A stretch of 64,000 nucleotides of DNA from contig NC_008278.1 in assembly GCF_000058485.1 (NCBI RefSeq), positions 4,086,962 through 4,150,961 of the forward strand. The letters are read 5' to 3'. The notes under the pieces are model-generated. The model worked only from the letters and a program-made list of their open reading frames with translations, was not told the DNA's origin and did not search any database. Source of the DNA: Frankia alni ACN14a. GTDB taxonomy: Bacteria; Actinomycetota; Actinomycetes; Frankiales; Frankiaceae. Each line of letters opens with the position of its first letter. The first letter of the stretch is position 1. Positions 1 through 64,000 of the stretch are shown here, in pieces. The translations under genes and the position numbers were made by a program.

Positions 1-1006
1 GCTGTTCGTGGGCCAGGTAGGCCAGGGCGCGCCCGTTGGCCGGCCCGCCGGGTTCGAACTCCTTCTCCGGGATCAGCAGCGTCGTGCTCAGGCTGCTGGT
101 GATCAGGAACACCGCCATGATCGCCGCCGCGGTGGTCAGCAGCTTGCGGGCGCCGCGGATGCGGCCGACCGGGTTGGCCTCGCTGTCGCCGGGATCGCCG
201 CGGACCAGCGGCATCACCGCGACGCCGGTCTCGAAGCCGGACAGCCCCAGCGCCAGCTTCGGGAAGACGATGAGTGCGAAGCCGATCAGAGCGAGCGGGT
301 CGGGATGTTCGTTGACGAGCAGCGCGTGCCAGTCGCTGAACAGGTGCGGATGGCTCGCGATCTTGATCAGGGCGTCGACGACGACGACCGCGTTGAGGCT
401 CAGGTAGATCACGACGAGGACGACGGCGATGCCGACGGCCTCGGTGAACCCGCGCAGGAAAACGCCGCCGAGCAGGGCGAGCAGCACGAGGGTGACGGCG
501 ATCTGGTGGCCCTCCAGCGCGTGTGGCGCGTAGGGGTTCTCCAGGATGTGGGCGGTGGCGTCGGCGCCGGACAGGGTGATCGTGATGAGGAAGTCGGTGC
601 AGGCGAACCCGAGCAGCACCAGGACGAGGACCTTGCCCTTCCACCAGGACAGTTCCTTTTCCAGCATGGCGATGGAGCCCTCGCCGTGCGGGCTGTCCCG
701 GGCGACCTGCCGGTAGACCGGCAGCGCGCCGACGAGGGTCACCAGCACCAGCACCGCCGTCGCGATCGGGCTGACGGCGCCGGCGGCGAGTGCGGCGATG
801 CCCGGCTGGTAGCCGAGGGTGGAGAAGTAGTCGACGCCGGTCAGGCACATCACCCGCCACCAGGGGTGCAGGTGGTGTTCCTCGGCGGGCTGGGCGTGCG
901 GGCCGGAGTGCTGCTGGGCCTGCTCGGCGCCGGCGAGCAGCCAGGCCCGCAGCCGCCGCGGGCCGGCCAGCCGCCGCGCCGGTGCGGCTTCGGTCGTCGG
1001 GGTCAC
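1..1006 (-). CDS. APC-family permease, 3' end cut by window edge
   Basis: Integral membrane transporter of the amino acid-polyamine-organocation superfamily. About 335 N-terminal codons are visible and the gene runs off the left edge. The chosen GTG start (1004-1006) has a GGAAGG-like Shine-Dalgarno about 11 nt upstream. A hydrophilic N-terminus of about 50 residues is followed by [19 protein letters not shown] and then successive hydrophobic segments; [12 protein letters not shown] and [17 protein letters not shown], typical of the large actinobacterial APC permeases, are present. Amino acids are the likeliest substrates, but nothing in the sequence fixes the specificity. No partner gene is visible on this side. 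Family assignment is firm; substrate is unknown. Confidence 0.82.
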
Positions 1007-1264
1007 GGGGCAGCGCACCTTCCAGCCGGGGAGGACATCCCGAGCATCCTCCCCCGCGCGCCCGGCCGGCACGCGCCCCGGGCGCGCCCGGGCGCGCTGC
1101 GACGCCACCCCGGCTGTCGTCGCCCCGCGCCGTGATGGGGCCGTGGTAGCCGGAGAACCCACGGGTGAATTCGCGGCGAATACTTGACCACCGCATCCTC
1201 TGCGACAATCCGCGCACGCCGGTGCCGCTTACAGTGAAAACACCACCAAATCGGCTCACACGCT

Positions 1265-2830
1265 ATGCACATCGGGGTGAACGAACGCGTGGACTGGCTG
1301 AGCACCGAGAACGTCGTGGCCGTGATCACCGCGCTGGTCGGCGTCGTGGCGACCTTTGCCGGGATCTGGTACGAGCGACGAGTTCCGCGCCGAAAGCGGA
1401 TCGGTTACCGCGTGCAGATGGACATGCCCATCGGCAGCGACAACCGGCACGGTCCGCCTCGGGCGAACATTCGGCTCGGTCTGTTCAACGACCTCCCCGA
1501 CATGTCCGACGCCACCCTCGTCCTGCTTCGCATCGAAAACGACGGCGCGCAGAGCATCACCGACACCGACTACACCAGCCATGAGCCGCACGGACTCACC
1601 GCCGTCTTCACCGAACGAACCGTCCGGGGGGTCGCCGTCACCGAACCCGGAGACGAGCACCTCATGGACCATTTCACGCCGTCGAACGGCATGGCACACG
1701 ACGGCGGCAGGATCTACCTTCCCCGGGTCCCGCTCAACCGCGGACAGCACTACAAGCTGCTGGTGCTGCTCAGCGGCGGCGGTGTCGGCAGCGAGGTCGC
1801 GGTCATCGGCGGGATCCGGGACGGCAAGGTCGAGCGCAACCGCAGCACGACGGTCGACGACAAGCCACCGCTGTTCAGCCGGCCCTCCCGGTGGATCACC
1901 AGCGTGCTCACCGTCGGCGTCGTCGCGCTGGCGAGCATCATCGTCACCGGCGAGGACGCCTCCCCCGCCCCGGCGCCGCCTCCGGTCGGCTGCGCCACGG
2001 GACGCCTCGACCTCAACGGCTCCACGGCCTTCGCACCGGTCACGCAGGAGGTGGCCCGGATGTACCAGTCGGACTGCCCGGGTTCCACGATCACGGTGAC
2101 GGCGAACGGCAGCGAGGAGGGGCTCCGGGCACTCGTGCAGGCGGGCGCAAAGGCCGCGAGCGGGTCGCCGGCACTCATCACCGTCTCGGACGGTCAGTCG
2201 AATCTCTCCACGCACCTGGACAAGCTCGCGGTCGGGCTGACCGCCTTCGCCGTCGTCGTGAACAACGACGTGCACGTCCCGGGTCTGACGAGCGAGCAGG
2301 TACGCAGCATCTACCGCGGGGACGTCGACAGCTGGCGCAGCGTCGGTCAGGCCGACATTCCCCTCAGAATCGTCAGCCGTTCCAGCGACTCCGGAACCCG
2401 GGAGGTCTTCCGGCAGCGCGTTCTCGGCGGGGCCTTTCCACTGAGCGCCAACTCCATCGACTGCAAGACGCCGCTCAACCCTCAGGACACGGGAAAACTC
2501 CGCTGCGAACTCAGCAGGACCGACCAGGTACTGGACACCGTCGACGACGTGCCGGGTGCCATCGGTTACAGCGATCTGCACACCGCCCAGACTCACCGGA
2601 ACCTGCACGCCCTGACCCTGGACGGCCTGGCACCCTCCGTCAGCGGACCCTATCCCTTCATCGGCGTCGAATACGCCTACACCTACGGCCAACCGCCCCC
2701 GGGCTCCCTCGCGGCCAGCTTCCTCAACTATCTGGCCCGAGGCAGAGGCCAGGACGTGATGCGGGCCCAGGGGCACCCGCCCTGCTACAGCCCGGAGGGC
2801 TTCCGGGAATGCCAGAAGGAAGAGTCCTGA
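1265..2830 (+). CDS. Membrane-tethered PstS-like phosphate-binding-domain protein
   Basis: 521 residues. A first membrane segment (about 16-35) is followed by about 170 polar residues, a second membrane segment (about 210-228) and a Pro/Ala linker. The C-terminal part (about 243-505) is a PstS-like periplasmic binding domain: it opens LDLNGSTAFAPVTQEVARMY and carries SRSSDSGTREVFRQRVLGG, the Ser/Asp/Arg-rich loop that contacts the oxyanion in PstS. Unlike PstS it has no lipobox, and no phosphate permease or ATPase lies nearby. If the membrane segments are used, the middle region faces the side opposite the binding domain, which suggests sensing or tethering rather than import; that is inference. 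The gene converges with the TetR gene, leaving 6 nt between them. Confidence 0.75.
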   Translation: MHIGVNERVDWLSTENVVAVITALVGVVATFAGIWYERRVPRRKRIGYRVQMDMPIGSDNRHGPPRANIRLGLFNDLPDMSDATLVLLRIENDGAQSITDTDYTSHEPHGLTAVFTERTVRGVAVTEPGDEHLMDHFTPSNGMAHDGGRIYLPRVPLNRGQHYKLLVLLSGGGVGSEVAVIGGIRDGKVERNRSTTVDDKPPLFSRPSRWITSVLTVGVVALASIIVTGEDASPAPAPPPVGCATGRLDLNGSTAFAPVTQEVARMYQSDCPGSTITVTANGSEEGLRALVQAGAKAASGSPALITVSDGQSNLSTHLDKLAVGLTAFAVVVNNDVHVPGLTSEQVRSIYRGDVDSWRSVGQADIPLRIVSRSSDSGTREVFRQRVLGGAFPLSANSIDCKTPLNPQDTGKLRCELSRTDQVLDTVDDVPGAIGYSDLHTAQTHRNLHALTLDGLAPSVSGPYPFIGVEYAYTYGQPPPGSLAASFLNYLARGRGQDVMRAQGHPPCYSPEGFRECQKEES

Positions 2831-2836
2831 GTCACC

Positions 2837-3436
2837 TCAGCCGGCGGTGCCGCCCAGGGCGGACAGGACGCTGCGGCCGAGGACGGCGGCCAGGCGCTGC
2901 AGCGGCCAGCCCTTCGACTCCCGCAGGTCGACGATCACCCGCTCGTCGAACATCGTGATCCAGACGAGGACGGCGTACTCGACGTCCTGGTCGGGAAGCT
3001 CCCCGTGCTCGATGAGGTCGCGCACGATCGGCTCCAGGGCGGCGTAGAGCGCGCCGGTGGGCTCGTCGCCGAGGTGGACGCGCTCCAGGAAACCCCGCCA
3101 GCTGCGGATGTGGACCGCCGCCGGGCCCCAGTCCGCGGCCTGTTCGGCCCACCGTTCGCAGGCGGCGTCGAAACGCCGCCGCGGGGTCCAGGTGGGGGGC
3201 ACCGACCGCAGCCGGTCGGTGAGCCGGCCGGTGAGCTGCAGCAGGAACTCGCGGTGCGCGTCGTGGATCGTCTCGAAGTGCCGGTAGGCGGTGGCCGTGG
3301 CCACGCCGCCGCGGCGGGCGAGCTCGGGCAGGCCGAAGGTGGGGCCCGACTCTGCGAGCAGCTCGCCGACCGCGGCCAGCAGCCGGTCGCGGGTCTCCTG
3401 GGTGTCCCGCCGCAGTCCCGGTCTCGGCCCCGCCAT
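2837..3436 (-). CDS. TetR-family transcriptional regulator
   Basis: 199 residues from the ATG at 3434-3436, which has a GGGGGAG Shine-Dalgarno just upstream. Longer in-frame starts (ATG at 3520 and 3646) would add a stretch encoded by GC-rich repeats and look less likely. The N-terminal helix-turn-helix (about 12-58) reads LARRGGVATATAYRHFETIHDAH, the classic TetR recognition-helix pattern with YRHF. The C-terminal ligand domain cannot be assigned a ligand. It is divergent from the importer/2-hydroxyacid oxidase operon at 3679, so it is the likely repressor of that operon, responding to its substrate. The regulatory link is inferred from position only. Confidence 0.85.
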   Translation of the reverse strand: MAGPRPGLRRDTQETRDRLLAAVGELLAESGPTFGLPELARRGGVATATAYRHFETIHDAHREFLLQLTGRLTDRLRSVPPTWTPRRRFDAACERWAEQAADWGPAAVHIRSWRGFLERVHLGDEPTGALYAALEPIVRDLIEHGELPDQDVEYAVLVWITMFDERVIVDLRESKGWPLQRLAAVLGRSVLSALGGTAG

Positions 3437-3525
3437 CCGCTCCCCCTCGCCGCCGTCGACGTGCACCGCCGTCGACGCGCACCGCCGATGGTGCGCACCG
3501 CCGTCCGCGCGCACCGACATCAATG

Positions 3526-3549
3526 TTAACCCATAACCTGGGAAGTTAA
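3526..3549. promoter_or_regulatory. Weak inverted repeat between divergent TetR and importer operon
   Basis: TTAAC (3526-3530) and GTTAA (3545-3549) form 5-bp inverted arms separated by 14 bp, inside the only AT-rich stretch between the TetR gene and the operon at 3679. The position fits a TetR operator, but the arms are short and the inner bases do not pair. Confidence 0.3.
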
Positions 3550-3678
3550 TCTCATGTTTCGCGCCTTGACAGTCATCCGGGCCGACCTCAAGACTCTGGC
3601 AACACGCGAAAATCTTCCCATGTCCGCGAGAAGATCGCCAGTTCAATCCCTTTCCCCGCTCCCCGAAAGTGATGTCAC

Positions 3679-4737
3679 ATGGCCGTTACCGCATTGACAC
3701 CCGGGCCTCGCGCCCACGGCCGGCGCGGCGGACGCGTTCTCGCGCCGGCCGTCGCCTCCTGCCTGGCCGCGGCGATCTCCCTGGCAGCCTGCGGATCCTC
3801 CGGCGGCGACGGCTCCCCGGCGGGCACCGGCGCCTCCTCCGCCGCCACCGCGAAGACGGTGCACGTGGGCGTGCTCCAACTCGCCAGCGCGACCGTCATC
3901 GACCAGACCGTGGCCGCTTTCGAGCAGGAACTGAAAACGAAACTCGCCCCTCGCCCGGTCAGTTTCGACGTGAAGAACGCCCAGGGCGACCAGAGCCTCA
4001 TCACCAGCATCTCCCGGACCTTCGCCCAGTCGGACTCCGACGGCGTCGCCGTCATCGGTACCCCCGCCGTGGTCGCTCTGGCGCAGCAGACGCAGGACAA
4101 GCCCATCTTCGCCCTGGCGATGGGCGACCCGGTCGGCGCGAAGGTCGCCGAGAGTCTCGACCGGCCGGGCAAGAACGTCACCGGCAGCGTCGACTACGTC
4201 GATCCCGCCGTGCTGCTCCGGTCGATCATGAAGATCACGCCGGCACCGAAGCGCATCGGGACGATCTACGACCCGTCCAACCAGAACATGCAGGTCTGGA
4301 TCAAGGCACTGCGCGCCGCGGTGGCGAAGTACCCCGGGGTGAGCGTGGTGGAGTCGACGATCTCCGGCGCCCAGGACGTGCCCAGCGCCGCGCGCAGCCT
4401 CACCGGGCGGGTCGACGCCGAGCTCATCGGCCCCGACGCCACCGTGCTGTCGGCGCTGCCCGTCGTCGGCTCGGCCGCGGCCGGCGGGAAGCTGCCGGTC
4501 TACGTCGTCGGCGGGGACGCCACCGTCGCGGGCATCCTGGCCAGCATCGGTCCGGACTATCCCTCCCTCGGCCGGCTGGCCGCCGACGCCGCCGCGAAGG
4601 TGCTGACGGGCACGCCCGCCGCCGAGGTCGCCTTCGGTCAGCCGTCGGGCGTCGGGTTCACCGTCCAGAAGGCCACCATGACCAAGCTCGGGATCACCCT
4701 GCCGGCGGATCTGCTGAGCGCGGCGACGGTGCAGTGA
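3679..4737 (+). CDS. TrpX-type ABC transporter substrate-binding lipoprotein
   Basis: 352 residues. The basic N-terminus and hydrophobic segment end in the lipobox LAAC with the lipidation Cys at 38, so the protein should be anchored outside the membrane. The body (VHVGVLQLASATVIDQTVAAFEQEL, IFALAMGDPVGAKV, NVTGSVDY) matches the ABC_sub_bind family (PF04392) that includes streptococcal TrpX. It is the first gene of an operon whose permease (ATG at 4737) shares the last base of its stop codon. TrpX relatives bind aromatic amino acids, but this family is broad. The downstream 2-hydroxyacid oxidase and RidA suggest an amino-acid-like or 2-hydroxyacid ligand; that is inference. Confidence 0.88.
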   Translation: MAVTALTPGPRAHGRRGGRVLAPAVASCLAAAISLAACGSSGGDGSPAGTGASSAATAKTVHVGVLQLASATVIDQTVAAFEQELKTKLAPRPVSFDVKNAQGDQSLITSISRTFAQSDSDGVAVIGTPAVVALAQQTQDKPIFALAMGDPVGAKVAESLDRPGKNVTGSVDYVDPAVLLRSIMKITPAPKRIGTIYDPSNQNMQVWIKALRAAVAKYPGVSVVESTISGAQDVPSAARSLTGRVDAELIGPDATVLSALPVVGSAAAGGKLPVYVVGGDATVAGILASIGPDYPSLGRLAADAAAKVLTGTPAAEVAFGQPSGVGFTVQKATMTKLGITLPADLLSAATVQ

Positions 4738-5675
4738 TGATCCAGGTCCTGCTGGACATGCTGGTCACCGGCCTGCCGCTGGTGCCGGTGTTCCTCGGCA
4801 TCTACACCGTCTTCCGCCTTCGCGCCGACTTCGACCTCACCGTGGAGGGCAGCTTCGTCACCGGCGGCGCGGTGTGCGCGCTGACGCTGGTGCACGGCTG
4901 GCCGAGCTGGCTCGCGCTGCTGGCGGGGACGGCCGGCGCGGCCGCCGCCGGCGCCGTCACGGCGCTGATCCACCTGCTGCTGCGGGTTCCGGTGCTGCTC
5001 GCCGGGCTGGTGATGAGCATCGGGCTGTTCAGCGTGAACCTGCACGTGCTCGACACCCCCACGCTGAGCCTCGGCACGCGGGGGACGCTGTTCAGCGGCT
5101 TCGGGTCGCTGTCCGGCCGTCAGGCCGACCTTGCCACCTCCGGGGTGATGGCCGGGGTCGTCGCCGTGGTGCTCGTCGCGTTCGGCCTGTTCCTGCGCAC
5201 CGAGCTGGGCCTGGCGCTGCGCGCCACCGGTGTCAACGCGCGGATGGCCCGCAGCCAGGGCGTCAACGACCGCCGCCTGACCGTGCTGGCGCTCGTGCTC
5301 GCCAACGGGCTGGCCGGGCTCGGCGCGAGCCTCGCCGTGCAGTACCAGGGATACGCCGACGTCAACATGGGCGCGGGCACCTTCGTCGCCGGGGTCGGCG
5401 CGGTGCTGCTCGGCGAGCTGTTCGTCCGGCCGTCCGGGTCGAAGCTGCTGCGCATCGTCGGCTGCGTCCTGGTCGGCACACTGGCCTACCGGCTGGTCCT
5501 GGTCGGTGCGCTGCGGGTGGGGCTGCCCGCGGGCGACCTGCGGGGGGTCACGGCGCTGACGCTGCTCGTGGCGATCGCCGCCGAACGCTACCTCGGCGTG
5601 CTCGGCGGCCTCGCCCGCACGCTCGCCCACACCACCCGCTCGACCAGCACCGCCGTCCGGCAGGAGGCCGCCTGA
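4737..5675 (+). CDS. TrpY-type ABC transporter permease
   Basis: 312 residues with about eight strongly hydrophobic segments. MIQVLLDMLVTGLPLVPVFLGIY leads into DLTVEGSFVTGG, a motif shared by permeases that work with ABC_sub_bind proteins and related to the LivH/RbsC permease fold. The ATG overlaps the upstream stop by one base (TGATG), and its own stop overlaps the ATPase start in the same way, which indicates translational coupling. It forms the membrane channel of the importer. One permease gene implies a homodimer in the complex. Confidence 0.86.
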   Translation: MIQVLLDMLVTGLPLVPVFLGIYTVFRLRADFDLTVEGSFVTGGAVCALTLVHGWPSWLALLAGTAGAAAAGAVTALIHLLLRVPVLLAGLVMSIGLFSVNLHVLDTPTLSLGTRGTLFSGFGSLSGRQADLATSGVMAGVVAVVLVAFGLFLRTELGLALRATGVNARMARSQGVNDRRLTVLALVLANGLAGLGASLAVQYQGYADVNMGAGTFVAGVGAVLLGELFVRPSGSKLLRIVGCVLVGTLAYRLVLVGALRVGLPAGDLRGVTALTLLVAIAAERYLGVLGGLARTLAHTTRSTSTAVRQEAA

Positions 5676-6475
5676 TGCTGCGACTGGCCGACATCGACCT
5701 GATCTACAACGCCGGGCGCGCCGACGAGGTCGTGGCGCTGCGCAACCTCAACGTCACCTTCGACCGCGGGCAGTTCGTGACCGTCGTCGGCACGAACGGC
5801 GCCGGGAAGTCGAGCCTGATCCAGACGATCTCCGGCGCGGCCCGCCCGACCCGCGGCCGGGTTCACCTCGACGGCCGCGACGTCACCCGGCTGCCCGACC
5901 ACCGCCGTGCCGGCTGGATCGCCCGGGTCTTCGACGATCCGCGGGCGGGCACCGCGCCGGAGCTGTCCATCGAGGACAACCTGGCGCTGGCGATGGCCCG
6001 CGGGCGGGCGCGCGGGCTGCGGTTCGCCGTGACCGCCCGGCGCCGCGCCGTCATGCGCGAGCACGTCGCCGGCCTGGGTCTGGGGCTGGAGAACCGGCTC
6101 GCCGACCGCGTCGGGCTGCTCTCGGCGGGCCAGCGTCAGAGCCTGACGATGGTGATGGCCGCCCTGAGCGCCCCGTCGGTGCTGCTCCTCGACGAGCACC
6201 TGGCGGCGCTGGACCCGGGCACGACCGCCACCGTGCTCGCGCTGACCACCGAGCTGGTGCGCGAGCTGGGCGCCACCACGGTCATGGTCACCCACAACAT
6301 GGATCACGCGCTCGCCCTGGGCGACCGGCTGCTGGTGATGAGCCGGGGACGGGTGATCGCCGACTACGACGGGACGGAGAAGTCCGAGATGACGGTAGGC
6401 GGGCTGATCGACAGGATCACCGGCGCCGGGGACGCGCTGAGCGACCGCAGCGCGCTGATCGAGAAGGTCGCCTGA
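5675..6475 (+). CDS. TrpZ-type ABC transporter ATP-binding protein
   Basis: 266 residues. Walker A GTNGAGKS (39-46), signature LSAGQ and Walker B LLLDEH followed by the D-loop LAALD are all present, with the switch histidine in VMVTHNMDHA, so ATPase function looks intact. His directly after the Walker B Glu is typical of the TrpZ-like subgroup rather than of LivF/LivG. The gene overlaps both neighbours by one base (TGATG) and powers the importer made with the two preceding genes. Confidence 0.9.
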   Translation: MLRLADIDLIYNAGRADEVVALRNLNVTFDRGQFVTVVGTNGAGKSSLIQTISGAARPTRGRVHLDGRDVTRLPDHRRAGWIARVFDDPRAGTAPELSIEDNLALAMARGRARGLRFAVTARRRAVMREHVAGLGLGLENRLADRVGLLSAGQRQSLTMVMAALSAPSVLLLDEHLAALDPGTTATVLALTTELVRELGATTVMVTHNMDHALALGDRLLVMSRGRVIADYDGTEKSEMTVGGLIDRITGAGDALSDRSALIEKVA

Positions 6476-7683
6476 TGACGACCACGGCGGGAGTCGGCCA
6501 GACCGAGATCGGCCAGACGGAGATCGGCCAGACGGAGGGCGCGCAGGTCGGCCAGACCGAGGCCGGGCTGGTGGCGGCCGGGCTGGTGGCCGCGGAGAGG
6601 GGCGACCCGATCGCCGGGCGGTTCCCGACGCTGACGGAGATCCGCGCGGCGGCGCAGGCGGTGCTGCCCCGCGACGTGTGGGACTTCCTCGCCGGCGGCG
6701 CCGGGCAGGAGACGACGCTGCGGGCCAACCGCGACGCGTTCGGCGGCTGGCAGTTCCGTCCCCGGGTCATGAGCGGCCACCCGGTGCCGTCGACCGCGAC
6801 CACCGTGCTCGGCCTGCCGATGCGCCTGCCGGTGCTGACGGCGCCGTTCGGCACCGACGGGTTCTTCGACACCGACGGCCACCTGGCCGTGGCCCGGGCG
6901 AACGCCCGGTGCGGGACGCTGAGCATCGTCCCCGAGGCGGGCACCCACTCGATCGAGAGCGTCGCCCAGGCCGCGCCCGCCGCGGCCCGTGTGGCGCAAC
7001 TGCACCCCATGGGCACCGAAGGCAACTTCGTGCGCATGCTGGAGCGCATCGAACGCGCCGGCTACGCGGCCGTGTGCGTGACCGTCGACTGCCCGACCGC
7101 CGGGTGGCGCGAGCGCAACCTGCGCAACCGCTTCACCGTCGACCTGCGGATGATCACCGGCAACTACCCGCCGGGCGGCGACGTCGCCGCCCAGGACGTC
7201 TTCGGCCAGCTCTTCGCCCGCGACGAACCCGTCTGGACCTGGGACCGGCTGGCCGGGCTGATGCGCCACACCGACCTGCCGTGGATCGCGAAGGGCATCC
7301 TCACCGCGCAGGACACCCGCGCCGCCATCGACGCCGGCGCCGCCGCCGTCCTCGTGTCCAACCATGGCGGACGCCAGCTCGACGGCACCCCTGCCGCGCT
7401 CGACCAGCTCCCCGAGGTCGTCGCGGCCGCCGACGGCCGCGCCGAGGTCCTGCTCGACAGCGGGGTGCGCTGCGGCACGGACGTCGTGAAGGCCCTCGCC
7501 CTCGGTGCGCGCGCCGTGGTCATCGGCCGGCTGGCCGCCGCCGGGCTGGCCGCGGGCGGCGAGGCCGGGGTGGCCCGCGTGCTGACCCTGCTGCACGAGG
7601 AGATGGTCACCGTGCTGACCCTGCTTGGGCACGGCTCGGTGACCGAGCTGACCCCCGCGGCCCTGCAACGGAGCCGGCCGTGA
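6475..7683 (+). CDS. FMN-dependent 2-hydroxyacid oxidase/dehydrogenase
   Basis: 402 residues. Member of the lactate oxidase, glycolate oxidase and hydroxymandelate oxidase family (FMN_dh): oxidises an L-2-hydroxy acid to the 2-oxo acid. The catalytic signature SNHGGRQLDG is intact, with active-site His297 and substrate-binding Arg300; DVWDFLAGGAGQETTLRAN and KGILTAQDT are also typical. The first 35 or so residues are unusual: four GQTE units encoded by a 15-bp repeat, then LVAAGLVAAE, probably a disordered extension. It is translationally coupled to the importer ATPase and followed by RidA, so it likely oxidises the imported compound or a product of it. Exact substrate unknown. Confidence 0.88.
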   Translation: MTTTAGVGQTEIGQTEIGQTEGAQVGQTEAGLVAAGLVAAERGDPIAGRFPTLTEIRAAAQAVLPRDVWDFLAGGAGQETTLRANRDAFGGWQFRPRVMSGHPVPSTATTVLGLPMRLPVLTAPFGTDGFFDTDGHLAVARANARCGTLSIVPEAGTHSIESVAQAAPAAARVAQLHPMGTEGNFVRMLERIERAGYAAVCVTVDCPTAGWRERNLRNRFTVDLRMITGNYPPGGDVAAQDVFGQLFARDEPVWTWDRLAGLMRHTDLPWIAKGILTAQDTRAAIDAGAAAVLVSNHGGRQLDGTPAALDQLPEVVAAADGRAEVLLDSGVRCGTDVVKALALGARAVVIGRLAAAGLAAGGEAGVARVLTLLHEEMVTVLTLLGHGSVTELTPAALQRSRP

Positions 7684-7751
7684 TCGCCGTAGTGTCCGGC
7701 CAGCTTCCCCGGAGCCGGCCGTGATCACGAGGGTGCCCGGCCAGCTCCCGT
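7670..7751 (+). repeat. 41-bp imperfect tandem duplication over a stop/start junction
   Basis: Units 7670-7710 and 7711-7751 share an identical first 16 bases (ggagccggccgtgatc) and an internal cggccagct. Each copy carries a GTGATC start: the first overlaps the stop of the oxidase gene (GTGA), the second is the start used by RidA. The first copy now opens only a 14-codon reading frame ending at 7724. Confidence 0.8.
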
Positions 7752-8110
7752 CGATCTCGGGCGCCGCCGGCCACGGCGACCTCGTCGTCACCTCCGGCGT
7801 GATCTGCCCCGACCTGCTGCGCCCCGGCCTGACGCCCGCCACCACCCCGGACGTCCGCCAGCAGATCGACGGCGCCCTGGCAGCGCTGCGCGACGTCCTG
7901 CGCGCGGCCGGCAGCGACCTGCGCTACGCGCTGCGGGTGGAGGCGTTCCTGGCCCGCCCGGCGGACTTCCCGCTGTGGGACAGCGCCTTCACCGCGGCCT
8001 GGCCCGCCGACCCGCCGGCGCGGACCACTCTGGTCACCGGCTTCGCGCTGCCCGTCGTGCTCGTCGAACTCCAGGCGATCGCCGTGCGCGCACCCGCGGC
8101 GGCGCCGTAG
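7721..8110 (+). CDS. RidA-family (YjgF/UK114) protein
   Basis: 129 residues from GTG 7721. RidA proteins hydrolyse reactive enamine/imine intermediates released by PLP enzymes or amine/hydroxyacid oxidases, yielding 2-oxo acids. The start GQLPSISGAAGHGDLVVTSGVI, the conserved Arg in PARTTLV and the C-terminal LVELQAIAV match the family, and length is normal. It follows the FMN oxidase in the same operon, consistent with clearing an unstable product of oxidation. The true start was set by a local duplication (7670-7751) that separates it from the oxidase stop. Confidence 0.85.
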   Translation: MITRVPGQLPSISGAAGHGDLVVTSGVICPDLLRPGLTPATTPDVRQQIDGALAALRDVLRAAGSDLRYALRVEAFLARPADFPLWDSAFTAAWPADPPARTTLVTGFALPVVLVELQAIAVRAPAAAP

Positions 8111-8203
8111 CGCCGACCACGGCGCAGGCGCGCCGGGTGCTGCGCCGCGAACCGGGCTGGCACGAGCCTGAACAGGACGAGTCGGCGGGGGAAGACTGTG
8201 GGG

Positions 8204-8617
8204 ATGGAGGTTCTCAGCAGTCGGATTCTCATCAGGCCGGTCGACCCGGGGCGTAGCCGGCGGTTCTACCGGGACACCCTGGGGCTGGCGATCTACCGGG
8301 AGTTCGGGCCGCCGGACGATCCCGGCCTGGTGTTCTTCCTCGGGCAGAGCCTGCTGGAGGTCTCCGGCCGCGCCGAGGAGCCGACCGGTGGCGGTGCGGG
8401 GCGGGTGCGCCTGTGGCTGCAGGTGCGCGACCTCGCCGCCGAGCACCACCGGCTCGCCGCCGCGGGTGTTCCGATCGTCCGCGACCCGCAGCGGGAACCG
8501 TGGGGGCTCGACGAGATGTGGATCGAGGACCCGGACGGTATCCCCATCGTCGTCGTGGAGATCCCGCCCGAGCACCCGCTGCGCCGCGACCAGCGTGGGG
8601 CTCGGACCGAACCCTGA
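8204..8617 (+). CDS. VOC/glyoxalase-fold protein
   Basis: 137 residues from ATG 8204, 9 nt after a GGGGGAAG Shine-Dalgarno; an in-frame GTG at 8198 would add two residues. The fold signature is RPVDPGRSRRFYRDTLGLAIYREF, then LWLQVRDLAAEHHRLAAAGVPIV and EMWIEDPDGIPIVVVEIP, the two-part beta-alpha-beta-beta-beta layout of the vicinal oxygen chelate superfamily. Members are dioxygenases, isomerases or resistance proteins; the function cannot be read from sequence. It lies 93 bp after RidA on the same strand and may be the last gene of that operon. Confidence 0.75.
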   Translation: MEVLSSRILIRPVDPGRSRRFYRDTLGLAIYREFGPPDDPGLVFFLGQSLLEVSGRAEEPTGGGAGRVRLWLQVRDLAAEHHRLAAAGVPIVRDPQREPWGLDEMWIEDPDGIPIVVVEIPPEHPLRRDQRGARTEP

Positions 8618-8653
8618 CCGCGCGTCCGACGAGCGGGCGCGTCGACCCCCAGG

Positions 8654-8923
8654 TCAGACCGGGCCCTGACGGCGCTCCCCCGGTGACGGTGGACCCGGCG
8701 ACCGGTCCTCGGGCGGCTGGTCGTCCGGCGGCGCCGAACCCGGCCCCTGCCCCGGCGCCCACAGCACGCGCAAGGGCTTCCCGTGCGGGCAGGTTCCCCG
8801 CACGGGAACCGGCTCGACGCTGCCGGACCGCACGAACTGGGCGCCCCGACGGCGGCGACACTTGTTGCACGCCACCAGCGAGATGAACGAGACGAGCGGC
8901 TCCTGGGGCTCCGGCGCGGTCAC
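8654..8923 (-). CDS. Small Cys-motif protein coupled to DnaJ-type zinc protein
   Basis: 89 residues from GTG 8923. The only recognisable part is CNKCRRRRGAQF, a CxxC knuckle followed by four Arg, and a later isolated Cys in RGTCPHGKP; the C-terminal 35 residues are Pro-rich. The start overlaps the stop of the upstream zinc-finger gene by 4 bp (GTGA), which is the main reason to believe it is translated. I do not recognise the family. It could bind zinc or nucleic acid. The alternative is that the reading frame is accidental in GC-rich DNA. Confidence 0.5.
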   Translation of the reverse strand: MTAPEPQEPLVSFISLVACNKCRRRRGAQFVRSGSVEPVPVRGTCPHGKPLRVLWAPGQGPGSAPPDDQPPEDRSPGPPSPGERRQGPV

Positions 8924-9234
8924 TGCTTCTTCCTGATCCGGCCCTCGCCGGAGCAGGCCTCGCACCTCTTCTCCTGGGTGCCGACGAACTGGCCGTCCTC
9001 GTCGGTCTCGGCGCGGTCGGTCTGGATCCGCCCAGTTCCGTTGCAGGCGGGGCAGTCCGCGATCTCCACCTCGTCGAGGTCGGGCGACCGGGATTTCGCG
9101 CCCCGCTTGTCGTAGTCCTTCTCCGTGTCCGGGTTGCCCTTCGATCCCGCGGAGCCGTCCCTACCGCCGCGTTTGATGCCGTCACGGCCGGTCGAGGCCC
9201 CACCACCCGACGCACCGTGCTTGTTCCACGCCAT
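8920..9234 (-). CDS. Small protein with DnaJ-type central zinc-finger repeats
   Basis: 104 residues. The N-terminal half is Gly/Lys/Asp-rich and probably disordered. The C-terminal half carries CPACNGTGRI and CEACSGEGRI, two CxxCxGxG repeats like those of the DnaJ cysteine-rich domain; a pair of them coordinates one zinc ion. No J domain or substrate domain is present, so this is not a DnaJ. The role may be RNA or protein binding. It is followed with 4-bp overlap by another small CxxC protein. Confidence 0.72.
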   Translation of the reverse strand: MAWNKHGASGGGASTGRDGIKRGGRDGSAGSKGNPDTEKDYDKRGAKSRSPDLDEVEIADCPACNGTGRIQTDRAETDEDGQFVGTQEKRCEACSGEGRIRKKQ

Positions 9235-9406
9235 GCTGACTCTCCGTCCACGATCGACGTCGCACCGCGTCGACGGTAACCCCGGACCCCGCGAAGCCGG
9301 AACGAGCCAGCCGGATCCGTCACCGAATCCTGGCTCCTGGTCAGGGATCGGCGCCGCCCGGCCTGCGGCGGGTGCAGGCCCGGGGGCGGCGGGCCGGGCG
9401 CTCCGG

Positions 9407-10168
9407 CTAGCGGCCGGCGGCGGTGCCGGTGACGGCCCGCCAGTCCTCGAACCGGGTTCGGGCGAACAGCGCGTCCGGCCCGGGGAGCAGGGTGTCGTCG
9501 TCCAGGCGGGCGCCGAAGTAGCGGGCCTGCGGGTCGGTCACCACCGGGCGGGGGTCGCCGCGGCTCGCCAGGTGCTGGCGGACGAGCTCGTCGAGGCGGA
9601 ACCGCTGTGGGCCGGCGACCTCGACGGTGCCCAGCACCGGCGTGCTGGCCGCGGTGACACCGACGGCGGCGGCGACGTCGGCGGCGGCGATCGGCTGGAA
9701 CGGCGCCGGCGCCAGGCGGACCATGCCCTCGACGGTGGCGGCGTCGGCGATGCCGCCGACGAACTCGAAGAACTGCGTCGCCTGGACGATCGAGTACGGC
9801 AGGTCCCCCTGCCCGATCAGCTCCTCCTGGACGATCTTGGCTCGGAAGTAGCCGCTCTCGGCCAGCCGTCGGGTCCCCACCACCGACAGCGCGACCAGGT
9901 GCCCGACGCCGGCGGCGGCCGCGGCGGCGAGGATGTTCGCCGTCGACGTCCGGAAGAACTCCAGTACCGCCTGATCGGCGAACGACGGCGCATTGGACAC
10001 GTCGACGACGACGTCGGCGCCGGTGAGCGCCTCGGCGAGCCCGTCGCCGGTCAGGGTGTTCACACCGGTGCTCGGCGAGGCGGCGACCGCGCTGTGCCCG
10101 TGCCCGGTCAGCCGCTGCACGAGCTTCGCGCCGATGAGCCCTGTTCCGCCGATGACGACGATCTGCAC
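9407..10168 (-). CDS. NmrA/SDR-like NAD(P)-binding oxidoreductase
   Basis: 253 residues from GTG 10168, with AGGAGG about 10 nt upstream. The N-terminus QIVVIGGTGLIGAKLV is a Rossmann dinucleotide-binding loop (GGTGLIG). Further on, DVVVDVSNAPSF, HLVALSVVGTRRLAESGYFRAK and YSIVQATQFFEFVGGIAD resemble atypical short-chain dehydrogenases of the NmrA/NAD(P)H-azoreductase type. The YxxxK motif appears as YFRAK. Such proteins act either as quinone or NAD(P)H oxidoreductases or as redox sensors; I cannot choose. No operon partner. Confidence 0.8.
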   Translation of the reverse strand: MQIVVIGGTGLIGAKLVQRLTGHGHSAVAASPSTGVNTLTGDGLAEALTGADVVVDVSNAPSFADQAVLEFFRTSTANILAAAAAAGVGHLVALSVVGTRRLAESGYFRAKIVQEELIGQGDLPYSIVQATQFFEFVGGIADAATVEGMVRLAPAPFQPIAAADVAAAVGVTAASTPVLGTVEVAGPQRFRLDELVRQHLASRGDPRPVVTDPQARYFGARLDDDTLLPGPDALFARTRFEDWRAVTGTAAGR

Positions 10169-10391
10169 GGTGGATCTCCTCCTCCGGCCGGGGCGGGACG
10201 GACGACCCGCGCTGCGGACGCGGACACCGGCCGCCCGCCGATCCGGGACATGCGACGGCGTCCCCGACGTCCACCACCAGTGTGCACACATGAGGCCGCC
10301 GGACCGTTACTCGATGCGACGCGCTCGGCGGTGCCGCGCCGCGGGCGGTGATGCAGGAGGTCGTCGACCGTTTCCGTCCCCGCGGACGCGC

Positions 10392-11951
10392 TCACCCTCC
10401 CGCATCCGACCCACCGAGGGGCGGGTCGGGCAGGTCGGGCACGCCGGAGGGGCCGGAGACGCCGGGTGGGCCGGAGATGCCGGGTGAGCCGGGGGTGGCG
10501 GGTGAGCCGGGGGTGGCGGGCAGGATGATCGTGACGAGGGCGCCGCCGGCCGGGTCGTTGGCCGCCTCGACGGTGCCGCCGTGGGCCGCGGCGATCGCCG
10601 CGACGATGGACAGACCGAGCCCGGCGCCGCCGTCGTCGCGGGCGCGGGCGGCGTCCGCCCGGCGGAACCGCTCGAACGCGTGGGGCAGGAAGGCGGCGGG
10701 GAAGCCGGCGCCGTGATCGTGGACCTGGACCACGACGACGCCGGGCGAGCCGTCGGCGTGCCCCGGCGCGCGGTGCCCGCGCAGCTCGACGGCGCTGCCG
10801 GGCGGGGCGTGGCGCACCCCGTTGGCGAGCAGGTTGTCGACGGCCTGGCGCAGCAGGTCCGGGTCGCCGAACGCGGTCAGCGGCCGGTCGCCGGCGGGCA
10901 CCGTGACGTCGAGGCGCAGGCCGCGCGAGGCCGCGTAGCCGGCGGCGGCGCGCGCGGAGCGGTCGAGCAGCTCGTCGAGGGCGAGCGGTCCGCGCCGGAT
11001 GTGGCCGCCGTCCATCCGGGCCAGGGTGAGCAGTGACTCGGCGAGGCGGATCAGCCGGTCGGTCTCCTCGGCGGCGGTGTGGATCGCCTCGCGCAGCTGC
11101 CGGGCCGAGCGTCCCGGGCGGTCGGCCAGCTCCAGCTCGGCGCGCAGCACGGTCAGCGGGGTGCGCAGCTCGTGGCCCGCGTCGGCGACGAAGGCGCGGT
11201 CGCGGGCGCGGGCGGCGTGCAGCCGGGCCAGCAGGTCGTTCATGGTGCGGGCCAGGGCGGCGATCTCGTCGCGGGTGGCCGGCACCGCCAGCTGGAACCC
11301 GCCGCCGGCCGTCCCGAGGTCGGAGGCCGCCATCTCGGCGGCCTGGCGGCGCATCCGGTCCACCGGGCGCAGCGCGGCGCCGGACAGCAGCCAGGCGGCC
11401 AGCCCGGACAGCGCGATCAGCGGTGCGGTCGCCGCGACCATCACGTTGCGGACCCGGTCCTCGGCGCGGTCGGTGAGGTGGGTCGGGCTGCCGACGACGG
11501 CGACGAGCGGGCTCCCGCTCCCGCCGGCCGCGGTGCGCACCGGGACGGCGTAAAGGCGCGCCCGCCCGGCGGGCAGGGCCCCGCCGTCGGCGTCGCCGGC
11601 GATCCAGACCGGGTGGGACCGGGCCCGGGCCCGTTCGTCGGCGGTGAGCAGGGGGGCCGGCCCGGCGTCCGTCGAGGAGGCCAGCGGCCGCCCCTCGGGG
11701 GTGAGGACCTGGGCGATGGAACCGGCCCCGGCGAGCAGGGCGGCCGGGTCCTCGCGGCCGGGTACCGGCTCGTCGGCGGCGAACCGGTCGGCGAGGCGCG
11801 CGGTGAGCACGTCGGCCCGGGTTCGCAGATCCGTGTCGACGGCGTCGCGCAGGTTCGCCCGCAGCAGCAGGTAGAACAGCGTGCCGGCGAGCAGCAGCAC
11901 CAGCGCGGTGCCGAGCGCGAACAGCAGGGTCAGCCGGACCCGCAGCGGCAC
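10392..11951 (-). CDS. Two-component sensor histidine kinase
   Basis: 519 residues, GTG start. Order: membrane segment (about 8-30), extracytoplasmic sensor region to about 165, second membrane segment, HAMP linker (RPVDRMRRQAAEMA), dimerisation domain with phospho-acceptor His260 in DAGHELRTPL, and an HATPase_c domain with N-box DNLLANGVRHAP and GLGLSIVAAIAAAHGG. The last 40 residues are a Gly/Pro/Ser tail built from repeats of PGSPG type. It is cotranscribed with the response regulator just upstream (6 nt gap). The signal is unknown. Confidence 0.92.
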   Translation of the reverse strand: MPLRVRLTLLFALGTALVLLLAGTLFYLLLRANLRDAVDTDLRTRADVLTARLADRFAADEPVPGREDPAALLAGAGSIAQVLTPEGRPLASSTDAGPAPLLTADERARARSHPVWIAGDADGGALPAGRARLYAVPVRTAAGGSGSPLVAVVGSPTHLTDRAEDRVRNVMVAATAPLIALSGLAAWLLSGAALRPVDRMRRQAAEMAASDLGTAGGGFQLAVPATRDEIAALARTMNDLLARLHAARARDRAFVADAGHELRTPLTVLRAELELADRPGRSARQLREAIHTAAEETDRLIRLAESLLTLARMDGGHIRRGPLALDELLDRSARAAAGYAASRGLRLDVTVPAGDRPLTAFGDPDLLRQAVDNLLANGVRHAPPGSAVELRGHRAPGHADGSPGVVVVQVHDHGAGFPAAFLPHAFERFRRADAARARDDGGAGLGLSIVAAIAAAHGGTVEAANDPAGGALVTIILPATPGSPATPGSPGISGPPGVSGPSGVPDLPDPPLGGSDAGG

Positions 11952-11957
11952 GTCGGA

Positions 11958-12698
11958 CTACGTCCCGGTGCCGGCGGCCGGCGGCACCGACCCCGCCGGC
12001 AACGCCGACCCCGCCGGCAGCGGCGTGAGCGGGACGCACAGGCGGTAGCCGACCCCGCGGACCGTCTCGATGAGCGAGGGCGCCGGCGGCAGGTCGATCT
12101 TGCGGCGTAGGTAGCGGACGTACTGGTCGACGATGTTGGAGGTGGCGTCGAACGCGTCGTCCCAGACGTGTTCGGTGATGTAGGTGCGGGTGAGCACCTG
12201 GTCGGGATGGCGCAGCAGCAGGTGCAGCAGGGCGAACTCCTTGGCGGACAGGTCGACCGGCTCCCCGCCCCGCCAGACCCGGTGCCCGGCCGGGTCGAGT
12301 TCGACCGCGCCGGCGCGCAGCACGACGGGCCGGTGCACCGCGCCGCGGCGGACCAGCGCGCGCAGCCGGGCGGTGAGCTCGCCGAAGCTGAACGGCTTGG
12401 GCAGGTAGTCGTCGGCGCCGGCGTCCAGGCCGCGGATGCGGTCGTCGACGTCGACACGCGCGGTGAGCATGAGCACGGGCGCCCAGCGATGGCCGGCGCG
12501 CAGCCGGCGGCACACCTCGAAGCCGTCGATGCCGGGCAGCATGAGATCCAGGACGATCGCGTCGTAGGCGATCTCGGTGGCCCGCCAGACGGCGTCGATC
12601 CCGTCGCCGACGACGTCGACGGCGTACCCCTCCTCGACGAGGCCCCGGCGCAGCACCGCGGCGGTGCGCACCTCGTCCTCCACGACCAGGACCCGCAT
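11958..12698 (-). CDS. OmpR-family response regulator
   Basis: 246 residues. The receiver domain has the acidic pair ED (7-8), phospho-acceptor Asp51 in VLDLMLPG and Lys in LPKPFSF. A winged-helix DNA-binding domain follows, with LSAKEFALLHLLLRHPDQVLTRTYITEHVWDD and VRYLRRKI, ending in TVRGVGYRL. The C-terminal tail repeats LPAGS and is encoded by short tandem repeats. It is the first gene of the pair with the histidine kinase; its targets are unknown, but the MFS exporter 56 bp upstream on the same strand could be cotranscribed. Confidence 0.92.
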   Translation of the reverse strand: MRVLVVEDEVRTAAVLRRGLVEEGYAVDVVGDGIDAVWRATEIAYDAIVLDLMLPGIDGFEVCRRLRAGHRWAPVLMLTARVDVDDRIRGLDAGADDYLPKPFSFGELTARLRALVRRGAVHRPVVLRAGAVELDPAGHRVWRGGEPVDLSAKEFALLHLLLRHPDQVLTRTYITEHVWDDAFDATSNIVDQYVRYLRRKIDLPPAPSLIETVRGVGYRLCVPLTPLPAGSALPAGSVPPAAGTGT

Positions 12699-12754
12699 GG
12701 ATCGATGGTAGGACCCGCCGGATGTGGCGACGATGTGGAGGCCGCCGGGTCGGG

Positions 12755-14221
12755 TCAGCCGGGCCGGCCTGGCAGCCGGGCGGCGAGCAGGCCGATGCCG
12801 GCGGCGGCTCCGGCGAACAGGGCGAACAGGGCCGTCACCCAGTCGGCGCCGGCGCGCGCCTGCAGCAGGCTCAGCAGGGCGACGCCGAGCGACGCGGCGA
12901 ACTGCACCGCCATGAAGATCGAGGTCGTGCCCTGCGGCTGCTCGGCCGGCGGCAGCGTGCGGTACAGGCTGGCCACCGTCGGGGAGGCGGTGAGGCCGAA
13001 GCTCAGCCCGACGGCGACGAACAGCGCACACGCGGCGGCGAGCGGGAGGTGCTCGGCGCTCGCCGCGAAGGTCGCCAGCAGCACGGCGCTGGCGACGGCG
13101 CCGGAACGCACGAGGGAACGCGCGCCGAGGCGGTCACTGAGCCGCCCGCCGGTCGTCATCGACACGAGCAGCCCGAGCCCGAGGGCGCAGACCAGCAGCC
13201 CCTGGTCGAAGCCGTGCAGGCCGTGCTGGTCGAGGCCGACCACCGGCAGCGCGGTCGTCTGCCCGTACATGATCAGTCCGACCAGGCCCATCACGGCGAC
13301 GCTGGCGGCGAATCCGGGCCGGCGCAGCAGCCGCAGGTCGAGGGCGGGGACGGCCGTCGTGGTGACGGCATGGCGGACATAGGCGACGAGCAGGACGATC
13401 CCGCCCGCCGCGGCGGCCGGCACCGGCCAGTCGCCGGACTGCTCGCCGGCCCGGTTGACCGCGAACAGCACGCCGAGGTAACCCGCGGTGAGCAGGGCCA
13501 GGCCGCGCAGGTCGGCGCCGGGGCGCGCCGCCGCGGGGTCGGGCCGGCCGGCGGGGACGTAGGCCAGGGTGGCGGCGCCCACCAGCAGCCCGAGCGGGAT
13601 GTTGACCCCGAACAGCCACTGCCAGTGGCCGGTCTCCAGCAGCAGGCCCCCGAGGATCGGGCCGGCGGCGGGCGCGACGTTGACGACCGTGGACATCACG
13701 CCGAGCACCCGCCCCATCGACTCCCGGGTGGCCAGCGCCGCGGACAGGGTCATCGCGCTCGGTTCGAGCAGGCCGCCGCCGAAGCCCTGCAGCGCCCGGA
13801 AGCCGATGAGCATCCCCGGCGAGCGGGCCGCCGTGCACAGCAGCGAGCCGAGCAGGAACAGGCCGAGGCCGGTGAGGAACACCGTGCGCCCGCCGAAGCG
13901 GGCACTTGCCCAGCCGAGCAGTGGCAGCGCCGTCGCCGCGGCGAGCAGGTAGGCGATCGTCACCCAGACGACGGTGGTCAGCGGGGCGGAGAAGGCGTGG
14001 GCCAGCGGGTCGAGGGCCACGGCGACGACGGTGCCGTCGAGCACGGCGAGCAGCGCCGCGCCCGCGAGCGCGACCAGGGCCGGCCCGGTGCGCACCGGCG
14101 ACCCGGATGCCGAGGCCGGATCGGGCGACGGTGGGGACGTCGGCGTCGGGCCGGCCGCGGGGACGACGGCGGGGACGGGCGCCGTGGCTCCTGGCTCCCC
14201 GCAGGCTTCCTTTACGCTCAT
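12755..14221 (-). CDS. DHA2-type MFS drug exporter
   Basis: 488 residues. After a Pro/Ser-rich cytoplasmic N-terminus of about 45 residues come about 14 hydrophobic segments. LAVLDGTVVAVALDPLAHAF is the motif D1 region of the EmrB/QacA drug:H+ antiporters and VNVAPAAGPILGGLLLETGHWQWLFGVNIPLGLL is motif C plus the following loop. It likely exports a hydrophobic compound. A TetR gene diverges from it across 90 bp that hold a perfect palindrome, the standard arrangement for a self-regulated efflux pump. Confidence 0.9.
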   Translation of the reverse strand: MSVKEACGEPGATAPVPAVVPAAGPTPTSPPSPDPASASGSPVRTGPALVALAGAALLAVLDGTVVAVALDPLAHAFSAPLTTVVWVTIAYLLAAATALPLLGWASARFGGRTVFLTGLGLFLLGSLLCTAARSPGMLIGFRALQGFGGGLLEPSAMTLSAALATRESMGRVLGVMSTVVNVAPAAGPILGGLLLETGHWQWLFGVNIPLGLLVGAATLAYVPAGRPDPAAARPGADLRGLALLTAGYLGVLFAVNRAGEQSGDWPVPAAAAGGIVLLVAYVRHAVTTTAVPALDLRLLRRPGFAASVAVMGLVGLIMYGQTTALPVVGLDQHGLHGFDQGLLVCALGLGLLVSMTTGGRLSDRLGARSLVRSGAVASAVLLATFAASAEHLPLAAACALFVAVGLSFGLTASPTVASLYRTLPPAEQPQGTTSIFMAVQFAASLGVALLSLLQARAGADWVTALFALFAGAAAGIGLLAARLPGRPG

Positions 14222-14229
14222 GAGACCAG

Positions 14230-14249
14230 ACTAAACTACACGGTTTAGT
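14230..14249. promoter_or_regulatory. TetR operator palindrome (ACTAAAC-N6-GTTTAGT)
   Basis: Perfect 7-bp inverted arms (14230-14236 and 14243-14249) around a 6-bp spacer, 9 bp from the MFS start codon and 63 bp upstream of the divergent TetR gene. It is AT-rich in GC-rich surroundings, as operators are. Binding here could repress both genes. Confidence 0.75.
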
Positions 14250-14311
14250 AAGGCTAGAGCGGCCTACAGTAAGGAGGGCAGCGTCGACGGCAGAGGTGAG
14301 GGTGGGACCCG

Positions 14312-14989
14312 ATGGCGGGACGGCAGCGCGGCGTCGACAAGCGCCGGGCCATCCTCGACGCCGCGGCGCCGATCTTCGGCACGCAGGGGTACGAGCGGGC
14401 GAGCGTGGACGCGATCGCCACCGCGGCCGGAGTGTCCAAGCCGACCATCTACAGCTACTTCGGCGGCAAGGAGAACCTGTTCCGCGAGTCCGTCGCCGAC
14501 TCCGCCGTCGAGCAGAACGGCGACGCGCTGCGCGTGCTGCAGACCCTCGACGTCTCCCCCGAGCGCTGGCAGGCGAGCCTGTTCGAGGTGGGCGTGAAGC
14601 TGGTGGAGTGCCAGCGCAGCAGCTGCTCGATGTTCCTGTACCGCACGATCGCCGCCGAGTCCGCCCGCGATCCCGAGATCTACCGCACGGTGCGGGAGAA
14701 GGCCGGCGACCCGATCCTCGACGCGCTCACCGGGCGCCTGGCGATGCTCGGCAACGCCGGGCTGCTGCAGGTCGCGGATCCGGCGCTGGCCGCCCGCCAG
14801 TTCTTCGCGCTCATCAACGCGCAGATCCCCGAACTGACCGAGAACGGCACCCGCCCGGCGGCGGACGACGTCGTGCGTCGCGCCGTGCAGGCCGGCGTGC
14901 GCACGTTCCTGCTCGCCCACGGCGTGCCCGACCCCCAGCCGCCGGCCTCCACCTCGGTGTCCCAGGCCGCACATCCCCTCGCGAGCTGA
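14312..14989 (+). CDS. TetR-family repressor of the adjacent exporter
   Basis: 225 residues. The N-terminal domain reads RRAILDAAAPIFGTQGYERASVDAIATAAGVSKPTIYSYFGGKENLF, an unmistakable TetR helix-turn-helix (about 11-56). The C-terminal part resembles the AefR/TetR_C_7-like ligand domains (FFALINAQIPELTEN), but no ligand can be named. It is divergent from the MFS exporter with the operator at 14230-14249 between them, so it likely represses both until the exported compound binds. Confidence 0.9.
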   Translation: MAGRQRGVDKRRAILDAAAPIFGTQGYERASVDAIATAAGVSKPTIYSYFGGKENLFRESVADSAVEQNGDALRVLQTLDVSPERWQASLFEVGVKLVECQRSSCSMFLYRTIAAESARDPEIYRTVREKAGDPILDALTGRLAMLGNAGLLQVADPALAARQFFALINAQIPELTENGTRPAADDVVRRAVQAGVRTFLLAHGVPDPQPPASTSVSQAAHPLAS

Positions 14990-15041
14990 CGGCCTGCCCG
15001 CGCCACGTGATCCAGACCGGTCGAGGCACGGACGGCCTGGG

Positions 15042-15069
15042 CGCGGCGCCGCGGAACACCAGGATCACC
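15042..15069 (-). repeat. Dispersed repeat, copy 1 (GTGTTCCGCGG core)
   Basis: On the minus strand this reads gatcctggtgttccgcgg followed by cgccgcgc. Close matches lie at 30697-30723 and 55538-55565 on the plus strand. All three copies are intergenic. Confidence 0.6.
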
Positions 15070-15095
15070 GTTGTTGCCGCGCCCGGCAGCAGGGC

Positions 15096-15113
15096 GCGGT
15101 TCCGCGGAACCGC
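15096..15113. repeat. Perfect 18-bp palindrome
   Basis: gcggttccg/cggaaccgc is fully self-complementary and contains the same TTCCGCGGAA core as the dispersed repeat 27 bp away. It could be a protein-binding site or a remnant of a second repeat copy. Confidence 0.65.
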
Positions 15114-15278
15114 AGGCGGGGCTCGGGGTCGGGGTCGGGGTCGCAGACGAAGGCGCCATCGTGTCAAACGCGCCGGGCCGGGCCGACCACCCCACCTCGG
15201 GGAGTCGGCCCGGCCCAGGGCGAGGCGCGCCGGCCGGAGCCGGCTGGCGTCAGGTCCCGCGGACGGGACCCGACGGGG

Positions 15279-16538
15279 TCACTTGGCGCCGGCGGTAAGG
15301 ATCTTCTGGCCGTCGTAGGACCTGCCCGTGGCGAGGAAGGTCTTCTTCGCCGGGTCCCAGCGCTGCCCCAGCAGGGTGTTGTTGAACAGCCGGGTCAGCC
15401 CGGGAACCGGGTTGGGCTTGGTGAAGTCCAGCGGCGGGACGAGCTGCAGGTCCAGGCCCTTGGTCTGGTTGAGCTGCGCCAGCAGGGACTTGGCGGTGAG
15501 GTCACCGGTGACCTTCTTGCCGACCTGCTCGACGATCTGCACCGCCAGCCAGCCGCCGATGGTGGAGGTGGAGTGGCGCAGGTTCTTCGCCGCGTCGGAG
15601 TCCCCGGCGGCGAAGTCCGCGTCGAGCTCGGACTGCAGCCGGGTCAGCTCCGGGTACTTCGCGCTCTGGTTGAGCAGCGGGAACGCGCCGACGGCGTAGA
15701 AGTTCTTCGCGGCGGGCCCGAGCTTGACCAGGTTCGCGTCCGAGATGGTGCCCGCGGCGTGGCAGTAGCTCAGTTTGTCCCCGCCGGCCTGGATGAGGCC
15801 GATCGAGCTGGGCTCGGCCAGGCCCATCGTGACGCCCTGGGCGCCGGCGTCGGTGATCCGGGCCGCGACGGGAGCGTAGTCGCTCGTCGTCACCGGCACC
15901 TTGATCTCCTGCGTGCCGACCCCGGCGGACTTGCCGCCGAGCCCGGCCAGCACCCCGAGGCGGGCGGCGGCGGCGATGTCGTAGTTGACGACCCCCATCT
16001 TGCTGATCTTGGCGGTGTCCTTGAGCAGCGGCGCGCAGACGGCCTCGTAGTACGTCGACGCCGGCTGGTAGACGAAGCTGATCTTCGAGGTGAGGTCCGA
16101 GCCGTCGCCGGCGATGCCCGAGGCGCCGATGCTGGGAATCCCGGCCTTCTCGAGGATGGCGTTGATGCCGCCCGCGGTGCTGAAGGCGGAGACGACGGCG
16201 AGGTACTTGCCGTTCACCGCCTTCTGGGCGCAGGCCTCGCCCGCGGCCTGGTCGTTCTTCGAGTCGCACACGTCGATCTGCACGGGATGGCCGTTGATGC
16301 CGCCGCGCTTGTTCAGCGCGCGCACGGCGGCCTTGGCCGCTCCGGCCTGCTCCGGGAAGTTCGTCGTCGGCGTCGTCAGCGGCACGATGGACAACAGCTT
16401 CACCGGGCTGGCCTTCGGGCCGTCCGCGGCCGGCGACGACTCCCCCGTCGTTCCGGACGAACCACACGCGGCCAGGGCCAGCGTGGCCCCCACCGCCAGC
16501 GCCGCCATCGCGCTTCTGGACCGCATCGTCTTCCTCAT
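15279..16538 (-). CDS. Branched-chain-amino-acid-type ABC substrate-binding lipoprotein
   Basis: 419 residues from ATG 16538; ATG 16526 is an alternative with AGGAAG before it. The signal ends in lipobox LAAC (Cys25), so it is a surface lipoprotein. The body follows the Peripla_BP_6/LivK plan: VKLLSIVPL, AAKAAVRALNKRGGINGHPVQIDVCDSKNDQAAGEACAQKAV, then IPSIGASG and a C-terminal WDPAKKTF. It is the last gene of a six-gene directon with a LivHMG fusion, LivF, P450 and ferredoxin, and is the second binding protein there. Family members bind amino acids, amides, aromatic acids or urea, so the ligand is open. Confidence 0.88.
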   Translation of the reverse strand: MRKTMRSRSAMAALAVGATLALAACGSSGTTGESSPAADGPKASPVKLLSIVPLTTPTTNFPEQAGAAKAAVRALNKRGGINGHPVQIDVCDSKNDQAAGEACAQKAVNGKYLAVVSAFSTAGGINAILEKAGIPSIGASGIAGDGSDLTSKISFVYQPASTYYEAVCAPLLKDTAKISKMGVVNYDIAAAARLGVLAGLGGKSAGVGTQEIKVPVTTSDYAPVAARITDAGAQGVTMGLAEPSSIGLIQAGGDKLSYCHAAGTISDANLVKLGPAAKNFYAVGAFPLLNQSAKYPELTRLQSELDADFAAGDSDAAKNLRHSTSTIGGWLAVQIVEQVGKKVTGDLTAKSLLAQLNQTKGLDLQLVPPLDFTKPNPVPGLTRLFNNTLLGQRWDPAKKTFLATGRSYDGQKILTAGAK

Positions 16539-16620
16539 CTCTTGCCCGAACCCACTCTCAACTCGCAACTCGCCGCCGTTCCTCCACCCCGCCGGGGCGC
16601 TCCGCACCCCGCCGGGGGCT

Positions 16621-16815
16621 CTACACCCCGTCGAGCAGCACGGCCCGCTCCGGGCAGGCCTCCGCCGCGCGCCGGGCCAGCTCCACCCGGTCGGCCGGCA
16701 CGTCCGCGACGGTCACCTCGCCGTAGCCGCTGTCGTCGTCGGTGAACAGCTCGGGGGCGAGGTCGTAACAGCGGCCGTGCCCCTGGCAGCGGGCGGTGTC
16801 GATCGTGAGCCTCAT
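16621..16815 (-). CDS. Single-cluster ferredoxin with His at the variable position
   Basis: 64 residues. Cys10, Cys16 and Cys54-Pro frame one iron-sulfur cluster; the second cysteine position of the usual CxxCxxC is His13 (CQGHGRC). Such ferredoxins are known from mycobacteria and Rhodopseudomonas, hold a 3Fe-4S or His-ligated 4Fe-4S cluster and donate electrons to cytochromes P450. The ATG overlaps the P450 stop codon by 4 bp (ATGA), so it is the dedicated redox partner of that P450. A ferredoxin reductase gene is not in this cluster. Confidence 0.9.
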   Translation of the reverse strand: MRLTIDTARCQGHGRCYDLAPELFTDDDSGYGEVTVADVPADRVELARRAAEACPERAVLLDGV

Positions 16816-18059
16816 GCCTGCCCCGCGTCCGTCGGCCAGGTCAGCGCCAGCGAGTCCAGGCCGCGCAGTGTCGAGCCGTTCCAGGTGATGCTCGCCCCGG
16901 GCGCCAGGGAGTACTCGGGGATGAGCCGGTGCCATTCGCGCAGGACGGTGCGCAGCTCCATCCGGGCCAGGTGGGAGCCCAGGCAGCGGTGCGGGCCGCC
17001 GCCGAAGGCCAGGTGCCGCTTGTCGGCCCGGTCGAGGTCGACGACGCCGGCCCGCGGGTCCGCGTCGGGGTCGAGGTTGCCCGAGGCCAGCATCACGTGG
17101 ACCATCTCGCCCTTCCGAACCGGGCAGCCGGCGACCTCGGTGTCACGGGTGACGATCCGCGGGACGGCCATCACCGGGGTCTCCCAGCGCAGCAGCTCCT
17201 CGACGATGGCCGGGATCGTCTCCGGGTCGGCGACGATCCGCTGCCGCGCCTCGGGGTGCTCCAGCAGGTAGGCGAGGATGCAGGTGAGGCTGATGGTGAC
17301 GGTGTCCAGGCCGGCCATCATGAGCATGAAGCAGATCCCGAGCAGCTCCGGCTCGGTCAGCGGCCGGCCCTCGATCTCGGCCTTGAGCAGCTCGGTGATG
17401 AGGTCGTCGCGGGGCTCGGCGCGGCGCTGCGCGAGGACCGTCCCGAACAGGGTGAACACCTGCGTGCCGGCCTCGGTCTGGATCCGCAGCTTCTCGTCGG
17501 GGTCGTCGGTGAGCGACTCCGGCCGGATCAGCGCGTCCTTCATGTGCAGCAGGCCCGGCAGTTCGGACTGCGGCAGCCCGAACAGGGTGAGGAACACCGA
17601 GCAGGGCAGCGGGACCGCGAGGTCGGTGGCGAAGTCGCAGCTGCCGCGGTCGAGGAAACTCTCGATCGTGGCGACCGTGTTCGCCACGACCTCGGCCTCC
17701 AGGGCGGCCATCCGCCGCGGGGAGAACAGCGGGTCGAGGATGCGCCGGTACTTGGCGTGGTCGGGCGGGTCGACGCCCATCGGGATGGCGGGCAGCGGGC
17801 TGCTCATCAGCTCGGGGATGAGGTTGGAGAACACCTCGGGGTTGCGCAGGACCTCGTCGATCTCGGCACGGCGCAGGATCTGGATCCAGCCCTCGTGCCC
17901 CTCGTCGTAGTCGACCGGGCATTTCGCCCGCAGCCGGGAGAAGTAGGCGCGCGGGTCCTCGGCGCGCTGGCGTTCGAACTCGAGCCAGTCCAGCGTCGCG
18001 GCCCGCAGGCCGTGGCCGCCGTCGGCGGGCGCCGCCGCGCCCGCGGTGTCGTCTGGCAT
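16812..18059 (-). CDS. Cytochrome P450 monooxygenase
   Basis: 415 residues from ATG 18059. All hallmarks are present: I-helix oxygen-activation motif MMAGLDTVT, K-helix EELLR (ExxR) and haem loop FGGGPHRCLGSHLAR with the iron-ligand Cys359. It is soluble, with no membrane anchor. It needs two electrons from a ferredoxin, which is encoded immediately downstream with a 4-bp overlap. The substrate is not predictable, but its place between importer genes and a second binding protein suggests that it hydroxylates the imported compound. CYP family number cannot be given without a search. Confidence 0.93.
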   Translation of the reverse strand: MPDDTAGAAAPADGGHGLRAATLDWLEFERQRAEDPRAYFSRLRAKCPVDYDEGHEGWIQILRRAEIDEVLRNPEVFSNLIPELMSSPLPAIPMGVDPPDHAKYRRILDPLFSPRRMAALEAEVVANTVATIESFLDRGSCDFATDLAVPLPCSVFLTLFGLPQSELPGLLHMKDALIRPESLTDDPDEKLRIQTEAGTQVFTLFGTVLAQRRAEPRDDLITELLKAEIEGRPLTEPELLGICFMLMMAGLDTVTISLTCILAYLLEHPEARQRIVADPETIPAIVEELLRWETPVMAVPRIVTRDTEVAGCPVRKGEMVHVMLASGNLDPDADPRAGVVDLDRADKRHLAFGGGPHRCLGSHLARMELRTVLREWHRLIPEYSLAPGASITWNGSTLRGLDSLALTWPTDAGQA

Positions 18060-18167
18060 GTGCTGTTCCTCCAGGATCAGTGGGACTTCCGCCCGGGGCA
18101 CGGACGGGGGCGATCGGGCCAGGCAGAAGGAAGATGGTCTGGCAGGCGGGCTGTCGGACACGCCGGC

Positions 18168-18228
18168 GATCAGGTCAGCCGGCTGGCGGCCAGGCGCGTG
18201 GATCAGGTGAGCGGGCTGTCAGGCCAGG
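18168..18228. repeat. Imperfect direct repeat at the 3' end of the LivF gene
   Basis: 18168-18194 (gatcaggtcagccggctggc...) and 18201-18228 (gatcaggtgagcgggctgtc...) are near copies offset by 33 bp. The second includes the LivF stop codon (complement of 18219-18221). Confidence 0.6.
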
Positions 18229-18896
18229 TAGCCCTGTTCGACGAGCGCCGGGTCCGCGCGGGCCTCGGCGGCTGGTCCGGACCAGCGGACCCGCCCGCGG
18301 CTGAGCACCACGGCCCGGTCCGCGACCCGCAACGCCGCGCGGACGTGCTGCTCGACGAGCAGCACGGCCAGCCCCTCGTCGGCGGCGGCGCGCAGGGCGC
18401 CCAGCAGACGAGCCACCACCTGCGGGGCGAGGCCGAGCGAAAGCTCGTCGGCGAGCAGCGCCACCGGCCGCCGGGCCAGTACCCGGGCCAGGGTGAGCAG
18501 CTGCTGCTGGCCGCCGGAGAGCAGCCCGGCGCGGCGATCGAGATGCTCGGTGAGCTCGGGGAAGTCGGCCAGCGCGGACTGCGGGTCGACGCCGCCGATG
18601 CGCAGGTTCTGGCGGACGGTCAGCGACGGGGTGACGGCCCGCTCCTCGAGCACGACGCCGAGGCCCTGCCGGGCCCGCCGGTGCAGCGGCGCCGTGGTCG
18701 GCTCCCCCTGCCAGGTGACGGTCCCCTCGCTGGGGGTCAGGGCGCCGGCCAGCGCCATGAGCGTGGTGGTCTTGCCGGCGCCGTTCGGGCCGAGCAAGGC
18801 CACCACCTCCCCGCGGGCGACCTCGAGGTCGAGCCCGGCCACGACGGGCCCGGCGCCGTACCCGACGGCAAGTTGGCGGCATCCGACGACGCTCAC
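18219..18896 (-). CDS. LivF-type ABC ATP-binding protein
   Basis: 225 residues from GTG 18896. Walker A GPNGAGKTT, signature LSGGQQQ, and a slightly deviant Walker B ending VALLADELSLGLAP are present, along with the LivF hallmark VLLVEQHVRAAL. It pairs with the LivG domain of the upstream fusion protein to form the ATPase heterodimer of a branched-chain-amino-acid-type importer. Its start overlaps the fusion gene's stop by 4 bp (GTGA). The P450 gene follows after 159 bp. Confidence 0.9.
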   Translation of the reverse strand: MSVVGCRQLAVGYGAGPVVAGLDLEVARGEVVALLGPNGAGKTTTLMALAGALTPSEGTVTWQGEPTTAPLHRRARQGLGVVLEERAVTPSLTVRQNLRIGGVDPQSALADFPELTEHLDRRAGLLSGGQQQLLTLARVLARRPVALLADELSLGLAPQVVARLLGALRAAADEGLAVLLVEQHVRAALRVADRAVVLSRGRVRWSGPAAEARADPALVEQGYLA

Positions 18897-21800
18897 CTGG
18901 CACCTCCAGCCACCGGCGGCACCGCCGCCGCCTCGCCGACCGGCACGGCCAGCGCCGCACCGTCCTTCCCGTCCCCGACCGCTGTATCGCCGGCCGAGCC
19001 GTTCCCGGCTCCGTCGCCGGCCGTCTGCTCCGGTGCGCTGGCCTGGGCCACGACGATCTCCTCCTCGGGGCCGCCGGCGCCCACTCCGTCCGCGGCGGCT
19101 CCATCGCCCCCCGCGGCGGCCTCATCCCCCACCGCATCCCCCACCGCCGGCGACTCCTCGACGAGAGGCTCGTCCGCCGGCGCCGACGACCCCGCCGCGG
19201 CAGCCTGCGCCACCGCCACCGCCACCGCCGCCGCCGCCGCCGGCGGATCGTCGGCCGGAGGGGTCTCGGTGTCGCTGCCCGCCTGGTCGTCGGCGGTGCT
19301 GTCCGCGGTCGGTTCGTCGGGGTGGCCGAGGTAGGCGGCGATGACGGCGGGATCGGCCTGGATGTCCGCCGGCGCGCCCTCGGCGATCCGGCGGCCGAAC
19401 TCGAGGACCACCAGCCGGTCGCAGACTCCCATGACGAACGGCATGTCGTGCTCGATGAGCAGGACGGCGATCCCCCACTCGTCGGCCAGGCGGCGCACGA
19501 GCACGGCCAGCTCGGCGCTTTCGCGCTCGTCGAGACCGGCGGCCGGCTCGTCGAGCAGCAGCACGGACGGCGCGGTCGCGACGGCGCGGGCGATCGCCAC
19601 CAGCCGGCGGCGCCCGTAGGACAACGCCGACACCGGCGTGTCCAGCGCGTCGGCCAGGCCGAACTCGCGGACCGCGGCCTGGGCGGGGGCGCTCAGCGGG
19701 CGGTTGCCCGGCCAGACCAGGCCGGTGACGTAGGCGGCGAGGTCGCGCGGGTCGCTGGCGGCGCGCAGGTTCTCCGCGACGGTGAGGTCCTCGAACAGTT
19801 CGAGGTTCTGGAACGACCGGCTCACCCCCGCCCGCACCCGGCGATGCGCCCGCAGCCCGTCCAGGCGGGTGTCGCCCACCCGGACCGTGCCCGCCGCCGT
19901 CGCCGCGTACCCGGTGATGGCGTCGATGATCGTCGTCTTGCCGGCGCCGTTGGGACCGATGAGCCCGACGACGGTGCCCGGCGCCACCTCGAACCCGACG
20001 CCGTCCACGGCGACGACTCCGCCCCAGCGCACCGTGACGTCCTCGACGGTCAGCGTCGCCGGCCGCACCCGCAGCGCCTGCGGCGCGGCCACCGCGTCCT
20101 GTGGGGGCGCCGACTCCGCGGTGGCCGGGACGTCGGCCTCGACCGCCGCCCCCTCGACCGCCGCCTCCTCGGCCGCCGCCTCCTCGGCCGCCGCCTCCTC
20201 GGCCGCCACAGCCTCGGCCGGTGCCTCGACGACGGGTGCCGCCGCGGGCGCGGGGCCGGCGAGTACGGCGTCGGAACGACCCAGCCGGGCGGCGACGAGG
20301 ACGGGCAGCGGCAGGCGGGCCCGGCCGGCCAGGCCGCCGGCGAGCCCCGTGCCTCCGGAGCGGATCAGCACCAGCAGCAGGATGATCCCGCCGATCAGCG
20401 GCAGGTAGCGGTCGATCTCGCGCAGCCAGTCGGTGAGCCGGTCACCGAACAGCACGCCCAGCACCGCGAGGACGACCAGGGCGCCGGCCGGCAGCCAGCG
20501 CGTCCACCGGGCCGCACCGACCTTCCCGAAGCCGCCGACCTGCCCGGACGCACCGACCTGCCCAGAGGCGCCGACCGTCCCAGCCGCACCGGCCAGCCGG
20601 GACCGGTCGACCTGGCCGCGGGCGAGCCCGCCGAGCCCGTACCCGAGCAGGCCGGCGAGCACGGCGCCGACGGTGCGCGGCAGCACGGTGGAGCCGCCGA
20701 AGCGGTCGGACAGCCAGCCGGCGAGCTGCTGACCGAGGGTGGCGGGGGCGAGCAGAGCGCCGATCCCGGCGCCGCTGATGTAGCCGACGCCGCCGACGAC
20801 GGCGTAGGCGACGACGAGGATGCCGGTGAACGGCAGGAAGTCCCCGTCGTCGTAGCTGATGTTGCGGTCGGCGAAGGCGAGCAGCACGCCACCGAGCCCG
20901 GCGATGGCCGCGGACAACCCGAAGGCGTAGATCTTCGCCGCGAACACGCTGATGCCCAGGGACGCCGCCGCTCGTTCGTTGGTGCGCACCGCGATGAGCC
21001 GCCGCCCGGCCCGGCCGCGGCGCACCGCGGACACCGCGAGCCCCGCGAGCAGCAGCAGGATCAGCGCCAGGGTGGCGTAGGCGCGCGGGTCGTCGGTGCG
21101 GTCGACCGGGATGCCGAGGAAGTGCAGCGGGGCGTCGGCGGTGGCGACGACGGTGCCCTGCTGGTCGAGCACGCCCCCGAAGATCGAGGAGCTCTGGCCG
21201 TCCGCGGGGGGTGAGGAGTAGCCACGCTGGAACAGGATCGCGCTGACGGTGACGCCGAGCCCCAGGGTGACCACGGCGAGCTGCAGGCCGCGGGTGCGCA
21301 GCGCCGGCAGGGCGAACAGCACGCCGACGGCGGTGGTGGCCAGCACACCGACCACCAGGGCGGCGGCGAACGGCCAGCCCTCGGCCGCCACCAGGCGTCC
21401 CGCGACGAGCGCGGCGATGCCGGCCAGCGCGCTCTGGGCCAGCGAGAGCTGGCCGGCGTAGCCGACGAGGACCACCAGTGACAGCAGGATCAGCGCGTAC
21501 CCGGACTGGATGGCCACCGCGTTGACCCACGGATCGGGCAGCACCAGCCAGACGAGCGCCACCAGCAGGGCGAACCCGCCGACCAGCACCGGGAGGTTGA
21601 TCGCCCCGGAGCCGAGCGGCGGACGGTCCTCGGCCTGGTGGGCGCGGTCGGGGATGCCGCTGCCCCGCGCGACGAGCAACGCGATGATGACGACGACCGG
21701 CAGGGCGCTGTCGAGCCCCTGCGCCCAGTCGTGCGGGCCGGTCAGATGCACCTGGAGCTGGAGTTCGACGAGCGCCAGCAGCAGCCCGCCGACGAGCGCG

Positions 21801-22519
21801 AGCGGGAACGAGCGGAACCCGGCGGCGAGCGCGACCGCCAGCGCGGGGACGACCAGCAGGACCAGGCTCGTCGACGACAGCGGGTTCTGCAGCGGGGCGA
21901 GCAGGACACCGGCGAGGCCCGCGAGCACCCCGCCGCCGAACCAGCAGGCCCCGGCGACCACGTCGGCCGACCAGCCGAGGGTCGCCGCCGCGGCCGGCCC
22001 CTCGGCGACGGCGGTGGTGACCGCCCCGGCGGTGGTGGACCGGAAGAACGCCCACAGCGCGGCGACCAGGACGACGACCACGCCGAGGCGGACGAAGACG
22101 TGCACCCCGACCGGCTTGCCGAACACCTCGACGACGGACTGCGGCAGAAACGACGGCACCGAGCGGCTCTGCCCGCCGAAGGCCAGCACCACCGCGGCCT
22201 GTAGGACGATGAGCAGGCCCAGCGTGGCGACGACCCGGTTGAGCGGCGCGGCATGGCGCATCGGGCGCAGCACCGCGGCGTGGAACAGCAGCGCGACCGC
22301 CCCGGTGAGCACGACGACGACGACGGCGGCGAGCGCGGTCGGCAGCCCCCACCCGTCACCGGCCTCGTGGAACAGATAGGCCGCGAACATCACCAGCGCG
22401 CCCTGCCCGAGGTTCAGCACTCCGGAACCCCGGTGGATCAGTACCAGACCTGCCGCCACAAAGGCATACAGCGCACCGGTCCCGAGACTGATGACGGCGT
22501 ATCCAAGAAAGCTGCCCAC
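18893..22519 (-). CDS. LivH-LivM-LivG fusion: two permeases plus ATPase in one chain
   Basis: 1208 residues, where normal systems use three proteins. Residues 1 to about 293 are a LivH permease (GTGALYAFVAAGLVLIHRGSGVLNLGQGALVMF). About 306-645 are LivM (GYALILLSLVVLVGYAGQLSLAQSALAGIAA; YISGAGIGALLAP), followed by two extra hydrophobic segments (about 680-725). A linker with EEAAA repeats, coded by a 15-bp tandem repeat near 20160-20210, leads to LivG (about 815-1070): Walker A GPNGAGKTT near 852, LSYGRRR, LLLDEPAAGLD. The last about 135 residues are Ala/Gly/Asp-rich, without a known domain. Coupled to LivF by GTGA. Covalent fusion fixes subunit stoichiometry. Confidence 0.9.
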   Translation of the reverse strand: MGSFLGYAVISLGTGALYAFVAAGLVLIHRGSGVLNLGQGALVMFAAYLFHEAGDGWGLPTALAAVVVVVLTGAVALLFHAAVLRPMRHAAPLNRVVATLGLLIVLQAAVVLAFGGQSRSVPSFLPQSVVEVFGKPVGVHVFVRLGVVVVLVAALWAFFRSTTAGAVTTAVAEGPAAAATLGWSADVVAGACWFGGGVLAGLAGVLLAPLQNPLSSTSLVLLVVPALAVALAAGFRSFPLALVGGLLLALVELQLQVHLTGPHDWAQGLDSALPVVVIIALLVARGSGIPDRAHQAEDRPPLGSGAINLPVLVGGFALLVALVWLVLPDPWVNAVAIQSGYALILLSLVVLVGYAGQLSLAQSALAGIAALVAGRLVAAEGWPFAAALVVGVLATTAVGVLFALPALRTRGLQLAVVTLGLGVTVSAILFQRGYSSPPADGQSSSIFGGVLDQQGTVVATADAPLHFLGIPVDRTDDPRAYATLALILLLLAGLAVSAVRRGRAGRRLIAVRTNERAAASLGISVFAAKIYAFGLSAAIAGLGGVLLAFADRNISYDDGDFLPFTGILVVAYAVVGGVGYISGAGIGALLAPATLGQQLAGWLSDRFGGSTVLPRTVGAVLAGLLGYGLGGLARGQVDRSRLAGAAGTVGASGQVGASGQVGGFGKVGAARWTRWLPAGALVVLAVLGVLFGDRLTDWLREIDRYLPLIGGIILLLVLIRSGGTGLAGGLAGRARLPLPVLVAARLGRSDAVLAGPAPAAAPVVEAPAEAVAAEEAAAEEAAAEEAAVEGAAVEADVPATAESAPPQDAVAAPQALRVRPATLTVEDVTVRWGGVVAVDGVGFEVAPGTVVGLIGPNGAGKTTIIDAITGYAATAAGTVRVGDTRLDGLRAHRRVRAGVSRSFQNLELFEDLTVAENLRAASDPRDLAAYVTGLVWPGNRPLSAPAQAAVREFGLADALDTPVSALSYGRRRLVAIARAVATAPSVLLLDEPAAGLDERESAELAVLVRRLADEWGIAVLLIEHDMPFVMGVCDRLVVLEFGRRIAEGAPADIQADPAVIAAYLGHPDEPTADSTADDQAGSDTETPPADDPPAAAAAVAVAVAQAAAAGSSAPADEPLVEESPAVGDAVGDEAAAGGDGAAADGVGAGGPEEEIVVAQASAPEQTAGDGAGNGSAGDTAVGDGKDGAALAVPVGEAAAVPPVAGGAR

Positions 22520-22684
22520 AGCACCACCCCAGCCCGAACTCTAGCAAGTTCGATCCGCACCGAGAACCGGTCGATTGCTTTCCTCGACACCGCCGGCCGT
22601 CATGTCGACGCGCCGCCCGCGCCTGCGCAGGGCCACACCATAGCGCGGCTAGCACCTGTCAACGCACGGGTCCGGTTTCCCGCC

Positions 22685-23905
22685 TCACTCACCGGTGCTG
22701 AAGCGTTGGCCGCAGAGCGGCTGCGGGCTGGCGACATCAAAATGGTCACCGCTTTCGGCGACCCGGACGAAGTCGAAGCACGGGTCGAGCCGACCCTGAT
22801 CGGTGGCGTAATTGATCTTATTGACCAGCATCCCGTCGGCATCGTAGTCGGTCACCCCACGCAGGCCCTTCATGTAGGACTCCCGCGTAGGACAGCCATG
22901 CTGAGTCTTCAGGCCACGGATGAACAGATCCGCGCTCAACCAGCCGATGATGGCACTCTGCTGGCCGGGCGGGGAGACCTCCGGAGAGTAGTCCGCCATC
23001 GCCTGCAGGAACCGGCGCTGGACCGGCCGGTGGCGTTCCAACGCGGCGTAGGAGAGCGACGCGTAGGTGCCGGCGAGCTGCCGCCCGTAGGGGGCGAGCA
23101 GGCGCGGGTCGTAGCTGACGGCGGACACGGCGACCTTGAACGGGTGCCCGGCACTGACGGCTGCGTCCAGAACGCCGGTGTAGAGGTCGAGCGGTGCCGC
23201 GGCGATGATCGTGTCGGCCCCGGAGGCGATGATTTTGCGGGCGACGTCGGCGGCGTTGGTGCCGTCGACGTCCTGGGTGACCGCGTCGATGCCCGCGTGC
23301 TGCAGGCTCTTCGTCACTCCGTCCGCGTAGAGCTTGGCGGTCTCGCTGAGAAAGCTGACGACGACCGCGGCCCTGGTGCCACCCTGCTGGCGGACGAAGT
23401 CGCCGATCGTCGTCGTGCTCTGCCCCGTCTGGGTGGTCAGGATGACGGTGAAGGTGTTGCGGTGTGCCGCCCAGCCGGGCTGGTCGGCGGCGCCGATCAC
23501 CGGCACTCCCACCTCGTCGAGGTAGGCGACGGACTGCTGGGACACCGCGGTGTACTGAATGACGGCGAAGGCGTTCTGGGCGACCAGGCCACGGGCGCCC
23601 TGCAGGTTGCCGCGGGGGTCGGACTGATCGTCCTGCCAGGCAAAGTCGATCTTCCGACCGTCGACGCCGCCGGCGGCGTTCTCGACACCGAAGCGGGCGC
23701 TCACACCTGCCCGGTAGCCGGTGAACTGAGCGGCCATCACCCCGGTGTCCGGATAGAGCAGACCTACTTTGATCGAGCTGTCGGTCACACCGGGAGCACA
23801 CGAACCGGACGCGGAACTTCCGCTCTCCGTCGCATCGCCGGAGCTACAGGCCGCCAGCATCAGCACCGCAGCGACCGCCGCCACGCCCAGTCTCGTGCGC
23901 TTCAC
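22685..23905 (-). CDS. Branched-chain-amino-acid-type ABC substrate-binding lipoprotein (first gene of directon)
   Basis: 406 residues. Lipobox LAAC puts the lipidated Cys at 20. SSIKVGLLYPDTGVMAAQFTGYRAGVSARFGVENAAGGVDGRKIDFAWQDDQSDP is the LivK/Peripla_BP_6 start, followed by FAVIQYTAVSQQSVAYL and VVSFLSETAKLYADGV. It is 165 bp upstream of the permease-ATPase fusion on the same strand and is the likely primary binding protein. It is clearly different from the other binding protein at the far end of the directon, so the transporter may accept two ligands. Confidence 0.9.
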   Translation of the reverse strand: MKRTRLGVAAVAAVLMLAACSSGDATESGSSASGSCAPGVTDSSIKVGLLYPDTGVMAAQFTGYRAGVSARFGVENAAGGVDGRKIDFAWQDDQSDPRGNLQGARGLVAQNAFAVIQYTAVSQQSVAYLDEVGVPVIGAADQPGWAAHRNTFTVILTTQTGQSTTTIGDFVRQQGGTRAAVVVSFLSETAKLYADGVTKSLQHAGIDAVTQDVDGTNAADVARKIIASGADTIIAAAPLDLYTGVLDAAVSAGHPFKVAVSAVSYDPRLLAPYGRQLAGTYASLSYAALERHRPVQRRFLQAMADYSPEVSPPGQQSAIIGWLSADLFIRGLKTQHGCPTRESYMKGLRGVTDYDADGMLVNKINYATDQGRLDPCFDFVRVAESGDHFDVASPQPLCGQRFSTGE

Positions 23906-25380
23906 CCGTCAAAGCCGCCTCTCGATCGCGCCGAGGTTTCCCGAGCCCGCGACCATCCCACTGTTCTGACGAATTTCCGCCCGGCCACGCAAGCGCGATC
24001 GGGTATCGGACTCGGCCAGCGAAGTCGCTGCCGGAACCGTCACAACTGCATGGCACGTCAACGTCCACACCAGATCAGTGCGGACGACATGCCTCACGGC
24101 AGCACAACAGTCAGTACAGGTCCGATCCTTCGGTGTCTTCACTGAACGATCACGGATTTTGTCGACGGAAACGTACCAGGCGGGACGCACACCAGAACCA
24201 ACCGGGGGGTGCTCTCCGTATCCCGCCCACACCCTTAGACAGCCGCCTCAAGAATTCACAACGAGTCCCATCCGACCTGCCCTGTGACGCGTCCGCCCCG
24301 CTCACCCGACGGTGACGCGGGGCCACCCGCCACCCCATCACGCCATCGATCTGTATACGGACGATCCCGGGAGGGACAACGTTCGGCGCAGCGGGCACGA
24401 CGATCCGCGCCCAAGAGCGCGCCTGCCCCGGCGAACGCACCGGCACCCGACCGCCCCCGACTGCCGGCCGAACGGTGCACGGGCCCGCGACGTGGGGCGA
24501 TCCGTCGGCGCGGCGGTCCCGCCGCCGCCGAGATCTTCGTCGGGCCGACCCCGGGACCCCATCCCGATACCACTTGTCTCCGGATGGACAATGGCGGGCG
24601 GACGGCGAGCCACCGTCCGGCGAGAAGAACACGCCCGGACCGGGCGCCACACCCACCCCGCCTGCGGACCGGGCGGCGATCGGCGGGTCCGCACGACGTG
24701 TGGATCCGCACCAACAGTGAGCTAGGTCATAGTCGATCCCGCCTCGCCGCGGCGTATCCCCACCGGCGGCAGCAGGCTGCCGCCGGACCGCGGTTCGGAT
24801 GCCCCGATCGGTCCGTTGACCTGCCATTGGCGCGGATTTAGTGTGGAAGCGTGCAGCTCACTCCGTGGCCTACGGCCGGCGCGTCCGCGTGCGCCTGCGT
24901 GGAGGGTCGCGACGACCAGCCACGTCTGCGGCGTCGGCGTCACGTCGACTTCGGGCACAGCAACAGCGATCTCTGTCGCCCCTGCCGCTGAGTCACCCCG
25001 CCCCGGTCACTCTCGCCCGCGAGCGCCCGCGCCGGTCCGCCCCGGGAAGGCCTGCTCGGTGCCGATGCCACTGTCGTGAGCATTGCGGGCCCCTGCGCCC
25101 TACCGAACGGCGCGTCCCGCACGGTCGCCGCGCGCCCGGCCCCGCGGGGTGGCCCGCCCCCTGGTGACACGTCCGCCTCCAGCCGGCGCCCCCTGCCGCC
25201 CGTAGCGGCGTCGGTGGCCCTGACCAGCACGTGTCCGGTCCCCCTCTACCCGGCTTCCAGCGCCCGAGCTCCCAGCCACAGGCCGCGGCCCACCCCCGGA
25301 GCCGGACTCCTGCCGCCACCGGCCCGCGGCGAGCCTGCCCGCCGGGCACGGCCGCCGCCCAGAGCACGGTCCCGCTGCTC
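23906..25380. other. Gene-poor 1.5-kb intergenic region
   Basis: Between the divergently oriented binding-protein gene (starts 23905) and flavin reductase (25479). Many overlapping open frames exist on both strands, but none has a recognisable domain, a plausible Shine-Dalgarno or consistent codon use; they look like chance frames in GC-rich DNA. The part next to 23905 is less GC-rich and should hold the directon's promoter. Confidence 0.55.
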
Positions 25381-25381
25381 G

Positions 25382-25460
25382 GAACCACGCGCCACCCCCA
25401 GAACCACGTCTCGCCCCTCAGAACCACGTCTCGCCGCTCAGAACCACGTCTCGCCCCTCG
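25382..25460 (+). repeat. Four tandem ~20-bp units upstream of flavin reductase
   Basis: Units start gaaccacg at 25382 (19 bp, degenerate), 25401, 25421 and 25441 (20 bp each, gaaccacgtctcgcccctca type). The array ends 18 bp before the ATG at 25479. Confidence 0.85.
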
Positions 25461-25478
25461 AACCTCGGGAGCATCCGT

Positions 25479-25997
25479 ATGACCGCCTCGCTTCGCCAGA
25501 CCCAGGGAGCCACCAGGGCGCGCGCCGTCGACGGCGACCTGTTCCGGACCGTCTTCCGGGGTCACCCGGCGGGCGTCGCCGTCATCACGACGGACGCCGG
25601 CGTGGGACCGGTCGGCTTCACCGCGACCTCGCTGGCGTCGCTGTCCGCCGAGCCCCCGATGGTCGTCTTCGCGATCTCGTCGAGCGCGTCGGCCTGGCCG
25701 CACCTGCGCACCGCCGACACGTTCGTCGTCAACCTGCTCTCCTCGGAGCAGGAGGAGGTCGCCCGCCGCTTCGCCCGCAGCGGCATCGACCGGTTCGCCG
25801 CACCGACCCGCTGGAGCGCACTGCCCACCGGCGAGCCGCTGCTCGACGGCGGCCGGGCCTGGCTGCGCTGCGCCACCCGCCCGCCGATCGAGGCCGGCGA
25901 CCACTTCCTCATCGTCGGCCTGGTCCTGGAGGCGGCGACCGATCCCGCCGCGGCCCCGCTGATCTACCACGACCGCACCTTCCACGCCCTGCCCTGA
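25479..25997 (+). CDS. Flavin reductase-like (FMN-binding split-barrel) protein
   Basis: 172 residues. FRTVFRGHPAGVAVITTDAGVGPVGFTATSLASLSAEPPMVVFAISSSASAWPHLRTADTFVVNLLSSEQEEVARRFA matches the flavin reductase-like domain used as the small component of two-component monooxygenases (HpaC type), which supplies FADH2 or FMNH2 to a separate oxygenase. Length is normal. No monooxygenase large subunit lies next to it, so its partner must be elsewhere or it reduces free flavin for other purposes. A tandem repeat precedes it and a strong hairpin follows. Confidence 0.87.
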   Translation: MTASLRQTQGATRARAVDGDLFRTVFRGHPAGVAVITTDAGVGPVGFTATSLASLSAEPPMVVFAISSSASAWPHLRTADTFVVNLLSSEQEEVARRFARSGIDRFAAPTRWSALPTGEPLLDGGRAWLRCATRPPIEAGDHFLIVGLVLEAATDPAAAPLIYHDRTFHALP

Positions 25998-26064
25998 GCC
26001 TGCCCACACGCCGAGTCGGCGCACGCGCCTCGGCTCGGCTCGGCTGGTCCCCGCCCGCAGCGTC

Positions 26065-26097
26065 CACGGCCCGCACCCCACCAGGGTGCGGGCCGTG
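26065..26097. terminator. Hairpin terminator after flavin reductase
   Basis: Perfect 14-bp stem (26065-26078 with 26084-26097, cacggcccgcaccc) and 5-nt loop, 67 bp after the stop. No T-tract follows, as is common in actinomycetes. Confidence 0.65.
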
Positions 26098-26176
26098 TGC
26101 GTGTCGGCACCCGGTTGGCCTGCGCCCCGCACACCCATCACCCCCACCAGGACCATCGGCGCGGTGCGCGGGAGGC

Positions 26177-26231
26177 GTTGCGGTGCGATGCGCGCGACCC
26201 AGGGCTAAGACCGTGCGGAACGCACCGCAAC
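26177..26231. repeat. Dispersed palindromic repeat, copy A
   Basis: Inverted 11-bp arms gttgcggtgcg (26177-26187) and cgcaccgcaac (26221-26231). The loop shares tgcgcgcg and agaccgtgc with a second copy at 55357-55416. Confidence 0.75.
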
Positions 26232-26637
26232 CGGCCCCACCCGGCTTCGCACTCACGCGTCCGGGCGGGCCGGGGCGAGGTCCCCGACCGCGGCCGTGAC
26301 GCGGACGGGATCCGGCCGGAGTCGGACCGCAGTTGCGGATGGTTTCGAGACACCCCCACCTGGTCGCAACGTACAAGCGGCACTATCATGCATCCAGTTT
26401 CGCATCTGCGGCATCGTCTACCAGCGGCGTCCGCAGGTGCGAGCGGGTTCCGTCGCCGTCGGAGTACTCCGCACGGCTCGGCGCCCGCGGCGACGACGGC
26501 GTCGCCATGGGTCGGTTCGGTGACGACGAGTGACATCGAGGCGTCCGACCGCACAGCCGACAGTGGATGTTCGTAGGGGCGGTCGACCGCGCGCGATGGC
26601 GCCGGCGACCGGCCGTGGTGCGTAGGAACGGGGATTC
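26232..26637. other. Intergenic region upstream of modA
   Basis: About 400 bp without a supported gene. It should contain the modA promoter; the stretch around 26380-26400 (cactatcatgcatccag) is less GC-rich. No molybdenum-cofactor riboswitch fold or ModE-type site was recognised. Confidence 0.4.
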
Positions 26638-27453
26638 GTGAGATTTCGCAGGGTGAAAACGGCGCTGGCGGTCGTGGCCAGCGCCGGTCTGCTCGCCGCC
26701 GGGTGTGGCAGCAGCGGGAGCGACGGGGGCACGGCCGCCACGCCGGCGCCCGCCACCACCAGTGCCTCCAGCGGTGTGACGGGCACGGTCACCGTGTTCG
26801 CCGCAGCGTCGTTGACCGGGACGTTCACGACGCTCGGCAAGCAGTTCGAGGCCGCCAACCCGGGGTCCACCGTGAAGTTCTCCTTCGCGGGCAGTTCCGC
26901 GCTGGCGCAGCAGATCACCTCCGGCGCGCCCGCGGACGTGTTCGCCGCGGCGAGCCCGGCGACGATGAAGACCGTCACCGACGCCTCGGAGAACTCCTCG
27001 GCGCCGAAGGTCTTCGTCCGCAACCAGCTCGTCATCGCCGTGCCGAAGGCCAACCCGAAGGGCATCACGGACCTGCCCGACCTGGCGAAGCCGGGCGTGA
27101 AGGTCGCGTTGTGCGCCGACGCGGTGCCCTGCGGCGCGGCGGCCAAGAAGGCGCTGGCCGCGGCCGGGGTGAACCTGACTCCCGTCACCCTCGAGCAGGA
27201 CGTCAAGTCGGCCCTCTCGAAGGTCACCCTCGGTGAGGTCGACGCGGCGCTGGTCTACCGCACGGACGCGAAGGCCGCGGGCGACAAGGTGACCGGCATC
27301 GAGTTCCCCGAGTCGGCGAAGGCCATCAACGACTACCCGATCGCCACTCTCAAGGCCGGCAAGAACGCCGCCGGCGGCAAGGCGTGGGTGGACTACGTCA
27401 CCTCCGACAAGGGCGAGGCGGTCCTGACCGCGGCCGGTTTCCAGGCCCCCTGA
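26638..27453 (+). CDS. modA: Molybdate ABC transporter substrate-binding lipoprotein
   Basis: 271 residues from GTG 26638. Lipobox LAAGC gives lipidated Cys23. VTVFAAASLTGTFTTLGKQFEAANPGSTVKFSFAGSSALAQQITSGAPADVFAAAS is the ModA signature; the Ser residues in AAASL and AGSSAL are those that bind MoO4 or WO4. QLVIAVPKANP and EVDAALVYRTDA follow as expected. A strong terminator hairpin lies 45 bp downstream and the next gene is on the other strand, so the usual modB permease and modC ATPase are absent here. It must share a permease encoded elsewhere or be an orphan. Confidence 0.92.
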   Translation: MRFRRVKTALAVVASAGLLAAGCGSSGSDGGTAATPAPATTSASSGVTGTVTVFAAASLTGTFTTLGKQFEAANPGSTVKFSFAGSSALAQQITSGAPADVFAAASPATMKTVTDASENSSAPKVFVRNQLVIAVPKANPKGITDLPDLAKPGVKVALCADAVPCGAAAKKALAAAGVNLTPVTLEQDVKSALSKVTLGEVDAALVYRTDAKAAGDKVTGIEFPESAKAINDYPIATLKAGKNAAGGKAWVDYVTSDKGEAVLTAAGFQAP

Positions 27454-27497
27454 TCCCCGCCACGGCCCGCGCCGGCCACCGGTAGCGGGCGGCATCT

Positions 27498-27541
27498 CGG
27501 CCACGGTTGCCCGGGAGAGTCATCCCGGGCAACCGTGGCCG
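27498..27541. terminator. Perfect 18-bp stem hairpin after modA
   Basis: Arms 27498-27515 and 27524-27541 (cggccacggttgcccggg and complement) with an 8-nt loop agagtcat. It ends about 100 bp before the convergent methyltransferase gene's stop and can serve both directions. Confidence 0.8.
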
Positions 27542-27642
27542 TCGCCATGTCCGGACGCCGGCCGCAGCGGCGGATGGCGGCCAGACGGGTGGCGTGCAGG
27601 CAGGTGGCGGTCAGCGGCGGGTGGCGGTCAGGCAGGTGGCGG

Positions 27643-28485
27643 TCAGCGGCGGGTGGCGACGAGGAAGCCGTCGGCGAGGGGGCCGGGCGCGGGGCGTCCG
27701 GCCTCGGCGGCGAGCTCGGAGCGTAGCCGAGCCTGGAGCACCTGCCAGCCGTGGCGGGGCAGCCAGTCGAGGGGGGACTCGCCGAGGCCGCCCTTGAGCA
27801 GGGTCGCGAACTCCGCCAGCTCCGGGGTGGCACGCAGCTCGTCGAGCAGCCACGTGTCGGCCTGGTACTCGAATCCCAGCAGGCTGCCCGGGACGGACAG
27901 CTCCCCGACGGTGGTGAGCAGGTGGGCGGCCGCCTCCGCGTCGAGGTAGGGCAGCAGGCCCTCGACGAGCCAGGTGGTGCGTTCCCGTGGCCGTAGGCCC
28001 GCGCGGGTCAGCGCGCTCGACCAGTCGCCGGCGAGATCGGCGGGGACGGTGATCCGCTCGGCACGCGCGGTGGCGTGCCGGGTGTCGAGGACCGCCTGCT
28101 TGAACGTCAGCATCTCCGGCAGGTCCACCTCGAACAGCCGGGTGCCGGCGGGCCAGGACAGCCGGTGGGCGCGGGTGTCCAGGCCCGCGGCGAGCAGGAC
28201 GAACTGGCGCTGGCCGGCGTCGGCGGCGCGGGTCAGGTAGTCGTCGAAGAAGCGGGTGCGTTGCACGCCGTGGGAGTCCACCACGTCGATGAAGCGGGCG
28301 AAGGCGCCGGCGGGGCCGGCGGCCGCCGGGCCACCGGCCGCCTCGACGAACGCCTCCGCGTAGGGGTCGTCGAAGAGCCGGTCGCGGCGCGCGCTCTCCC
28401 GGGCGCGGACCCACGCCATGCCGACGGCGGTCAGACCCACCCCGGCGGGAACCTCGATCTGATCGGACGCAGCCCTGAAGGTCAT
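27643..28485 (-). CDS. SAM-dependent methyltransferase (LCM/PPM family, TIGR00027 type)
   Basis: 280 residues from ATG 28485. TAVGMAWVRARESARRDRLFDDPYAEAFVEAAGG, then QFVLLAAGLDTRAHRL (SAM-binding motif I) and LFEVDLPEML (motif II Asp) are diagnostic of the large actinobacterial group of putative S-adenosylmethionine-dependent methyltransferases related to leucine carboxyl methyltransferase. WLVEGLLPYL is motif IV. Such genes are numerous in mycobacteria and Frankia and mostly act in secondary or lipid metabolism. Substrate unknown. Single gene. Confidence 0.88.
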   Translation of the reverse strand: MTFRAASDQIEVPAGVGLTAVGMAWVRARESARRDRLFDDPYAEAFVEAAGGPAAAGPAGAFARFIDVVDSHGVQRTRFFDDYLTRAADAGQRQFVLLAAGLDTRAHRLSWPAGTRLFEVDLPEMLTFKQAVLDTRHATARAERITVPADLAGDWSSALTRAGLRPRERTTWLVEGLLPYLDAEAAAHLLTTVGELSVPGSLLGFEYQADTWLLDELRATPELAEFATLLKGGLGESPLDWLPRHGWQVLQARLRSELAAEAGRPAPGPLADGFLVATRR

Positions 28486-28574
28486 AACTGACCGTAACTC
28501 CGTCCTCGCAACCGGGCCGCGCCGATGGTGACCCAGCGTCACTCATCGGGCGGCGCGTGGATGCGGGTCGCTGG

Positions 28575-29504
28575 TCAGAACGACACGTCGCCCGTCTCGG
28601 ACCTGCCGATCGTGTGGCAGGTGGAGCTGTCGCGCAGGTAGCCGAGGGCGAACGCCTGGGCGCGTTGGCGGGGAGAGCCGTGGGCGTCGGGGGCGCTGGC
28701 GGGCTCCTGGGCGAACCAGCCGCCGCGGGTGTCGCCGAGGCTGTAGAACAGCAGGGCGCCCTGCAGCGCGTCGCGGACGGCGATGCGCCCGGCGTCGTGC
28801 GCGGCGGAGGCCTGCCGACCGGCGAAGCAGTCGGCCTGGTTCTCCTCGGCGCGGGTGACGACTCCCAGGTTGCCGCCGATGCGGTCGCCGCGGTGGGACA
28901 GCTCGTGCATGAGGACGAACAGCGGGTAGGTGGGCCCGCCGACCTGCGCCAGCTCGTCGAGGAAGTCGACGCTGTAGGCGACCGTGTCGTCGAGCGTGCA
29001 GTACAACGCGTTGTCGGCGAACTGGCGGGGGTCGTTGACCTGCCGGCCACAGGCGTCGTCGGGCACCTCACCGTCGTGGTAGGGGACGAAGCGCGGCGCC
29101 GTCCAGGCGTCGCCGAGTTCGCCGTGCCAGAAGGTGTTCAGCGCGCCGGGGCAGCCGACCGGCTCGTTGATGAGCCGTTCGACGTCCTGCACGTCGCTGA
29201 CCTTGCCGCCGCACGACGGCTTCGACGCCGTCGTCGCGGCCGTGGACGACCCGCCGGCGTCCGTCCACGACCCGCCGGCGTCCGCCGACGGCCCGCCGAG
29301 GCCGCGCGCCGACGACCCACCGGCGTCCCGGCCGGACGACCCGCCGGTATCACGGTCGGACGACCCGCCGGTGGCGGTGCTCGTGCCGATGCTGCCGGCA
29401 GCGTTGAGGGGACCACCCGTCGCGGAGGCGTTGCAGCCGGCCAGAAGGCCGACAGACATGACGATCGCGGCCAAGGCCGCCCAGATGACCCGCACGACGG
29501 TCAA
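28575..29504 (-). CDS. Lipoprotein of the neutral zinc metallopeptidase (YpfJ-like) family
   Basis: 309 residues. Signal with lipobox LLAGC (Cys24). A linker of about 70 residues is made of six GGSS-type heptad/octad units encoded by a degenerate 21-24-bp repeat. The catalytic domain has HELSH (200-204), a match to HExxH, and ENQADCFAG, the family's following Glu motif that completes the zinc site, so activity is plausible. Four or more cysteines suggest disulfides outside the cell. The family (PF04228) is widespread but its substrate is unknown. Confidence 0.82.
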   Translation of the reverse strand: MTVVRVIWAALAAIVMSVGLLAGCNASATGGPLNAAGSIGTSTATGGSSDRDTGGSSGRDAGGSSARGLGGPSADAGGSWTDAGGSSTAATTASKPSCGGKVSDVQDVERLINEPVGCPGALNTFWHGELGDAWTAPRFVPYHDGEVPDDACGRQVNDPRQFADNALYCTLDDTVAYSVDFLDELAQVGGPTYPLFVLMHELSHRGDRIGGNLGVVTRAEENQADCFAGRQASAAHDAGRIAVRDALQGALLFYSLGDTRGGWFAQEPASAPDAHGSPRQRAQAFALGYLRDSSTCHTIGRSETGDVSF

Positions 29505-29572
29505 CCGTAGAGGCGATCGTTTGCGTCCGGGGAACCGTCGACGTCCCCGCGAAGGTCGTCGAGGGTGCGCCG

Positions 29573-29890
29573 CTATCGCGCCGGCGGGGCGCCGCGGGCC
29601 CGGGGGCGTCCGGGTGCCGGGCTCCCGGGTCCGCGCCGCGCCGCGCCCCTCTCCGCCAGGGCGACCCGGATAGCCGCAGGTAGAGCGACCGTGAAGGGGC
29701 TCATCACCGCCGCTGGGAGGCTGACGGGGACGGCCGCGAGGCCGGGCTCACCGGAGCACAGGGCGATGACGGTGATCGCGATCAGGATCGCGAGGCCGAC
29801 CAGCGCGGCCGCGGCGGTGAGCACTTTCACCAGAAGGTCGGCCGGTAAGGGGGGTGCTGGCACCGGCCCGTTCGGGGGACGTCGGGCCAT
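29573..29890 (-). CDS. Small membrane protein, unknown function
   Basis: 105 residues from ATG 29890, with GGAGGT 6 nt upstream. A short Pro-rich start (MARRPPNGPVPAPPLP) is followed by one clear membrane segment (about 22-42, LTAAAALVGLAILIAITVIAL), a second weaker hydrophobic stretch, and a basic Arg/Pro tail. No family is recognised. The good ribosome site and the motif-rich upstream region argue that it is real. It is distinct from any shadow frame because the hydrophobic pattern is regular. Confidence 0.6.
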   Translation of the reverse strand: MARRPPNGPVPAPPLPADLLVKVLTAAAALVGLAILIAITVIALCSGEPGLAAVPVSLPAAVMSPFTVALPAAIRVALAERGAARRGPGSPAPGRPRARGAPPAR

Positions 29891-29902
29891 GGGCGACCTC
29901 CA

Positions 29903-29971
29903 TCGAATGCAAAACCATCGTCGAATGCATCTGCACGTGCATGATGCCATGCCGAAGTACACTGCATCCGA
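29903..29971. promoter_or_regulatory. Three TCGAATGCA-like motifs upstream of the small membrane protein
   Basis: tcgaatgca at 29903-29911 and 29921-29929 in direct orientation, and tgcatccga (inverted, one mismatch) at 29963-29971, in an AT-richer stretch just before the ATG at 29890. The layout suggests a regulator binding site overlapping the promoter and leader. Confidence 0.45.
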
Positions 29972-30105
29972 CAAATGCGCCGGCCACGGCGGCTCAGGCC
30001 TGGCCTGGCCTGGCCGATCGGGCCGGGCTGAGCCGGGCTGGGGCTGAGCCGGTGCTGGGCCGGGCTGGGCTGGGCCGGGCCGAATCGGGCGCCGTCCCCT
30101 CTGAT

Positions 30106-30579
30106 TCAGGCGGGCGGCGGTGTCTGGCGAGCCTCCTGCAGACCCCGGGCGGCCAGGGCGTCCGCGCGTTCGTTGCCGGGGTCGCCGGCGTGCCCGCGGA
30201 CCCACAACCACTCGACCTCGTGTCGGGCGACGGCGGCCTCCAGCCGCTGCCACAGGTCGGCGTTGCGCACCGGCGTGCGGTCCTTCGTCAGCCAGCCGTT
30301 GCGCCGCCATCCGGCGATCCAGGTGGTGATCCCGCTGCGCAGGTAGGTGCTGTCGGTGTGCAGGCGCACCACGGACGGCCGGGTCAGTGCCTCCAGCGCC
30401 ATGATGGCCGCGGTGAGCTCCATCCTGTTGTTCGTCGTGCGCGCCGGCTCGCCGCCGTGCAGCTCCCGCTCGTGCTCGCCGTAGCGCAGCACCGCGCCCC
30501 AGCCGCCGGGCCCCGGATTGCCGCTGCACGCCCCGTCGGTATGGATGTCGACGGCGACGCGCCCGTCGCGCTGCGCCAT
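30106..30579 (-). CDS. rnhA: Ribonuclease HI
   Basis: 157 residues from ATG 30579; ATG 30591 or 30645 would add a poorly conserved leader. It cleaves the RNA strand of RNA-DNA hybrids. The four catalytic acidic residues are in place: Asp in [12 protein letters not shown], Glu in [10 protein letters not shown], Asp in LHTDSTYL and Asp in NERADALA. The basic loop ([20 protein letters not shown]) that grips the hybrid in E. coli RNase HI is present, unlike many minimal actinobacterial versions. Single gene. Confidence 0.93.
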
Positions 30580-30660
30580 GCCGCGCGACATTACCGCCCT
30601 GTGCGGGAGGCGTCGCGGCTGGTGCCTGTCCACCGTGCCGAGCATCCAGCCGCCGACCGC

Positions 30661-30695
30661 CGAACGACGAACGACGAACGACGAACGACGAACGA
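30661..30695. repeat. Five tandem 7-bp units (cgaacga)
   Basis: Perfect cgaacga x5 immediately before the dispersed repeat copy at 30697, about 80 bp upstream of the rnhA start. Such arrays change length by slippage. Confidence 0.85.
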
Positions 30696-30696
30696 C

Positions 30697-30723
30697 GATC
30701 CAAGTGTTCCGCGGAACCGCGCC
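30697..30723 (+). repeat. Dispersed repeat, copy 2 (GTGTTCCGCGGAACCGCGCC)
   Basis: gatccaagtgttccgcgg then aaccgcgcc; matches 55538-55565 closely and the minus strand of 15042-15069. Confidence 0.65.
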
Positions 30724-30829
30724 ACGGCCATCTCGCCCGCGCCGCGGGGCGGGGCAGGGCGCATGGGTCTACCGGGCCCCGGTTCACGTGACGCGGACAG
30801 GCCGCCCGATCACGATCGGCTACGCGGAC

Positions 30830-33112
30830 TCAGTCGAGGCCGACCGCGACGGCCAGCGTGGGGCGGACCGGGGCGGGCAGCCATCCCACCGCGGCGCGGC
30901 CGGGCACCTGGCGCCAGCCCAGCCCGGGGGTCAGCAGGGTCAGCGCGCCCGAGCCGTGCCGGCGCGCCAGCGGGATGCGTTCCTCCCAGCGGGCGGGGCC
31001 CGCGGCGGTCGGCTGGACGACTCCGACGACGAGCTCTCCCGGCAGCGTCGCCGTGCCGGCGCCAAGCTCCCCCGCGCCCGCCGGCTCCCCCGACGTGACC
31101 ACCAGCGTCGCGTCGATCACCGCCGGGCCGGCGATCGACGGGTCGGCGATCGACGGGTCGGCGATCGACGGGTCGACGCGGTCGCCGGCAGACGGTGTCA
31201 CCGGGAAGATCCGGGTCTGCGCGCCCAGGCGCACGTAGGCGGCCGCACCGGCGGCGGAGCCGGCGGGCAGGCGAGCGGTCAGGTGTACCCGGATCCGCTC
31301 GCCGCTGACCTGGCGCAACGCGGTGAACGAGCCGTAGAAGCTGGCGGGGGCTGCCGGGTCGGCGATCTCGTCCGGGCGCAGTCGGTACAGCGCCCGGCCC
31401 GGGACATCCTCGGGCAGGGTCGCCGTCGCGGGGCCGAGGTCCGCCGCGTACAGCACGCGGCCGTGCAGGTCCGGCCGGTTGCGCAGCGTCTGGTAGGGCA
31501 CCTGGGTGTACCGGCTGGGCACCTGGGGCGTCACGACGACCACCGCCGGGGCGGGAAAGCGGTCCGGGAGCAGGGCGGCGAGGAAGGCGTTGTGGTCGTT
31601 GACCCAGCGCTGCCCGTCGACCTTGCCGGGCACCGCCGACGCGGTGAGCAGGACCATCGTCACCACGACCACGCCGGCCGCGGTGGGCCGCAGCACGGCG
31701 GCCCACGGGAGGGCGGCGGCGGCCGACCACAGGCGGCGGGCGCCGTCCGCGGCGAGGATCAGGATCGGGGTCAGGGCGGCCAGGTGGTAGTGCGGGCCGA
31801 GCCCGTCGCGCAGCCCCGGCATCGCGAACGCCGAGCCCCACCAGAACAGATATCCGCCCGCGACCGCGACCACCGTCACCACGAGCAGCAGCCGCTGCGC
31901 CCGCCGCCGCGCGAGCACCGCCCCGACGGCGGCGAACCCGACCACCACCACGCCGCCGAACAGCCAGCCCGGCGCGGCGGTGCAGGTCTGCTCCAGAGCC
32001 CGCAGCGCGAGGTGGCGGGTGAAGGTGAACGTCGGCTCGGACGGCAGGATCCGCCGGGAACCGAAGCCGAAGCGGTCCAGCGGATCGGAGGCGGACAGCG
32101 GCATCCGCAGGGCGGAGCCCGTGACCAGCCGGCAGAACACCAGCAGCACGGCGACGAACGGCGCCGCGCCGAGGACCGCCCAGCCGACCCGCGCAGGTAT
32201 CGCCCGCGGCTGGCGGCGTAACCGCGCGAGCGCGAACACGACCACCCCGGTCAGCACCAGCACCGCGTCGAAGGGGCGCAGCAGCAGCGCGAAGCCCGCG
32301 CCGGCCCCGCCGGCGAGCAGCGAGCTCCGGGCGCCGGTGCGGGCCCCACGCAGCAGCGCCGCGCTGGCCAGGGTGAGGGTGGCCGCGCCGCAGGCGTAGG
32401 CCAGCGGCAGCGCAGTGTGCACGACGACGAGCGGCGACCCGGCCACCAGGGCCGCGGCCAGTACCGCGCTCGCCGCGTCGTCGAGCAGCTCCCGGGCCAG
32501 CCGGTACGTCCCGGCAACCCAGCCGGCGGCGACGAGGGCCGGCGCGACCGTCATGGTGCCGAACAGCGCCTGCGAGGCGGCGAGCAGCGCCGGCCAGCCG
32601 GGCAGGTACTTGGTGAACAGCCGGCCGTCGTGCTCGCCCGTCAGCCAGGGCCGGAAGAACGGCTCCATCGTGGCGGCGTCCAGGGTGAGGTGCCCGTCGA
32701 GCAGCATCCGGGCCTGCAGGACGTAGGCGGCCTCGTCGGCGTCGCCGGAGCCGTCGCGGAACAGCGTCGCCTGTAGGACGAGGCTCGCCGTGAACGAGCA
32801 GACGCAGATCACGGCGACGGCGAGCGCCGGCCGCGACCAGGCCGCCCGGCCCGACCCCCGGTCCGACCCGCCGACCCGCCCGCCCGGGCCCGACGGCCAC
32901 CGCAGTTGTACCCGCCGGTCCGGGGCGGACCGTGCCGCCGAGCTGGGCTGGCGCGGCACGGGCAGCGTCACCGGACCGGGGCTGCGCGTCGCCGGGGACG
33001 GGACGTCCGCCGCGGACTCGACCGCCACGGGCTCGACCGCCGACGGCCCCACTGCCGACGGCCCCACTGCCGCCCTGCGCGCCCGCGCCCACGGTGGTGA
33101 GCCCGCGCCCAT
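30830..33112 (-). CDS. GT-C-like polytopic membrane protein
   Basis: 760 residues from ATG 33112; the start is uncertain because the first 100 or so residues are low-complexity (SAVGPSAVEPVAVES) and coded by repeats. About ten hydrophobic segments follow. DADEAAYVLQARMLLDGHL after the first segment is the acidic loop of GT-C glycosyltransferases of the PMT/ArnT type, which use lipid-linked sugars, and RLFTKYLPGWPALLA fits as well. A C-terminal extracytoplasmic region (about 510-760) contains DPSIA x3, coded by a 15-bp tandem repeat at 31125-31180. Acceptor and donor unknown. Confidence 0.72.
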   Translation of the reverse strand: MGAGSPPWARARRAAVGPSAVGPSAVEPVAVESAADVPSPATRSPGPVTLPVPRQPSSAARSAPDRRVQLRWPSGPGGRVGGSDRGSGRAAWSRPALAVAVICVCSFTASLVLQATLFRDGSGDADEAAYVLQARMLLDGHLTLDAATMEPFFRPWLTGEHDGRLFTKYLPGWPALLAASQALFGTMTVAPALVAAGWVAGTYRLARELLDDAASAVLAAALVAGSPLVVVHTALPLAYACGAATLTLASAALLRGARTGARSSLLAGGAGAGFALLLRPFDAVLVLTGVVVFALARLRRQPRAIPARVGWAVLGAAPFVAVLLVFCRLVTGSALRMPLSASDPLDRFGFGSRRILPSEPTFTFTRHLALRALEQTCTAAPGWLFGGVVVVGFAAVGAVLARRRAQRLLLVVTVVAVAGGYLFWWGSAFAMPGLRDGLGPHYHLAALTPILILAADGARRLWSAAAALPWAAVLRPTAAGVVVVTMVLLTASAVPGKVDGQRWVNDHNAFLAALLPDRFPAPAVVVVTPQVPSRYTQVPYQTLRNRPDLHGRVLYAADLGPATATLPEDVPGRALYRLRPDEIADPAAPASFYGSFTALRQVSGERIRVHLTARLPAGSAAGAAAYVRLGAQTRIFPVTPSAGDRVDPSIADPSIADPSIAGPAVIDATLVVTSGEPAGAGELGAGTATLPGELVVGVVQPTAAGPARWEERIPLARRHGSGALTLLTPGLGWRQVPGRAAVGWLPAPVRPTLAVAVGLD

Positions 33113-33145
33113 CTCCCCCGCCCATCCCGTTCCGGAGCCGCACAA

Positions 33146-33715
33146 CCGTCCCCGGAACCATCCATCCGTCGCCGGAACCGTCCATCCGTCCCGGACTCCA
33201 TCGCGCCGGCCCCGGGTGCCGCTCAGCAGGTCGGCGGATCCCTCCCGCCGAGGTCGCCTTCCGCGGCGCCGACCGTCCCGTACCGCCTGCGCGGAATCGC
33301 GCCATCAGAGTAAAGCGCCCCTTTTCTGGATGTTCGCGAGGGGTGTCCGCAGCACCACGCCGTGTTTTCCAGCGGCCCCCTGACCTGCGGTGCCGAGGCC
33401 CCGGGGTAGCGCGGACGGCTCATTCCCGGGACGTCACGAGGCTGGCGGTGGCTGCGGGTGACCGGGCGCTGTCGCCGGCCGAGGTCAGGTCGCCGGCCGG
33501 GGTGAGATCGCCGGCCGGGGATCCGGCAGATCCGATGGACCTCCCCACCGGCCTCCACGATCTACGGCTGGAGGACCAGGCCTGCGGGTGGAGCCACGTC
33601 GACCACGAGACGGATCAGTCCGACGACGGTCGAATCCAGCCGCAGGGGTCGTTCGCGCGCCCGGCCGAGTCCAGCCAGGGCCTACCGCCCGCTACCAGGG
33701 CAGGGCGGCCGGCTG
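33146..33715. other. Intergenic region with tandem repeats
   Basis: About 570 bp between two minus-strand genes; no gene supported. It contains the 18-bp tandem repeat at 33471-33524 and atccatccgtc-like repeats at 33160-33190. The upstream signals of the GT-C-like gene should lie here. Confidence 0.5.
33471..33524 (+). repeat. Three tandem 18-bp units (gtcgccggccgaggtcag)
   Basis: Units 33471-33488, 33489-33506 and 33507-33524 share the tcgccggccg core with a few differences. Confidence 0.8.
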
Positions 33716-35161
33716 CTACTCGGGGCCGGCGTCCGACCACCAGGTGGTCAGGTCGGCAAGATCGAGCTGCTTCGACACCCCGTAGGCGAGAATGTCGAGG
33801 TCGGTGTCGGTCCAGATGATGATGTTCTGTTGGTCCGCGCTGACATAGCAGGCTCGACGGCCGTGCGGGTAGGTCTCGACTCCCTCACGGGGACAGCCTC
33901 CGGCGGTCAGATCCGACGCGTAGGTGTCGAAGACCTGGTTCATCGACGTTTGGCTGTCGTACTGGTAGTAACGGGCGTTGTCCGGGGTCATCGAGCCGCT
34001 CGGGAAACAGGCCTGCGACGCGAGGAGCCCGGAGGTGAAGCTCGTCTCCGTCTCGGAGAACTCCTGGCAGGTCGGTCGGAGATCGCTCGGTATGTGGTTG
34101 AGAAGGCTGTTCGCGCTCGTGTCCGCCGGGCTCGCGCTCTGCTCGCGCTGCGCTGTCTCGCCGTGGTCGATCCCGAACAGCAGCAGCCCTGCCAGCACCA
34201 GGATGGTGCCGCTGACGACGGACACGATCAGCGGGGCACGGAGTCGGGGGCCGACCCCCCGGCGGCCGGGCGCGGCCTGGAGCGCCGCGTCCAGCCGTTC
34301 GGTCGTGTCGTCGTCCAGCGCCTCCCGGTACCTCGCCAGGGCGTCGGGGTCGGCGGCGGCGGCATACCGGTACAGGTTGAGGTACCGGTTGGTCAGGTGG
34401 GGCTCGGCGGCACCGAGCTGCGCGAGTCGAGGCAGGATTTTGCGGCGGACCACCACAGCCTGCTCGAACACACCCCGGACGGCGAGACTTGGGGTGAGGT
34501 CCTTGCCGACGAGAAGCCTGTTCGTCGCGGTCAGAGCCGACCGGAGATCCGCGCACGACTGCCCGATCTGATCACCGGAGTAGGCCGTGGCGCGCACGTA
34601 CGGGAGCAGGAGGAGTCTGAACGGCGCGAGATACTGGAACAGCCCGAGGACGAGCAGGACCGGCATCAACTGCTGGTGCCGTGCCTTGAGCGCACCGATA
34701 TAGCGAGCGATGAGAAAGGTCAGCTGGCCACGGTTCTCGTCGGTCTGCAGGTCGGCGACGAGATCACCCTCCAGGATGATGATCCTGGTGCCCAGGTAGC
34801 TGGTCAGGCTCGTCGACCGCGCCGCCTTGTCGACCACGTACACGTCCACCGGTTTGCGGTAGTCCAACCGCTCACGGACGTCGGAGAGCACCTCCTGGAG
34901 CACCGGCAACGTCTGTTCGGTGACCCGGATGGCGTGGCCGAGCAGACGGGCCCGAAGGATCTGCAGAACGAGCCAGACCGCCGCGAGGACGAACAGAACG
35001 AAAAGCACGACCACGAGCGGAACAATCCAGCTGGTACGTTGAGCGGCTCGAACCAGAAGCATGATCCCAATGCCGAGGACCACACTCGCCGAGCCCAACG
35101 CGAAAGCCAGCCGCGACGGTTCAAAGGGGTGGCGAAGCGTCCGAAAAGATGGCGTCGACAT
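33716..35161 (-). CDS. Catalytically degenerate M48-like membrane peptidase homologue
   Basis: 481 residues. Two membrane segments (about 19-38 and 47-67) precede a domain that follows the M48 (HtpX/Ste24-like) plan: VDVYVVDKAARSTSLTSYLGTRIIILEGDLV, then GQLTFLIARYIGALKARH, where M48 enzymes have LxFVLxHELGHIKxxH. HExxH is replaced by RYIGA (153-157), and the third-ligand motif EYxAD appears as AYSGD, so zinc binding should be lost. A further membrane segment (about 308-330) leads to an external C-terminal domain with paired cysteines. It likely works as a non-enzymatic scaffold or sensor. No operon partner. Confidence 0.7.
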   Translation of the reverse strand: MSTPSFRTLRHPFEPSRLAFALGSASVVLGIGIMLLVRAAQRTSWIVPLVVVLFVLFVLAAVWLVLQILRARLLGHAIRVTEQTLPVLQEVLSDVRERLDYRKPVDVYVVDKAARSTSLTSYLGTRIIILEGDLVADLQTDENRGQLTFLIARYIGALKARHQQLMPVLLVLGLFQYLAPFRLLLLPYVRATAYSGDQIGQSCADLRSALTATNRLLVGKDLTPSLAVRGVFEQAVVVRRKILPRLAQLGAAEPHLTNRYLNLYRYAAAADPDALARYREALDDDTTERLDAALQAAPGRRGVGPRLRAPLIVSVVSGTILVLAGLLLFGIDHGETAQREQSASPADTSANSLLNHIPSDLRPTCQEFSETETSFTSGLLASQACFPSGSMTPDNARYYQYDSQTSMNQVFDTYASDLTAGGCPREGVETYPHGRRACYVSADQQNIIIWTDTDLDILAYGVSKQLDLADLTTWWSDAGPE

Positions 35162-35463
35162 GCCCGGCCCCCCCAGACCCGATCAGACCGGCCACGGCAG
35201 CACCTGCCGGAGCGGACAGTTCCCGTCGCACGCCCGCAGGCGGATCGCCGTACGGCTTCCGGTCCGCTGGCACCACAGGAGATTGTCACCTATAACGTAC
35301 TACGCACCCTTGGTCCCGTGAGCAGAGAACCGGCCGGCGGGCGGGCGGCGCCGGCGGGGCACGGGGCGGTGACCGTCGCGCTGTCGGCGACCAGCGCCGC
35401 CCGGGCCGCGAGGATCCGGTCGACGCGGCCGGGGTCACCGCCGGGGTCACCGCCGGGGCCGCG
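35162..35463. other. Intergenic region
   Basis: About 300 bp between two minus-strand genes. A 49-codon frame (GTG 35319 to stop 35467) exists on the plus strand but has no support. AT-richer DNA at 35285-35310 (cacctataacgtactacg) may hold the promoter of the M48-like gene. Confidence 0.4.
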
Positions 35464-35946
35464 CTAGTCGGTGGAGTCGGCGGAGTCGGCCGGTTCGATC
35501 GGCTCGACGGTGGCCGAGCGGCGGTGGTCGAACACCAGACTTGTGTGCACGTCGAAGACCTCGGGCCGGGCGGTGAGCCGGTCGATGACGAGGCGGTAGA
35601 GCCCGTCGACGTCCGGCACCGCGACGTGCAGGAGGAAATCGAAGGATCCGGTCGTGGAGAACAGGCTCACCGTTTCGGCGAGGTCGGCCGCCCACGCGCG
35701 GAAAGCCTCGATCACCGCTCGGGAGGGCGGTCTGACCCGCACGGATATCAGGGCCTGCACCGGCCTGCCGATCGCGGCGAGATCGACCTCGGCGCGAAAC
35801 CCGCTGATGATGCCCCGCTCCACCAGCGAGCGCACCCGCTGCAGGGAGGTCGAGGGCACCACATGGGTGGCCAGGGCGAGATCCCGGTTGGTCCGCCGGC
35901 CGTTCTGCTGCAACAGGCGCAGCAGGGCCCGGTCGAGCTCGTCCAA
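35464..35946 (-). CDS. Lrp/AsnC-family transcriptional regulator
   Basis: 160 residues. DELDRALLRLLQQNGRRTNRDLALATHVVPSTSLQRVRSLVERGIISGFRAEVDLAAIG is the winged helix-turn-helix; the RAM ligand domain follows with VQALISVRV and SFDFLLHVAVPDVDGLYRLVIDRL, including the GSFDF version of the ligand-binding GxYD loop. It probably senses an amino acid and binds its own promoter. It is divergent from the DUF35/thiolase genes over 430 bp containing an inverted repeat, so those genes are candidate targets. Confidence 0.9.
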   Translation of the reverse strand: MDELDRALLRLLQQNGRRTNRDLALATHVVPSTSLQRVRSLVERGIISGFRAEVDLAAIGRPVQALISVRVRPPSRAVIEAFRAWAADLAETVSLFSTTGSFDFLLHVAVPDVDGLYRLVIDRLTARPEVFDVHTSLVFDHRRSATVEPIEPADSADSTD

Positions 35947-35977
35947 GCCGATTCCCCTCGCCGTCAGGGCATTGATG

Positions 35978-36042
35978 ACCCGCCCTCGGAGTATTTATTG
36001 CAGTCGCGACATCGTAGCAACATGTCCCGGTATCGGGCGGGT
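35978..36042. promoter_or_regulatory. Inverted repeat upstream of the Lrp gene
   Basis: acccgccc (35978-35985) and gggcgggt (36035-36042) are perfect 8-bp inverted arms flanking a 49-bp AT-richer segment (gagtatttattgcag...). It lies in the intergenic region 35947-36378, which holds no gene, and could be an Lrp autoregulatory site. Confidence 0.35.
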
Positions 36043-36378
36043 TGTGCCGAGTGCGTCTCGTCCGGGGAACCCGCGACCAGGGAAAACGCGGACGGAGCGT
36101 TTAGGCGATGTGCGCCGCCGGCACTTTCAGGCGGATCCGCGGCGTGGCGGATCGCGGCGGCGACGGCGCCGCGAGCGGCCTGACGGCGGACCGGTTGCCG
36201 CTGCCTGGGGCGGATGGTAAGCCCACAGAGGGTGGATGGTGATCGGCGGGGCCGCGCCCCCGCAGCCGCCTCCGGCGTGGGATCCGCCGTCGCCACCACG
36301 GCCCGTCCCGCGGCGGACCACCCACGCGTCCGCCGGTCGGCCGGCCGCGGACGGAATCCGACCCCTGAGGAGCACCCC

Positions 36379-36774
36379 GTGCCGCAGACCGTCCCGTTCG
36401 TCGACTATCTGGTCCTGGGCGAGCGGCCGCACCTGGTCGCCCGCGCATGCACCGGGTGCGGCGCACGCTTCTTCGACCGGCGCAATGCGTGCGCGAACTG
36501 TTTCGCCACCTCCTTCACGCAGGTGGACGTCCCCACCGAGGGGGAGGTACGCGCGTTCACGATCGTCGCCCACGCCGCCCCCGGGGTACCCGTGCCGTTC
36601 GTGTCGGCGACGGTGGACTGCGCCGGCACGAGCGTGCGTGCCAACCTCGTCAACGTCGAGCCCACGCCCGAGGCGGTGCGCCTGGGGATGAAGGTGCGCC
36701 TCGCGCTCACCCCGGTGGGCGTCGACCAGGCGGGCACCGAGGCGATCAGCTTCGGCTTCGAGCCCCGCCCCTGA
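36379..36774 (+). CDS. DUF35 Zn-ribbon/OB-fold protein (thiolase partner)
   Basis: 131 residues from GTG 36379, with GAGGAG 7 nt upstream. The N-terminal rubredoxin-like zinc ribbon has two CxxC knuckles (CTGCGARFFDRRNACANC) and is followed by an OB-fold (GEVRAFTIVAHAAPGVPVPFVSATVDC). Proteins of this type (ChsH2-like DUF35) form a complex with thiolase-like or MaoC-like enzymes in steroid and fatty acyl-CoA metabolism. Here the thiolase gene follows on the same strand 172 bp downstream, with a repeat array between them. Confidence 0.88.
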   Translation: MPQTVPFVDYLVLGERPHLVARACTGCGARFFDRRNACANCFATSFTQVDVPTEGEVRAFTIVAHAAPGVPVPFVSATVDCAGTSVRANLVNVEPTPEAVRLGMKVRLALTPVGVDQAGTEAISFGFEPRP

Positions 36775-36800
36775 AGGCCTCGGCGTCCCGGGAACCACCG

Positions 36801-36940
36801 CAGCCCTTCGGCAGGAACCAACCCTCCGGCAGGACCCAACCCTTTCGGCAGGACCACCCTTTCCGCAGGACGACCCTTTCCGCGGGCCTCCCGTTCCGCG
36901 GGACCTCCCTTTCCGCAGGATCACCCTTTCGGCAGGAGAT
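36801..36940 (+). repeat. Eight degenerate ~17-bp units with Shine-Dalgarno-like cores
   Basis: Repeats of ccctttcggcaggaccac type (gGCAGGA, cGCAGGA or cGCGGG cores) fill the gap between the DUF35 and thiolase genes. The last unit (cggcaggag) is the ribosome-binding site of the thiolase ATG at 36947. Confidence 0.85.
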
Positions 36941-36946
36941 GACGAC

Positions 36947-38149
36947 ATGGCCAGCGATGACGTGTGGATCCTCGGCATCAGCATGACGCGGTTCGGCAAG
37001 CACCCCGACTCCGACCTGATCGACCTGGCCGCCGAGGCGACCATGAACGCCATCGCGGATGCCGGGATCACCATGCGGGAGATCGGCATTCTCGCCGCGG
37101 GCAACCTGCGCGGCGGCGGCGGGATCGGCCAGGCCTTACAGAAGCAGGTGGGCCAGACCGGCATCCCCGTCTACAACGTGGCCAACGCCTGCGCGACGGG
37201 GGCGACCGCCGTCCGCGTCGTCCACATGGCGCTACGCGCCGGGGAGGCGGACTTCGGTCTCGCGGTCGGTGTGGAGAAGCTCGCCGGCGCCGGGTTGCTC
37301 GCCGGCGGCGAGCGGGCGGGCGACTCGACCACCTGGACGCCGCAGGGCCGCTTCGGCGCGGTCGGTCCGCTCGACGGGCGGATCGGCACGGAGACGATGC
37401 CCGGGGTCTTCGCCCAGATCGGCATGGAGTACGGCCACCGCTACGGCGGCACGAGCTTCGAGCTGTTCGCCCGGATCTCCGAGAAGAACCACGCGCACTC
37501 GACGCTGAACCCGCTGGCCTCCTACCAGCGCCGCTTCACCCTGGACGAGATCATGAACGACGTCATGATCTCCTACCCGAACACCCGGCCGATGTGCTCG
37601 GCGAACTGCGACGGGGCCGCGGCCGCGGTGCTCGTCACCGATGCCGCGCTGCGGACCCTGGCCCCCGAGCAGCGCCGCCGGGCGGTGAAGATCTCCGCCT
37701 CGGTGCTGACCACCGACCCGTGGGAGGAGGCCTGCCAGGTGCTGCCGAACGTCAACACGCTGACCCGCAACGCCGCGCGGCGCGCCTACGACATCGCCGG
37801 CGTCGATCCGGAGGACCTCGACCTCGTCGAGCTGCACGACTGCTTCGCCACCGCCGAGCTGGTCCACTACGACAACCTGATGCTGTGCCCGGAGGGCGGC
37901 GCGGTGGACTTCTTCCACTCGGGCGCGACCTGGCGGGACGGGTCGACGCCGGTGAACGTCTCCGGCGGGCTGCAGTCCAAGGGCCACCCGATCTCGGCGA
38001 CCGGCATCGCGAACATCTGGGAGGTGGCGACCCACCTGCGCGGCGAGGCCGGCGACCGGCAGATCCCCGGGGCCCGCGTCGGCCTGACCCACGTGATCGG
38101 GCTGGGTTCGGCCTGCGGGGTGCACATCCTCGAACGCGCCGCCGCCTGA
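36947..38149 (+). CDS. Thiolase (SCP2-thiolase-like acetyl-CoA acyltransferase)
   Basis: 400 residues. VANACATGATAV places the nucleophile Cys at 82, ELHDCFATAEL gives His297, and SKGHPISATG and GLGSACGVHILE complete the active site. The HDCF and GHPISATG spellings are those of the non-canonical SCP2/lipid-transfer-protein thiolases used in steroid side-chain or branched acyl-CoA breakdown. The DUF35 protein upstream is its expected partner. It may cleave 3-ketoacyl-CoA or act as an aldolase; the substrate is unknown. The ribosome-binding site is the last unit of a repeat array. Confidence 0.9.
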   Translation: MASDDVWILGISMTRFGKHPDSDLIDLAAEATMNAIADAGITMREIGILAAGNLRGGGGIGQALQKQVGQTGIPVYNVANACATGATAVRVVHMALRAGEADFGLAVGVEKLAGAGLLAGGERAGDSTTWTPQGRFGAVGPLDGRIGTETMPGVFAQIGMEYGHRYGGTSFELFARISEKNHAHSTLNPLASYQRRFTLDEIMNDVMISYPNTRPMCSANCDGAAAAVLVTDAALRTLAPEQRRRAVKISASVLTTDPWEEACQVLPNVNTLTRNAARRAYDIAGVDPEDLDLVELHDCFATAELVHYDNLMLCPEGGAVDFFHSGATWRDGSTPVNVSGGLQSKGHPISATGIANIWEVATHLRGEAGDRQIPGARVGLTHVIGLGSACGVHILERAAA

Positions 38150-38171
38150 CCCCCGGCGGACGCCGGGCGGC

Positions 38172-38765
38172 TCAGGGGCGGCCCGGCGGGGTGGCCCGGG
38201 GGCGCAGGCCGTCCATGAACAGGTCCAGCAGGCGCCCCGCCTGCGCGCGCTGGGCGGGTTCGCCGGCGGCGAGGGTGACGCCGGCGAGCCCGGTGAGCAC
38301 GTCGACCGGGTCGACGTCGGCGCGGACGGTCCCGGCGGCATCCCCGGCGGCGAGCAGGGAGGTGACGGCGGCGACCATCCGCTTGCGGGTGTGGGCGAAC
38401 GGATCGCCGCCGGAGGCGATGACGGCCCGCAGCGCGTCGGCCATCCCTCGCTTGGCGGTGGTGTAGTCGAGGAAGGCGTCCATCCAGGCGCGGAGGGCCG
38501 CGGCCGGCGGCAGGCGGCCCAGCAGCGCCGGCGCCGCGTCGCACAGCCGGCCGAGCTCGGCGCGGTAGACCGCCTCGACGAGCACCTCGCGGGTCGGGAA
38601 GTGCCGGTAGAGGGTGGCGATGCCGACCCCGGCGTCGCGCGCGACGGCCTCCAGCGGCACGCCCGGGCCACCTGCGGAGAAGGCCCGCAGGGCGGCGTCG
38701 AGGACCTGGTCGCGGTTGCGACGGGCGTCGGCCCGCAGCGGCCTGGTCCTGCCGTGCGCCGGCAT
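38172..38765 (-). CDS. TetR-family regulator
   Basis: 197 residues. RNRDQVLDAALRAFSAGGPGVPLEAVARDAGVGIATLYRHFPTREVLVEAVYRAEL is the TetR DNA-binding domain and the C-terminal half resembles the SbtR-like (TetR_C_33) domain (FLDYTTAKRGMADALRAV). It is divergent from an SDR gene over about 275 bp, the common arrangement in which the repressor controls the oxidoreductase. No clear palindrome was found between them. Confidence 0.88.
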   Translation of the reverse strand: MPAHGRTRPLRADARRNRDQVLDAALRAFSAGGPGVPLEAVARDAGVGIATLYRHFPTREVLVEAVYRAELGRLCDAAPALLGRLPPAAALRAWMDAFLDYTTAKRGMADALRAVIASGGDPFAHTRKRMVAAVTSLLAAGDAAGTVRADVDPVDVLTGLAGVTLAAGEPAQRAQAGRLLDLFMDGLRPRATPPGRP

Positions 38766-39039
38766 CGCTCTCCTCCCCCCGGGGCTGGCGAGTGGCCGGG
38801 CGCCGGGCGGACCGTTGCGCGGCCAGCGAACGCTCGGTGACTGCGTTGCTAAGCGGAGGAGACTCCACCTAGGCTGGGCCTCGCGGCCGGGAGCCTCGCC
38901 CCCACCGGAACCGACCGAGTGTTCCGCAGGGCCCGCGCGCCCCGGCCCGGACGGGCCGCCGCCGTGGCCGTCCCGCCGTCGTCATCCTATCGGCCGGGCT
39001 TCCGCCCGGATCCGCCGAGCACACAGGAAGATCATTACT

Positions 39040-39999
39040 GTGAGCACTCTGATCACCACTCCGTTCTCCGCGACCTCGACCGCGGCCGAGGTGCTGACCG
39101 AGGTCGACCTGTCCGGCCGGCGCGCCGTCGTGACCGGCGCGTCCTCGGGCATCGGCGTGGAGACGGCCCGGGCACTCGCCGGCGCGGGCGCCCAGGTGAC
39201 GATCACGGTCCGTGACCTTGACGCCGGTGCCCGGGTGGCCGCCGACATCACCGCGTCGACCGGGAGCGACCAGGTCACCGTCGCCCCGCTGGACCTCGCC
39301 CAGCCCGCCTCCGTCGCCGCGTTCGTCAACGGCTGGCAGGGCCCGCTGCACATCCTGGTCAACAACGCCGGGGTGATGGCCGCGCCGGAGACCCGCACGT
39401 CGCAGGGCTGGGAGCTGCAGTTCGCCACCAACCACCTCGGGCACTTCGCGCTGACGACGGGCCTGCGCCCAGCGTTGGCCGCGGCCGGCGGCGCCCGGGT
39501 GGTGTCGGTGAGCTCGAGTGCGCACCTGCGCTCCGACGTCGTCTTCGACGACATCCACTTCCTCGCGCGGCCCTACGAGCCGTGGGCGGCCTACGGGCAG
39601 TCGAAGACCGCCAACGTGCTGTTCGCCGTCGAGGCGACCCGGCGGTGGGCGGACGACGGCATCGCCGTCAACGCGCTCATGCCCGGCGGCATCCGCACGA
39701 AGCTGCAGCGCCACGTCACCGACGCCGAGCTCGACCGGCTGCGGGCGCAGAGCACCGCCGGCGCGGGCGGCGGAGGCGGCGGGGGCATCACCTGGAAGAC
39801 GCCCGAGCAGGGGGCGTCGACCTCGGTGCTGCTCGCCGCGTCGCCGCTGGTCGACGGGGTCAGCGGCCGGTACTTCGAGGACTGCAACGAGGCCGGCCCG
39901 AACCAGCCGGGCACGCGCACCGGCGTGGCGGACTACGCCCTCGACCCGCGTTCGGCCGCGCTGCTGTGGGACGTCAGCCTCGCCACCCTGGCCGGCTGA
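39040..39999 (+). CDS. Short-chain dehydrogenase/reductase
   Basis: 319 residues from GTG 39040, with AGGAAG 11 nt upstream. Classical SDR: cofactor loop TGASSGIG, NNAGVM, catalytic Ser in VSVSSSAHL, and YGQSKTANV with the Tyr/Lys pair. FATNHLGHFALTTGL and the C-terminal PEQGASTSVLLAASP point to the retinol dehydrogenase/WW-domain oxidoreductase-like subgroup. Substrate unknown. A poly-Gly run (GAGGGGGGG) at about residue 245 is an insertion in a loop. Probably controlled by the divergent TetR. Confidence 0.9.
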   Translation: MSTLITTPFSATSTAAEVLTEVDLSGRRAVVTGASSGIGVETARALAGAGAQVTITVRDLDAGARVAADITASTGSDQVTVAPLDLAQPASVAAFVNGWQGPLHILVNNAGVMAAPETRTSQGWELQFATNHLGHFALTTGLRPALAAAGGARVVSVSSSAHLRSDVVFDDIHFLARPYEPWAAYGQSKTANVLFAVEATRRWADDGIAVNALMPGGIRTKLQRHVTDAELDRLRAQSTAGAGGGGGGGITWKTPEQGASTSVLLAASPLVDGVSGRYFEDCNEAGPNQPGTRTGVADYALDPRSAALLWDVSLATLAG

Positions 40000-40029
40000 G
40001 CTCACCCTGACCGGCTGAGCTCACCCTGA
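39992..40029 (+). repeat. 19-bp perfect tandem duplication over the SDR stop codon
   Basis: ccggctgagctcaccctga occurs at 39992-40010 and again at 40011-40029; the first copy contains the SDR stop (39997-39999). Confidence 0.9.
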
Positions 40030-40051
40030 CCGTCGACCGGCGGTCAGGGTG
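40022..40051. terminator. Bidirectional terminator hairpin between convergent genes
   Basis: 11-bp stem caccctgaccg (40022-40032) and cggtcagggtg (40041-40051) with an 8-nt loop, between the SDR gene and the convergent kinase gene, whose stop codon lies inside the right arm. Confidence 0.7.
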
Positions 40052-42455
40052 AGGCCGGCGGGGATGGCCGCGGGGACGCGGTCGGCGGACCCGATCCCCC
40101 GATCGCCGCGGGGGGGCTCGGCGAGTCGGTCGCGGTGGGGCGGGCGATGTCGAGGGCGACGGTCGACCCCCGGGGCACCTCGCCCGCTGCCGGGGTCTGC
40201 CCGACGACCGTGCCGGGCTGGCCGCCCCCGGTCCGGGGGTGCTCGACGACGGTGAGGCCGAGGTCGGTCAGGGCCCGCTCCGCGTCCGCCGCCGTCCGTC
40301 CGTGCAGATCGGCCACCGTCACCGTGTCGCTGGCCACGGTGATGGTGACGGTGCTGTGGGCCGCCACCCGGCTGCCCGGGCTCGGCGTGGCGGTGTCCAC
40401 CTGCCCGGCGTCGGCGGTGGACCGGCCGGTGATGACCTGCTCGACGACGACGAGGCCTTCGGCGCGCAACATCGCGCGGGCCTGCGCGGCGCTCTTGTGG
40501 GCGACCTCGGGCACCGTGACCGTGCTCGGCCCCGTCGACACGGTCAGGGTGACGGTGGTGTCGCGGGCGGCCTTCGTCCCGGGCGTCGGATCGATCGCGA
40601 CGACGGTGCCGCGGGCGCCGTCGTCGGCCCGGTAGGAGCGCTCGATCGTGTCGAAACCGAGCTCGCGCAGGCGGGTCTCGGCCACGGTGGCGTCCTGGCC
40701 GACCACGTTCTTGACGGTGAGCAGCCTGCCCGTGGCCGGCGAGGCGTCGGCGGGATCGGTCGTCGCGGCGGGATCCGCTGTGCTCGTCGGCGCGCCCGTC
40801 CCGGCGTCGCCGCCGTCACCGCGGGCGCCGCCGTCGCCGCCCGGTCGGGTGGCCGGCCGGGTGGTGGTGGGGCTGACGGGATGGACCGTGGCCGTTACGC
40901 CGGGCCCGGCGCCCTGGCCTGCCGCGGACGCGGTGGCGCGGGCGGGTCCGCCGTGGGCGTGCACGAGCAGTCCGATGACCAGCAGCGTGGCCGCGATCAC
41001 GGCGCCGGCCACGGCCGTGAGCAGCCGCACCCGGCGCCGGTCGGCCGGGCCGCGATCGTCGGTGGGATCGGCGGGGCCCGCGAGCATCAGGTCCAACGGT
41101 CCGGTCGCCGGCTCTGGCATCACGGCGACCGCGGCCGGCGTCTGGTCCGGCTCCGTCGCGCCGGCTGCGGGCGCGACGCCGGCTCCCTCGCCGGGCGCGG
41201 GTTCGGGTCGTGCCACCGCCAACCCCGTCGCATAACCCGGCCTTCTTCCCGCCCCCGCCCCCGTCCCTGCCCCCGTCCCTGCCCCCGTCGCCGTCGCCGC
41301 GGAGCCGGCCCCCGACCTCGCCGCGGCAGCCGACCCGGACTTCGAACCCGCCGGGACCGGCCCGGACCCCGCCGGCGCCGGCGCGAGGCCGGATCCCGCC
41401 ACAGCCGGCGCGAGGTCGGGCCGCGACCCCGACGGCGCCAGCCCCGACGGCCGCGACCCCGACGGTGGCGGCCCGGCCGGCGGCGTTCGGGAGGCGGGGG
41501 GCGACGTCGGCGGTGAGATGCTCAGGCCCGTCCGGGGCGGCAGGATGTCCAGCGGACTGGTGACGATCGTCTGTGCGGCGTCGCCGGGGCGCACGAGGCG
41601 GCGCAGCAGCTCCTCGGCGGTGGGCCGGCCGGCCGGCTCCCGGCGCATCGCGGCGCGCACGACCGCGGCCAGCGCCGGATCGAGGTCACCGAGCGTGGGG
41701 TCGGCGTGCTGGACCCGGCGTAGCTGGGCCGACGTCGGGCCGTCGCCGAACGGCTTGCGCCCACTGCCGGCGAAGATCACCAGGCCGCCCCAGGAAAAGA
41801 TGTCCGCCGCGCTCGTCACGGTCTCGCCGCGGGCCTGCTCCGGCGACATGAACGCCGGCGTCCCCGCGACCCGGCCCGAGGGCCCGCTGGGCGCCTCGTC
41901 GCTGACCCGGGCCAGCCCGAAGTCGATCACCCGCGCGCCCAGCGGGGACAGCAGCACGTTCGTCGGGGTGAGGTCGCGGTGGACCAGGCCCGCACCGTGG
42001 ATGGCGGTCAGGGCCGCGGCCACGCTGACCGCGACGCGTTCCAGATCGGCCGAGCCCAGCGGGCCGTGGGTGGCGACGGCGCGGGCCAGCGTCGGGCCGT
42101 CGACGAACTCGGTGACGAGGTAGGGCTGCCCGTCGGGCGGGTCGACGACGTCGAGGACCTCCGCGGTGCAGAAGCGGGCGACGCGGCGGGCCACCGCGGC
42201 CTCCCGCCGGAACCGGTCGCGGTAGCGGGGGATGCGGGCGACGTCCGCGCGGATGACCTTCACCGCGACCAGGCCGGTGTCGCGGCCCCGGCCGAGGAAG
42301 ACGGTCCCCATGCCGCCCTCGCCGAGTCGACCGAGAATCCGGTATTCACCGAGTTCGCGCGGATCGCCGGGGCGCAGCGGGTCCGGGCGGGTGGCGAGCC
42401 CGGTCGTTGTTTCCCGCGGCTCGGTCACCTCGTCGACGTTCTCGCGCGCATCCAC
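40044..42455 (-). CDS. Transmembrane Ser/Thr protein kinase with PASTA domains
   Basis: 803 residues. Kinase domain about 36-300: glycine loop GRLGEGGMG, catalytic Lys66 in VAVKVI, HRDLTPTN, DFG and APE-like SPE. HRDLTPTN has Thr where HRDLKPxN has Lys, as in a known actinobacterial subgroup. A long Pro/Ala/Gly/Ser linker (about 305-470) leads to one membrane segment (about 473-495) and three external PASTA domains (about 578-640, 642-706, 708-775), which bind muropeptides or beta-lactams in PknB. It should sense cell-wall state. It is not in the usual rodA/pbpA neighbourhood, so it is a secondary PknB-like kinase. Confidence 0.92.
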   Translation of the reverse strand: MDARENVDEVTEPRETTTGLATRPDPLRPGDPRELGEYRILGRLGEGGMGTVFLGRGRDTGLVAVKVIRADVARIPRYRDRFRREAAVARRVARFCTAEVLDVVDPPDGQPYLVTEFVDGPTLARAVATHGPLGSADLERVAVSVAAALTAIHGAGLVHRDLTPTNVLLSPLGARVIDFGLARVSDEAPSGPSGRVAGTPAFMSPEQARGETVTSAADIFSWGGLVIFAGSGRKPFGDGPTSAQLRRVQHADPTLGDLDPALAAVVRAAMRREPAGRPTAEELLRRLVRPGDAAQTIVTSPLDILPPRTGLSISPPTSPPASRTPPAGPPPSGSRPSGLAPSGSRPDLAPAVAGSGLAPAPAGSGPVPAGSKSGSAAAARSGAGSAATATGAGTGAGTGAGAGRRPGYATGLAVARPEPAPGEGAGVAPAAGATEPDQTPAAVAVMPEPATGPLDLMLAGPADPTDDRGPADRRRVRLLTAVAGAVIAATLLVIGLLVHAHGGPARATASAAGQGAGPGVTATVHPVSPTTTRPATRPGGDGGARGDGGDAGTGAPTSTADPAATTDPADASPATGRLLTVKNVVGQDATVAETRLRELGFDTIERSYRADDGARGTVVAIDPTPGTKAARDTTVTLTVSTGPSTVTVPEVAHKSAAQARAMLRAEGLVVVEQVITGRSTADAGQVDTATPSPGSRVAAHSTVTITVASDTVTVADLHGRTAADAERALTDLGLTVVEHPRTGGGQPGTVVGQTPAAGEVPRGSTVALDIARPTATDSPSPPAAIGGSGPPTASPRPSPPASP

Positions 42456-43012
42456 CTTTCCTCCCTACGGCCGAGCGAAAATCGGGCACAGGGCGCCTGC
42501 TGAATTGTCGGTGACGGCGCGCCCGCCCGGTCGTCCCTATCGGCTACTCGACAGCGTCGACGGCGCCGTTCCCTCGCCCGGGCTGGCCGCCGACGACGGC
42601 CCGATGTCACCGACGCAACTCCCCCGCGGGGGCCCCTACCTGGCCCGAAACGGCCAGCCACGCCGCCGGTGCGGGCCGACGGCGAGGACTGACACGGCGA
42701 CCCGGGTGACCCCCGGCGGCCCCGGGGTGGCGCCCGCGGTACCGGGGCGGCGCGGACGGACCACCGTGTGCACCACCGGCCGTTCTCATCTCGCCGGCGG
42801 TAGACCGGTTGTCATTGTCCGCGCCGATCCCGACGGCCAACGCGGCGCATTTCCGCGCCTATTACCTCAGGTCCCGGCCGATCGGTGGAAATCTTGACGG
42901 GAATCACGGCCACACCATCAGCCGTAGCCGAACCGCCGGGCCCGGGCCGGCAATGGCCCGCGCGTCCCACGAACGGGCGGCCGGCGACCCGACATCGGGT
43001 ACCCCCACCCGC
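42456..43012. other. Intergenic region
   Basis: About 560 bp upstream of the kinase gene and downstream of a TetR gene, both on the minus strand. No gene, RNA or repeat supported. Less GC-rich DNA at 42800-42900 has no recognisable site. Confidence 0.4.
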
Positions 43013-43630
43013 TCAGCGGCGGCCGGTGGCGTGGCCGGCGATCAGCATCAGGGTCGTGGCGACGGACGCGGCGGCGGCCTGGTCGACACTGCGGCGGTGC
43101 TGGGCGAAGACGCCGTCGAGGTGGAACACGGCGTGCCCGTGGGCCTGGGCGAGGTGCTGCTCGACGAGGATCAGCGCGTCGCGGTAGCTCGGCACCCCGG
43201 GCAGGGCCAGCACCAGCGGGAGCAGCGTGTCGAGCAGGGCGCGGGTCTGCGCGCCGAGCTGCGGGTGGCGGCTGCCCGCGAGCCCCGGGGCGAACAGGAC
43301 GTCCATTCCGGCGCGGCGTTCGATGACGAACCTGGTGTAGGCGCCGGCGGTGGCGGCCAGTCGTTGCACCGGATCGGCGCCGGCGGAGTCCGCGGCCGCG
43401 CGCACCTGCCCGGTGAGCTGGCCCGCCGCCGCCGCGGCGGCCGCCGCGAGCAGGCTGTCGCGGTCGGGGAAGTGCCGGTACGGTGCCGCCGAGCTCACCC
43501 CGACGCGGCGGGCGACCGCGGCGACCGAGAACGCCGCCAGGCCGCCCTCGGCGATCAGGTCGAGGGCGCCGTCCACCAGTGCTGCCGCCAGATCGCCGTG
43601 GTGGTACGAGGTCCGGCCCGGCTCCGCCAT
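43013..43630 (-). CDS. TetR-family regulator
   Basis: 205 residues. RTSYHHGDLAAALVDGALDLIAEGGLAAFSVAAVARRVGVSSAAPYRHFPDRDSLLAAAAA is a TetR DNA-binding domain whose YHHGDL start is typical of the TetR_C_13/WHG-domain subgroup; the C-terminal part fits. It is divergent from a zinc alcohol dehydrogenase gene with an imperfect inverted repeat between them, so it likely regulates that gene. Confidence 0.9.
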   Translation of the reverse strand: MAEPGRTSYHHGDLAAALVDGALDLIAEGGLAAFSVAAVARRVGVSSAAPYRHFPDRDSLLAAAAAAAAGQLTGQVRAAADSAGADPVQRLAATAGAYTRFVIERRAGMDVLFAPGLAGSRHPQLGAQTRALLDTLLPLVLALPGVPSYRDALILVEQHLAQAHGHAVFHLDGVFAQHRRSVDQAAAASVATTLMLIAGHATGRR

Positions 43631-43670
43631 TGCCCCCTCCGGTCCCGACGCCTGGACGTCTGTGCACCAT

Positions 43671-43700
43671 ACAATCGAAGTGAGTGCGCTCTTACATTGT
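43671..43700. promoter_or_regulatory. Imperfect inverted repeat, candidate TetR operator
   Basis: acaat (43671-43675) and attgt (43696-43700) flank gaag-tgagtgcgctc-ttac, which itself contains gag...ctc. It lies 40 bp upstream of the TetR start codon, in an AT-rich spot between the divergent genes. Confidence 0.45.
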
Positions 43701-43827
43701 GGGACCGGGGTGCCGGTCCCCGGGGGCGTTCGCAGGTTTTCGTCCGCGTCACACCATGATCACTATGGCCCTCGCCGTTCTTGCGCGGCGCACCCGCCCG
43801 GCGGCGGCGAGGGCGCGAGGGAGTTCC

Positions 43828-44877
43828 ATGGCCACCACCGCAGCGCTGGTCGTCCCCGCCGCGGGCGCCAAGTTCGAGCGCTCGACGGTCGAGCGCCGCG
43901 AGCTGCGCGAGCGTGATGTCCTCATCGACATCAAGTTCGCCGGCATCTGTCACAGCGACATCCACCAGGCCAAGGAGGAGTGGGGCCGGGGCACCTACCC
44001 GCTCGTCCCCGGCCACGAGATCGCCGGTGTGGTCGCCGCGGTCGGCCCGGCGGTGACGAAGTACGCCGTCGGCGACCGGGTCGGCGTGGGCTGCTTCGTC
44101 GACTCGTGCGGCGAGTGCGAGGCGTGCGAGGCCGACGAGGAGCAGTACTGCCTCAAGGGCGCGGTGCCGACGTACAACGGCAAGGGCTACGACGGCGAGA
44201 TCACCTACGGCGGCTACAGCCAGAGCGTCGTCGTTACCGAGCACTTCGTCGTGCGCATCCCCGAGGCGCTGCCCTTCGACGCGGCGGCCCCGCTGCTGTG
44301 CGCCGGGATCACCGTCTACTCGCCGCTGCGGCACTGGCAGGCCGGTCCCGGCACGAAGGTCGCCGTCGTCGGCATGGGCGGGCTCGGCCACATGGCCGTC
44401 AAGATCGCTCACGCGCTCGGCGCCGAGGTGACCGTGCTCAGCCAGACGCTGAGCAAGGAGTCCGACGGCCTGCGCCTCGGCGCCGACCACTACTACGCCA
44501 CCGGCGACAAGGCGACGTTCAGGACGCTGCGCCGCTCGTTCGACCTGATCATCAATACCGTGTCGGCGAACCTGCCGCTGGACGCCTACCTCGGCCTGCT
44601 GCGCATCAACGGCACGATGGTCAACCTGGGCGCGCCGCCCGAGGCGAGCTCGTTCAGCGTGTTCTCGCTGCTGGGCGGGCGGCGCAGCCTCGCCGGTTCC
44701 AGCGTCGGGGGCATCCGCGAGACCCAGGAGATGCTCGACTTCTGCGCCGAGCACGGGATCGCCTCGGAGATCGAGCTCATCGGCGCCGACGAGGTCGACG
44801 AGGCCTACGAGCGGGTGCTGCGCAGCGACGTGCGCTACCGGTTCGTCATCGACATCGCCACTCTGACCCAGGAATAG
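43828..44877 (+). CDS. Zinc-dependent NAD(P) alcohol dehydrogenase (CAD/YahK type)
   Basis: 349 residues from ATG 43828, preceded by GAGGGAG. Catalytic zinc ligands Cys41 (GICHSDIHQ) and GHE (His63, Glu64), structural zinc cysteines in [15 protein letters not shown], and cofactor loop [11 protein letters not shown] are all present. The spacing and the phrase [13 protein letters not shown] match the cinnamyl-alcohol-dehydrogenase-like group that reduces aldehydes with NADPH. Physiological substrate unknown; aldehyde detoxification is common for this group. Probably controlled by the divergent TetR. Confidence 0.92.
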
Positions 44878-45264
44878 CGCCGGACCGGGGAACAGCCTCG
44901 GACCGGCCGGCCGCGCCGGCGCCGGACACCGTTCCGGACCGGCGCGGCCGGCCGCGCTGACCTGCGCCTCGACCCGACGCGGCAGGAAAAGAGCCAGGAA
45001 AACTTCATCGTCGACATTATCCTTGACATCATTGTTTTGCTGGCCCCGAGGAATATCGACGTCACCTTTCCCGCGCGCTATTTGTTTACATGAGATTCAC
45101 AGCGCGCGCCGTTTCGACCTCGCCCTGGCCGCTACGATTCCTTTCGGGTTCGCCGCACGGCACCCGCCCCGGCCTACCAGCCGGAACGAAAGTCGTAGGC
45201 CAGCCACGCGATTGCCGACCGCCGAGCAGCGGTCCGCAACGTCGATCCGGAAATGAGGGCTCCC
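44878..45264. other. Intergenic region with an AT-rich segment upstream of ferredoxin
   Basis: About 390 bp. The part at 45000-45095 is strikingly AT-rich for this window (cattatccttgacatcattgt, ctatttgtttacatgag) and includes TTGACA at 45023-45028, but no correctly spaced -10 box could be assigned. It is the likely promoter zone of the ferredoxin gene. Confidence 0.45.
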
Positions 45265-45600
45265 ATGCCATACGTCATCACCGCGGCGTGCATTGATGTC
45301 AAGGACGGCTCCTGCCTGGAGGGCTGCCCGGCCGACTGCATCTACGAGGGCGACCGCAAGATGTACATCAACCCCGACGAGTGCACCGAGTGCGGCGCCT
45401 GCGCAGTCTCCTGCCCCGTCGGCGCCGCCCTCAGCGACGACCGGGTGAAGGCGAAGGACAAGGAGTTCATCGACAGCGAGGCGGCGTTCTTCACCGACAT
45501 CCTCCCGGGCCGCGACGAGCCGCTCGGCGAGCCCGGCGGCGCCGCCCGCGTCGGCAAGATCAAGGCCGACACCCCCTTCATCGCCTCCTACGTGAAGTAG
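45265..45600 (+). CDS. fdxA: 7Fe ferredoxin (3Fe-4S plus 4Fe-4S)
   Basis: 111 residues from ATG 45265; an ATG at 45253 would add four residues. The N-terminal motif CIDVKDGSCLEGCPADCI holds Cys ligands of a 3Fe-4S cluster, and CTECGACAVSCP those of a 4Fe-4S cluster, with the swapped final Cys-Pro of each motif serving the other cluster. Length and C-terminal extension match the actinobacterial FdxA ferredoxins. It is a small soluble electron carrier, able to serve P450s or oxidoreductases. Single gene followed by a strong terminator hairpin. Confidence 0.93.
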   Translation: MPYVITAACIDVKDGSCLEGCPADCIYEGDRKMYINPDECTECGACAVSCPVGAALSDDRVKAKDKEFIDSEAAFFTDILPGRDEPLGEPGGAARVGKIKADTPFIASYVK

Positions 45601-45608
45601 CGACCCGC

Positions 45609-45642
45609 GGGCGGCCCGGCCCTCCCCCCGGCCGGGCCGCCC
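45609..45642. terminator. Hairpin terminator after ferredoxin gene
   Basis: Perfect 13-bp stem gggcggcccggcc (45609-45621) with 45630-45642 and an 8-nt loop ctcccccc, 8 bp after the stop. Confidence 0.8.
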
Positions 45643-46175
45643 GTCTGGCCGGCTCCACCACCGTCTGGCCGGGCCGTATCCGCCGAGCTGTCCGGGGGCC
45701 GACCCGATCACCGGCCCTGACCGTCGGATCGGCCTGCCGCCATCAGCCGACGGCGTCAGATCGGCGCGGAACATCCACCGAGAGCTCCGCATTTTCAGAA
45801 CCGCCATCACTGCCGTCCGCAGGACAGGGCAGATGGTTCCCGGGCGGCCGATCTCCGAGGTGGACCTTGTTCCGCCCAAGGCTCTCCTGGATTCTCTCCG
45901 GCTTTCGAGTGCCGGGTTCTTCGGGCGTTGAGGCCGCGGGCATCCCCGCCCGGCCGCCGTCGCCAGACTCATGACCTCGGGTACCCGTCAGCCCGGCCCG
46001 CGCCGCGTGACCACCACTGCCGGCCCACCAGCCGGATTGCCGGCCACTTCAGGGCCAGGCGCGCGCTGCTGGCCTGACGATCACGCCGCCCGCAGGCCCC
46101 GACGGACGCAGCGCCCGACAGTCGACACCGGCCGGCGGGCCCGTCCACCCGAACGGCCGTCAGTCGAACGGGCAG
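45643..46175. other. Intergenic region between convergent genes
   Basis: About 530 bp between the ferredoxin terminator and the end of the MMPL gene; no gene supported. Contains two cgtctggccgg repeats at 45641-45675 only. Confidence 0.45.
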
Positions 46176-48584
46176 TCAGTCCGGGTGGGGACTGCCCCGC
46201 CGGGGTGGTTCGAACCAGTTCCACGGCGCGGTGACGGTGGGCCCGGCCGCCTGCCCGGCGACGCCCCGGCCACCGGGCAGGCGCACCGCCGCCTCGACCT
46301 CGCGACCGGCCATCGCGCCGACGGCGGCGGCACGCGGCGCCCGACTCCGGGTGGTGAGCCGGGTCGGCACCGTGTTCTCGGTGTTCTCGGTGTTCTCGGC
46401 GGAGGCGGCCTGGGTCGCCGGCCGGCGGCCGGCGGCGTCCCGGGTGAGGTGCACCAGCGCCGGCAGCAGCAGGACGCGCAGCACCAGCGCGTCGAGCGCG
46501 ACGCCGACGGCCAGTCCGAGGCCGAGCAGCTTCATCGTGCGCACCTGCTGGCAGGCCAGCCCGGCGAACACGGCGATCACGATCAGGCTGGCCGCGACGA
46601 CCACCGGGCCGACGTCCGCGTGGCCGGACCGGATCGCCGTCGCCGGGTCCTCGCCGTCCGGCGGCCGCCCCTGGGGGTCCCACAGCCGGCGCAGCAGGGT
46701 CAGGTGCATGCCGATGGCCAGGGCGAAGGACAGGATCAGGATGAGGCCCAGGACGAACGGTTCGATCGGCCCGGCGCGCACCCCGAGCAGCCCGGCGAGG
46801 TGACCGTCGCAGAAGACGAAGGTGATCGCGCCGAGCGCCGCCGCCGTCGTCAGTGCGCTGGCCGCGACGATCGCCACGGTGGGGCCGACGCAGCGCACGT
46901 TGGCGAGCACACACACCCCGAGGACGACGAGTTCGAGGGCCGCGAACGCCGGCAGGACCCGGGTGAAGCGCGTCGCCATGTCGTCGAACAGGGCGGTCTG
47001 GCCGCCGATGTGCACCCGCACGGCCGTGCCGGCGACGGCGGCGGGCACCGTGCGGGTGCGCAGCCGGCGCACGAGGTCGCTGGCCTGCGCCGACCGGGGC
47101 TGCGCCTGGGTCAGCACCTCGATGAGCGCCGTGCGGGTGGCGGGGTTCTGCAGCACCGGGAAGGCCCGGACCACCCCCGGGGTGGTGCCGAGGCGGTCGA
47201 CCAGGGTCGCCAGGACGGTCGGGTTGGCGGCAGGCAGGCTCGCGGCGGGCGGGTGGGCAGCGGCGGGCAGGCCCGCGGCAGGCAGGTTCGAGATGGCGAC
47301 GAGCACGGGACCGTTCAGGCCCGCGACGTAGTCGGCGCTGATGATGTCGTAGGCCCGCCGGGTGGTCTCCGACGTCGGGTCGACGCCCCCGTCACCGCCC
47401 CCGAGGCGCAGCCCCGTGATCGGCAGCGCCAGCGCGGCCAGCAGCAGGACCGCCGCGGCGGCGAGCACCCCCGGGAAACGGCCGACGAGGCCCGCCCACG
47501 CCGAGCGCAGACCCGGCCGGACCGGCAGGCCACGGCCGGTGGCGCGCAGGTGGGTGCGTTCCGTCCACACCAACAGGGCCCGGCCCGCGACGGCGAGTGA
47601 GGCGGGCAGCAGGGTGGCGATGGCGAGGCTGGCGACCGCAGCCGCGACGAACGCGGCGGGGGCGAGGCCGGCGAGGACGCTCCCGCGCAGCGCGCTGGTG
47701 CCGAGCATGACGACGGCGAGGCCGAGGCCGCCGCGGGTGAGTGGGCGCCCGGACTGGACCAGGCTCGCGGCGACCGCGTCGAGGGGCTGGCGCCCGGCGC
47801 GCATCTCGGCCTGGCAGCGGTGGACGACCACGACCGCCGCGCCGAGGCTCACCCCGACGGCGATCATCACGGCGAACGGCGGTGCCAGCGGGCTGACGTC
47901 GACCCGGTGGGAGAGCAGGGTCACGCCCGCCTGCACCCCCGCCGCGGTCGCGGCGGCGACCAGGGCACAGACGGCGACCCCGCCCGGCGCGCGCACCACC
48001 AGGCAGAGGATGATCGCGGCCGCCGCGACGGCCAGGGCGATCGGGGTGACGGAAATGTCCCCCTGGACGATCATCGTCGTGCCGGGGCCCGCCATCTCCA
48101 CCTGCATGTCCGGCCCGTCGTAGGCGCGGGCGGTCGTGATCAGGCGCCGCACCGCGCCGAGGTCCGGGGTGGTCGCGGCGCCCTTCATCACGACGCTGAC
48201 GATCGCCGCACGCCCGTCGCGCGCCACCGGTTCGACGCCGAGCAGCAGGGCACCGGCCGGGCCGTACGGATCGATCGCGGTGGCCACGCCGGGCAGCCGG
48301 GCGACCCGCGTGGTCATCGCCGCGATCCGCTGGCGGACGGCCGGGGCGTTGATGTCGCCCTCGCGGGCCCGCACGACGATCATCTCGGCGTCGGGCAGGC
48401 CGCCGGGCACGACGTTCGTCAGGGCGTCGGTCGCGAGCTGGGAGTCGGTGCCGGCAACGCCGAACACCTGGCGGTAGCGGGTGCCCTCGTGGGCCGCCAG
48501 GACGTTGCCGGCGACCAGAACGACCAGCCATGTGCCCACCACGATCCACCGGTATCGCAGGCACCACCCGGTCATCAGCCTCAC
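46176..48584 (-). CDS. MMPL-family RND transporter
   Basis: 802 residues from GTG 48584 (ATG 48575 possible). Classic layout: one membrane segment, a large external loop, five segments (about 175-340), a second first-type segment (about 370-395), another external loop and five more segments (about 545-700). It lacks the long cytoplasmic domain of MmpL3 and ends in a basic Arg/Pro tail of about 80 residues carrying NTENTENTV, coded by a short repeat. MMPL proteins export lipids, siderophores or drugs using the proton gradient; the substrate is open. No biosynthetic genes adjoin it. Confidence 0.88.
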   Translation of the reverse strand: MRLMTGWCLRYRWIVVGTWLVVLVAGNVLAAHEGTRYRQVFGVAGTDSQLATDALTNVVPGGLPDAEMIVVRAREGDINAPAVRQRIAAMTTRVARLPGVATAIDPYGPAGALLLGVEPVARDGRAAIVSVVMKGAATTPDLGAVRRLITTARAYDGPDMQVEMAGPGTTMIVQGDISVTPIALAVAAAAIILCLVVRAPGGVAVCALVAAATAAGVQAGVTLLSHRVDVSPLAPPFAVMIAVGVSLGAAVVVVHRCQAEMRAGRQPLDAVAASLVQSGRPLTRGGLGLAVVMLGTSALRGSVLAGLAPAAFVAAAVASLAIATLLPASLAVAGRALLVWTERTHLRATGRGLPVRPGLRSAWAGLVGRFPGVLAAAAVLLLAALALPITGLRLGGGDGGVDPTSETTRRAYDIISADYVAGLNGPVLVAISNLPAAGLPAAAHPPAASLPAANPTVLATLVDRLGTTPGVVRAFPVLQNPATRTALIEVLTQAQPRSAQASDLVRRLRTRTVPAAVAGTAVRVHIGGQTALFDDMATRFTRVLPAFAALELVVLGVCVLANVRCVGPTVAIVAASALTTAAALGAITFVFCDGHLAGLLGVRAGPIEPFVLGLILILSFALAIGMHLTLLRRLWDPQGRPPDGEDPATAIRSGHADVGPVVVAASLIVIAVFAGLACQQVRTMKLLGLGLAVGVALDALVLRVLLLPALVHLTRDAAGRRPATQAASAENTENTENTVPTRLTTRSRAPRAAAVGAMAGREVEAAVRLPGGRGVAGQAAGPTVTAPWNWFEPPRRGSPHPD

Positions 48585-49107
48585 AGCTCACTCCTCGACG
48601 CCCGGGCCGCAGCCCGCGACGCCTCGCCCTGTTTGTCCGTATTGCCGCTACCGCGGGGACAATATGAGCGCATCACGACGATCACCGTCAACGAGTGCCC
48701 GGTGCTGTGCGGCCGAGATGGCACGGGGGTGCCGGACGGTGACCGGAACTTCGAGGGTCGGCGTTCCACGTCGACGAAACGACGTCGACGAAACGACACC
48801 GGCGCACCGACCTCGGCGAAACGACCCCGGCGGATCGACCCCCGCGAAACGACACCGGCAGACAGGCGTCGACGTGACCGCGTCGACGACCAGCAAGGAA
48901 TGTGCGGCCTATTCCGTTCCCCGGCGGGCGGAAGCGAGCTCTATTGGTTCTTTAGGGGGATGCAAGGCGGCTGGTCGACACTGGCAGAAACGCCGGGGGC
49001 GGACGGCCCGCCGGTGACCGACCGACCCGTGGCGCGGCACGGGTGGCGCCCGGGGATCGCATCGGCGATGCCGATCGCCGCCCACCTGTCGCGCGGGAGA
49101 GGAAGCC
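48585..49107. other. Intergenic region with 28-bp tandem repeat
   Basis: About 520 bp between divergent genes. Holds cgaaacgac-containing units at 48789-48816, 48817-48844 and a partial third from 48845, preceded by two gtcgacgaaacga copies (48768-48788). No gene supported. Promoters for both flanking genes should lie here. Confidence 0.6.
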
Positions 49108-50652
49108 ATGACCCAGCCGACCAGGATCGGCCAGACCGCGGTCGTCATCCCCGGCCAGGATGTGCGCGATCCCGGTCGCCGGCTGTCCCAGCTGTTCGAC
49201 GCGGGCTCGTTCGTCGCCACCGCCGGGTCCACCGGTGGCCGCGTGCTGGCCGGGCGGGGCCGCATCGACGGCGTGGCCGCGGTGGCCTTCTGCACGGACG
49301 GGACCCGCATGGGCGGGGCGCTCGGCGCGATCGGCGCCGGCCAGATCGTCGCCGCCATCGAGGAGGCCGTCCGCGACGGCGTGCCGGTCGTCGGGCTGTG
49401 GCACTCCGGCGGGGCGAGCCTGGCCGAGGGCGTCGAGGCGCTCGACGGCATCGGCCAGATCTTCGCCGCCATGATCCACGCCTCCGGGCGGGTGCCGCAG
49501 ATCTCCGTGGTGCTGGGGCCCGCGGCCGGCGGCGCCGCCTACGGGCCGGCGCTGACCGACGTCGTCATCATGGCGCCCGACGGGCGGGTCTTCGTCACCG
49601 GCCCGGACGTGGTGCGCAGCGTCACCGGGGAGCAGATCGACATGGCCGGTCTCGGCGGTGCCGACGCCCACGGCCGGCGCTCCGGCGTCGTCCACGTCGT
49701 CGCCCGCTCCGAAAGCGACGCCTACGAGCGGGCCCGGCGGATCACCACGCTGCTCGCCGCGCCGGGGCACGTCGACCTGGACACCATCACCGCCGAGGAG
49801 GCGGCCGCCGACGCCATCACCGCCGACAAGGCGGCCGCCGGCGCCGTCACCGCCGCGCAGACGGCCGCCGACGCCGGGCCGGAGCTGGTCGCGCCGGACC
49901 CGCGCGACCCGCGGTCGCTGCTGCCGCAGCGGGCGCGGCGGGCCTACGACGTGCACCCGCTGGTGTACCGGCTGCTCGACGGCGACGACGGCCCGGGGGG
50001 CTTCGAGGAGCTCCAGCCGCGCTGGGCACCGAACGTCGTCGTCGGCCTCGGCCGGCTCTACGGCCACAGCGTCGGCGTGATCGCGAACAACCCGCTGCGC
50101 AAGGGCGGCTGCCTGGACTCCCTGAGCGCCGAGAAGGCCGCCCGTTTCGTGCGGATGTGCGACTCCTTCGGCGTCCCGCTCGTCGTTCTCGTCGACGTCC
50201 CCGGCTACCTGCCCGGCGTCGGCCAGGAATGGGACGGGGTGGTCCGCCGCGGCGCGAAGCTGCTCTACGCCTTCGCCGAGGCGACCGTGCCCCGGGTCAC
50301 GCTCATCACCCGCAAGTCGTTCGGCGGCGCCTACATCGCGATGAACTCCCGCTCGCTCGGGGCCACGGCCGTGCTCGCCTGGCCCGAGGCCGAGGTCGCC
50401 GTGATGGGCGCCGAGGCCGCCGTCGGCATCCTGCACCGGCGCGCGCTGGCCGCCGCCTCCGACGACGAGCGGCCCGGCGTGCTCGCCGGCCTCGTCGAGG
50501 AGCACACCCGCACCGCCGGCGGCGTCGAGCGGGGGGTGGCGCTGGGTGTCATCGACGACGTCATCGACCCGGTCGACACCCGCCCCCGCATCGCCCGGGC
50601 GCTCGCGGCCGCGCCGGCGCGGCGCGGCGCGCACGGCAACATCCCGCTCTGA
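49108..50652 (+). CDS. Acyl-CoA carboxylase carboxyltransferase (beta) subunit
   Basis: 514 residues. Two crotonase-like halves: the N-terminal half binds the acyl-CoA (GVPVVGLWHSGGASLAEGVEAL, GPAAGGAAYGPALTDVVIM) and the C-terminal half binds carboxybiotin (VLVDVPGYLPGVGQEWDGVVRRGAKLLYAFAEATVPRVTLITRKSFGGAYIAMNS). It transfers CO2 to acetyl-, propionyl- or a longer acyl-CoA. Between the halves sits a lineage-specific insert of three 10-residue units (about 227-256). No biotin carboxylase/BCCP alpha subunit or epsilon gene adjoins, so the alpha subunit must be encoded elsewhere. Substrate chain length cannot be read. Confidence 0.92.
   Translation: MTQPTRIGQTAVVIPGQDVRDPGRRLSQLFDAGSFVATAGSTGGRVLAGRGRIDGVAAVAFCTDGTRMGGALGAIGAGQIVAAIEEAVRDGVPVVGLWHSGGASLAEGVEALDGIGQIFAAMIHASGRVPQISVVLGPAAGGAAYGPALTDVVIMAPDGRVFVTGPDVVRSVTGEQIDMAGLGGADAHGRRSGVVHVVARSESDAYERARRITTLLAAPGHVDLDTITAEEAAADAITADKAAAGAVTAAQTAADAGPELVAPDPRDPRSLLPQRARRAYDVHPLVYRLLDGDDGPGGFEELQPRWAPNVVVGLGRLYGHSVGVIANNPLRKGGCLDSLSAEKAARFVRMCDSFGVPLVVLVDVPGYLPGVGQEWDGVVRRGAKLLYAFAEATVPRVTLITRKSFGGAYIAMNSRSLGATAVLAWPEAEVAVMGAEAAVGILHRRALAAASDDERPGVLAGLVEEHTRTAGGVERGVALGVIDDVIDPVDTRPRIARALAAAPARRGAHGNIPL
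49786..49875 (+). repeat. Three perfect-period 30-bp units inside the carboxyltransferase gene
   Basis: 49786-49815, 49816-49845 and 49846-49875 encode ITAEEAAADA, ITADKAAAGA and VTAAQTAADA. The array sits at the interdomain linker and stays in frame. Confidence 0.9.
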
Positions 50653-50709
50653 GGACGCCCGCACCGGGAAAGGCGCCCCACCGCGTCCGTGCCCGCGTAA
50701 TGATCGGGC

Positions 50710-52752
50710 ATGGCCAGACGCGGTCGCGAGCGTGGAAGGAGCGGGCGGCGGCCTGCGGGCGACGAGGCGCTGCTCGCCGCCTTCGACGATCCCGGCGACG
50801 GGATGTTCACCCCGCTGGAACGGGCCGTGGTCACGGTGGCGCTGGATGCCCGCCGGCTCGGCCACGCGAGCGCCATCCCCGCCGCACTGCTCGCCGACGC
50901 CACCGCCGGGATGCCGCCCAGCCGGCTGCCCGGCGAGGACCCACGGTGGCTCCTCCCCGTGCTGCACGAGCTGTGCCACGGGGCCCGCACGCGCATCCCG
51001 GGCGGTTCGAGGGCGCTGGTCGAGGAGCGGGCGGGCGCCGGGCTCCCGGTGATCGGCTACCACCCGGCGGCCATCCTGGTCGAGCACGCCGGCCGAAGAC
51101 GCCGCTGTGTCGTCCCGGCGCAGCCCTTCTGGGACGCCGCGGCCCGCCATGCCCGTTCCCTCGACGACCTGCTCGGGCTCGCCGGCGCCGCCCGGGACCG
51201 GGGGCGGATCCGGATCGCCGTCGCGCTCTACCAGCGGGTCGCCGACGCCGGCGCACCGGGCGGCACGGCCGCTCTGCGGGAGCTGGGTGGTTTGCGGGAG
51301 CGGATCGGGGACCACCACGGCGCCGCCCGGGCCTACCAGCGCGCCGTCGACGTCGGCGACCGCTCGGCGCTGGCGGGGCTCGCCCGCGCGTTGGCGGCCG
51401 CCGGGGACGATGCCGGGGCCGCCCGCGCCTACCAGCAGGCCATCGACGCCGGCGACACCGACCAGGTGGGGTGGCTGGCACTGCTACGGGAGCGGACCGG
51501 CGACCACCACGGTGCCGAACAGCTCGCCCGCCAGGCCGGCGACGCCGGCCACCGGGGCGTGTGGGCGGCGCTGGCACGGCTGCGGGAACAGGCCGGCGAC
51601 AGGCAGGACGCGGAGCGGTTCGCCGGCGAGGCCCGCAGCCTCCGGCTGTGGCGTGACCTGGCCCGGGGCCGAATCCGGGCCGGCGACCACCAGGGCGCCG
51701 AACGCATCGCCCGTCAGGCTCTCGCGGCGGGCGCGGTCTTCGTACTGCGGGATGTGGCCCGCCGGCTCGAACGGGCCGACGACGTGCAGGCATCCCTGAG
51801 GCTCTACCGCCTTGCCGTCGACGCTGGTCACCGCACGATGCTGGCGGAGCTGGGCCAGGCACGCCACCGCGCCGGCGACGCGGCGGAAGCCGCCCTGGCC
51901 CACCGGCAGGCCACGACCGCCGCCACCACCACCGACACCACCGACACCACCGAGGCCGCCACCACCGACGCCGCCGACGCGGCGCTGTGGCGCGAGTCCC
52001 GCGCACGCGAACAGGAGGGTGATCATGACGGCGCAGCCCGTCTCGCTCGCCGGCTCGCCGACGCCGGGGACCACGGCATGCTCCGCGAGCTGGCCCGGGC
52101 CCGCGAGCGGGCCGGGGACCGCAGGCAGGCCGAGCGGCTCGCGCGCCACGCCGCCGACGCCGGCGACACCACCGCGCTGCGGGAGCTGGCCCTGACCCGG
52201 GAACGGGCGGGGGACCACGCCGGCGCGGTCCGGGTCTACCGGCGGGCCGCCGACGCCGGCGACACCGGTGCGTGGGGCGGGGTCGCTCGGATGTACGAAC
52301 GGGCCGGCGACCCGCAGGCGGCGGCCCGGGTGTACCGGCGGCTGGCGGACGCCGGCGACGCCGCCCTGCTGCGCGACGTCGCCTGGGCACGGGAGCGGGC
52401 CGGGGACCCGGACGGTGCCGCCTGGGCCTACCGGCAGCTCGCGTCCACCGGCGACACCGACCTGCTGCGCCGGCTGGGCCGTGCGCGGGAGCAGGTCCGC
52501 GACCTCGACCGGGCCGCGTGGGCCTACGAGCAGGTCGCCGACGCGGGCGACCCCACCGCGCTGCACGACCTGGCCCGCGTGCGCAGGCAGGCCGGCGACC
52601 CACCCGGGATGCGGCGGGCCTACCTGCGGGCCGTCGACGCCGGGGACACCGGCGCCCTGCGCCTGCTCACCGACGCGCTGGGCGCCGACGCGGGCCCGCT
52701 GCTGCGCTACGGCCTGGAGCCCGACGGCCAGGTGTCGCCGCCCTGGTGGTGA
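50710..52752 (+). CDS. TPR/Sel1-like repeat protein with 15 or so 32-residue units
   Basis: 680 residues. The N-terminal about 165 residues have no recognised domain. From about 170 to the end, 32-residue units of the form ALRELARARERAGD-xxxAxRxxRxAADAGDT repeat 14 to 16 times, each predicted as a helix pair; residue spacing (Leu, Ala-Arg, Gly-Asp, Ala, Ala-Asp-Ala-Gly-Asp) resembles Sel1/TPR solenoids. A Thr-rich linker (TTDTTDTT) splits the array after unit 7. Such solenoids bind proteins. It starts 58 bp after the carboxyltransferase gene and may be cotranscribed, but no functional link is known. Confidence 0.82.
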   Translation: MARRGRERGRSGRRPAGDEALLAAFDDPGDGMFTPLERAVVTVALDARRLGHASAIPAALLADATAGMPPSRLPGEDPRWLLPVLHELCHGARTRIPGGSRALVEERAGAGLPVIGYHPAAILVEHAGRRRRCVVPAQPFWDAAARHARSLDDLLGLAGAARDRGRIRIAVALYQRVADAGAPGGTAALRELGGLRERIGDHHGAARAYQRAVDVGDRSALAGLARALAAAGDDAGAARAYQQAIDAGDTDQVGWLALLRERTGDHHGAEQLARQAGDAGHRGVWAALARLREQAGDRQDAERFAGEARSLRLWRDLARGRIRAGDHQGAERIARQALAAGAVFVLRDVARRLERADDVQASLRLYRLAVDAGHRTMLAELGQARHRAGDAAEAALAHRQATTAATTTDTTDTTEAATTDAADAALWRESRAREQEGDHDGAARLARRLADAGDHGMLRELARARERAGDRRQAERLARHAADAGDTTALRELALTRERAGDHAGAVRVYRRAADAGDTGAWGGVARMYERAGDPQAAARVYRRLADAGDAALLRDVAWARERAGDPDGAAWAYRQLASTGDTDLLRRLGRAREQVRDLDRAAWAYEQVADAGDPTALHDLARVRRQAGDPPGMRRAYLRAVDAGDTGALRLLTDALGADAGPLLRYGLEPDGQVSPPWW

Positions 52753-52782
52753 GCGCCCCCGGGGTGAGCGGCTCGGGTGGCC

Positions 52783-53559
52783 TCAGGGCGTCGGCTGGGC
52801 GCCGCGCGCGGCGGCGAGGCCCGCCGTCACCGCCTCCACCACGGCGCCCTGCTGGTCGGACAGGTAGAAGTGGCCCCCGGGGAACACCTTCACCTCGAAC
52901 GGCCCGGTGGTGTGCCGGCGCCAGAGCTCGGCCTCGGCCTGCGTCACCCTCGGATCGGAATCCCCCACCATCGCGACGACGGCCGTGCTGATCACCGCGT
53001 CGTCCGGCGCGGAATACGTCTCGATCGCCTGATAGTCGGCCCGGGTCGGCGGCAGCACCATCTCGACGAGTTCCGGATCGGCGAGAACCCGCGGATCGGT
53101 CCCGCCGAGCTCACGCATCTCCCGGAGAAAACCCGCGTCGTCGCGGCGGTGGACGTCCTCGAACCGTGTGGTCGACGGGGCGCGGCGCCCGGAGGCGAAC
53201 AGCACGAACGGTGCCGGCCCGCCCGCCGCCGCCAGCCGGCGGATGACCTCGAAGCCGACGATCGCCCCCATGCTGTGCCCGAAGAAGGCCAGGGGCCGGT
53301 CGGTGAGCGGGGTGAGGACCTCGGCGATCCGGTCGGCGAGCGGCGCGATGGCCGTGTGCGCCGGCTCCGTCCGCCGGTCCTGCCGTCCCGGATACTGCAC
53401 CGCCTGGACCTCGGCGACCGACGACAACGCCTTCGAGATCGCCAGATAGGTGCTTGCCGCCCCGCCCGCGTGCGGGAAACACACCAGCCGCGGGGCGTCG
53501 GGCGGACCCGGATGAAACCGCCGCAGCCACCGGTCGACCTCAGCCGACACGGTCATCAC
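52783..53559 (-). CDS. Type II thioesterase (alpha/beta hydrolase)
   Basis: 258 residues (GTG 53559; ATG 53556 directly follows). LVCFPHAGGAASTYLAISKAL, VQAVQYPGRQDRR, FFGHSMGAIVGFEVIRRL with nucleophile Ser in GHSMG, VVAMVGDSDPRVT with the acid, and FPGGHFYL with the His are the standard GrsT/RifR type II thioesterase motifs. These enzymes remove wrong acyl groups from polyketide or non-ribosomal peptide carrier proteins. No synthase gene is in the window, so it is an orphan TEII or edits a synthase encoded elsewhere. An MFS exporter lies upstream on the same strand. Confidence 0.92.
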   Translation of the reverse strand: MMTVSAEVDRWLRRFHPGPPDAPRLVCFPHAGGAASTYLAISKALSSVAEVQAVQYPGRQDRRTEPAHTAIAPLADRIAEVLTPLTDRPLAFFGHSMGAIVGFEVIRRLAAAGGPAPFVLFASGRRAPSTTRFEDVHRRDDAGFLREMRELGGTDPRVLADPELVEMVLPPTRADYQAIETYSAPDDAVISTAVVAMVGDSDPRVTQAEAELWRRHTTGPFEVKVFPGGHFYLSDQQGAVVEAVTAGLAAARGAQPTP

Positions 53560-53918
53560 CGCATGCCATTCCCCGGTGCCGCATGACAGATCTGCGACGC
53601 GATTGTTTCACCCCGACCAAGGGAGCTGCCATGTTTTCACCGTATACTGCGTGCGCCCGCCGGCGGGGCGGGCTGAGTGTTTGAGCACACCGTCCGTGGG
53701 ATTGTCGACATCGGCGATTCGGCGCCACTGTGAACGCCGCGACGGCGCCGGCGACGAGATCGTCGCGCGGGGTCTTTCCCTCGCCTGCGACATTCTTCCC
53801 GCACGTCCTCGATCGAACGCTCCTGGCGGTGGCGGGCGACGGCGGCACCGAGGCTCGCCGATCGGCTGAGATCAGCGCCGTCGCCCCCAGGTCCCGGCCA
53901 GGCGACTGACCGGCGCGG
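53560..53918. other. Intergenic region
   Basis: About 360 bp between two minus-strand genes. Holds a 7-bp stem gcccgcc/ggcgggc (53655-53661 with 53667-53673) and AT-rich DNA at 53600-53650 (gttttcaccgtatactg), a plausible promoter zone for the thioesterase. No gene supported. Confidence 0.45.
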
Positions 53919-55280
53919 TCAGGAACCGCCGACGGCCGGTTGGACCGGAGGCTGCTCGGCCGCCTCCCGCGGCGACGCTGCGGAAGGCGGCACAGCGGGA
54001 GGCGACGCAGCCAGGGGCGACGCGGCGGACGCGGAGGCCCATCCGCGGTTGGCCGCCCAGGCGGCGACCGCGGCAGCGGCGGAGGCGAGGCCGCCGACGT
54101 AGAAGCCGGCGCGGGCGCTGTGGTGCTCGGCGAGCCAGCCGACTCCCAGGCTGCCCAGCGGCGTCGTCCCCTGCAGGATGAGGCTGTAGAGGGCCATCAC
54201 CCGGCCCCGGTAGCTCGGGTCGCTGCCGAGCTGGATGCGGTGGTTGGCCGCCTGGGCGAAGTAGAGGCTCGCGAAGCCGGTCAACGCCAGCAGGCCGATC
54301 GCCGCCGGGTAGGTCGGCGAGGCGCCCGTCGCCGCCTCCAGCAGGCCGAACGCGAACGCCGAGACGATCACCATCATGGCCGACGGACGGCTGCGGCGGC
54401 CGGTTGTGAGCAGCGCGGCGAGCAGCGAACCGGCGGCCAGCCCGGTGGTGAGCAGGCCGAAGGCGGCGGCGTCGGCGTGGAAGACGGTGCGCGCCAGCAG
54501 CGGCACGGTGAGCTGGAAGTTCATCCCGACCAACCCGACGGTGGCCACCAGGCCCAGCACGACGACCAGGTCGGCGCGGCCGAGCACGTAGCGCAGCCCG
54601 TCGACGATGCGGGGGGCGACCGCGGGGCGAGCGTGGCGGTGGATCTCCGCCGGGCGCATCAGGCGCAGGCCGGCGACGGTCGCCAGGTAGCTTCCGGCGT
54701 TGATCGCCATCGCCGGGCCGGAGCCGAAACCGGCGATGAGCGGGCCCGCGGCGGCCGGGCCGACGACCCGGGCGATGTTGAAGTAGCCGGCGCTGAGAGC
54801 GGAGGCGTTGGGCAACAGCTCGGGGCCGACCAGTTCGCTGACGAACGCCATCCGGGTCGGCGTCTCGATGGCGTTGACCAGGCCGATCGCCAGCGCGAAC
54901 GCGCAGATGTGCCACAGCCGCGCCGAGCCGGTGAACACGAGCAGCGACAGCGCCAGGGCGAGCAGGCCGGCGACCAGGTTCGCGCCGGTGAGCAGCAGGC
55001 GTTTGTCGTGCCGGTCGGCGAGCCGGCCGCCGTAGAGGGTGAGCAGCAGCATCGGGGTGAACTGCAGCGCCGTCACGAGGCCGAGCGCCGTCCCCGGATG
55101 GTCGCTCAACGACAGCACCAGCCAGTCCTGAGCGGTGAACATCATCCAGGTGCCGGTGACGGACAGCACCTGCCCGGCGGCGAAGAGCCGGAAGTTGTAC
55201 ACCCGCAGCGACCGGAAGACGCCGTCGATGATCCACTCCTCGCTCGCCGTCGCAGCTCCAGCACCACCGCGCCCCACCAT
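53919..55280 (-). CDS. MFS exporter (EntS-like)
   Basis: 453 residues from ATG 55280; an upstream in-frame start at 55409 would run through a palindromic repeat and is unlikely. About 12 membrane segments. FRSLRVYNFRLFAAGQVLSVTGTWMMFTAQDWLVLSLSDHPGTALGLVTALQFTPMLLLTLYGGRLADRHDKRLLL is typical of the MFS_3/EntS-type exporters, including motif A (GGRLADRHDKR). Members export siderophores or macrolides. The thioesterase gene lies downstream on the same strand, so a natural product link is possible. The C-terminal 45 residues are Ala/Pro/Ser repeats. Confidence 0.9.
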   Translation of the reverse strand: MVGRGGAGAATASEEWIIDGVFRSLRVYNFRLFAAGQVLSVTGTWMMFTAQDWLVLSLSDHPGTALGLVTALQFTPMLLLTLYGGRLADRHDKRLLLTGANLVAGLLALALSLLVFTGSARLWHICAFALAIGLVNAIETPTRMAFVSELVGPELLPNASALSAGYFNIARVVGPAAAGPLIAGFGSGPAMAINAGSYLATVAGLRLMRPAEIHRHARPAVAPRIVDGLRYVLGRADLVVVLGLVATVGLVGMNFQLTVPLLARTVFHADAAAFGLLTTGLAAGSLLAALLTTGRRSRPSAMMVIVSAFAFGLLEAATGASPTYPAAIGLLALTGFASLYFAQAANHRIQLGSDPSYRGRVMALYSLILQGTTPLGSLGVGWLAEHHSARAGFYVGGLASAAAAVAAWAANRGWASASAASPLAASPPAVPPSAASPREAAEQPPVQPAVGGS

Positions 55281-55356
55281 CGTCGCGAACTGTGGCGCGC
55301 GGCGCGCCCGATTCCCCGGTGCGGGCGGCCTTGGCGCCGGGGCGCGCCGGTACGCG

Positions 55357-55416
55357 CATTGCGGTGCCTTGTGCGCGCGGTTCGCGGGGCCAGACCGTGC
55401 AGCACGCACCGCAATC
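55357..55416. repeat. Dispersed palindromic repeat, copy B
   Basis: Arms attgcggtgc (55358-55367) and gcaccgcaat (55406-55415) with internal gtgcgcgcg and agaccgtgc. It matches copy A at 26177-26231 in arms, loop words and spacing. Confidence 0.8.
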
Positions 55417-55701
55417 AGGCCCTGCCCTTGCTTTGAGCGGCTTCGCAGCGGGGGCTGGTGGGACTATCGCCAGCCAGTCTCCACACTGTGCGTGATCGGG
55501 GGGATACGAAAATACTTCAACTCGAACCCAACGCTAATGATCTTGGTGTTCCGCGGAACCGCGCCGCGCCGCCGGACGAGCGAGCCCGCCGTCCGCGACG
55601 ACCCTGACGTCCATCATCACGCTGTGTCCCCGCGTCCACGTTTCGACAGGTCCGGATCACGCGGCGCAGACGAGCCGTCGGCACACAGTCGGATACGCGG
55701 C
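55417..55701. other. Intergenic region upstream of the EntS-like exporter
   Basis: No gene supported. AT-rich DNA at 55495-55540 (acgaaaatacttcaactcg) precedes the dispersed repeat at 55538-55565. Confidence 0.5.
55538..55565 (+). repeat. Dispersed repeat, copy 3 (GTGTTCCGCGGAACCGCGCC)
   Basis: tgatcttggtgttccgcgg then aaccgcgcc, nearly identical to 30697-30723 and to the minus strand of 15042-15069. Confidence 0.65.
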
Positions 55702-57138
55702 CTACAGGGCGCGGCCGGGGTTGAGGATGCCGGTGGGGTCGAAGACCCGGCGCACCTGGCGTTGCAGGTCGTGGCTGCGGCTGCCGAGTTCGCTGGCCAG
55801 CCAGCGCCGTTTGAGCACCCCGACGCCGTGTTCGCCGGTGACCGTGCCGCCGAGCTCCAGCGCGAGGGCGAAGATCTGCTCGGCGGCCGCCCACGCCCGG
55901 GGCGGGATCTCCGGCTCGGCCGGGTCGACGACGATGATCGGGTGCAGGTTGCCGTCGGCGGCGTGCGCCAGGGTGAAGATCTCCACCCCGGTGGCGGCGC
56001 CGATCTCGGTGACGCGGGCGGCGGCCTGCGCCAGCCGCCCGCGCGGCACGGCGATGTCCTCGATGAGCACCCGCCCGAGCCGTTCCAGGGCGGGCAGGGC
56101 GGCGCGGCGGGCGGCGAGCAGCGTCTCGGCGGTCGCCGCGTCGGCGGAGCGGCGCACCAGCCTGGCCCGGGTAGCGAGGACCGCCTCGGCGGCGTCGGCC
56201 TCCTCGGCGGCGCCGGACCCGTCGGTCTGGACGAGCAGGAACACCTCCCCGTGGGTCGCCAGGTCGCTGCCGGTGGCGGCGTCGACGGCCCGCACGGTGC
56301 GGGCGTCGAGCAGCTCGGCGACGGCGGGGACGATCCCGGCGGCACCCAGCGCGGTGACCGCGTCGACGGCGGCGGCGACGGTGTCGAAGAACGCGGCGAG
56401 GGTGACGGTGGCCCGCGGCAGCGGGCGCAGCCGCACGGTCGCGCCGACGACGACGCCGAGGGTGCCCTCGGAGCCGACGAACAGGCCGGTCAGGTCGTAG
56501 CCGGCGACGCCCTTGACGGTGCGCCGCCCGGTGCTGATCAGCTCGCCGTCGGCGAGGACGACGTCGAGGCCCAGCACCGACTCGCGGGTCACGCCGTACT
56601 TGGCGCAGCGCAGCCCGCCGGCGTTGGTGGCGATGTTCCCGCCGATCGTGGAGATCGCCGCGCTCGCCGGGTCCGGCGCGTAGCACAGGCCGGCCTCGCG
56701 GGCGGCGGCGTCGAGATCGGCGGTGACCACGCCCGGTTCGACGACGGCGACGGCGTCGTCGACGGACAGCTCGCGGATGCGGTTCATCCCGGCCAGGTCC
56801 AGCACGACGCCACCCGGCACGGCCGCGGCGCCCCCGGCGAGGCCCGTGCCGGCGCCGCGCACCGTCACCGGCACCCCGCGGGCGACGGCGACCCGCAGCA
56901 CCGCCTGCACGTCGGCGACCTCGCGGGCGAACGCCACCCCGAGCGGGCGGCCGTCGGGGATCCAGCCCGAGCGGTCGAGGCGGTGCGCGTCGACGACCGC
57001 CGGGTCCGTGCTCCACCGGCCGACGGGCAGCGCGACGGCGAAGGCGTCCGCGCGGATCACGTCCGCGTCCACCGGCCCGGCGGCGCGGGCCCGCGGCGCG
57101 ATCCCGGCCGCGGACGGGCGGGGCGGGGTGGCGGTCAC
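55702..57138 (-). CDS. FAD-linked 2-hydroxyacid dehydrogenase (GlcD/D-lactate dehydrogenase family)
   Basis: 478 residues from GTG 57138. The FAD-binding half of the PCMH/VAO fold is marked by VPVTVRGAGTGLAGGAAAVPGGVVLDLAGMNRI and ISTIGGNIATNAGGLRCAKYGVTRESVLGLDVVLADG; the C-terminal half has TGEHGVGVLKRRWL, the histidine motif of GlcD and D-lactate dehydrogenases. It oxidises 2-hydroxy acids to 2-oxo acids with a non-oxygen acceptor. No signal or membrane segment. It is the last gene of the peptide-importer operon and overlaps the upstream fusion gene by 4 bp (GTGA). Confidence 0.92.
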   Translation of the reverse strand: MTATPPRPSAAGIAPRARAAGPVDADVIRADAFAVALPVGRWSTDPAVVDAHRLDRSGWIPDGRPLGVAFAREVADVQAVLRVAVARGVPVTVRGAGTGLAGGAAAVPGGVVLDLAGMNRIRELSVDDAVAVVEPGVVTADLDAAAREAGLCYAPDPASAAISTIGGNIATNAGGLRCAKYGVTRESVLGLDVVLADGELISTGRRTVKGVAGYDLTGLFVGSEGTLGVVVGATVRLRPLPRATVTLAAFFDTVAAAVDAVTALGAAGIVPAVAELLDARTVRAVDAATGSDLATHGEVFLLVQTDGSGAAEEADAAEAVLATRARLVRRSADAATAETLLAARRAALPALERLGRVLIEDIAVPRGRLAQAAARVTEIGAATGVEIFTLAHAADGNLHPIIVVDPAEPEIPPRAWAAAEQIFALALELGGTVTGEHGVGVLKRRWLASELGSRSHDLQRQVRRVFDPTGILNPGRAL

Positions 57139-59063
57139 CGCGGACCGGTGGCGACCGGCCGGGCGGGGTCGGACGACCACGCCGACCAGGAACCCGGGAA
57201 CAGTGCCGCGTCGAACCCGGCGACGGCGAGGGCGGCGATCTCATGCGAGGCCGTGACCCCCGACCCGCAGTACACCCCGATCGGCGCCTGGGCGTCGCCG
57301 CCGCCGCCGGCCGAGGCGCCGAGGGCGAGGAAGCGGGCGCGCAGCTCCGCGGCGGGCAGGAACCGGCCGGCGGCGTCGAGGTTGTCCCCCGTCGACGCGC
57401 TGACCGCCCCCGGGATGTGGCCGGCCCGCGGGTCGACCGGCTCCACCTCGCCGCGGTAGCGCTCGGGCGCGCGGGCGTCGAGCAGGATCCCCTCGCGGGC
57501 CACCGCGGCAGCGGTGTCGGCGTCGAGGACGGGCAGGTGCCCGGCTTCGAGCACGATGTCCCCGGGCAACGGGATGATCTCGCCGGTCTCGATCGGCAGG
57601 CCGGCGTCGCGCCAGGCGCCGAGCGCCCCGTCGAGGATGCGCACGTCGGCGACGCCGGCCCAGCGCAGCAGCCACCACGCCCGGGCGGCGGACAGCCCGC
57701 CGTTGTCGTCGTAGACGACGACCGGGCGCCCGGCGGTCAGCCCCCAGGAGCGGGCGGCCCGCTGCAGGTCGGCGAGCGCGGGCAGCGGGTGGCGTCCGGC
57801 GGTGCCGCCGGGGGCGGCGGCGAGCTCGGTGTCGAGGTCGACGTAGACGGCACCCGGCAGGTGACCCTCGCGGTAGTGGTCGTGGCCGTGCGGGTCGCCG
57901 AGCGCCCAGCGGACGTCGAGCAGCAGCGGCGCCAGCGCCGAGCCCAGCTCGTCGTGCAGCGCCTTGGCATCGACGAGCACCTCGCCGCCGGGCTGCCGAC
58001 CGCCGGGCTGGCGGGCCGCCGCGGAGCCGCGCGTTCCCCGGCCCGAGGCGAGCAACTCGGCGAGGTCGGCGTCGCCGAGGCCGCCCGGCGGGGTACCGAG
58101 ACGGGCGGCGACGGCGATGCGCCGCTGCACGCCCGCGTTCACCGGGGCGGTCAGGCCGTGCAGCCGGGCCAGCAGGACGATCTCCCCGTTGAGGAAGTCC
58201 GACTCGACCGAGCCGCCGCGGGCCAGGCTCTGCCAGGTGGAGCTGCCCTGGCGCGGGAAGCCGGGGATGTCGTGGATGGCGAGCTGGGTGTGGTCGAACC
58301 CGCCGTCCTGGCGCAGGTCGGCGATGTCGATGCCGGCGGCGTCGAACGCCCGGCGGGCCTCGGCGACGAGCTCGGCGGAGGCGGCGTCGCGCCGGGGGCT
58401 CGGCGGGTAGAGCGCGTCGAGGTTGTAGGCGAGGTTGCCCAGCAGCTTGCCGGCCTTCCAGCGGCCGATGTCGTCGACGATCCGCACGGCGCTCGCCCCG
58501 CGGCGCAGGTCGGCGGCGATCGCCTCGACGACCGGGTCGCCGACACCGCCGCCGGGCGCGCGGCCCAGCAGGAACCCGGCGACCAGCGGCGCCGCCGGGG
58601 AGATCACCTCGCCCGGGCGCAGGTGCGACGACGGGCTGAGCACCATCGCGTCGATGACGACGGCGAAGCGGCGCAGCGCGGTGCGGGCGTTCTCGATGCC
58701 GTTCTGCAGCAGCACGACGGGCAGCGACTCGGCGGCCGTGCTGCGCCCGCCGTCGACCGGCTGCCAGGCCCAGGCGGCGAGCAGGGCCTCGGAGTCCTGC
58801 GACTTGGTGGCGAGCACGAGGACGTCGCCGGAGCGCAGCTCCACCTCGTCCGGCCCGCCGGCGACCGCCAGGTCCACCCGCCGTTCGTCGGCCGGGCCGC
58901 CCTCGGTGGCCGGGGGGCGGATGTAGCGCAGCCCGCCGGCACGCAGCGCGGCGAGGTTGGCGCCCCGCGCGACGACGACGACGTCGATGCCGGCGAGGTT
59001 CAGCTCCGCGGCGATGGTCGCGCCGACCGCGCCGGCTCCGATGACAACGTACCGGCGGCTCAT
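57135..59063 (-). CDS. Ketopantoate-reductase-like/mercaptopyruvate-sulfurtransferase-like fusion
   Basis: 642 residues. Part 1 (about 1-345) is a PanE/ApbA-type 2-oxoacid reductase: Rossmann loop VIGAGAVGATIAAEL, ATKSQD and QNGIEN with the active-site region WKAGKLLGNLAYNLDAL. Part 2 (about 365-640) is a two-domain rhodanese: LLLDVRWALGDPHGHDHYREGHLPGAVYVDLD, then ILLDARAPERYRGEVEPVD, and active loop CGSGVTAS. CGSGVT is the mercaptopyruvate sulfurtransferase spelling, whereas thiosulfate rhodaneses have CRKGVT. The fusion lies between the importer ATPase (ATGA overlap) and the FAD dehydrogenase (GTGA overlap). Confidence 0.88.
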   Translation of the reverse strand: MSRRYVVIGAGAVGATIAAELNLAGIDVVVVARGANLAALRAGGLRYIRPPATEGGPADERRVDLAVAGGPDEVELRSGDVLVLATKSQDSEALLAAWAWQPVDGGRSTAAESLPVVLLQNGIENARTALRRFAVVIDAMVLSPSSHLRPGEVISPAAPLVAGFLLGRAPGGGVGDPVVEAIAADLRRGASAVRIVDDIGRWKAGKLLGNLAYNLDALYPPSPRRDAASAELVAEARRAFDAAGIDIADLRQDGGFDHTQLAIHDIPGFPRQGSSTWQSLARGGSVESDFLNGEIVLLARLHGLTAPVNAGVQRRIAVAARLGTPPGGLGDADLAELLASGRGTRGSAAARQPGGRQPGGEVLVDAKALHDELGSALAPLLLDVRWALGDPHGHDHYREGHLPGAVYVDLDTELAAAPGGTAGRHPLPALADLQRAARSWGLTAGRPVVVYDDNGGLSAARAWWLLRWAGVADVRILDGALGAWRDAGLPIETGEIIPLPGDIVLEAGHLPVLDADTAAAVAREGILLDARAPERYRGEVEPVDPRAGHIPGAVSASTGDNLDAAGRFLPAAELRARFLALGASAGGGGDAQAPIGVYCGSGVTASHEIAALAVAGFDAALFPGSWSAWSSDPARPVATGPR

Positions 59064-60805
59064 CGCCCCGTTCCCCTCTGTCGTGTCTGGTGGGACGCCG
59101 CGGCCGGGGCGGCGGCGGCGAGCTCGGCGGCGAACCGCTGGCCGGGGACCGCGCCGAGCAGTTCGCGGGTGTGCTCCTCGGCCGGGGCTGTGAGGATCTT
59201 CTCGGCCGGGCCGCTCTCGACGATCCGCCCGGCCCGCAGCACCGCGACGTGGTGGGCGAGCTGGGCGACGACCGCGAGGTCGTGGGAGATGAACAGGTAG
59301 CCGACGCCGAGGTCGGCCTGCAACCGCAGCAGCAGGGTGAGGATCTGCTCCTGCACGGACACGTCGAGCGCCGACACCGGCTCGTCGAGGAACACCAGCT
59401 CGGGTTCGAGGGCGAGCGCCCGGGCGATCGCGACCCGCTGGCGCTGGCCGCCGGAGAGTTCCGCCGGCTTGCGGTCGGCGAACGCGGCCGGCAGGGCCAC
59501 CTGGTCGAGCAGCTCGCGGACGCGGGCGGCGCGGCTGGCCCGGTCGCCGACCCGGAACGACACCAGCGGCTCGGCGATGGTCTGCGCGACGGTGAACCGC
59601 GGGTCCAGCGACGAGTAGGGGTTCTGGTGGACGAGCTGGAAGCGCCGCCGCAGCGGGCGCAGCTGCGACCAGCCGGCGTCGGTGATGTCGACGCCGTCGA
59701 GGTGGACCCGGCCCTGGGTCGGCTTCTCCAGGCCCATCGCGATGCGCAGCGCGGTGGTCTTGCCGGAGCCGGACTCGCCGACGAGCCCGAGGGTCTGCCC
59801 GGCGCGCACCGACAGGGTGACGTCGTCGAGGGCCCGGAACGTCCGCTCGCCGCCGGCGGTGCGCGGCAGCCGGAAGTCCTTGCCGATCCCGTCCAGGCGC
59901 AGCACCTCGGGTGCCGGGGTGACGCCGGTGAAGTGGGGTACGACGCCGCCGGCGTGCGACAGCGCCGGGGCGGCGGCGATGAGGTGGCGGGTGTAGGGCT
60001 CCCGGGGCCGCAGCAGGATCGCCTCGGGCTCGCCCTGCTCGACGATCCGGCCGCGTTGCATGACCACGACCCGGTCGGCCCGGTCGGCGGCCACCCCGAG
60101 ATCATGCGTGATGATCAGCAGCGACGCGCCGGTCTCGGTGACGAGGCCGCCGAGGTGGTCGAGGATGCGCCGCTGCACGGTGACGTCGAGCGCGCTGGTC
60201 GGCTCGTCGGCGACGATGAGCCGGGGATGCCCGGCGATCGCGATCGCGATGAGCACCCGCTGGCGCAGCCCGCCGGACAGCGCGCCCGGGTACTGCCGGG
60301 CGCGCACCGCCGGCTGGTCCACCCCGGCGCGCTCCAGCGCCTCGATCACCTCCGCGTGGACGAGGCGCTTGTCGACGCCGCGGCGGCGCACCACCTCGGC
60401 GATCTGCCCGCCGATGCGCATCGTCGGGTTGAGCCCGACCATCGGGTCCTGCGGGACGAGCCCGACGACGTTGCCGCGAAACGTGCGCAGCACCCGGTCG
60501 GGGGCGCCGGTGACGTCGGTGCCGGCGATGCGGATGCGGCCGGCGGTGATCACCCCGCTCGACGGCAGCAGCCCGAGGATCGCGTTCGCCGTGGTCGTCT
60601 TGCCGGAGCCGGACTCGCCGACGACGGCCACCGTCTCGCCGGGGGCGATCGTGAGGTCGACGTCCTCGACCGCCAGGGTCGTGCGTCCGCGCTGCCGGTA
60701 GCCGACGGACAGCCCGGCCAGCTCCACGATGGGGCCGGTGCCGGCGGGCGGGACGGGGCCGCCGGGCGGGACGGGGCCGTCGAGCGGCGTTGCCTCGGCG
60801 CTCAT
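59060..60805 (-). CDS. Peptide-type ABC transporter ATPase, DppD-DppF fusion
   Basis: 581 residues from ATG 60805. Two complete nucleotide-binding domains in one chain: the first has GESGSGKTTT near 64, LSGGLRQRVLIA and IVADEPTSALD; the second has GESGSGKTTA near 358, LSGGQRQRVAIA and VFLDEPVSALD. Each ends with the oligopeptide/dipeptide C-terminal extension (EPYTRHLIAAAP; EEHTRELLGAVPG). It powers the DppBC permease encoded upstream. ATGA overlaps with both neighbours. The fused form is common in actinobacteria. Confidence 0.94.
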   Translation of the reverse strand: MSAEATPLDGPVPPGGPVPPAGTGPIVELAGLSVGYRQRGRTTLAVEDVDLTIAPGETVAVVGESGSGKTTTANAILGLLPSSGVITAGRIRIAGTDVTGAPDRVLRTFRGNVVGLVPQDPMVGLNPTMRIGGQIAEVVRRRGVDKRLVHAEVIEALERAGVDQPAVRARQYPGALSGGLRQRVLIAIAIAGHPRLIVADEPTSALDVTVQRRILDHLGGLVTETGASLLIITHDLGVAADRADRVVVMQRGRIVEQGEPEAILLRPREPYTRHLIAAAPALSHAGGVVPHFTGVTPAPEVLRLDGIGKDFRLPRTAGGERTFRALDDVTLSVRAGQTLGLVGESGSGKTTALRIAMGLEKPTQGRVHLDGVDITDAGWSQLRPLRRRFQLVHQNPYSSLDPRFTVAQTIAEPLVSFRVGDRASRAARVRELLDQVALPAAFADRKPAELSGGQRQRVAIARALALEPELVFLDEPVSALDVSVQEQILTLLLRLQADLGVGYLFISHDLAVVAQLAHHVAVLRAGRIVESGPAEKILTAPAEEHTRELLGAVPGQRFAAELAAAAPAAASHQTRQRGTGR

Positions 60806-61890
60806 CGCTGCATCTCCTCGAGGGTGCGGGCGATGTGGTTGAGGCTGAACACGACCAGGCCGACGAACAGGCCGGGCAGCAACGACAGCCAGGGGCTGGT
60901 GATGAGGAAGTTGCGGCCGTTGGAAATCAGTGTGCCCCATTCCGCGGCGGGCGGCGGCGTGCCGAACCCGAGGAAGCTCAGAGAGGAGACGACCAGCACG
61001 GCCGTGCCGAAGTCGAGCACCGCGAGCACCGACACCGGGCCCCAGGAGTTCGGCAGGATGTGGCGCACCAGCACCCGGCCCCAGGAGGCGCCGCCGGTGC
61101 GCGCCGCCTCCACGTAGGGCTGTTCCTTCACCCGTAGCACCTCGGCCCGGGTGGTGCGGGCGAACGTCGGGGTGATGGTGGTTCCGACGGCGATCGCGAT
61201 CGGCAGCAGGCCGAACCCGAGGGCGGTGACGATGACCAGCGCCATCAGCAGCATCGGGATCGCCAGCAGGATGTCGACGATCCGCATGAGCAGGCTGTCG
61301 ACCCAGCCGCCGAAGAAGCCGGCGACGACGCCGATGGCCAGGCCCGCGACGATGGCGATGAGCACCGCGCCGCCGGTCGCCTTGATGGTCAGGGTGGAGC
61401 CGTGCAGGACCCGGCTGAACAGGTCCCGGCCGAGTTCGTCGGTGCCGAACAGGTGGTGCAGGCTCGGCCCCTTCAGCTTGTCGACCGGGGACGTCGCGGA
61501 CGGCTTGTAGGAGGTGAACAGCCCCGGCGCCAGGCCCGACAGGATCACGAAGACGACGAACAGCGCGGCGAGGACGAACCCCGGCCGGCGCAGCAGCGGT
61601 CCGGCCGCCGCGAGCAGGTCGTGGCGTCGTCGCCGCCCCTGCCCGTCCGCCCCGGCATCGCCCGACGTCAGGGTCGCGGTGCCGACCGGCTCCGCGGTGC
61701 CGACCGGATCGGCGACGTCCGCCGGCACCGCGATGCCGGCCGGCGCGGTGGCGGGGCCGGGCTGGGCGATCCCGGCCGGGGTGAGGACCGGTGGTGCGGT
61801 CGTTGCCGACCCGGCGGCGCGGGCGACGGCGCCGCGCTGCTCCGGCGGCGCGACGAGGTCGGTGTTCGGAGAGAGGATCTTGTCGGGCAT
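60802..61890 (-). CDS. Peptide-type ABC permease (DppC-like)
   Basis: 362 residues from ATG 61890. The first 90 residues are a Pro/Ala/Gly-rich cytoplasmic tail with degenerate GTAEPVGTA-like units, longer than in DppC. The membrane domain has six segments: GPSLHHLFGTDELGRDLFSRVLHGSTLT is the DppC start of the permease domain, and EAARTGGASWGRVLVRHILPNSWGP is the EAA loop that docks on the ATPase. It pairs with the DppB-like permease 14 bp upstream. Confidence 0.92.
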   Translation of the reverse strand: MPDKILSPNTDLVAPPEQRGAVARAAGSATTAPPVLTPAGIAQPGPATAPAGIAVPADVADPVGTAEPVGTATLTSGDAGADGQGRRRRHDLLAAAGPLLRRPGFVLAALFVVFVILSGLAPGLFTSYKPSATSPVDKLKGPSLHHLFGTDELGRDLFSRVLHGSTLTIKATGGAVLIAIVAGLAIGVVAGFFGGWVDSLLMRIVDILLAIPMLLMALVIVTALGFGLLPIAIAVGTTITPTFARTTRAEVLRVKEQPYVEAARTGGASWGRVLVRHILPNSWGPVSVLAVLDFGTAVLVVSSLSFLGFGTPPPAAEWGTLISNGRNFLITSPWLSLLPGLFVGLVVFSLNHIARTLEEMQR

Positions 61891-61904
61891 CGGTGCGGTC
61901 CCCC

Positions 61905-62855
61905 TCAGGCCGCCCGAGCCGCGCGGGCGACGCGCGGGTCGAGCAGCGAGTAGAGCAGGTCGACGAGCAGGCTGACCACGACGAACAGCGCCGCGGCGAT
62001 CAGGACGATGGCCTGGACGACGGGCACGTCCTGGCCGAGCACCGCCTGCTGCGCGAGCTGGCCGATGCCGTTGCGGGAGAACACCACCTCGACGACGACC
62101 GAGTTGACCACGGTGTACCCGACGACCACGCCGAGCAGGGTCAACGCCGGCAGCGAGGCGTTGCGCAGCGCGTGGCGGACCTGGATCGTCCAGCGGGACA
62201 GGCCCTTGGCGCGGGCGGTGACGATGTAGGGCTCGCGCCAGGTGTCGCTGAGGCTGCGGGTGAGCAGTTGGGCGAGCATCGCGGCGCCCGGCAGGGCCAG
62301 GGTGATCGACGGCAGAACCAGGGAACGCCAGCCGTGGGTGCCGGTCGCGGGCAGCCAGGTCAGCGAGAACGAGAAGATCTGGATGAGCAGCAGCCCGACG
62401 AAGAACTGCGGCAGCGAGACGCCGACGGCGGGCAGCCGGGCCAGCAGCATCCGCGCGGGGCGCCACTGGACGTAGGTGGCGAGGAAGGCGACGGAGGTGC
62501 CGAGCACCAGCATGATCACCACCGCGACGGCGCTGAGCAGGAGCGTCGAGGGCAGCCGGTCGGTGATGAGCCTGCCCACCGAGACGTTCTGCGTCAGCGA
62601 CATCCCGAAGTCCAGGTGCAGCGCCCCCCACAGGTGGTGGAAGTACTGCACGAGGATCGGGTCGTCGAGGCCGTAGTGCGCCTTGAGGGCGTGCACCTGC
62701 GCCGCGGTGAGCTGGCTGACGTCGGAGCCGCTCGCCTCGAGCTGCAGGGTGATCGGGTCGCTGGGCAGGACGTTCAGGATGATGAAGGTGACGGTGTAGG
62801 CCGCCCAGAGCACGACAAGTGCCTGGGCGACCCTACCGGCGAGATAACGGGGCAT
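61905..62855 (-). CDS. Peptide-type ABC permease (DppB-like)
   Basis: 316 residues. YLAGRVAQALVVLWAAYTVTFIILNVLPSDPITLQLEASGSDV is the DppB/OppB N-terminus; TARAKGLSRWTIQVRHALRNASLP is the EAA loop and VVNSVVVEVVFSRNGIGQLAQQAVLGQDVPVVQA the conserved third-segment region. Six membrane segments. It lies between the binding protein (69 bp upstream, with a 23-bp imperfect repeat ggttccggtcc in the gap) and the DppC-like gene. Confidence 0.93.
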   Translation of the reverse strand: MPRYLAGRVAQALVVLWAAYTVTFIILNVLPSDPITLQLEASGSDVSQLTAAQVHALKAHYGLDDPILVQYFHHLWGALHLDFGMSLTQNVSVGRLITDRLPSTLLLSAVAVVIMLVLGTSVAFLATYVQWRPARMLLARLPAVGVSLPQFFVGLLLIQIFSFSLTWLPATGTHGWRSLVLPSITLALPGAAMLAQLLTRSLSDTWREPYIVTARAKGLSRWTIQVRHALRNASLPALTLLGVVVGYTVVNSVVVEVVFSRNGIGQLAQQAVLGQDVPVVQAIVLIAAALFVVVSLLVDLLYSLLDPRVARAARAA

Positions 62856-62924
62856 GTGGGTACCGGTCCTACGGAGGCGGGTTCCGGTCCCACGGTGGTG
62901 GTTCCGGTGCTGGGTGCGAGGTCC

Positions 62925-64000
62925 TTACTTGGACAGCCAGATGTCGTTGGCGCGCAGGAAGCTCTCCGAGGTCCACGCGAAGCCGTGCACCTTGCCGGAG
63001 ACGCCGGCGGTCTGCAGCCGGTCGAAGAGCGGGTAGGCCACCCCGTTGTCGATCAGGGCGTCCTGCAGGTCCTTGTAGGCGGCGGCGCGCTGGGTGGGGT
63101 CGGCCGTGGACAGCCCCTTGGCGAACAGTGCGCTGATCTTCGCCGCGGTCGCCGGGTCCTGGGAGTACTTCGCCGTGTACTGCTTGGACACGGCCTGGTC
63201 GAGCGAGGAGCCGAGCACACTCGGGTCCGCCCGGGTCAGGTAGCCGCCGGCAAGGTCCCAGTCGCCGGAGTTGCCGGTCGGGGTGAGCTGCGCGGCCGTG
63301 ACGACCTTGATCTGGTAGTCGATGCCGACCTTCTTGAGCTGGTCCTGGACGAGCTGGTCACCGGGGCCCGCCGCGTTGGTCAGGTAGGTCAGCGTCAGCT
63401 TCTTGCCGTCCTTGTGCCGGTAGCCGTCGGGCCCGAGGGCCCAGCCGGCCTGGTCGAGCAACTTCGCCGCCCCGGCGGGGTCGTGGACGAGCTTGGCGGA
63501 CTCGTCCGTCGCGTACGGGGTGGTCGAGGTCACCGGGCTCTTCGCCACCGGGTAGTCGTCCCAGTACACGGTCTTGGCGTAGCTGGTCACGTCCAGCGCC
63601 TTGTACAGCGCCTTGCGGACCTGCAGGTCGGCCAGCGGCCGGCCGCCGGTGACGTTCGGGATCAGCAGCCCGATGATGCCGGGCAGGGCGCGGGTCTGGA
63701 TGCTGGCGCCGGAGGCCTTGATGACCTGCTGGTCGGCGGAGGTGATCGGCTGGCGCGGCCAGGCGATGTCGATCGTGCCGTTGGTCAGGCTGCCGACCCG
63801 GACGTTGTCCTCGGCGATGTAGCTGACGTCGATGCCGTCGAGGTACGCCGCGCCCTTGTTCGCGATCAGCGAGCTGGGCCAGGCGTAGCCGGCACGCCTG
63901 GTGAGCTTCGCCGACTTGCCGGCCGAGTAGCTGTCGAGGGTGAACTCACCCGAGCCGACGACCTTGCCGGCGCAGCGCGCCTCCGGGGTCTCCTTGTAGG
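62925..64000 (-). CDS. Peptide/nickel-type ABC substrate-binding protein, 5' end beyond the window
   Basis: About 358 C-terminal residues are visible, ending at TAA 62925; the reading frame stays open to 64000. RCAGKVVGSGEFTLDSYSAG, AAYLDGIDVSYIAEDNVRVGSLTNGTIDIAW, LADLQVRKALYKALDVTSYAKTVYWDDYPVAKSPV and the C-terminal TADPTQRAAAYKDLQDALIDNGVAYPLFDRLQ are hallmarks of SBP_bac_5 (DppA/OppA-like) proteins, which bind peptides, opines, nickel complexes or other small molecules. It is the first visible gene of the operon down to 55702. Signal peptide not visible. Confidence 0.92.
   Translation of the reverse strand, partial: YKETPEARCAGKVVGSGEFTLDSYSAGKSAKLTRRAGYAWPSSLIANKGAAYLDGIDVSYIAEDNVRVGSLTNGTIDIAWPRQPITSADQQVIKASGASIQTRALPGIIGLLIPNVTGGRPLADLQVRKALYKALDVTSYAKTVYWDDYPVAKSPVTSTTPYATDESAKLVHDPAGAAKLLDQAGWALGPDGYRHKDGKKLTLTYLTNAAGPGDQLVQDQLKKVGIDYQIKVVTAAQLTPTGNSGDWDLAGGYLTRADPSVLGSSLDQAVSKQYTAKYSQDPATAAKISALFAKGLSTADPTQRAAAYKDLQDALIDNGVAYPLFDRLQTAGVSGKVHGFAWTSESFLRANDIWLSK

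Follow-up and report, generated by a model that had tools for sequence, protein, structure and literature searches.

Six consecutive minus-strand genes of Frankia alni ACN14a, here termed cassette A, are slightly favoured (probability of about 0.52) to constitute a transporter-plus-oxygenase unit, i.e. a unit of uptake and oxidation. According to this reading, the six genes would be transcribed together, one or both of the solute-binding proteins BP1 and BP2 would capture a small organic molecule on the outer side of the membrane, and LivHMG together with LivF would import the captured compound. A reductase whose gene lies elsewhere would pass electrons via a His-type [3Fe-4S] ferredoxin to the cytochrome P450, which would hydroxylate the imported ligand or a downstream intermediate in what may be a catabolic entry step. 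A six-gene directon by itself is ordinary by chance; the arrangement goes beyond chance in that it recurs in a second gene row of the same genome, cassette B, and in that P450 genes neighbour genes of Liv-type binding proteins in excess.

The window, that is the whole analysed stretch of 64,000 nucleotides (contig NC_008278.1, positions 4,086,962 to 4,150,961), stems from a bacterium living in alder roots. Cassette A occupies positions 15279-23905 of it, near FRAAL37xx according to a coarse interpolation from the coordinates of other FRAAL genes in excerpts of PMC10252897. This resolution is too coarse for the cassette genes to be read off the nodule proteome tables of PMC8951365; no excerpt of PMC5768760 matched, and excerpts of PMC10520049 were not assignable to the cassette. 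The first-pass annotation had described a directon of six genes here, and Pfam bears this out, as all open frames match the families assigned to them, in the order BP2–LivHMG–LivF–P450–ferredoxin–BP1 (see the table). Both overlaps of four nucleotides that it had pointed out are likewise present, GTGA between LivHMG and LivF (18893-18896) and ATGA between P450 and ferredoxin (16812-16815). LivHMG is a single frame of 1208 aa comprising two BPD_transp_2 domains, ABC_tran and BCA_ABC_TP_C (1043-1068) in Pfam. The remaining junctions are gaps: 165 nt between BP2 and LivHMG, 159 nt in ACN14a between LivF and the P450, and 82 nt between ferredoxin and BP1. The latter two values use the probable start codons, for the P450 the ATG at 18059 downstream of GGAGG (415 aa; the open frame reaches 18161) and for BP1 the ATG at 16538 (419 aa; the open frame reaches 16607). 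Both binding proteins look like lipoproteins, because each features a lipobox with LAAC (LMLAAC in BP2). The ORF caller, a heuristic based on third-position GC, misplaces some frames; for the principal conclusions, tblastn or Pfam was used as the basis.

Table. Features of cassette A (window positions) and cassette B (positions of locus L229) in F. alni ACN14a
Cassette	Feature	Position	Strand	Remark
A	BP2, predicted Liv-type solute-binding lipoprotein	22685..23905	-	Peripla_BP_6, E 6e-66; leads the directon
A	LivHMG, two Liv permease domains and LivG ATPase fused	18893..22519	-	Pfam
A	LivF, second ATPase	18219..18896	-	ABC_tran
A	Cytochrome P450	16812..18059	-	Pfam p450
A	Ferredoxin, single-cluster, His in cluster motif	16621..16815	-	Fer4_15
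A	BP1, second predicted Liv-type solute-binding lipoprotein	15279..16538	-	Peripla_BP_6, E 3.5e-33
B	LivHMG	2221-5190		
B	LivF	5187-5951		GTGA overlap with LivHMG
B	P450	8766-9953		
B	Ferredoxin	9950-10180		CVGHGLC; GTGA overlap with P450
B	BP	10318-11556		

With respect to transcription, two terminator-like matches in total occur on the two strands of 15000-24400, compared with 1.6 expected, the sole minus-strand match lying inside BP2, and no match to a sigma-70-like promoter was found in the same interval. A point against joint transcription is that the P450 may have a promoter of its own downstream of LivF, because the gap between the two genes holds a block of 10 nt, about 46 nt upstream of the P450 start, which is identical in all six genomes carrying cassette A.

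The importer resembles the Liv/HAAT (branched-chain amino acid type) ABC importers (TC 3.A.1.4) in its two BPD_transp_2 permease domains, its LivG and LivF ATPases and its two Peripla_BP_6 proteins as recognised by Pfam. As regards branched-chain amino acids as ligands, LivG, LivF and the binding proteins of cassette A stay below the curated NCBIfam cut-offs. It departs from this class in the fusion of H, M and G into one protein, in the possession of two unlike binding proteins, and in sharing its directon with P450 and ferredoxin genes. The fusion is not peculiar to cassette A, since LivHMG of the core Liv locus of ACN14a, which is 53% identical, is fused as well. The earlier suggestion that the two binding proteins serve two related ligands finds no support, because BP1 and BP2 are just 25% identical, and their closest relatives differ. 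BP1 shares 46-51% identity with a binding protein encoded at the core Liv locus of Frankiaceae, and in F. torreyi and F. tisae an additional copy of BP2 stands in tandem (alignments A3 and A4 omit the BP2 row of F. tisae that contains an in-frame stop). Assigning ligands from PDB relatives was dropped owing to weak matches of mixed annotation (BP1, best E 4e-6, or 4.5e-7 by profile; BP2, 6e-9), and the AlphaFold2 models were too poor for this purpose, with mean pLDDT values of 50.0 for BP1 and 55.5 for BP2, the underlying alignments having 11 and 10 rows, respectively. In the BP1 profile, Ile stands where LivJ has Thr102, a ligand-contact residue.

The P450 displays the heme-Cys loop FGGGPHRCLG, the ExxR motif as ELLR and the acid-alcohol pair of the I-helix in AGLDTVT, and its best PDB relatives are CYP143, CYP125-type enzymes and CYP101. 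The ferredoxin motif CQGHGRC...CP fits CXXHXXC(X)nCP, which excerpts of PMC9868604 give as the motif of His-type [3Fe-4S] ferredoxins. By this motif the protein is a putative ferredoxin of the His-type [3Fe-4S] (FdxE) type with predicted cluster binding, and the gene overlap suggests that it is the partner of the P450. Its PDB relatives are 4id8, a putative ferredoxin named HaPuxC, and 8amq, an FdxE-CYP143 fusion. The pair is akin to class I P450 systems with His-type ferredoxins in its P450 motifs and overlapping ferredoxin gene, and its CXXHXXC(X)nCP motif is that of CYP143-FdxE of M. tuberculosis and 4id8 of R. palustris. In contrast to these two systems, the pair of cassette A is set inside an importer directon and no reductase gene was found beside it, as a Pfam scan of 26 frames of the window revealed no ferredoxin reductase family. 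The tree places the P450 in a group together with P450s from G030, G032 and two MAGs (100/99). The nearest relatives with readable surroundings lie inside catabolic clusters; in G032 the surroundings encompass thiolase, dehydrogenase, short-chain dehydrogenase (SDR), luciferase-like, amidohydrolase and second P450 genes, while the MAG loci L067 and L074 have no usable gene calls. Directly adjoining Liv genes do not occur at the next relatives (about 50%), of which two out of seven checked (L080, L082) have a match to a Liv-type binding protein some 6-8 kb from the P450.

Cassette B comprises LivHMG–LivF–CoA ligase–SDR–P450–ferredoxin–BP on one strand, the SDR being named from its Rossmann motif and similarity rather than from Pfam, and a MaoC-type gene is located nearby on the opposite strand. 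Five of the six cassette A carriers possess it, as far as P450 matches and the loci retrieved from them reveal. Both cassettes follow the same plan, LivHMG-LivF...P450-ferredoxin-BP, and in both the same two gene pairs overlap by 4 nt, the overlap of P450 and ferredoxin reading GTGA in B instead of ATGA. On the other hand, cassette B differs in its importer lineage (LivH 31%, LivF 46%), in the insertion of CoA ligase and SDR, and in its single binding protein. Since LivF of cassette A (LivF-A) groups with the Frankiaceae core LivF and a clade uniting LivF of A and B is rejected (p-AU 4.4e-5), the importers of the two cassettes are, judged by these trees, of separate origins. In the 4 of 4 assessable carriers of cassette A, the core importer lacks a LivF gene at its own locus, so LivF-A may power both importers, which weakens the earlier notion of a dedicated module. 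For the P450s, independence of A and B is less certain, because a common origin of both P450 lineages is not rejected by the fairer test (p-AU 0.108); the test of an A+B clade that omits their sister rows is trivial. A looser version of the plan exists in G027 and G030; a single directon is not claimed for L246/L247, as frames on the plus strand separate the SDR from the P450 in L247. Because the plan occurs twice in one genome, in two dissimilar gene rows, the pairing of importer and P450 is probably purposeful.

In ACN14a, 4 of 23 P450 genes lie less than 2 kb from a Peripla_BP_6 gene, compared with 0.45 expected (p 0.003), or with 0.80 expected from local shifts (p 0.009). Upon removal of cassette A, 3 of 22 genes are left versus 0.40 expected (p 0.012), or 0.69 with local shifts (p 0.042); at 5 kb the excess is not significant against local shifts (p 0.12). 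At 2 kb, neither G028 (4/64 P450 genes, 2.5 expected) nor G031 (1/21, 0.29 expected) shows an excess, and a weaker one appears in both at larger distances. These counts follow the merging or omission of split Pfam pieces, by which 27 P450 and 38 binding-protein entries of ACN14a became 23 and 37 genes, those of G028 fell from 71 to 64 and from 91 to 90, and those of G031 from 24 to 21 and from 28 to 25; four binding-protein rows below the cut-off are among the entries concerned.

Instead of a common pathway, cassette A could reflect mere neighbourhood. In this view, a Liv importer that arose by duplication came to adjoin the P450 and ferredoxin genes in the common ancestor of F. alni and its close relatives, the adjacency was kept by descent, and the importer would carry some amino or organic acid that has nothing to do with the P450. 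This explanation is rather unlikely but deserves consideration in view of the distribution of the cassette. The conserved synteny by which the earlier proposal could be judged holds within one close clade, 6 of 13 Frankia genomes, i.e. G000, G004 (QA3), G011 (F. torreyi CpI1), G010 (F. tisae), G003 (F. gtarii) and G009 (AiPs1, with the genes divided between two contigs), while the exact cassette was not found beyond this clade. Because the six carriers are so closely related, synteny by itself is weak evidence; their P450s are 90-95% identical, and the neighbouring TetR and MFS genes are conserved as well in the four other genomes with sufficiently long contigs. Moreover, ACN14a is rich in both kinds of genes, and the two other genomes counted are devoid of an excess at 2 kb. 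Mere neighbourhood is opposed by cassette B, which repeats the gene order on a different importer and is stronger evidence than the synteny and independent of it, and by a BP2 paralog (65-68% identical) that has a P450 within two genes in all six of six genomes.

A further possibility, albeit a very improbable one, is that cassette A is a general importer operon with an appended P450 pair, in which LivF mainly serves to supply the core importer with its missing ATPase as well. The core Liv locus is devoid of its own LivF in 4/4 assessable carriers of cassette A but contains it in 14/16 assessable non-carriers, and LivF-A is 65-72% identical to the core LivF of five Frankia. Out of 29 genomes possessing a gene of the BP1 type, this survey covered 23; the carriers G003 and G009 as well as G029 stand outside both counts owing to contig ends or, in G009, a 2.5-kb gap beside LivG, and G005 was scored positive although its contig ends inside LivF. 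However, the core LivF is also missing from G001 and G024, which have no cassette A, so its loss does not need the cassette, and further LivF-type genes exist in the ACN14a genome. Improbable, too, is a role in biosynthetic salvage or uptake, in which the P450 would tailor a signal or secondary metabolite while the importer brings in a precursor or reclaims the product. Many class I P450s function in biosynthesis, and a gene with a thioesterase domain is present elsewhere in the window (52783-53559), yet no biosynthetic core gene was detected among the six genes and the flanking frames scanned, and the catabolic clusters around the P450 relatives speak against such a role.

Provided that cassette A is a unit of uptake and oxidation, a carboxylic acid, or some other carbon compound originating from plants or soil, is a likelier substrate than a standard amino acid, because CoA ligase, SDR and the nearby MaoC-type gene accompany cassette B and because the P450 relatives have catabolic surroundings. 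An actinomycete ABC importer likewise tied to the catabolism of a hydrophobic acid is camABCD of R. jostii RHA1, described in excerpts of PMC8399759 as importing cholate metabolites; the likeness is one of described role, and cassette A includes a P450, a term that does not occur in that paper. P450 genes are featured in PMC9477822, which was discarded as a precedent as it mentions neither 'ABC transporter' nor 'branched-chain'. Searching a library of open-access papers retrieved none on the combination of importer and P450/ferredoxin genes, which is weak evidence of absence.

Many bacterial P450s are orphans as regards their substrates. A broader proposal, tentative and on balance doubtful, is that Frankia has repeatedly recruited Liv-type importers to pairs of P450 and His-type ferredoxin, that the ligand of the binding protein predicts the substrate of the P450, and that one LivF serves two importers in the F. 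alni clade. If this is true, orphan P450s of the Frankiaceae could be matched to substrates via screening of the adjoining binding proteins; where a binding protein from the same operon shares the ligand of the P450, a simple binding screen would yield candidate substrates. For such matching, ACN14a offers two importer-P450 cassettes and two further P450-binding-protein neighbours, and the outcome would bear on what Frankia in alder nodules obtains from the plant or the soil.

In the single contig of the Frankia alni ACN14a genome (G000; 7,497,934 bases, with the window at G000:C1:4086962-4150961), window positions 15279-23905 are filled by six minus-strand genes, termed cassette A, which in order of transcription encode the Liv-type solute-binding protein BP2, LivHMG, LivF, a P450, a ferredoxin and a second binding protein, BP1. 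Each of the six names agrees with Pfam, and the gene families and order of the first-pass annotation are thus borne out, as are, from the sequence, the 4-nt overlaps at LivHMG/LivF (GTGA) and P450/ferredoxin (ATGA). Gaps of 165 nt, 159 nt and 82 nt separate BP2 from LivHMG, LivF from the P450 (taking the ATG at 18059, preceded by GGAGG, as the P450 start) and the ferredoxin from BP1, respectively. The LivF-P450 gap is smaller in F. torreyi and mostly variable among the six carriers of the cassette outside GGAGGAACA, which is kept in all six, and the 10-nt block GTCCGTGCCC (within window 18060-18218, ~46 nt before the P450 start), which is identical in all six. This block may represent a regulatory element or belong to a promoter, which would weigh against one simple transcript. 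The region features one terminator-like match on the minus strand, located within BP2, and no match to a sigma-70-like promoter.

The P450 displays the motifs AGLDTVT, ELLR and FGGGPHRCLG, and the PDB entries that match it best are CYP143, CYP125-type and CYP101 enzymes. The ferredoxin motif CQGHGRC...CP corresponds to the CXXHXXC(X)nCP of the FdxE type, with PDB matches to 4id8 and the FdxE-CYP143 fusion 8amq; FdxE of M. tuberculosis is described as a [3Fe-4S] protein and partner of CYP143 (PMC9868604). No reductase gene was found among the 26 window frames scanned. A flavin reductase-like gene (window 25479-25997, plus strand) is divergent from cassette A.

Six of 13 Frankia genomes contain a close ortholog of the P450 (90-95%): ACN14a itself, QA3 (G004), AiPs1 (G009), F. 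torreyi CpI1 (G011), F. tisae (G010) and F. gtarii (G003). In five of these, all six genes share a contig and follow the cassette A order, with BP2 of F. gtarii truncated by the contig end; in AiPs1 they are distributed over two contigs, and LivHMG adjoins a binding protein that shares 78% identity with BP2. In the four genomes with sufficiently long contigs, the flanking TetR and MFS genes are conserved as well. An extra tandem BP2 copy is present in F. torreyi and F. tisae; in the latter the copy adjoining LivHMG (L065 2956-4173) contains one in-frame TAG and the tandem copy is open, and binding-protein turnover appears to take place at this site. The next P450 relatives (47-51% identity) come from four genomes of a single further genus within the family (G029, G030, G032, G033) and from three actinobacterial MAGs, and Liv genes immediately adjoining the P450 are absent in all those checked. 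More distant Liv neighbours are present at two loci: at L082 a LivF-like match and a binding protein of Liv type lie 6-8 kb from the P450, and at L080 a binding-protein match lies at ~7 kb. The P450 gene of G032 (L079) is surrounded by thiolase, hydroxyisobutyrate-type dehydrogenase, SDR, luciferase-like, amidohydrolase and second P450 genes, that of L068 by enoyl-CoA hydratase and CoA-transferase, and the MAG loci L067 and L074 feature further P450/ferredoxin matches nearby. Synteny within Frankia holds for six carriers of one clade, but the exact cassette was found in that clade only.

Pairing of P450s with binding proteins was surveyed in ACN14a (23 P450 genes, 37 Peripla_BP_6 genes) against rotation of one gene set relative to the other and local shifts within 500 kb, each p-value applying to its single distance and being uncorrected for the several distances tried. 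At 2 kb, four of 23 P450s lie near a binding protein, compared with 0.45 expected by rotation (p 0.003) and 0.80 by local shifts (p 0.009); without cassette A, 3/22 remain (0.40 expected, p 0.012; local 0.69, p 0.042). The respective rotation and local values are p 0.036 and 0.12 at 5 kb, and 0.098 and 0.33 at 8 kb. In the closed genome G028, 4/64 versus 2.5 expected were counted at 2 kb (p 0.24), 10 versus 5.8 at 5 kb (p 0.08) and 17 versus 8.6 at 8 kb (p 0.017; local 0.076), and in the closed genome G031 1/21 versus 0.29 at 2 kb (p 0.25), 3 versus 0.42 at 3 kb (p 0.014; local 0.035) and 4 versus 1.07 at 8 kb (p 0.038; local 0.094). Hence, only ACN14a shows tight pairing, and a looser one is suggested in G028 and G031.

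One of the four ACN14a neighbourhoods is an entire second cassette, B, with 4-nt overlaps, both GTGA, at the same two junctions as in A. Cassette B is followed by MaoC-like, FAS1-type dehydratase and phosphotransferase genes, encoded on the opposite strand, and by a luciferase-like gene in its own orientation. The CoA ligase-SDR interval (L229 7569-7790) contains short tandem repeats of the ccgccaccgcactg type. Four further carriers of A (G003, G004, G010 and G011) also contain cassette B, bringing the total to five of six; it was not found in the fragmented assembly of AiPs1 (G009). Identity between A and B amounts to 31% for LivH, 33% for LivM, 41% for LivG, 46% for LivF, 42% for the P450 and 62% for the ferredoxin, and binding-protein similarity is weak. 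In the LivF tree, A groups with the core importer of the Frankiaceae and B elsewhere, and a single A+B clade is rejected (p-AU 4.4e-5), so that the two importers are of separate origin; a joint origin of the P450 lineages is not rejected (p-AU 0.108).

Coordinates of cassette B and of the core Liv locus in ACN14a
Feature	Locus coordinates	Genome coordinates	Strand	Remark
Cassette B	L229	G000:C1:3640000-3659999	plus (all)	outside window
LivHMG, cassette B	L229 2221-5190		plus	
LivF, cassette B	L229 5187-5951		plus	
CoA ligase, cassette B	L229 5985-7568		plus	
SDR, cassette B	L229 7906-8700		plus	
P450, cassette B	L229 8766-9953		plus	
Ferredoxin, cassette B	L229 9950-10180		plus	
BP, cassette B	L229 10318-11556		plus	
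Core Frankiaceae Liv locus	L152 9638-14252	G000:C1:6081637-6086251		without LivF

The closest BP2 paralog (65-68%; L153 9042-11820, L192-L196) lies near another P450 in all six genomes, tail to tail and thus in a separate operon; it directly adjoins a ferredoxin/P450 pair in four, and in the remaining two one or two called frames intervene and no ferredoxin is called. LysR and APC-type permease genes each occur at five of these six loci. At L228, a third binding-protein gene and a P450 gene likewise lie tail to tail, with genes for acyl-CoA dehydrogenase and CoA ligase close by. Locus L247 of G027 combines a Liv set and its binding protein with a 44% relative of the cassette A P450, SDR genes, a luciferase-like gene and an amidohydrolase gene, in a row broken by plus-strand frames, and G030 (L246) is similar by tblastn. 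Within the window, plus-strand genes at 3679-8617 encode in a row an ABC_sub_bind-type binding protein, an ABC ATPase, an FMN-dependent dehydrogenase, whose frame overlaps that of the ATPase by one base, Ribonuc_L-PSP and glyoxalase family proteins, a putative further importer-oxidase neighbourhood.

BP1 (45-51%) and LivHMG (51-55%) of cassette A are old paralogs of the core Liv locus, copies of which are 82-89% alike among three Frankia compared. At E 1e-40, 29 of the family's 35 genomes contain BP1-type genes; in a class-wide sample of 296 genomes, such genes were detected at E 1e-60 in 23 (4/114 genera, all in this family). Among 23 genomes examined, LivF is missing from the core locus in all four judgeable carriers of cassette A (G000, G004, G010, G011), as also in G001 and G024, and adjoins LivG in 14 of 16 judged non-carriers. 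A core locus devoid of its own LivF must be served by one from elsewhere. Since LivF of cassette A is the closest to core LivF among the ACN14a LivF genes compared (65-72% versus 61-65% for the next), a single LivF may serve two importers in this clade.

The first-pass annotation regarded the cassette as a dedicated uptake-and-oxidation module, possibly for two related ligands. The latter is without support because BP1 and BP2 are only 25% identical, and strict dedication of the importer is weakened by the possible sharing of LivF with the core importer. For uptake coupled to oxidation as such, cassette B repeats the plan with another importer, which is hard to attribute to simple descent; restriction of the exact cassette to one clade, the possibly shared LivF and the divergence of BP1 and BP2 count against it, and its probability is put at about one half. 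The larger-distance results in G028 and G031, the more distant Liv neighbours at L080 and L082 and the conserved gap block pull in opposing directions and leave these odds the same. Cassette A combines known components in an arrangement for which no description was found in the open-access literature searched. By analogy with the CoA ligase and SDR genes in cassette B and with the gene neighbourhoods of the P450 relatives, the compound that would be imported may be an organic acid or a similar carbon source.
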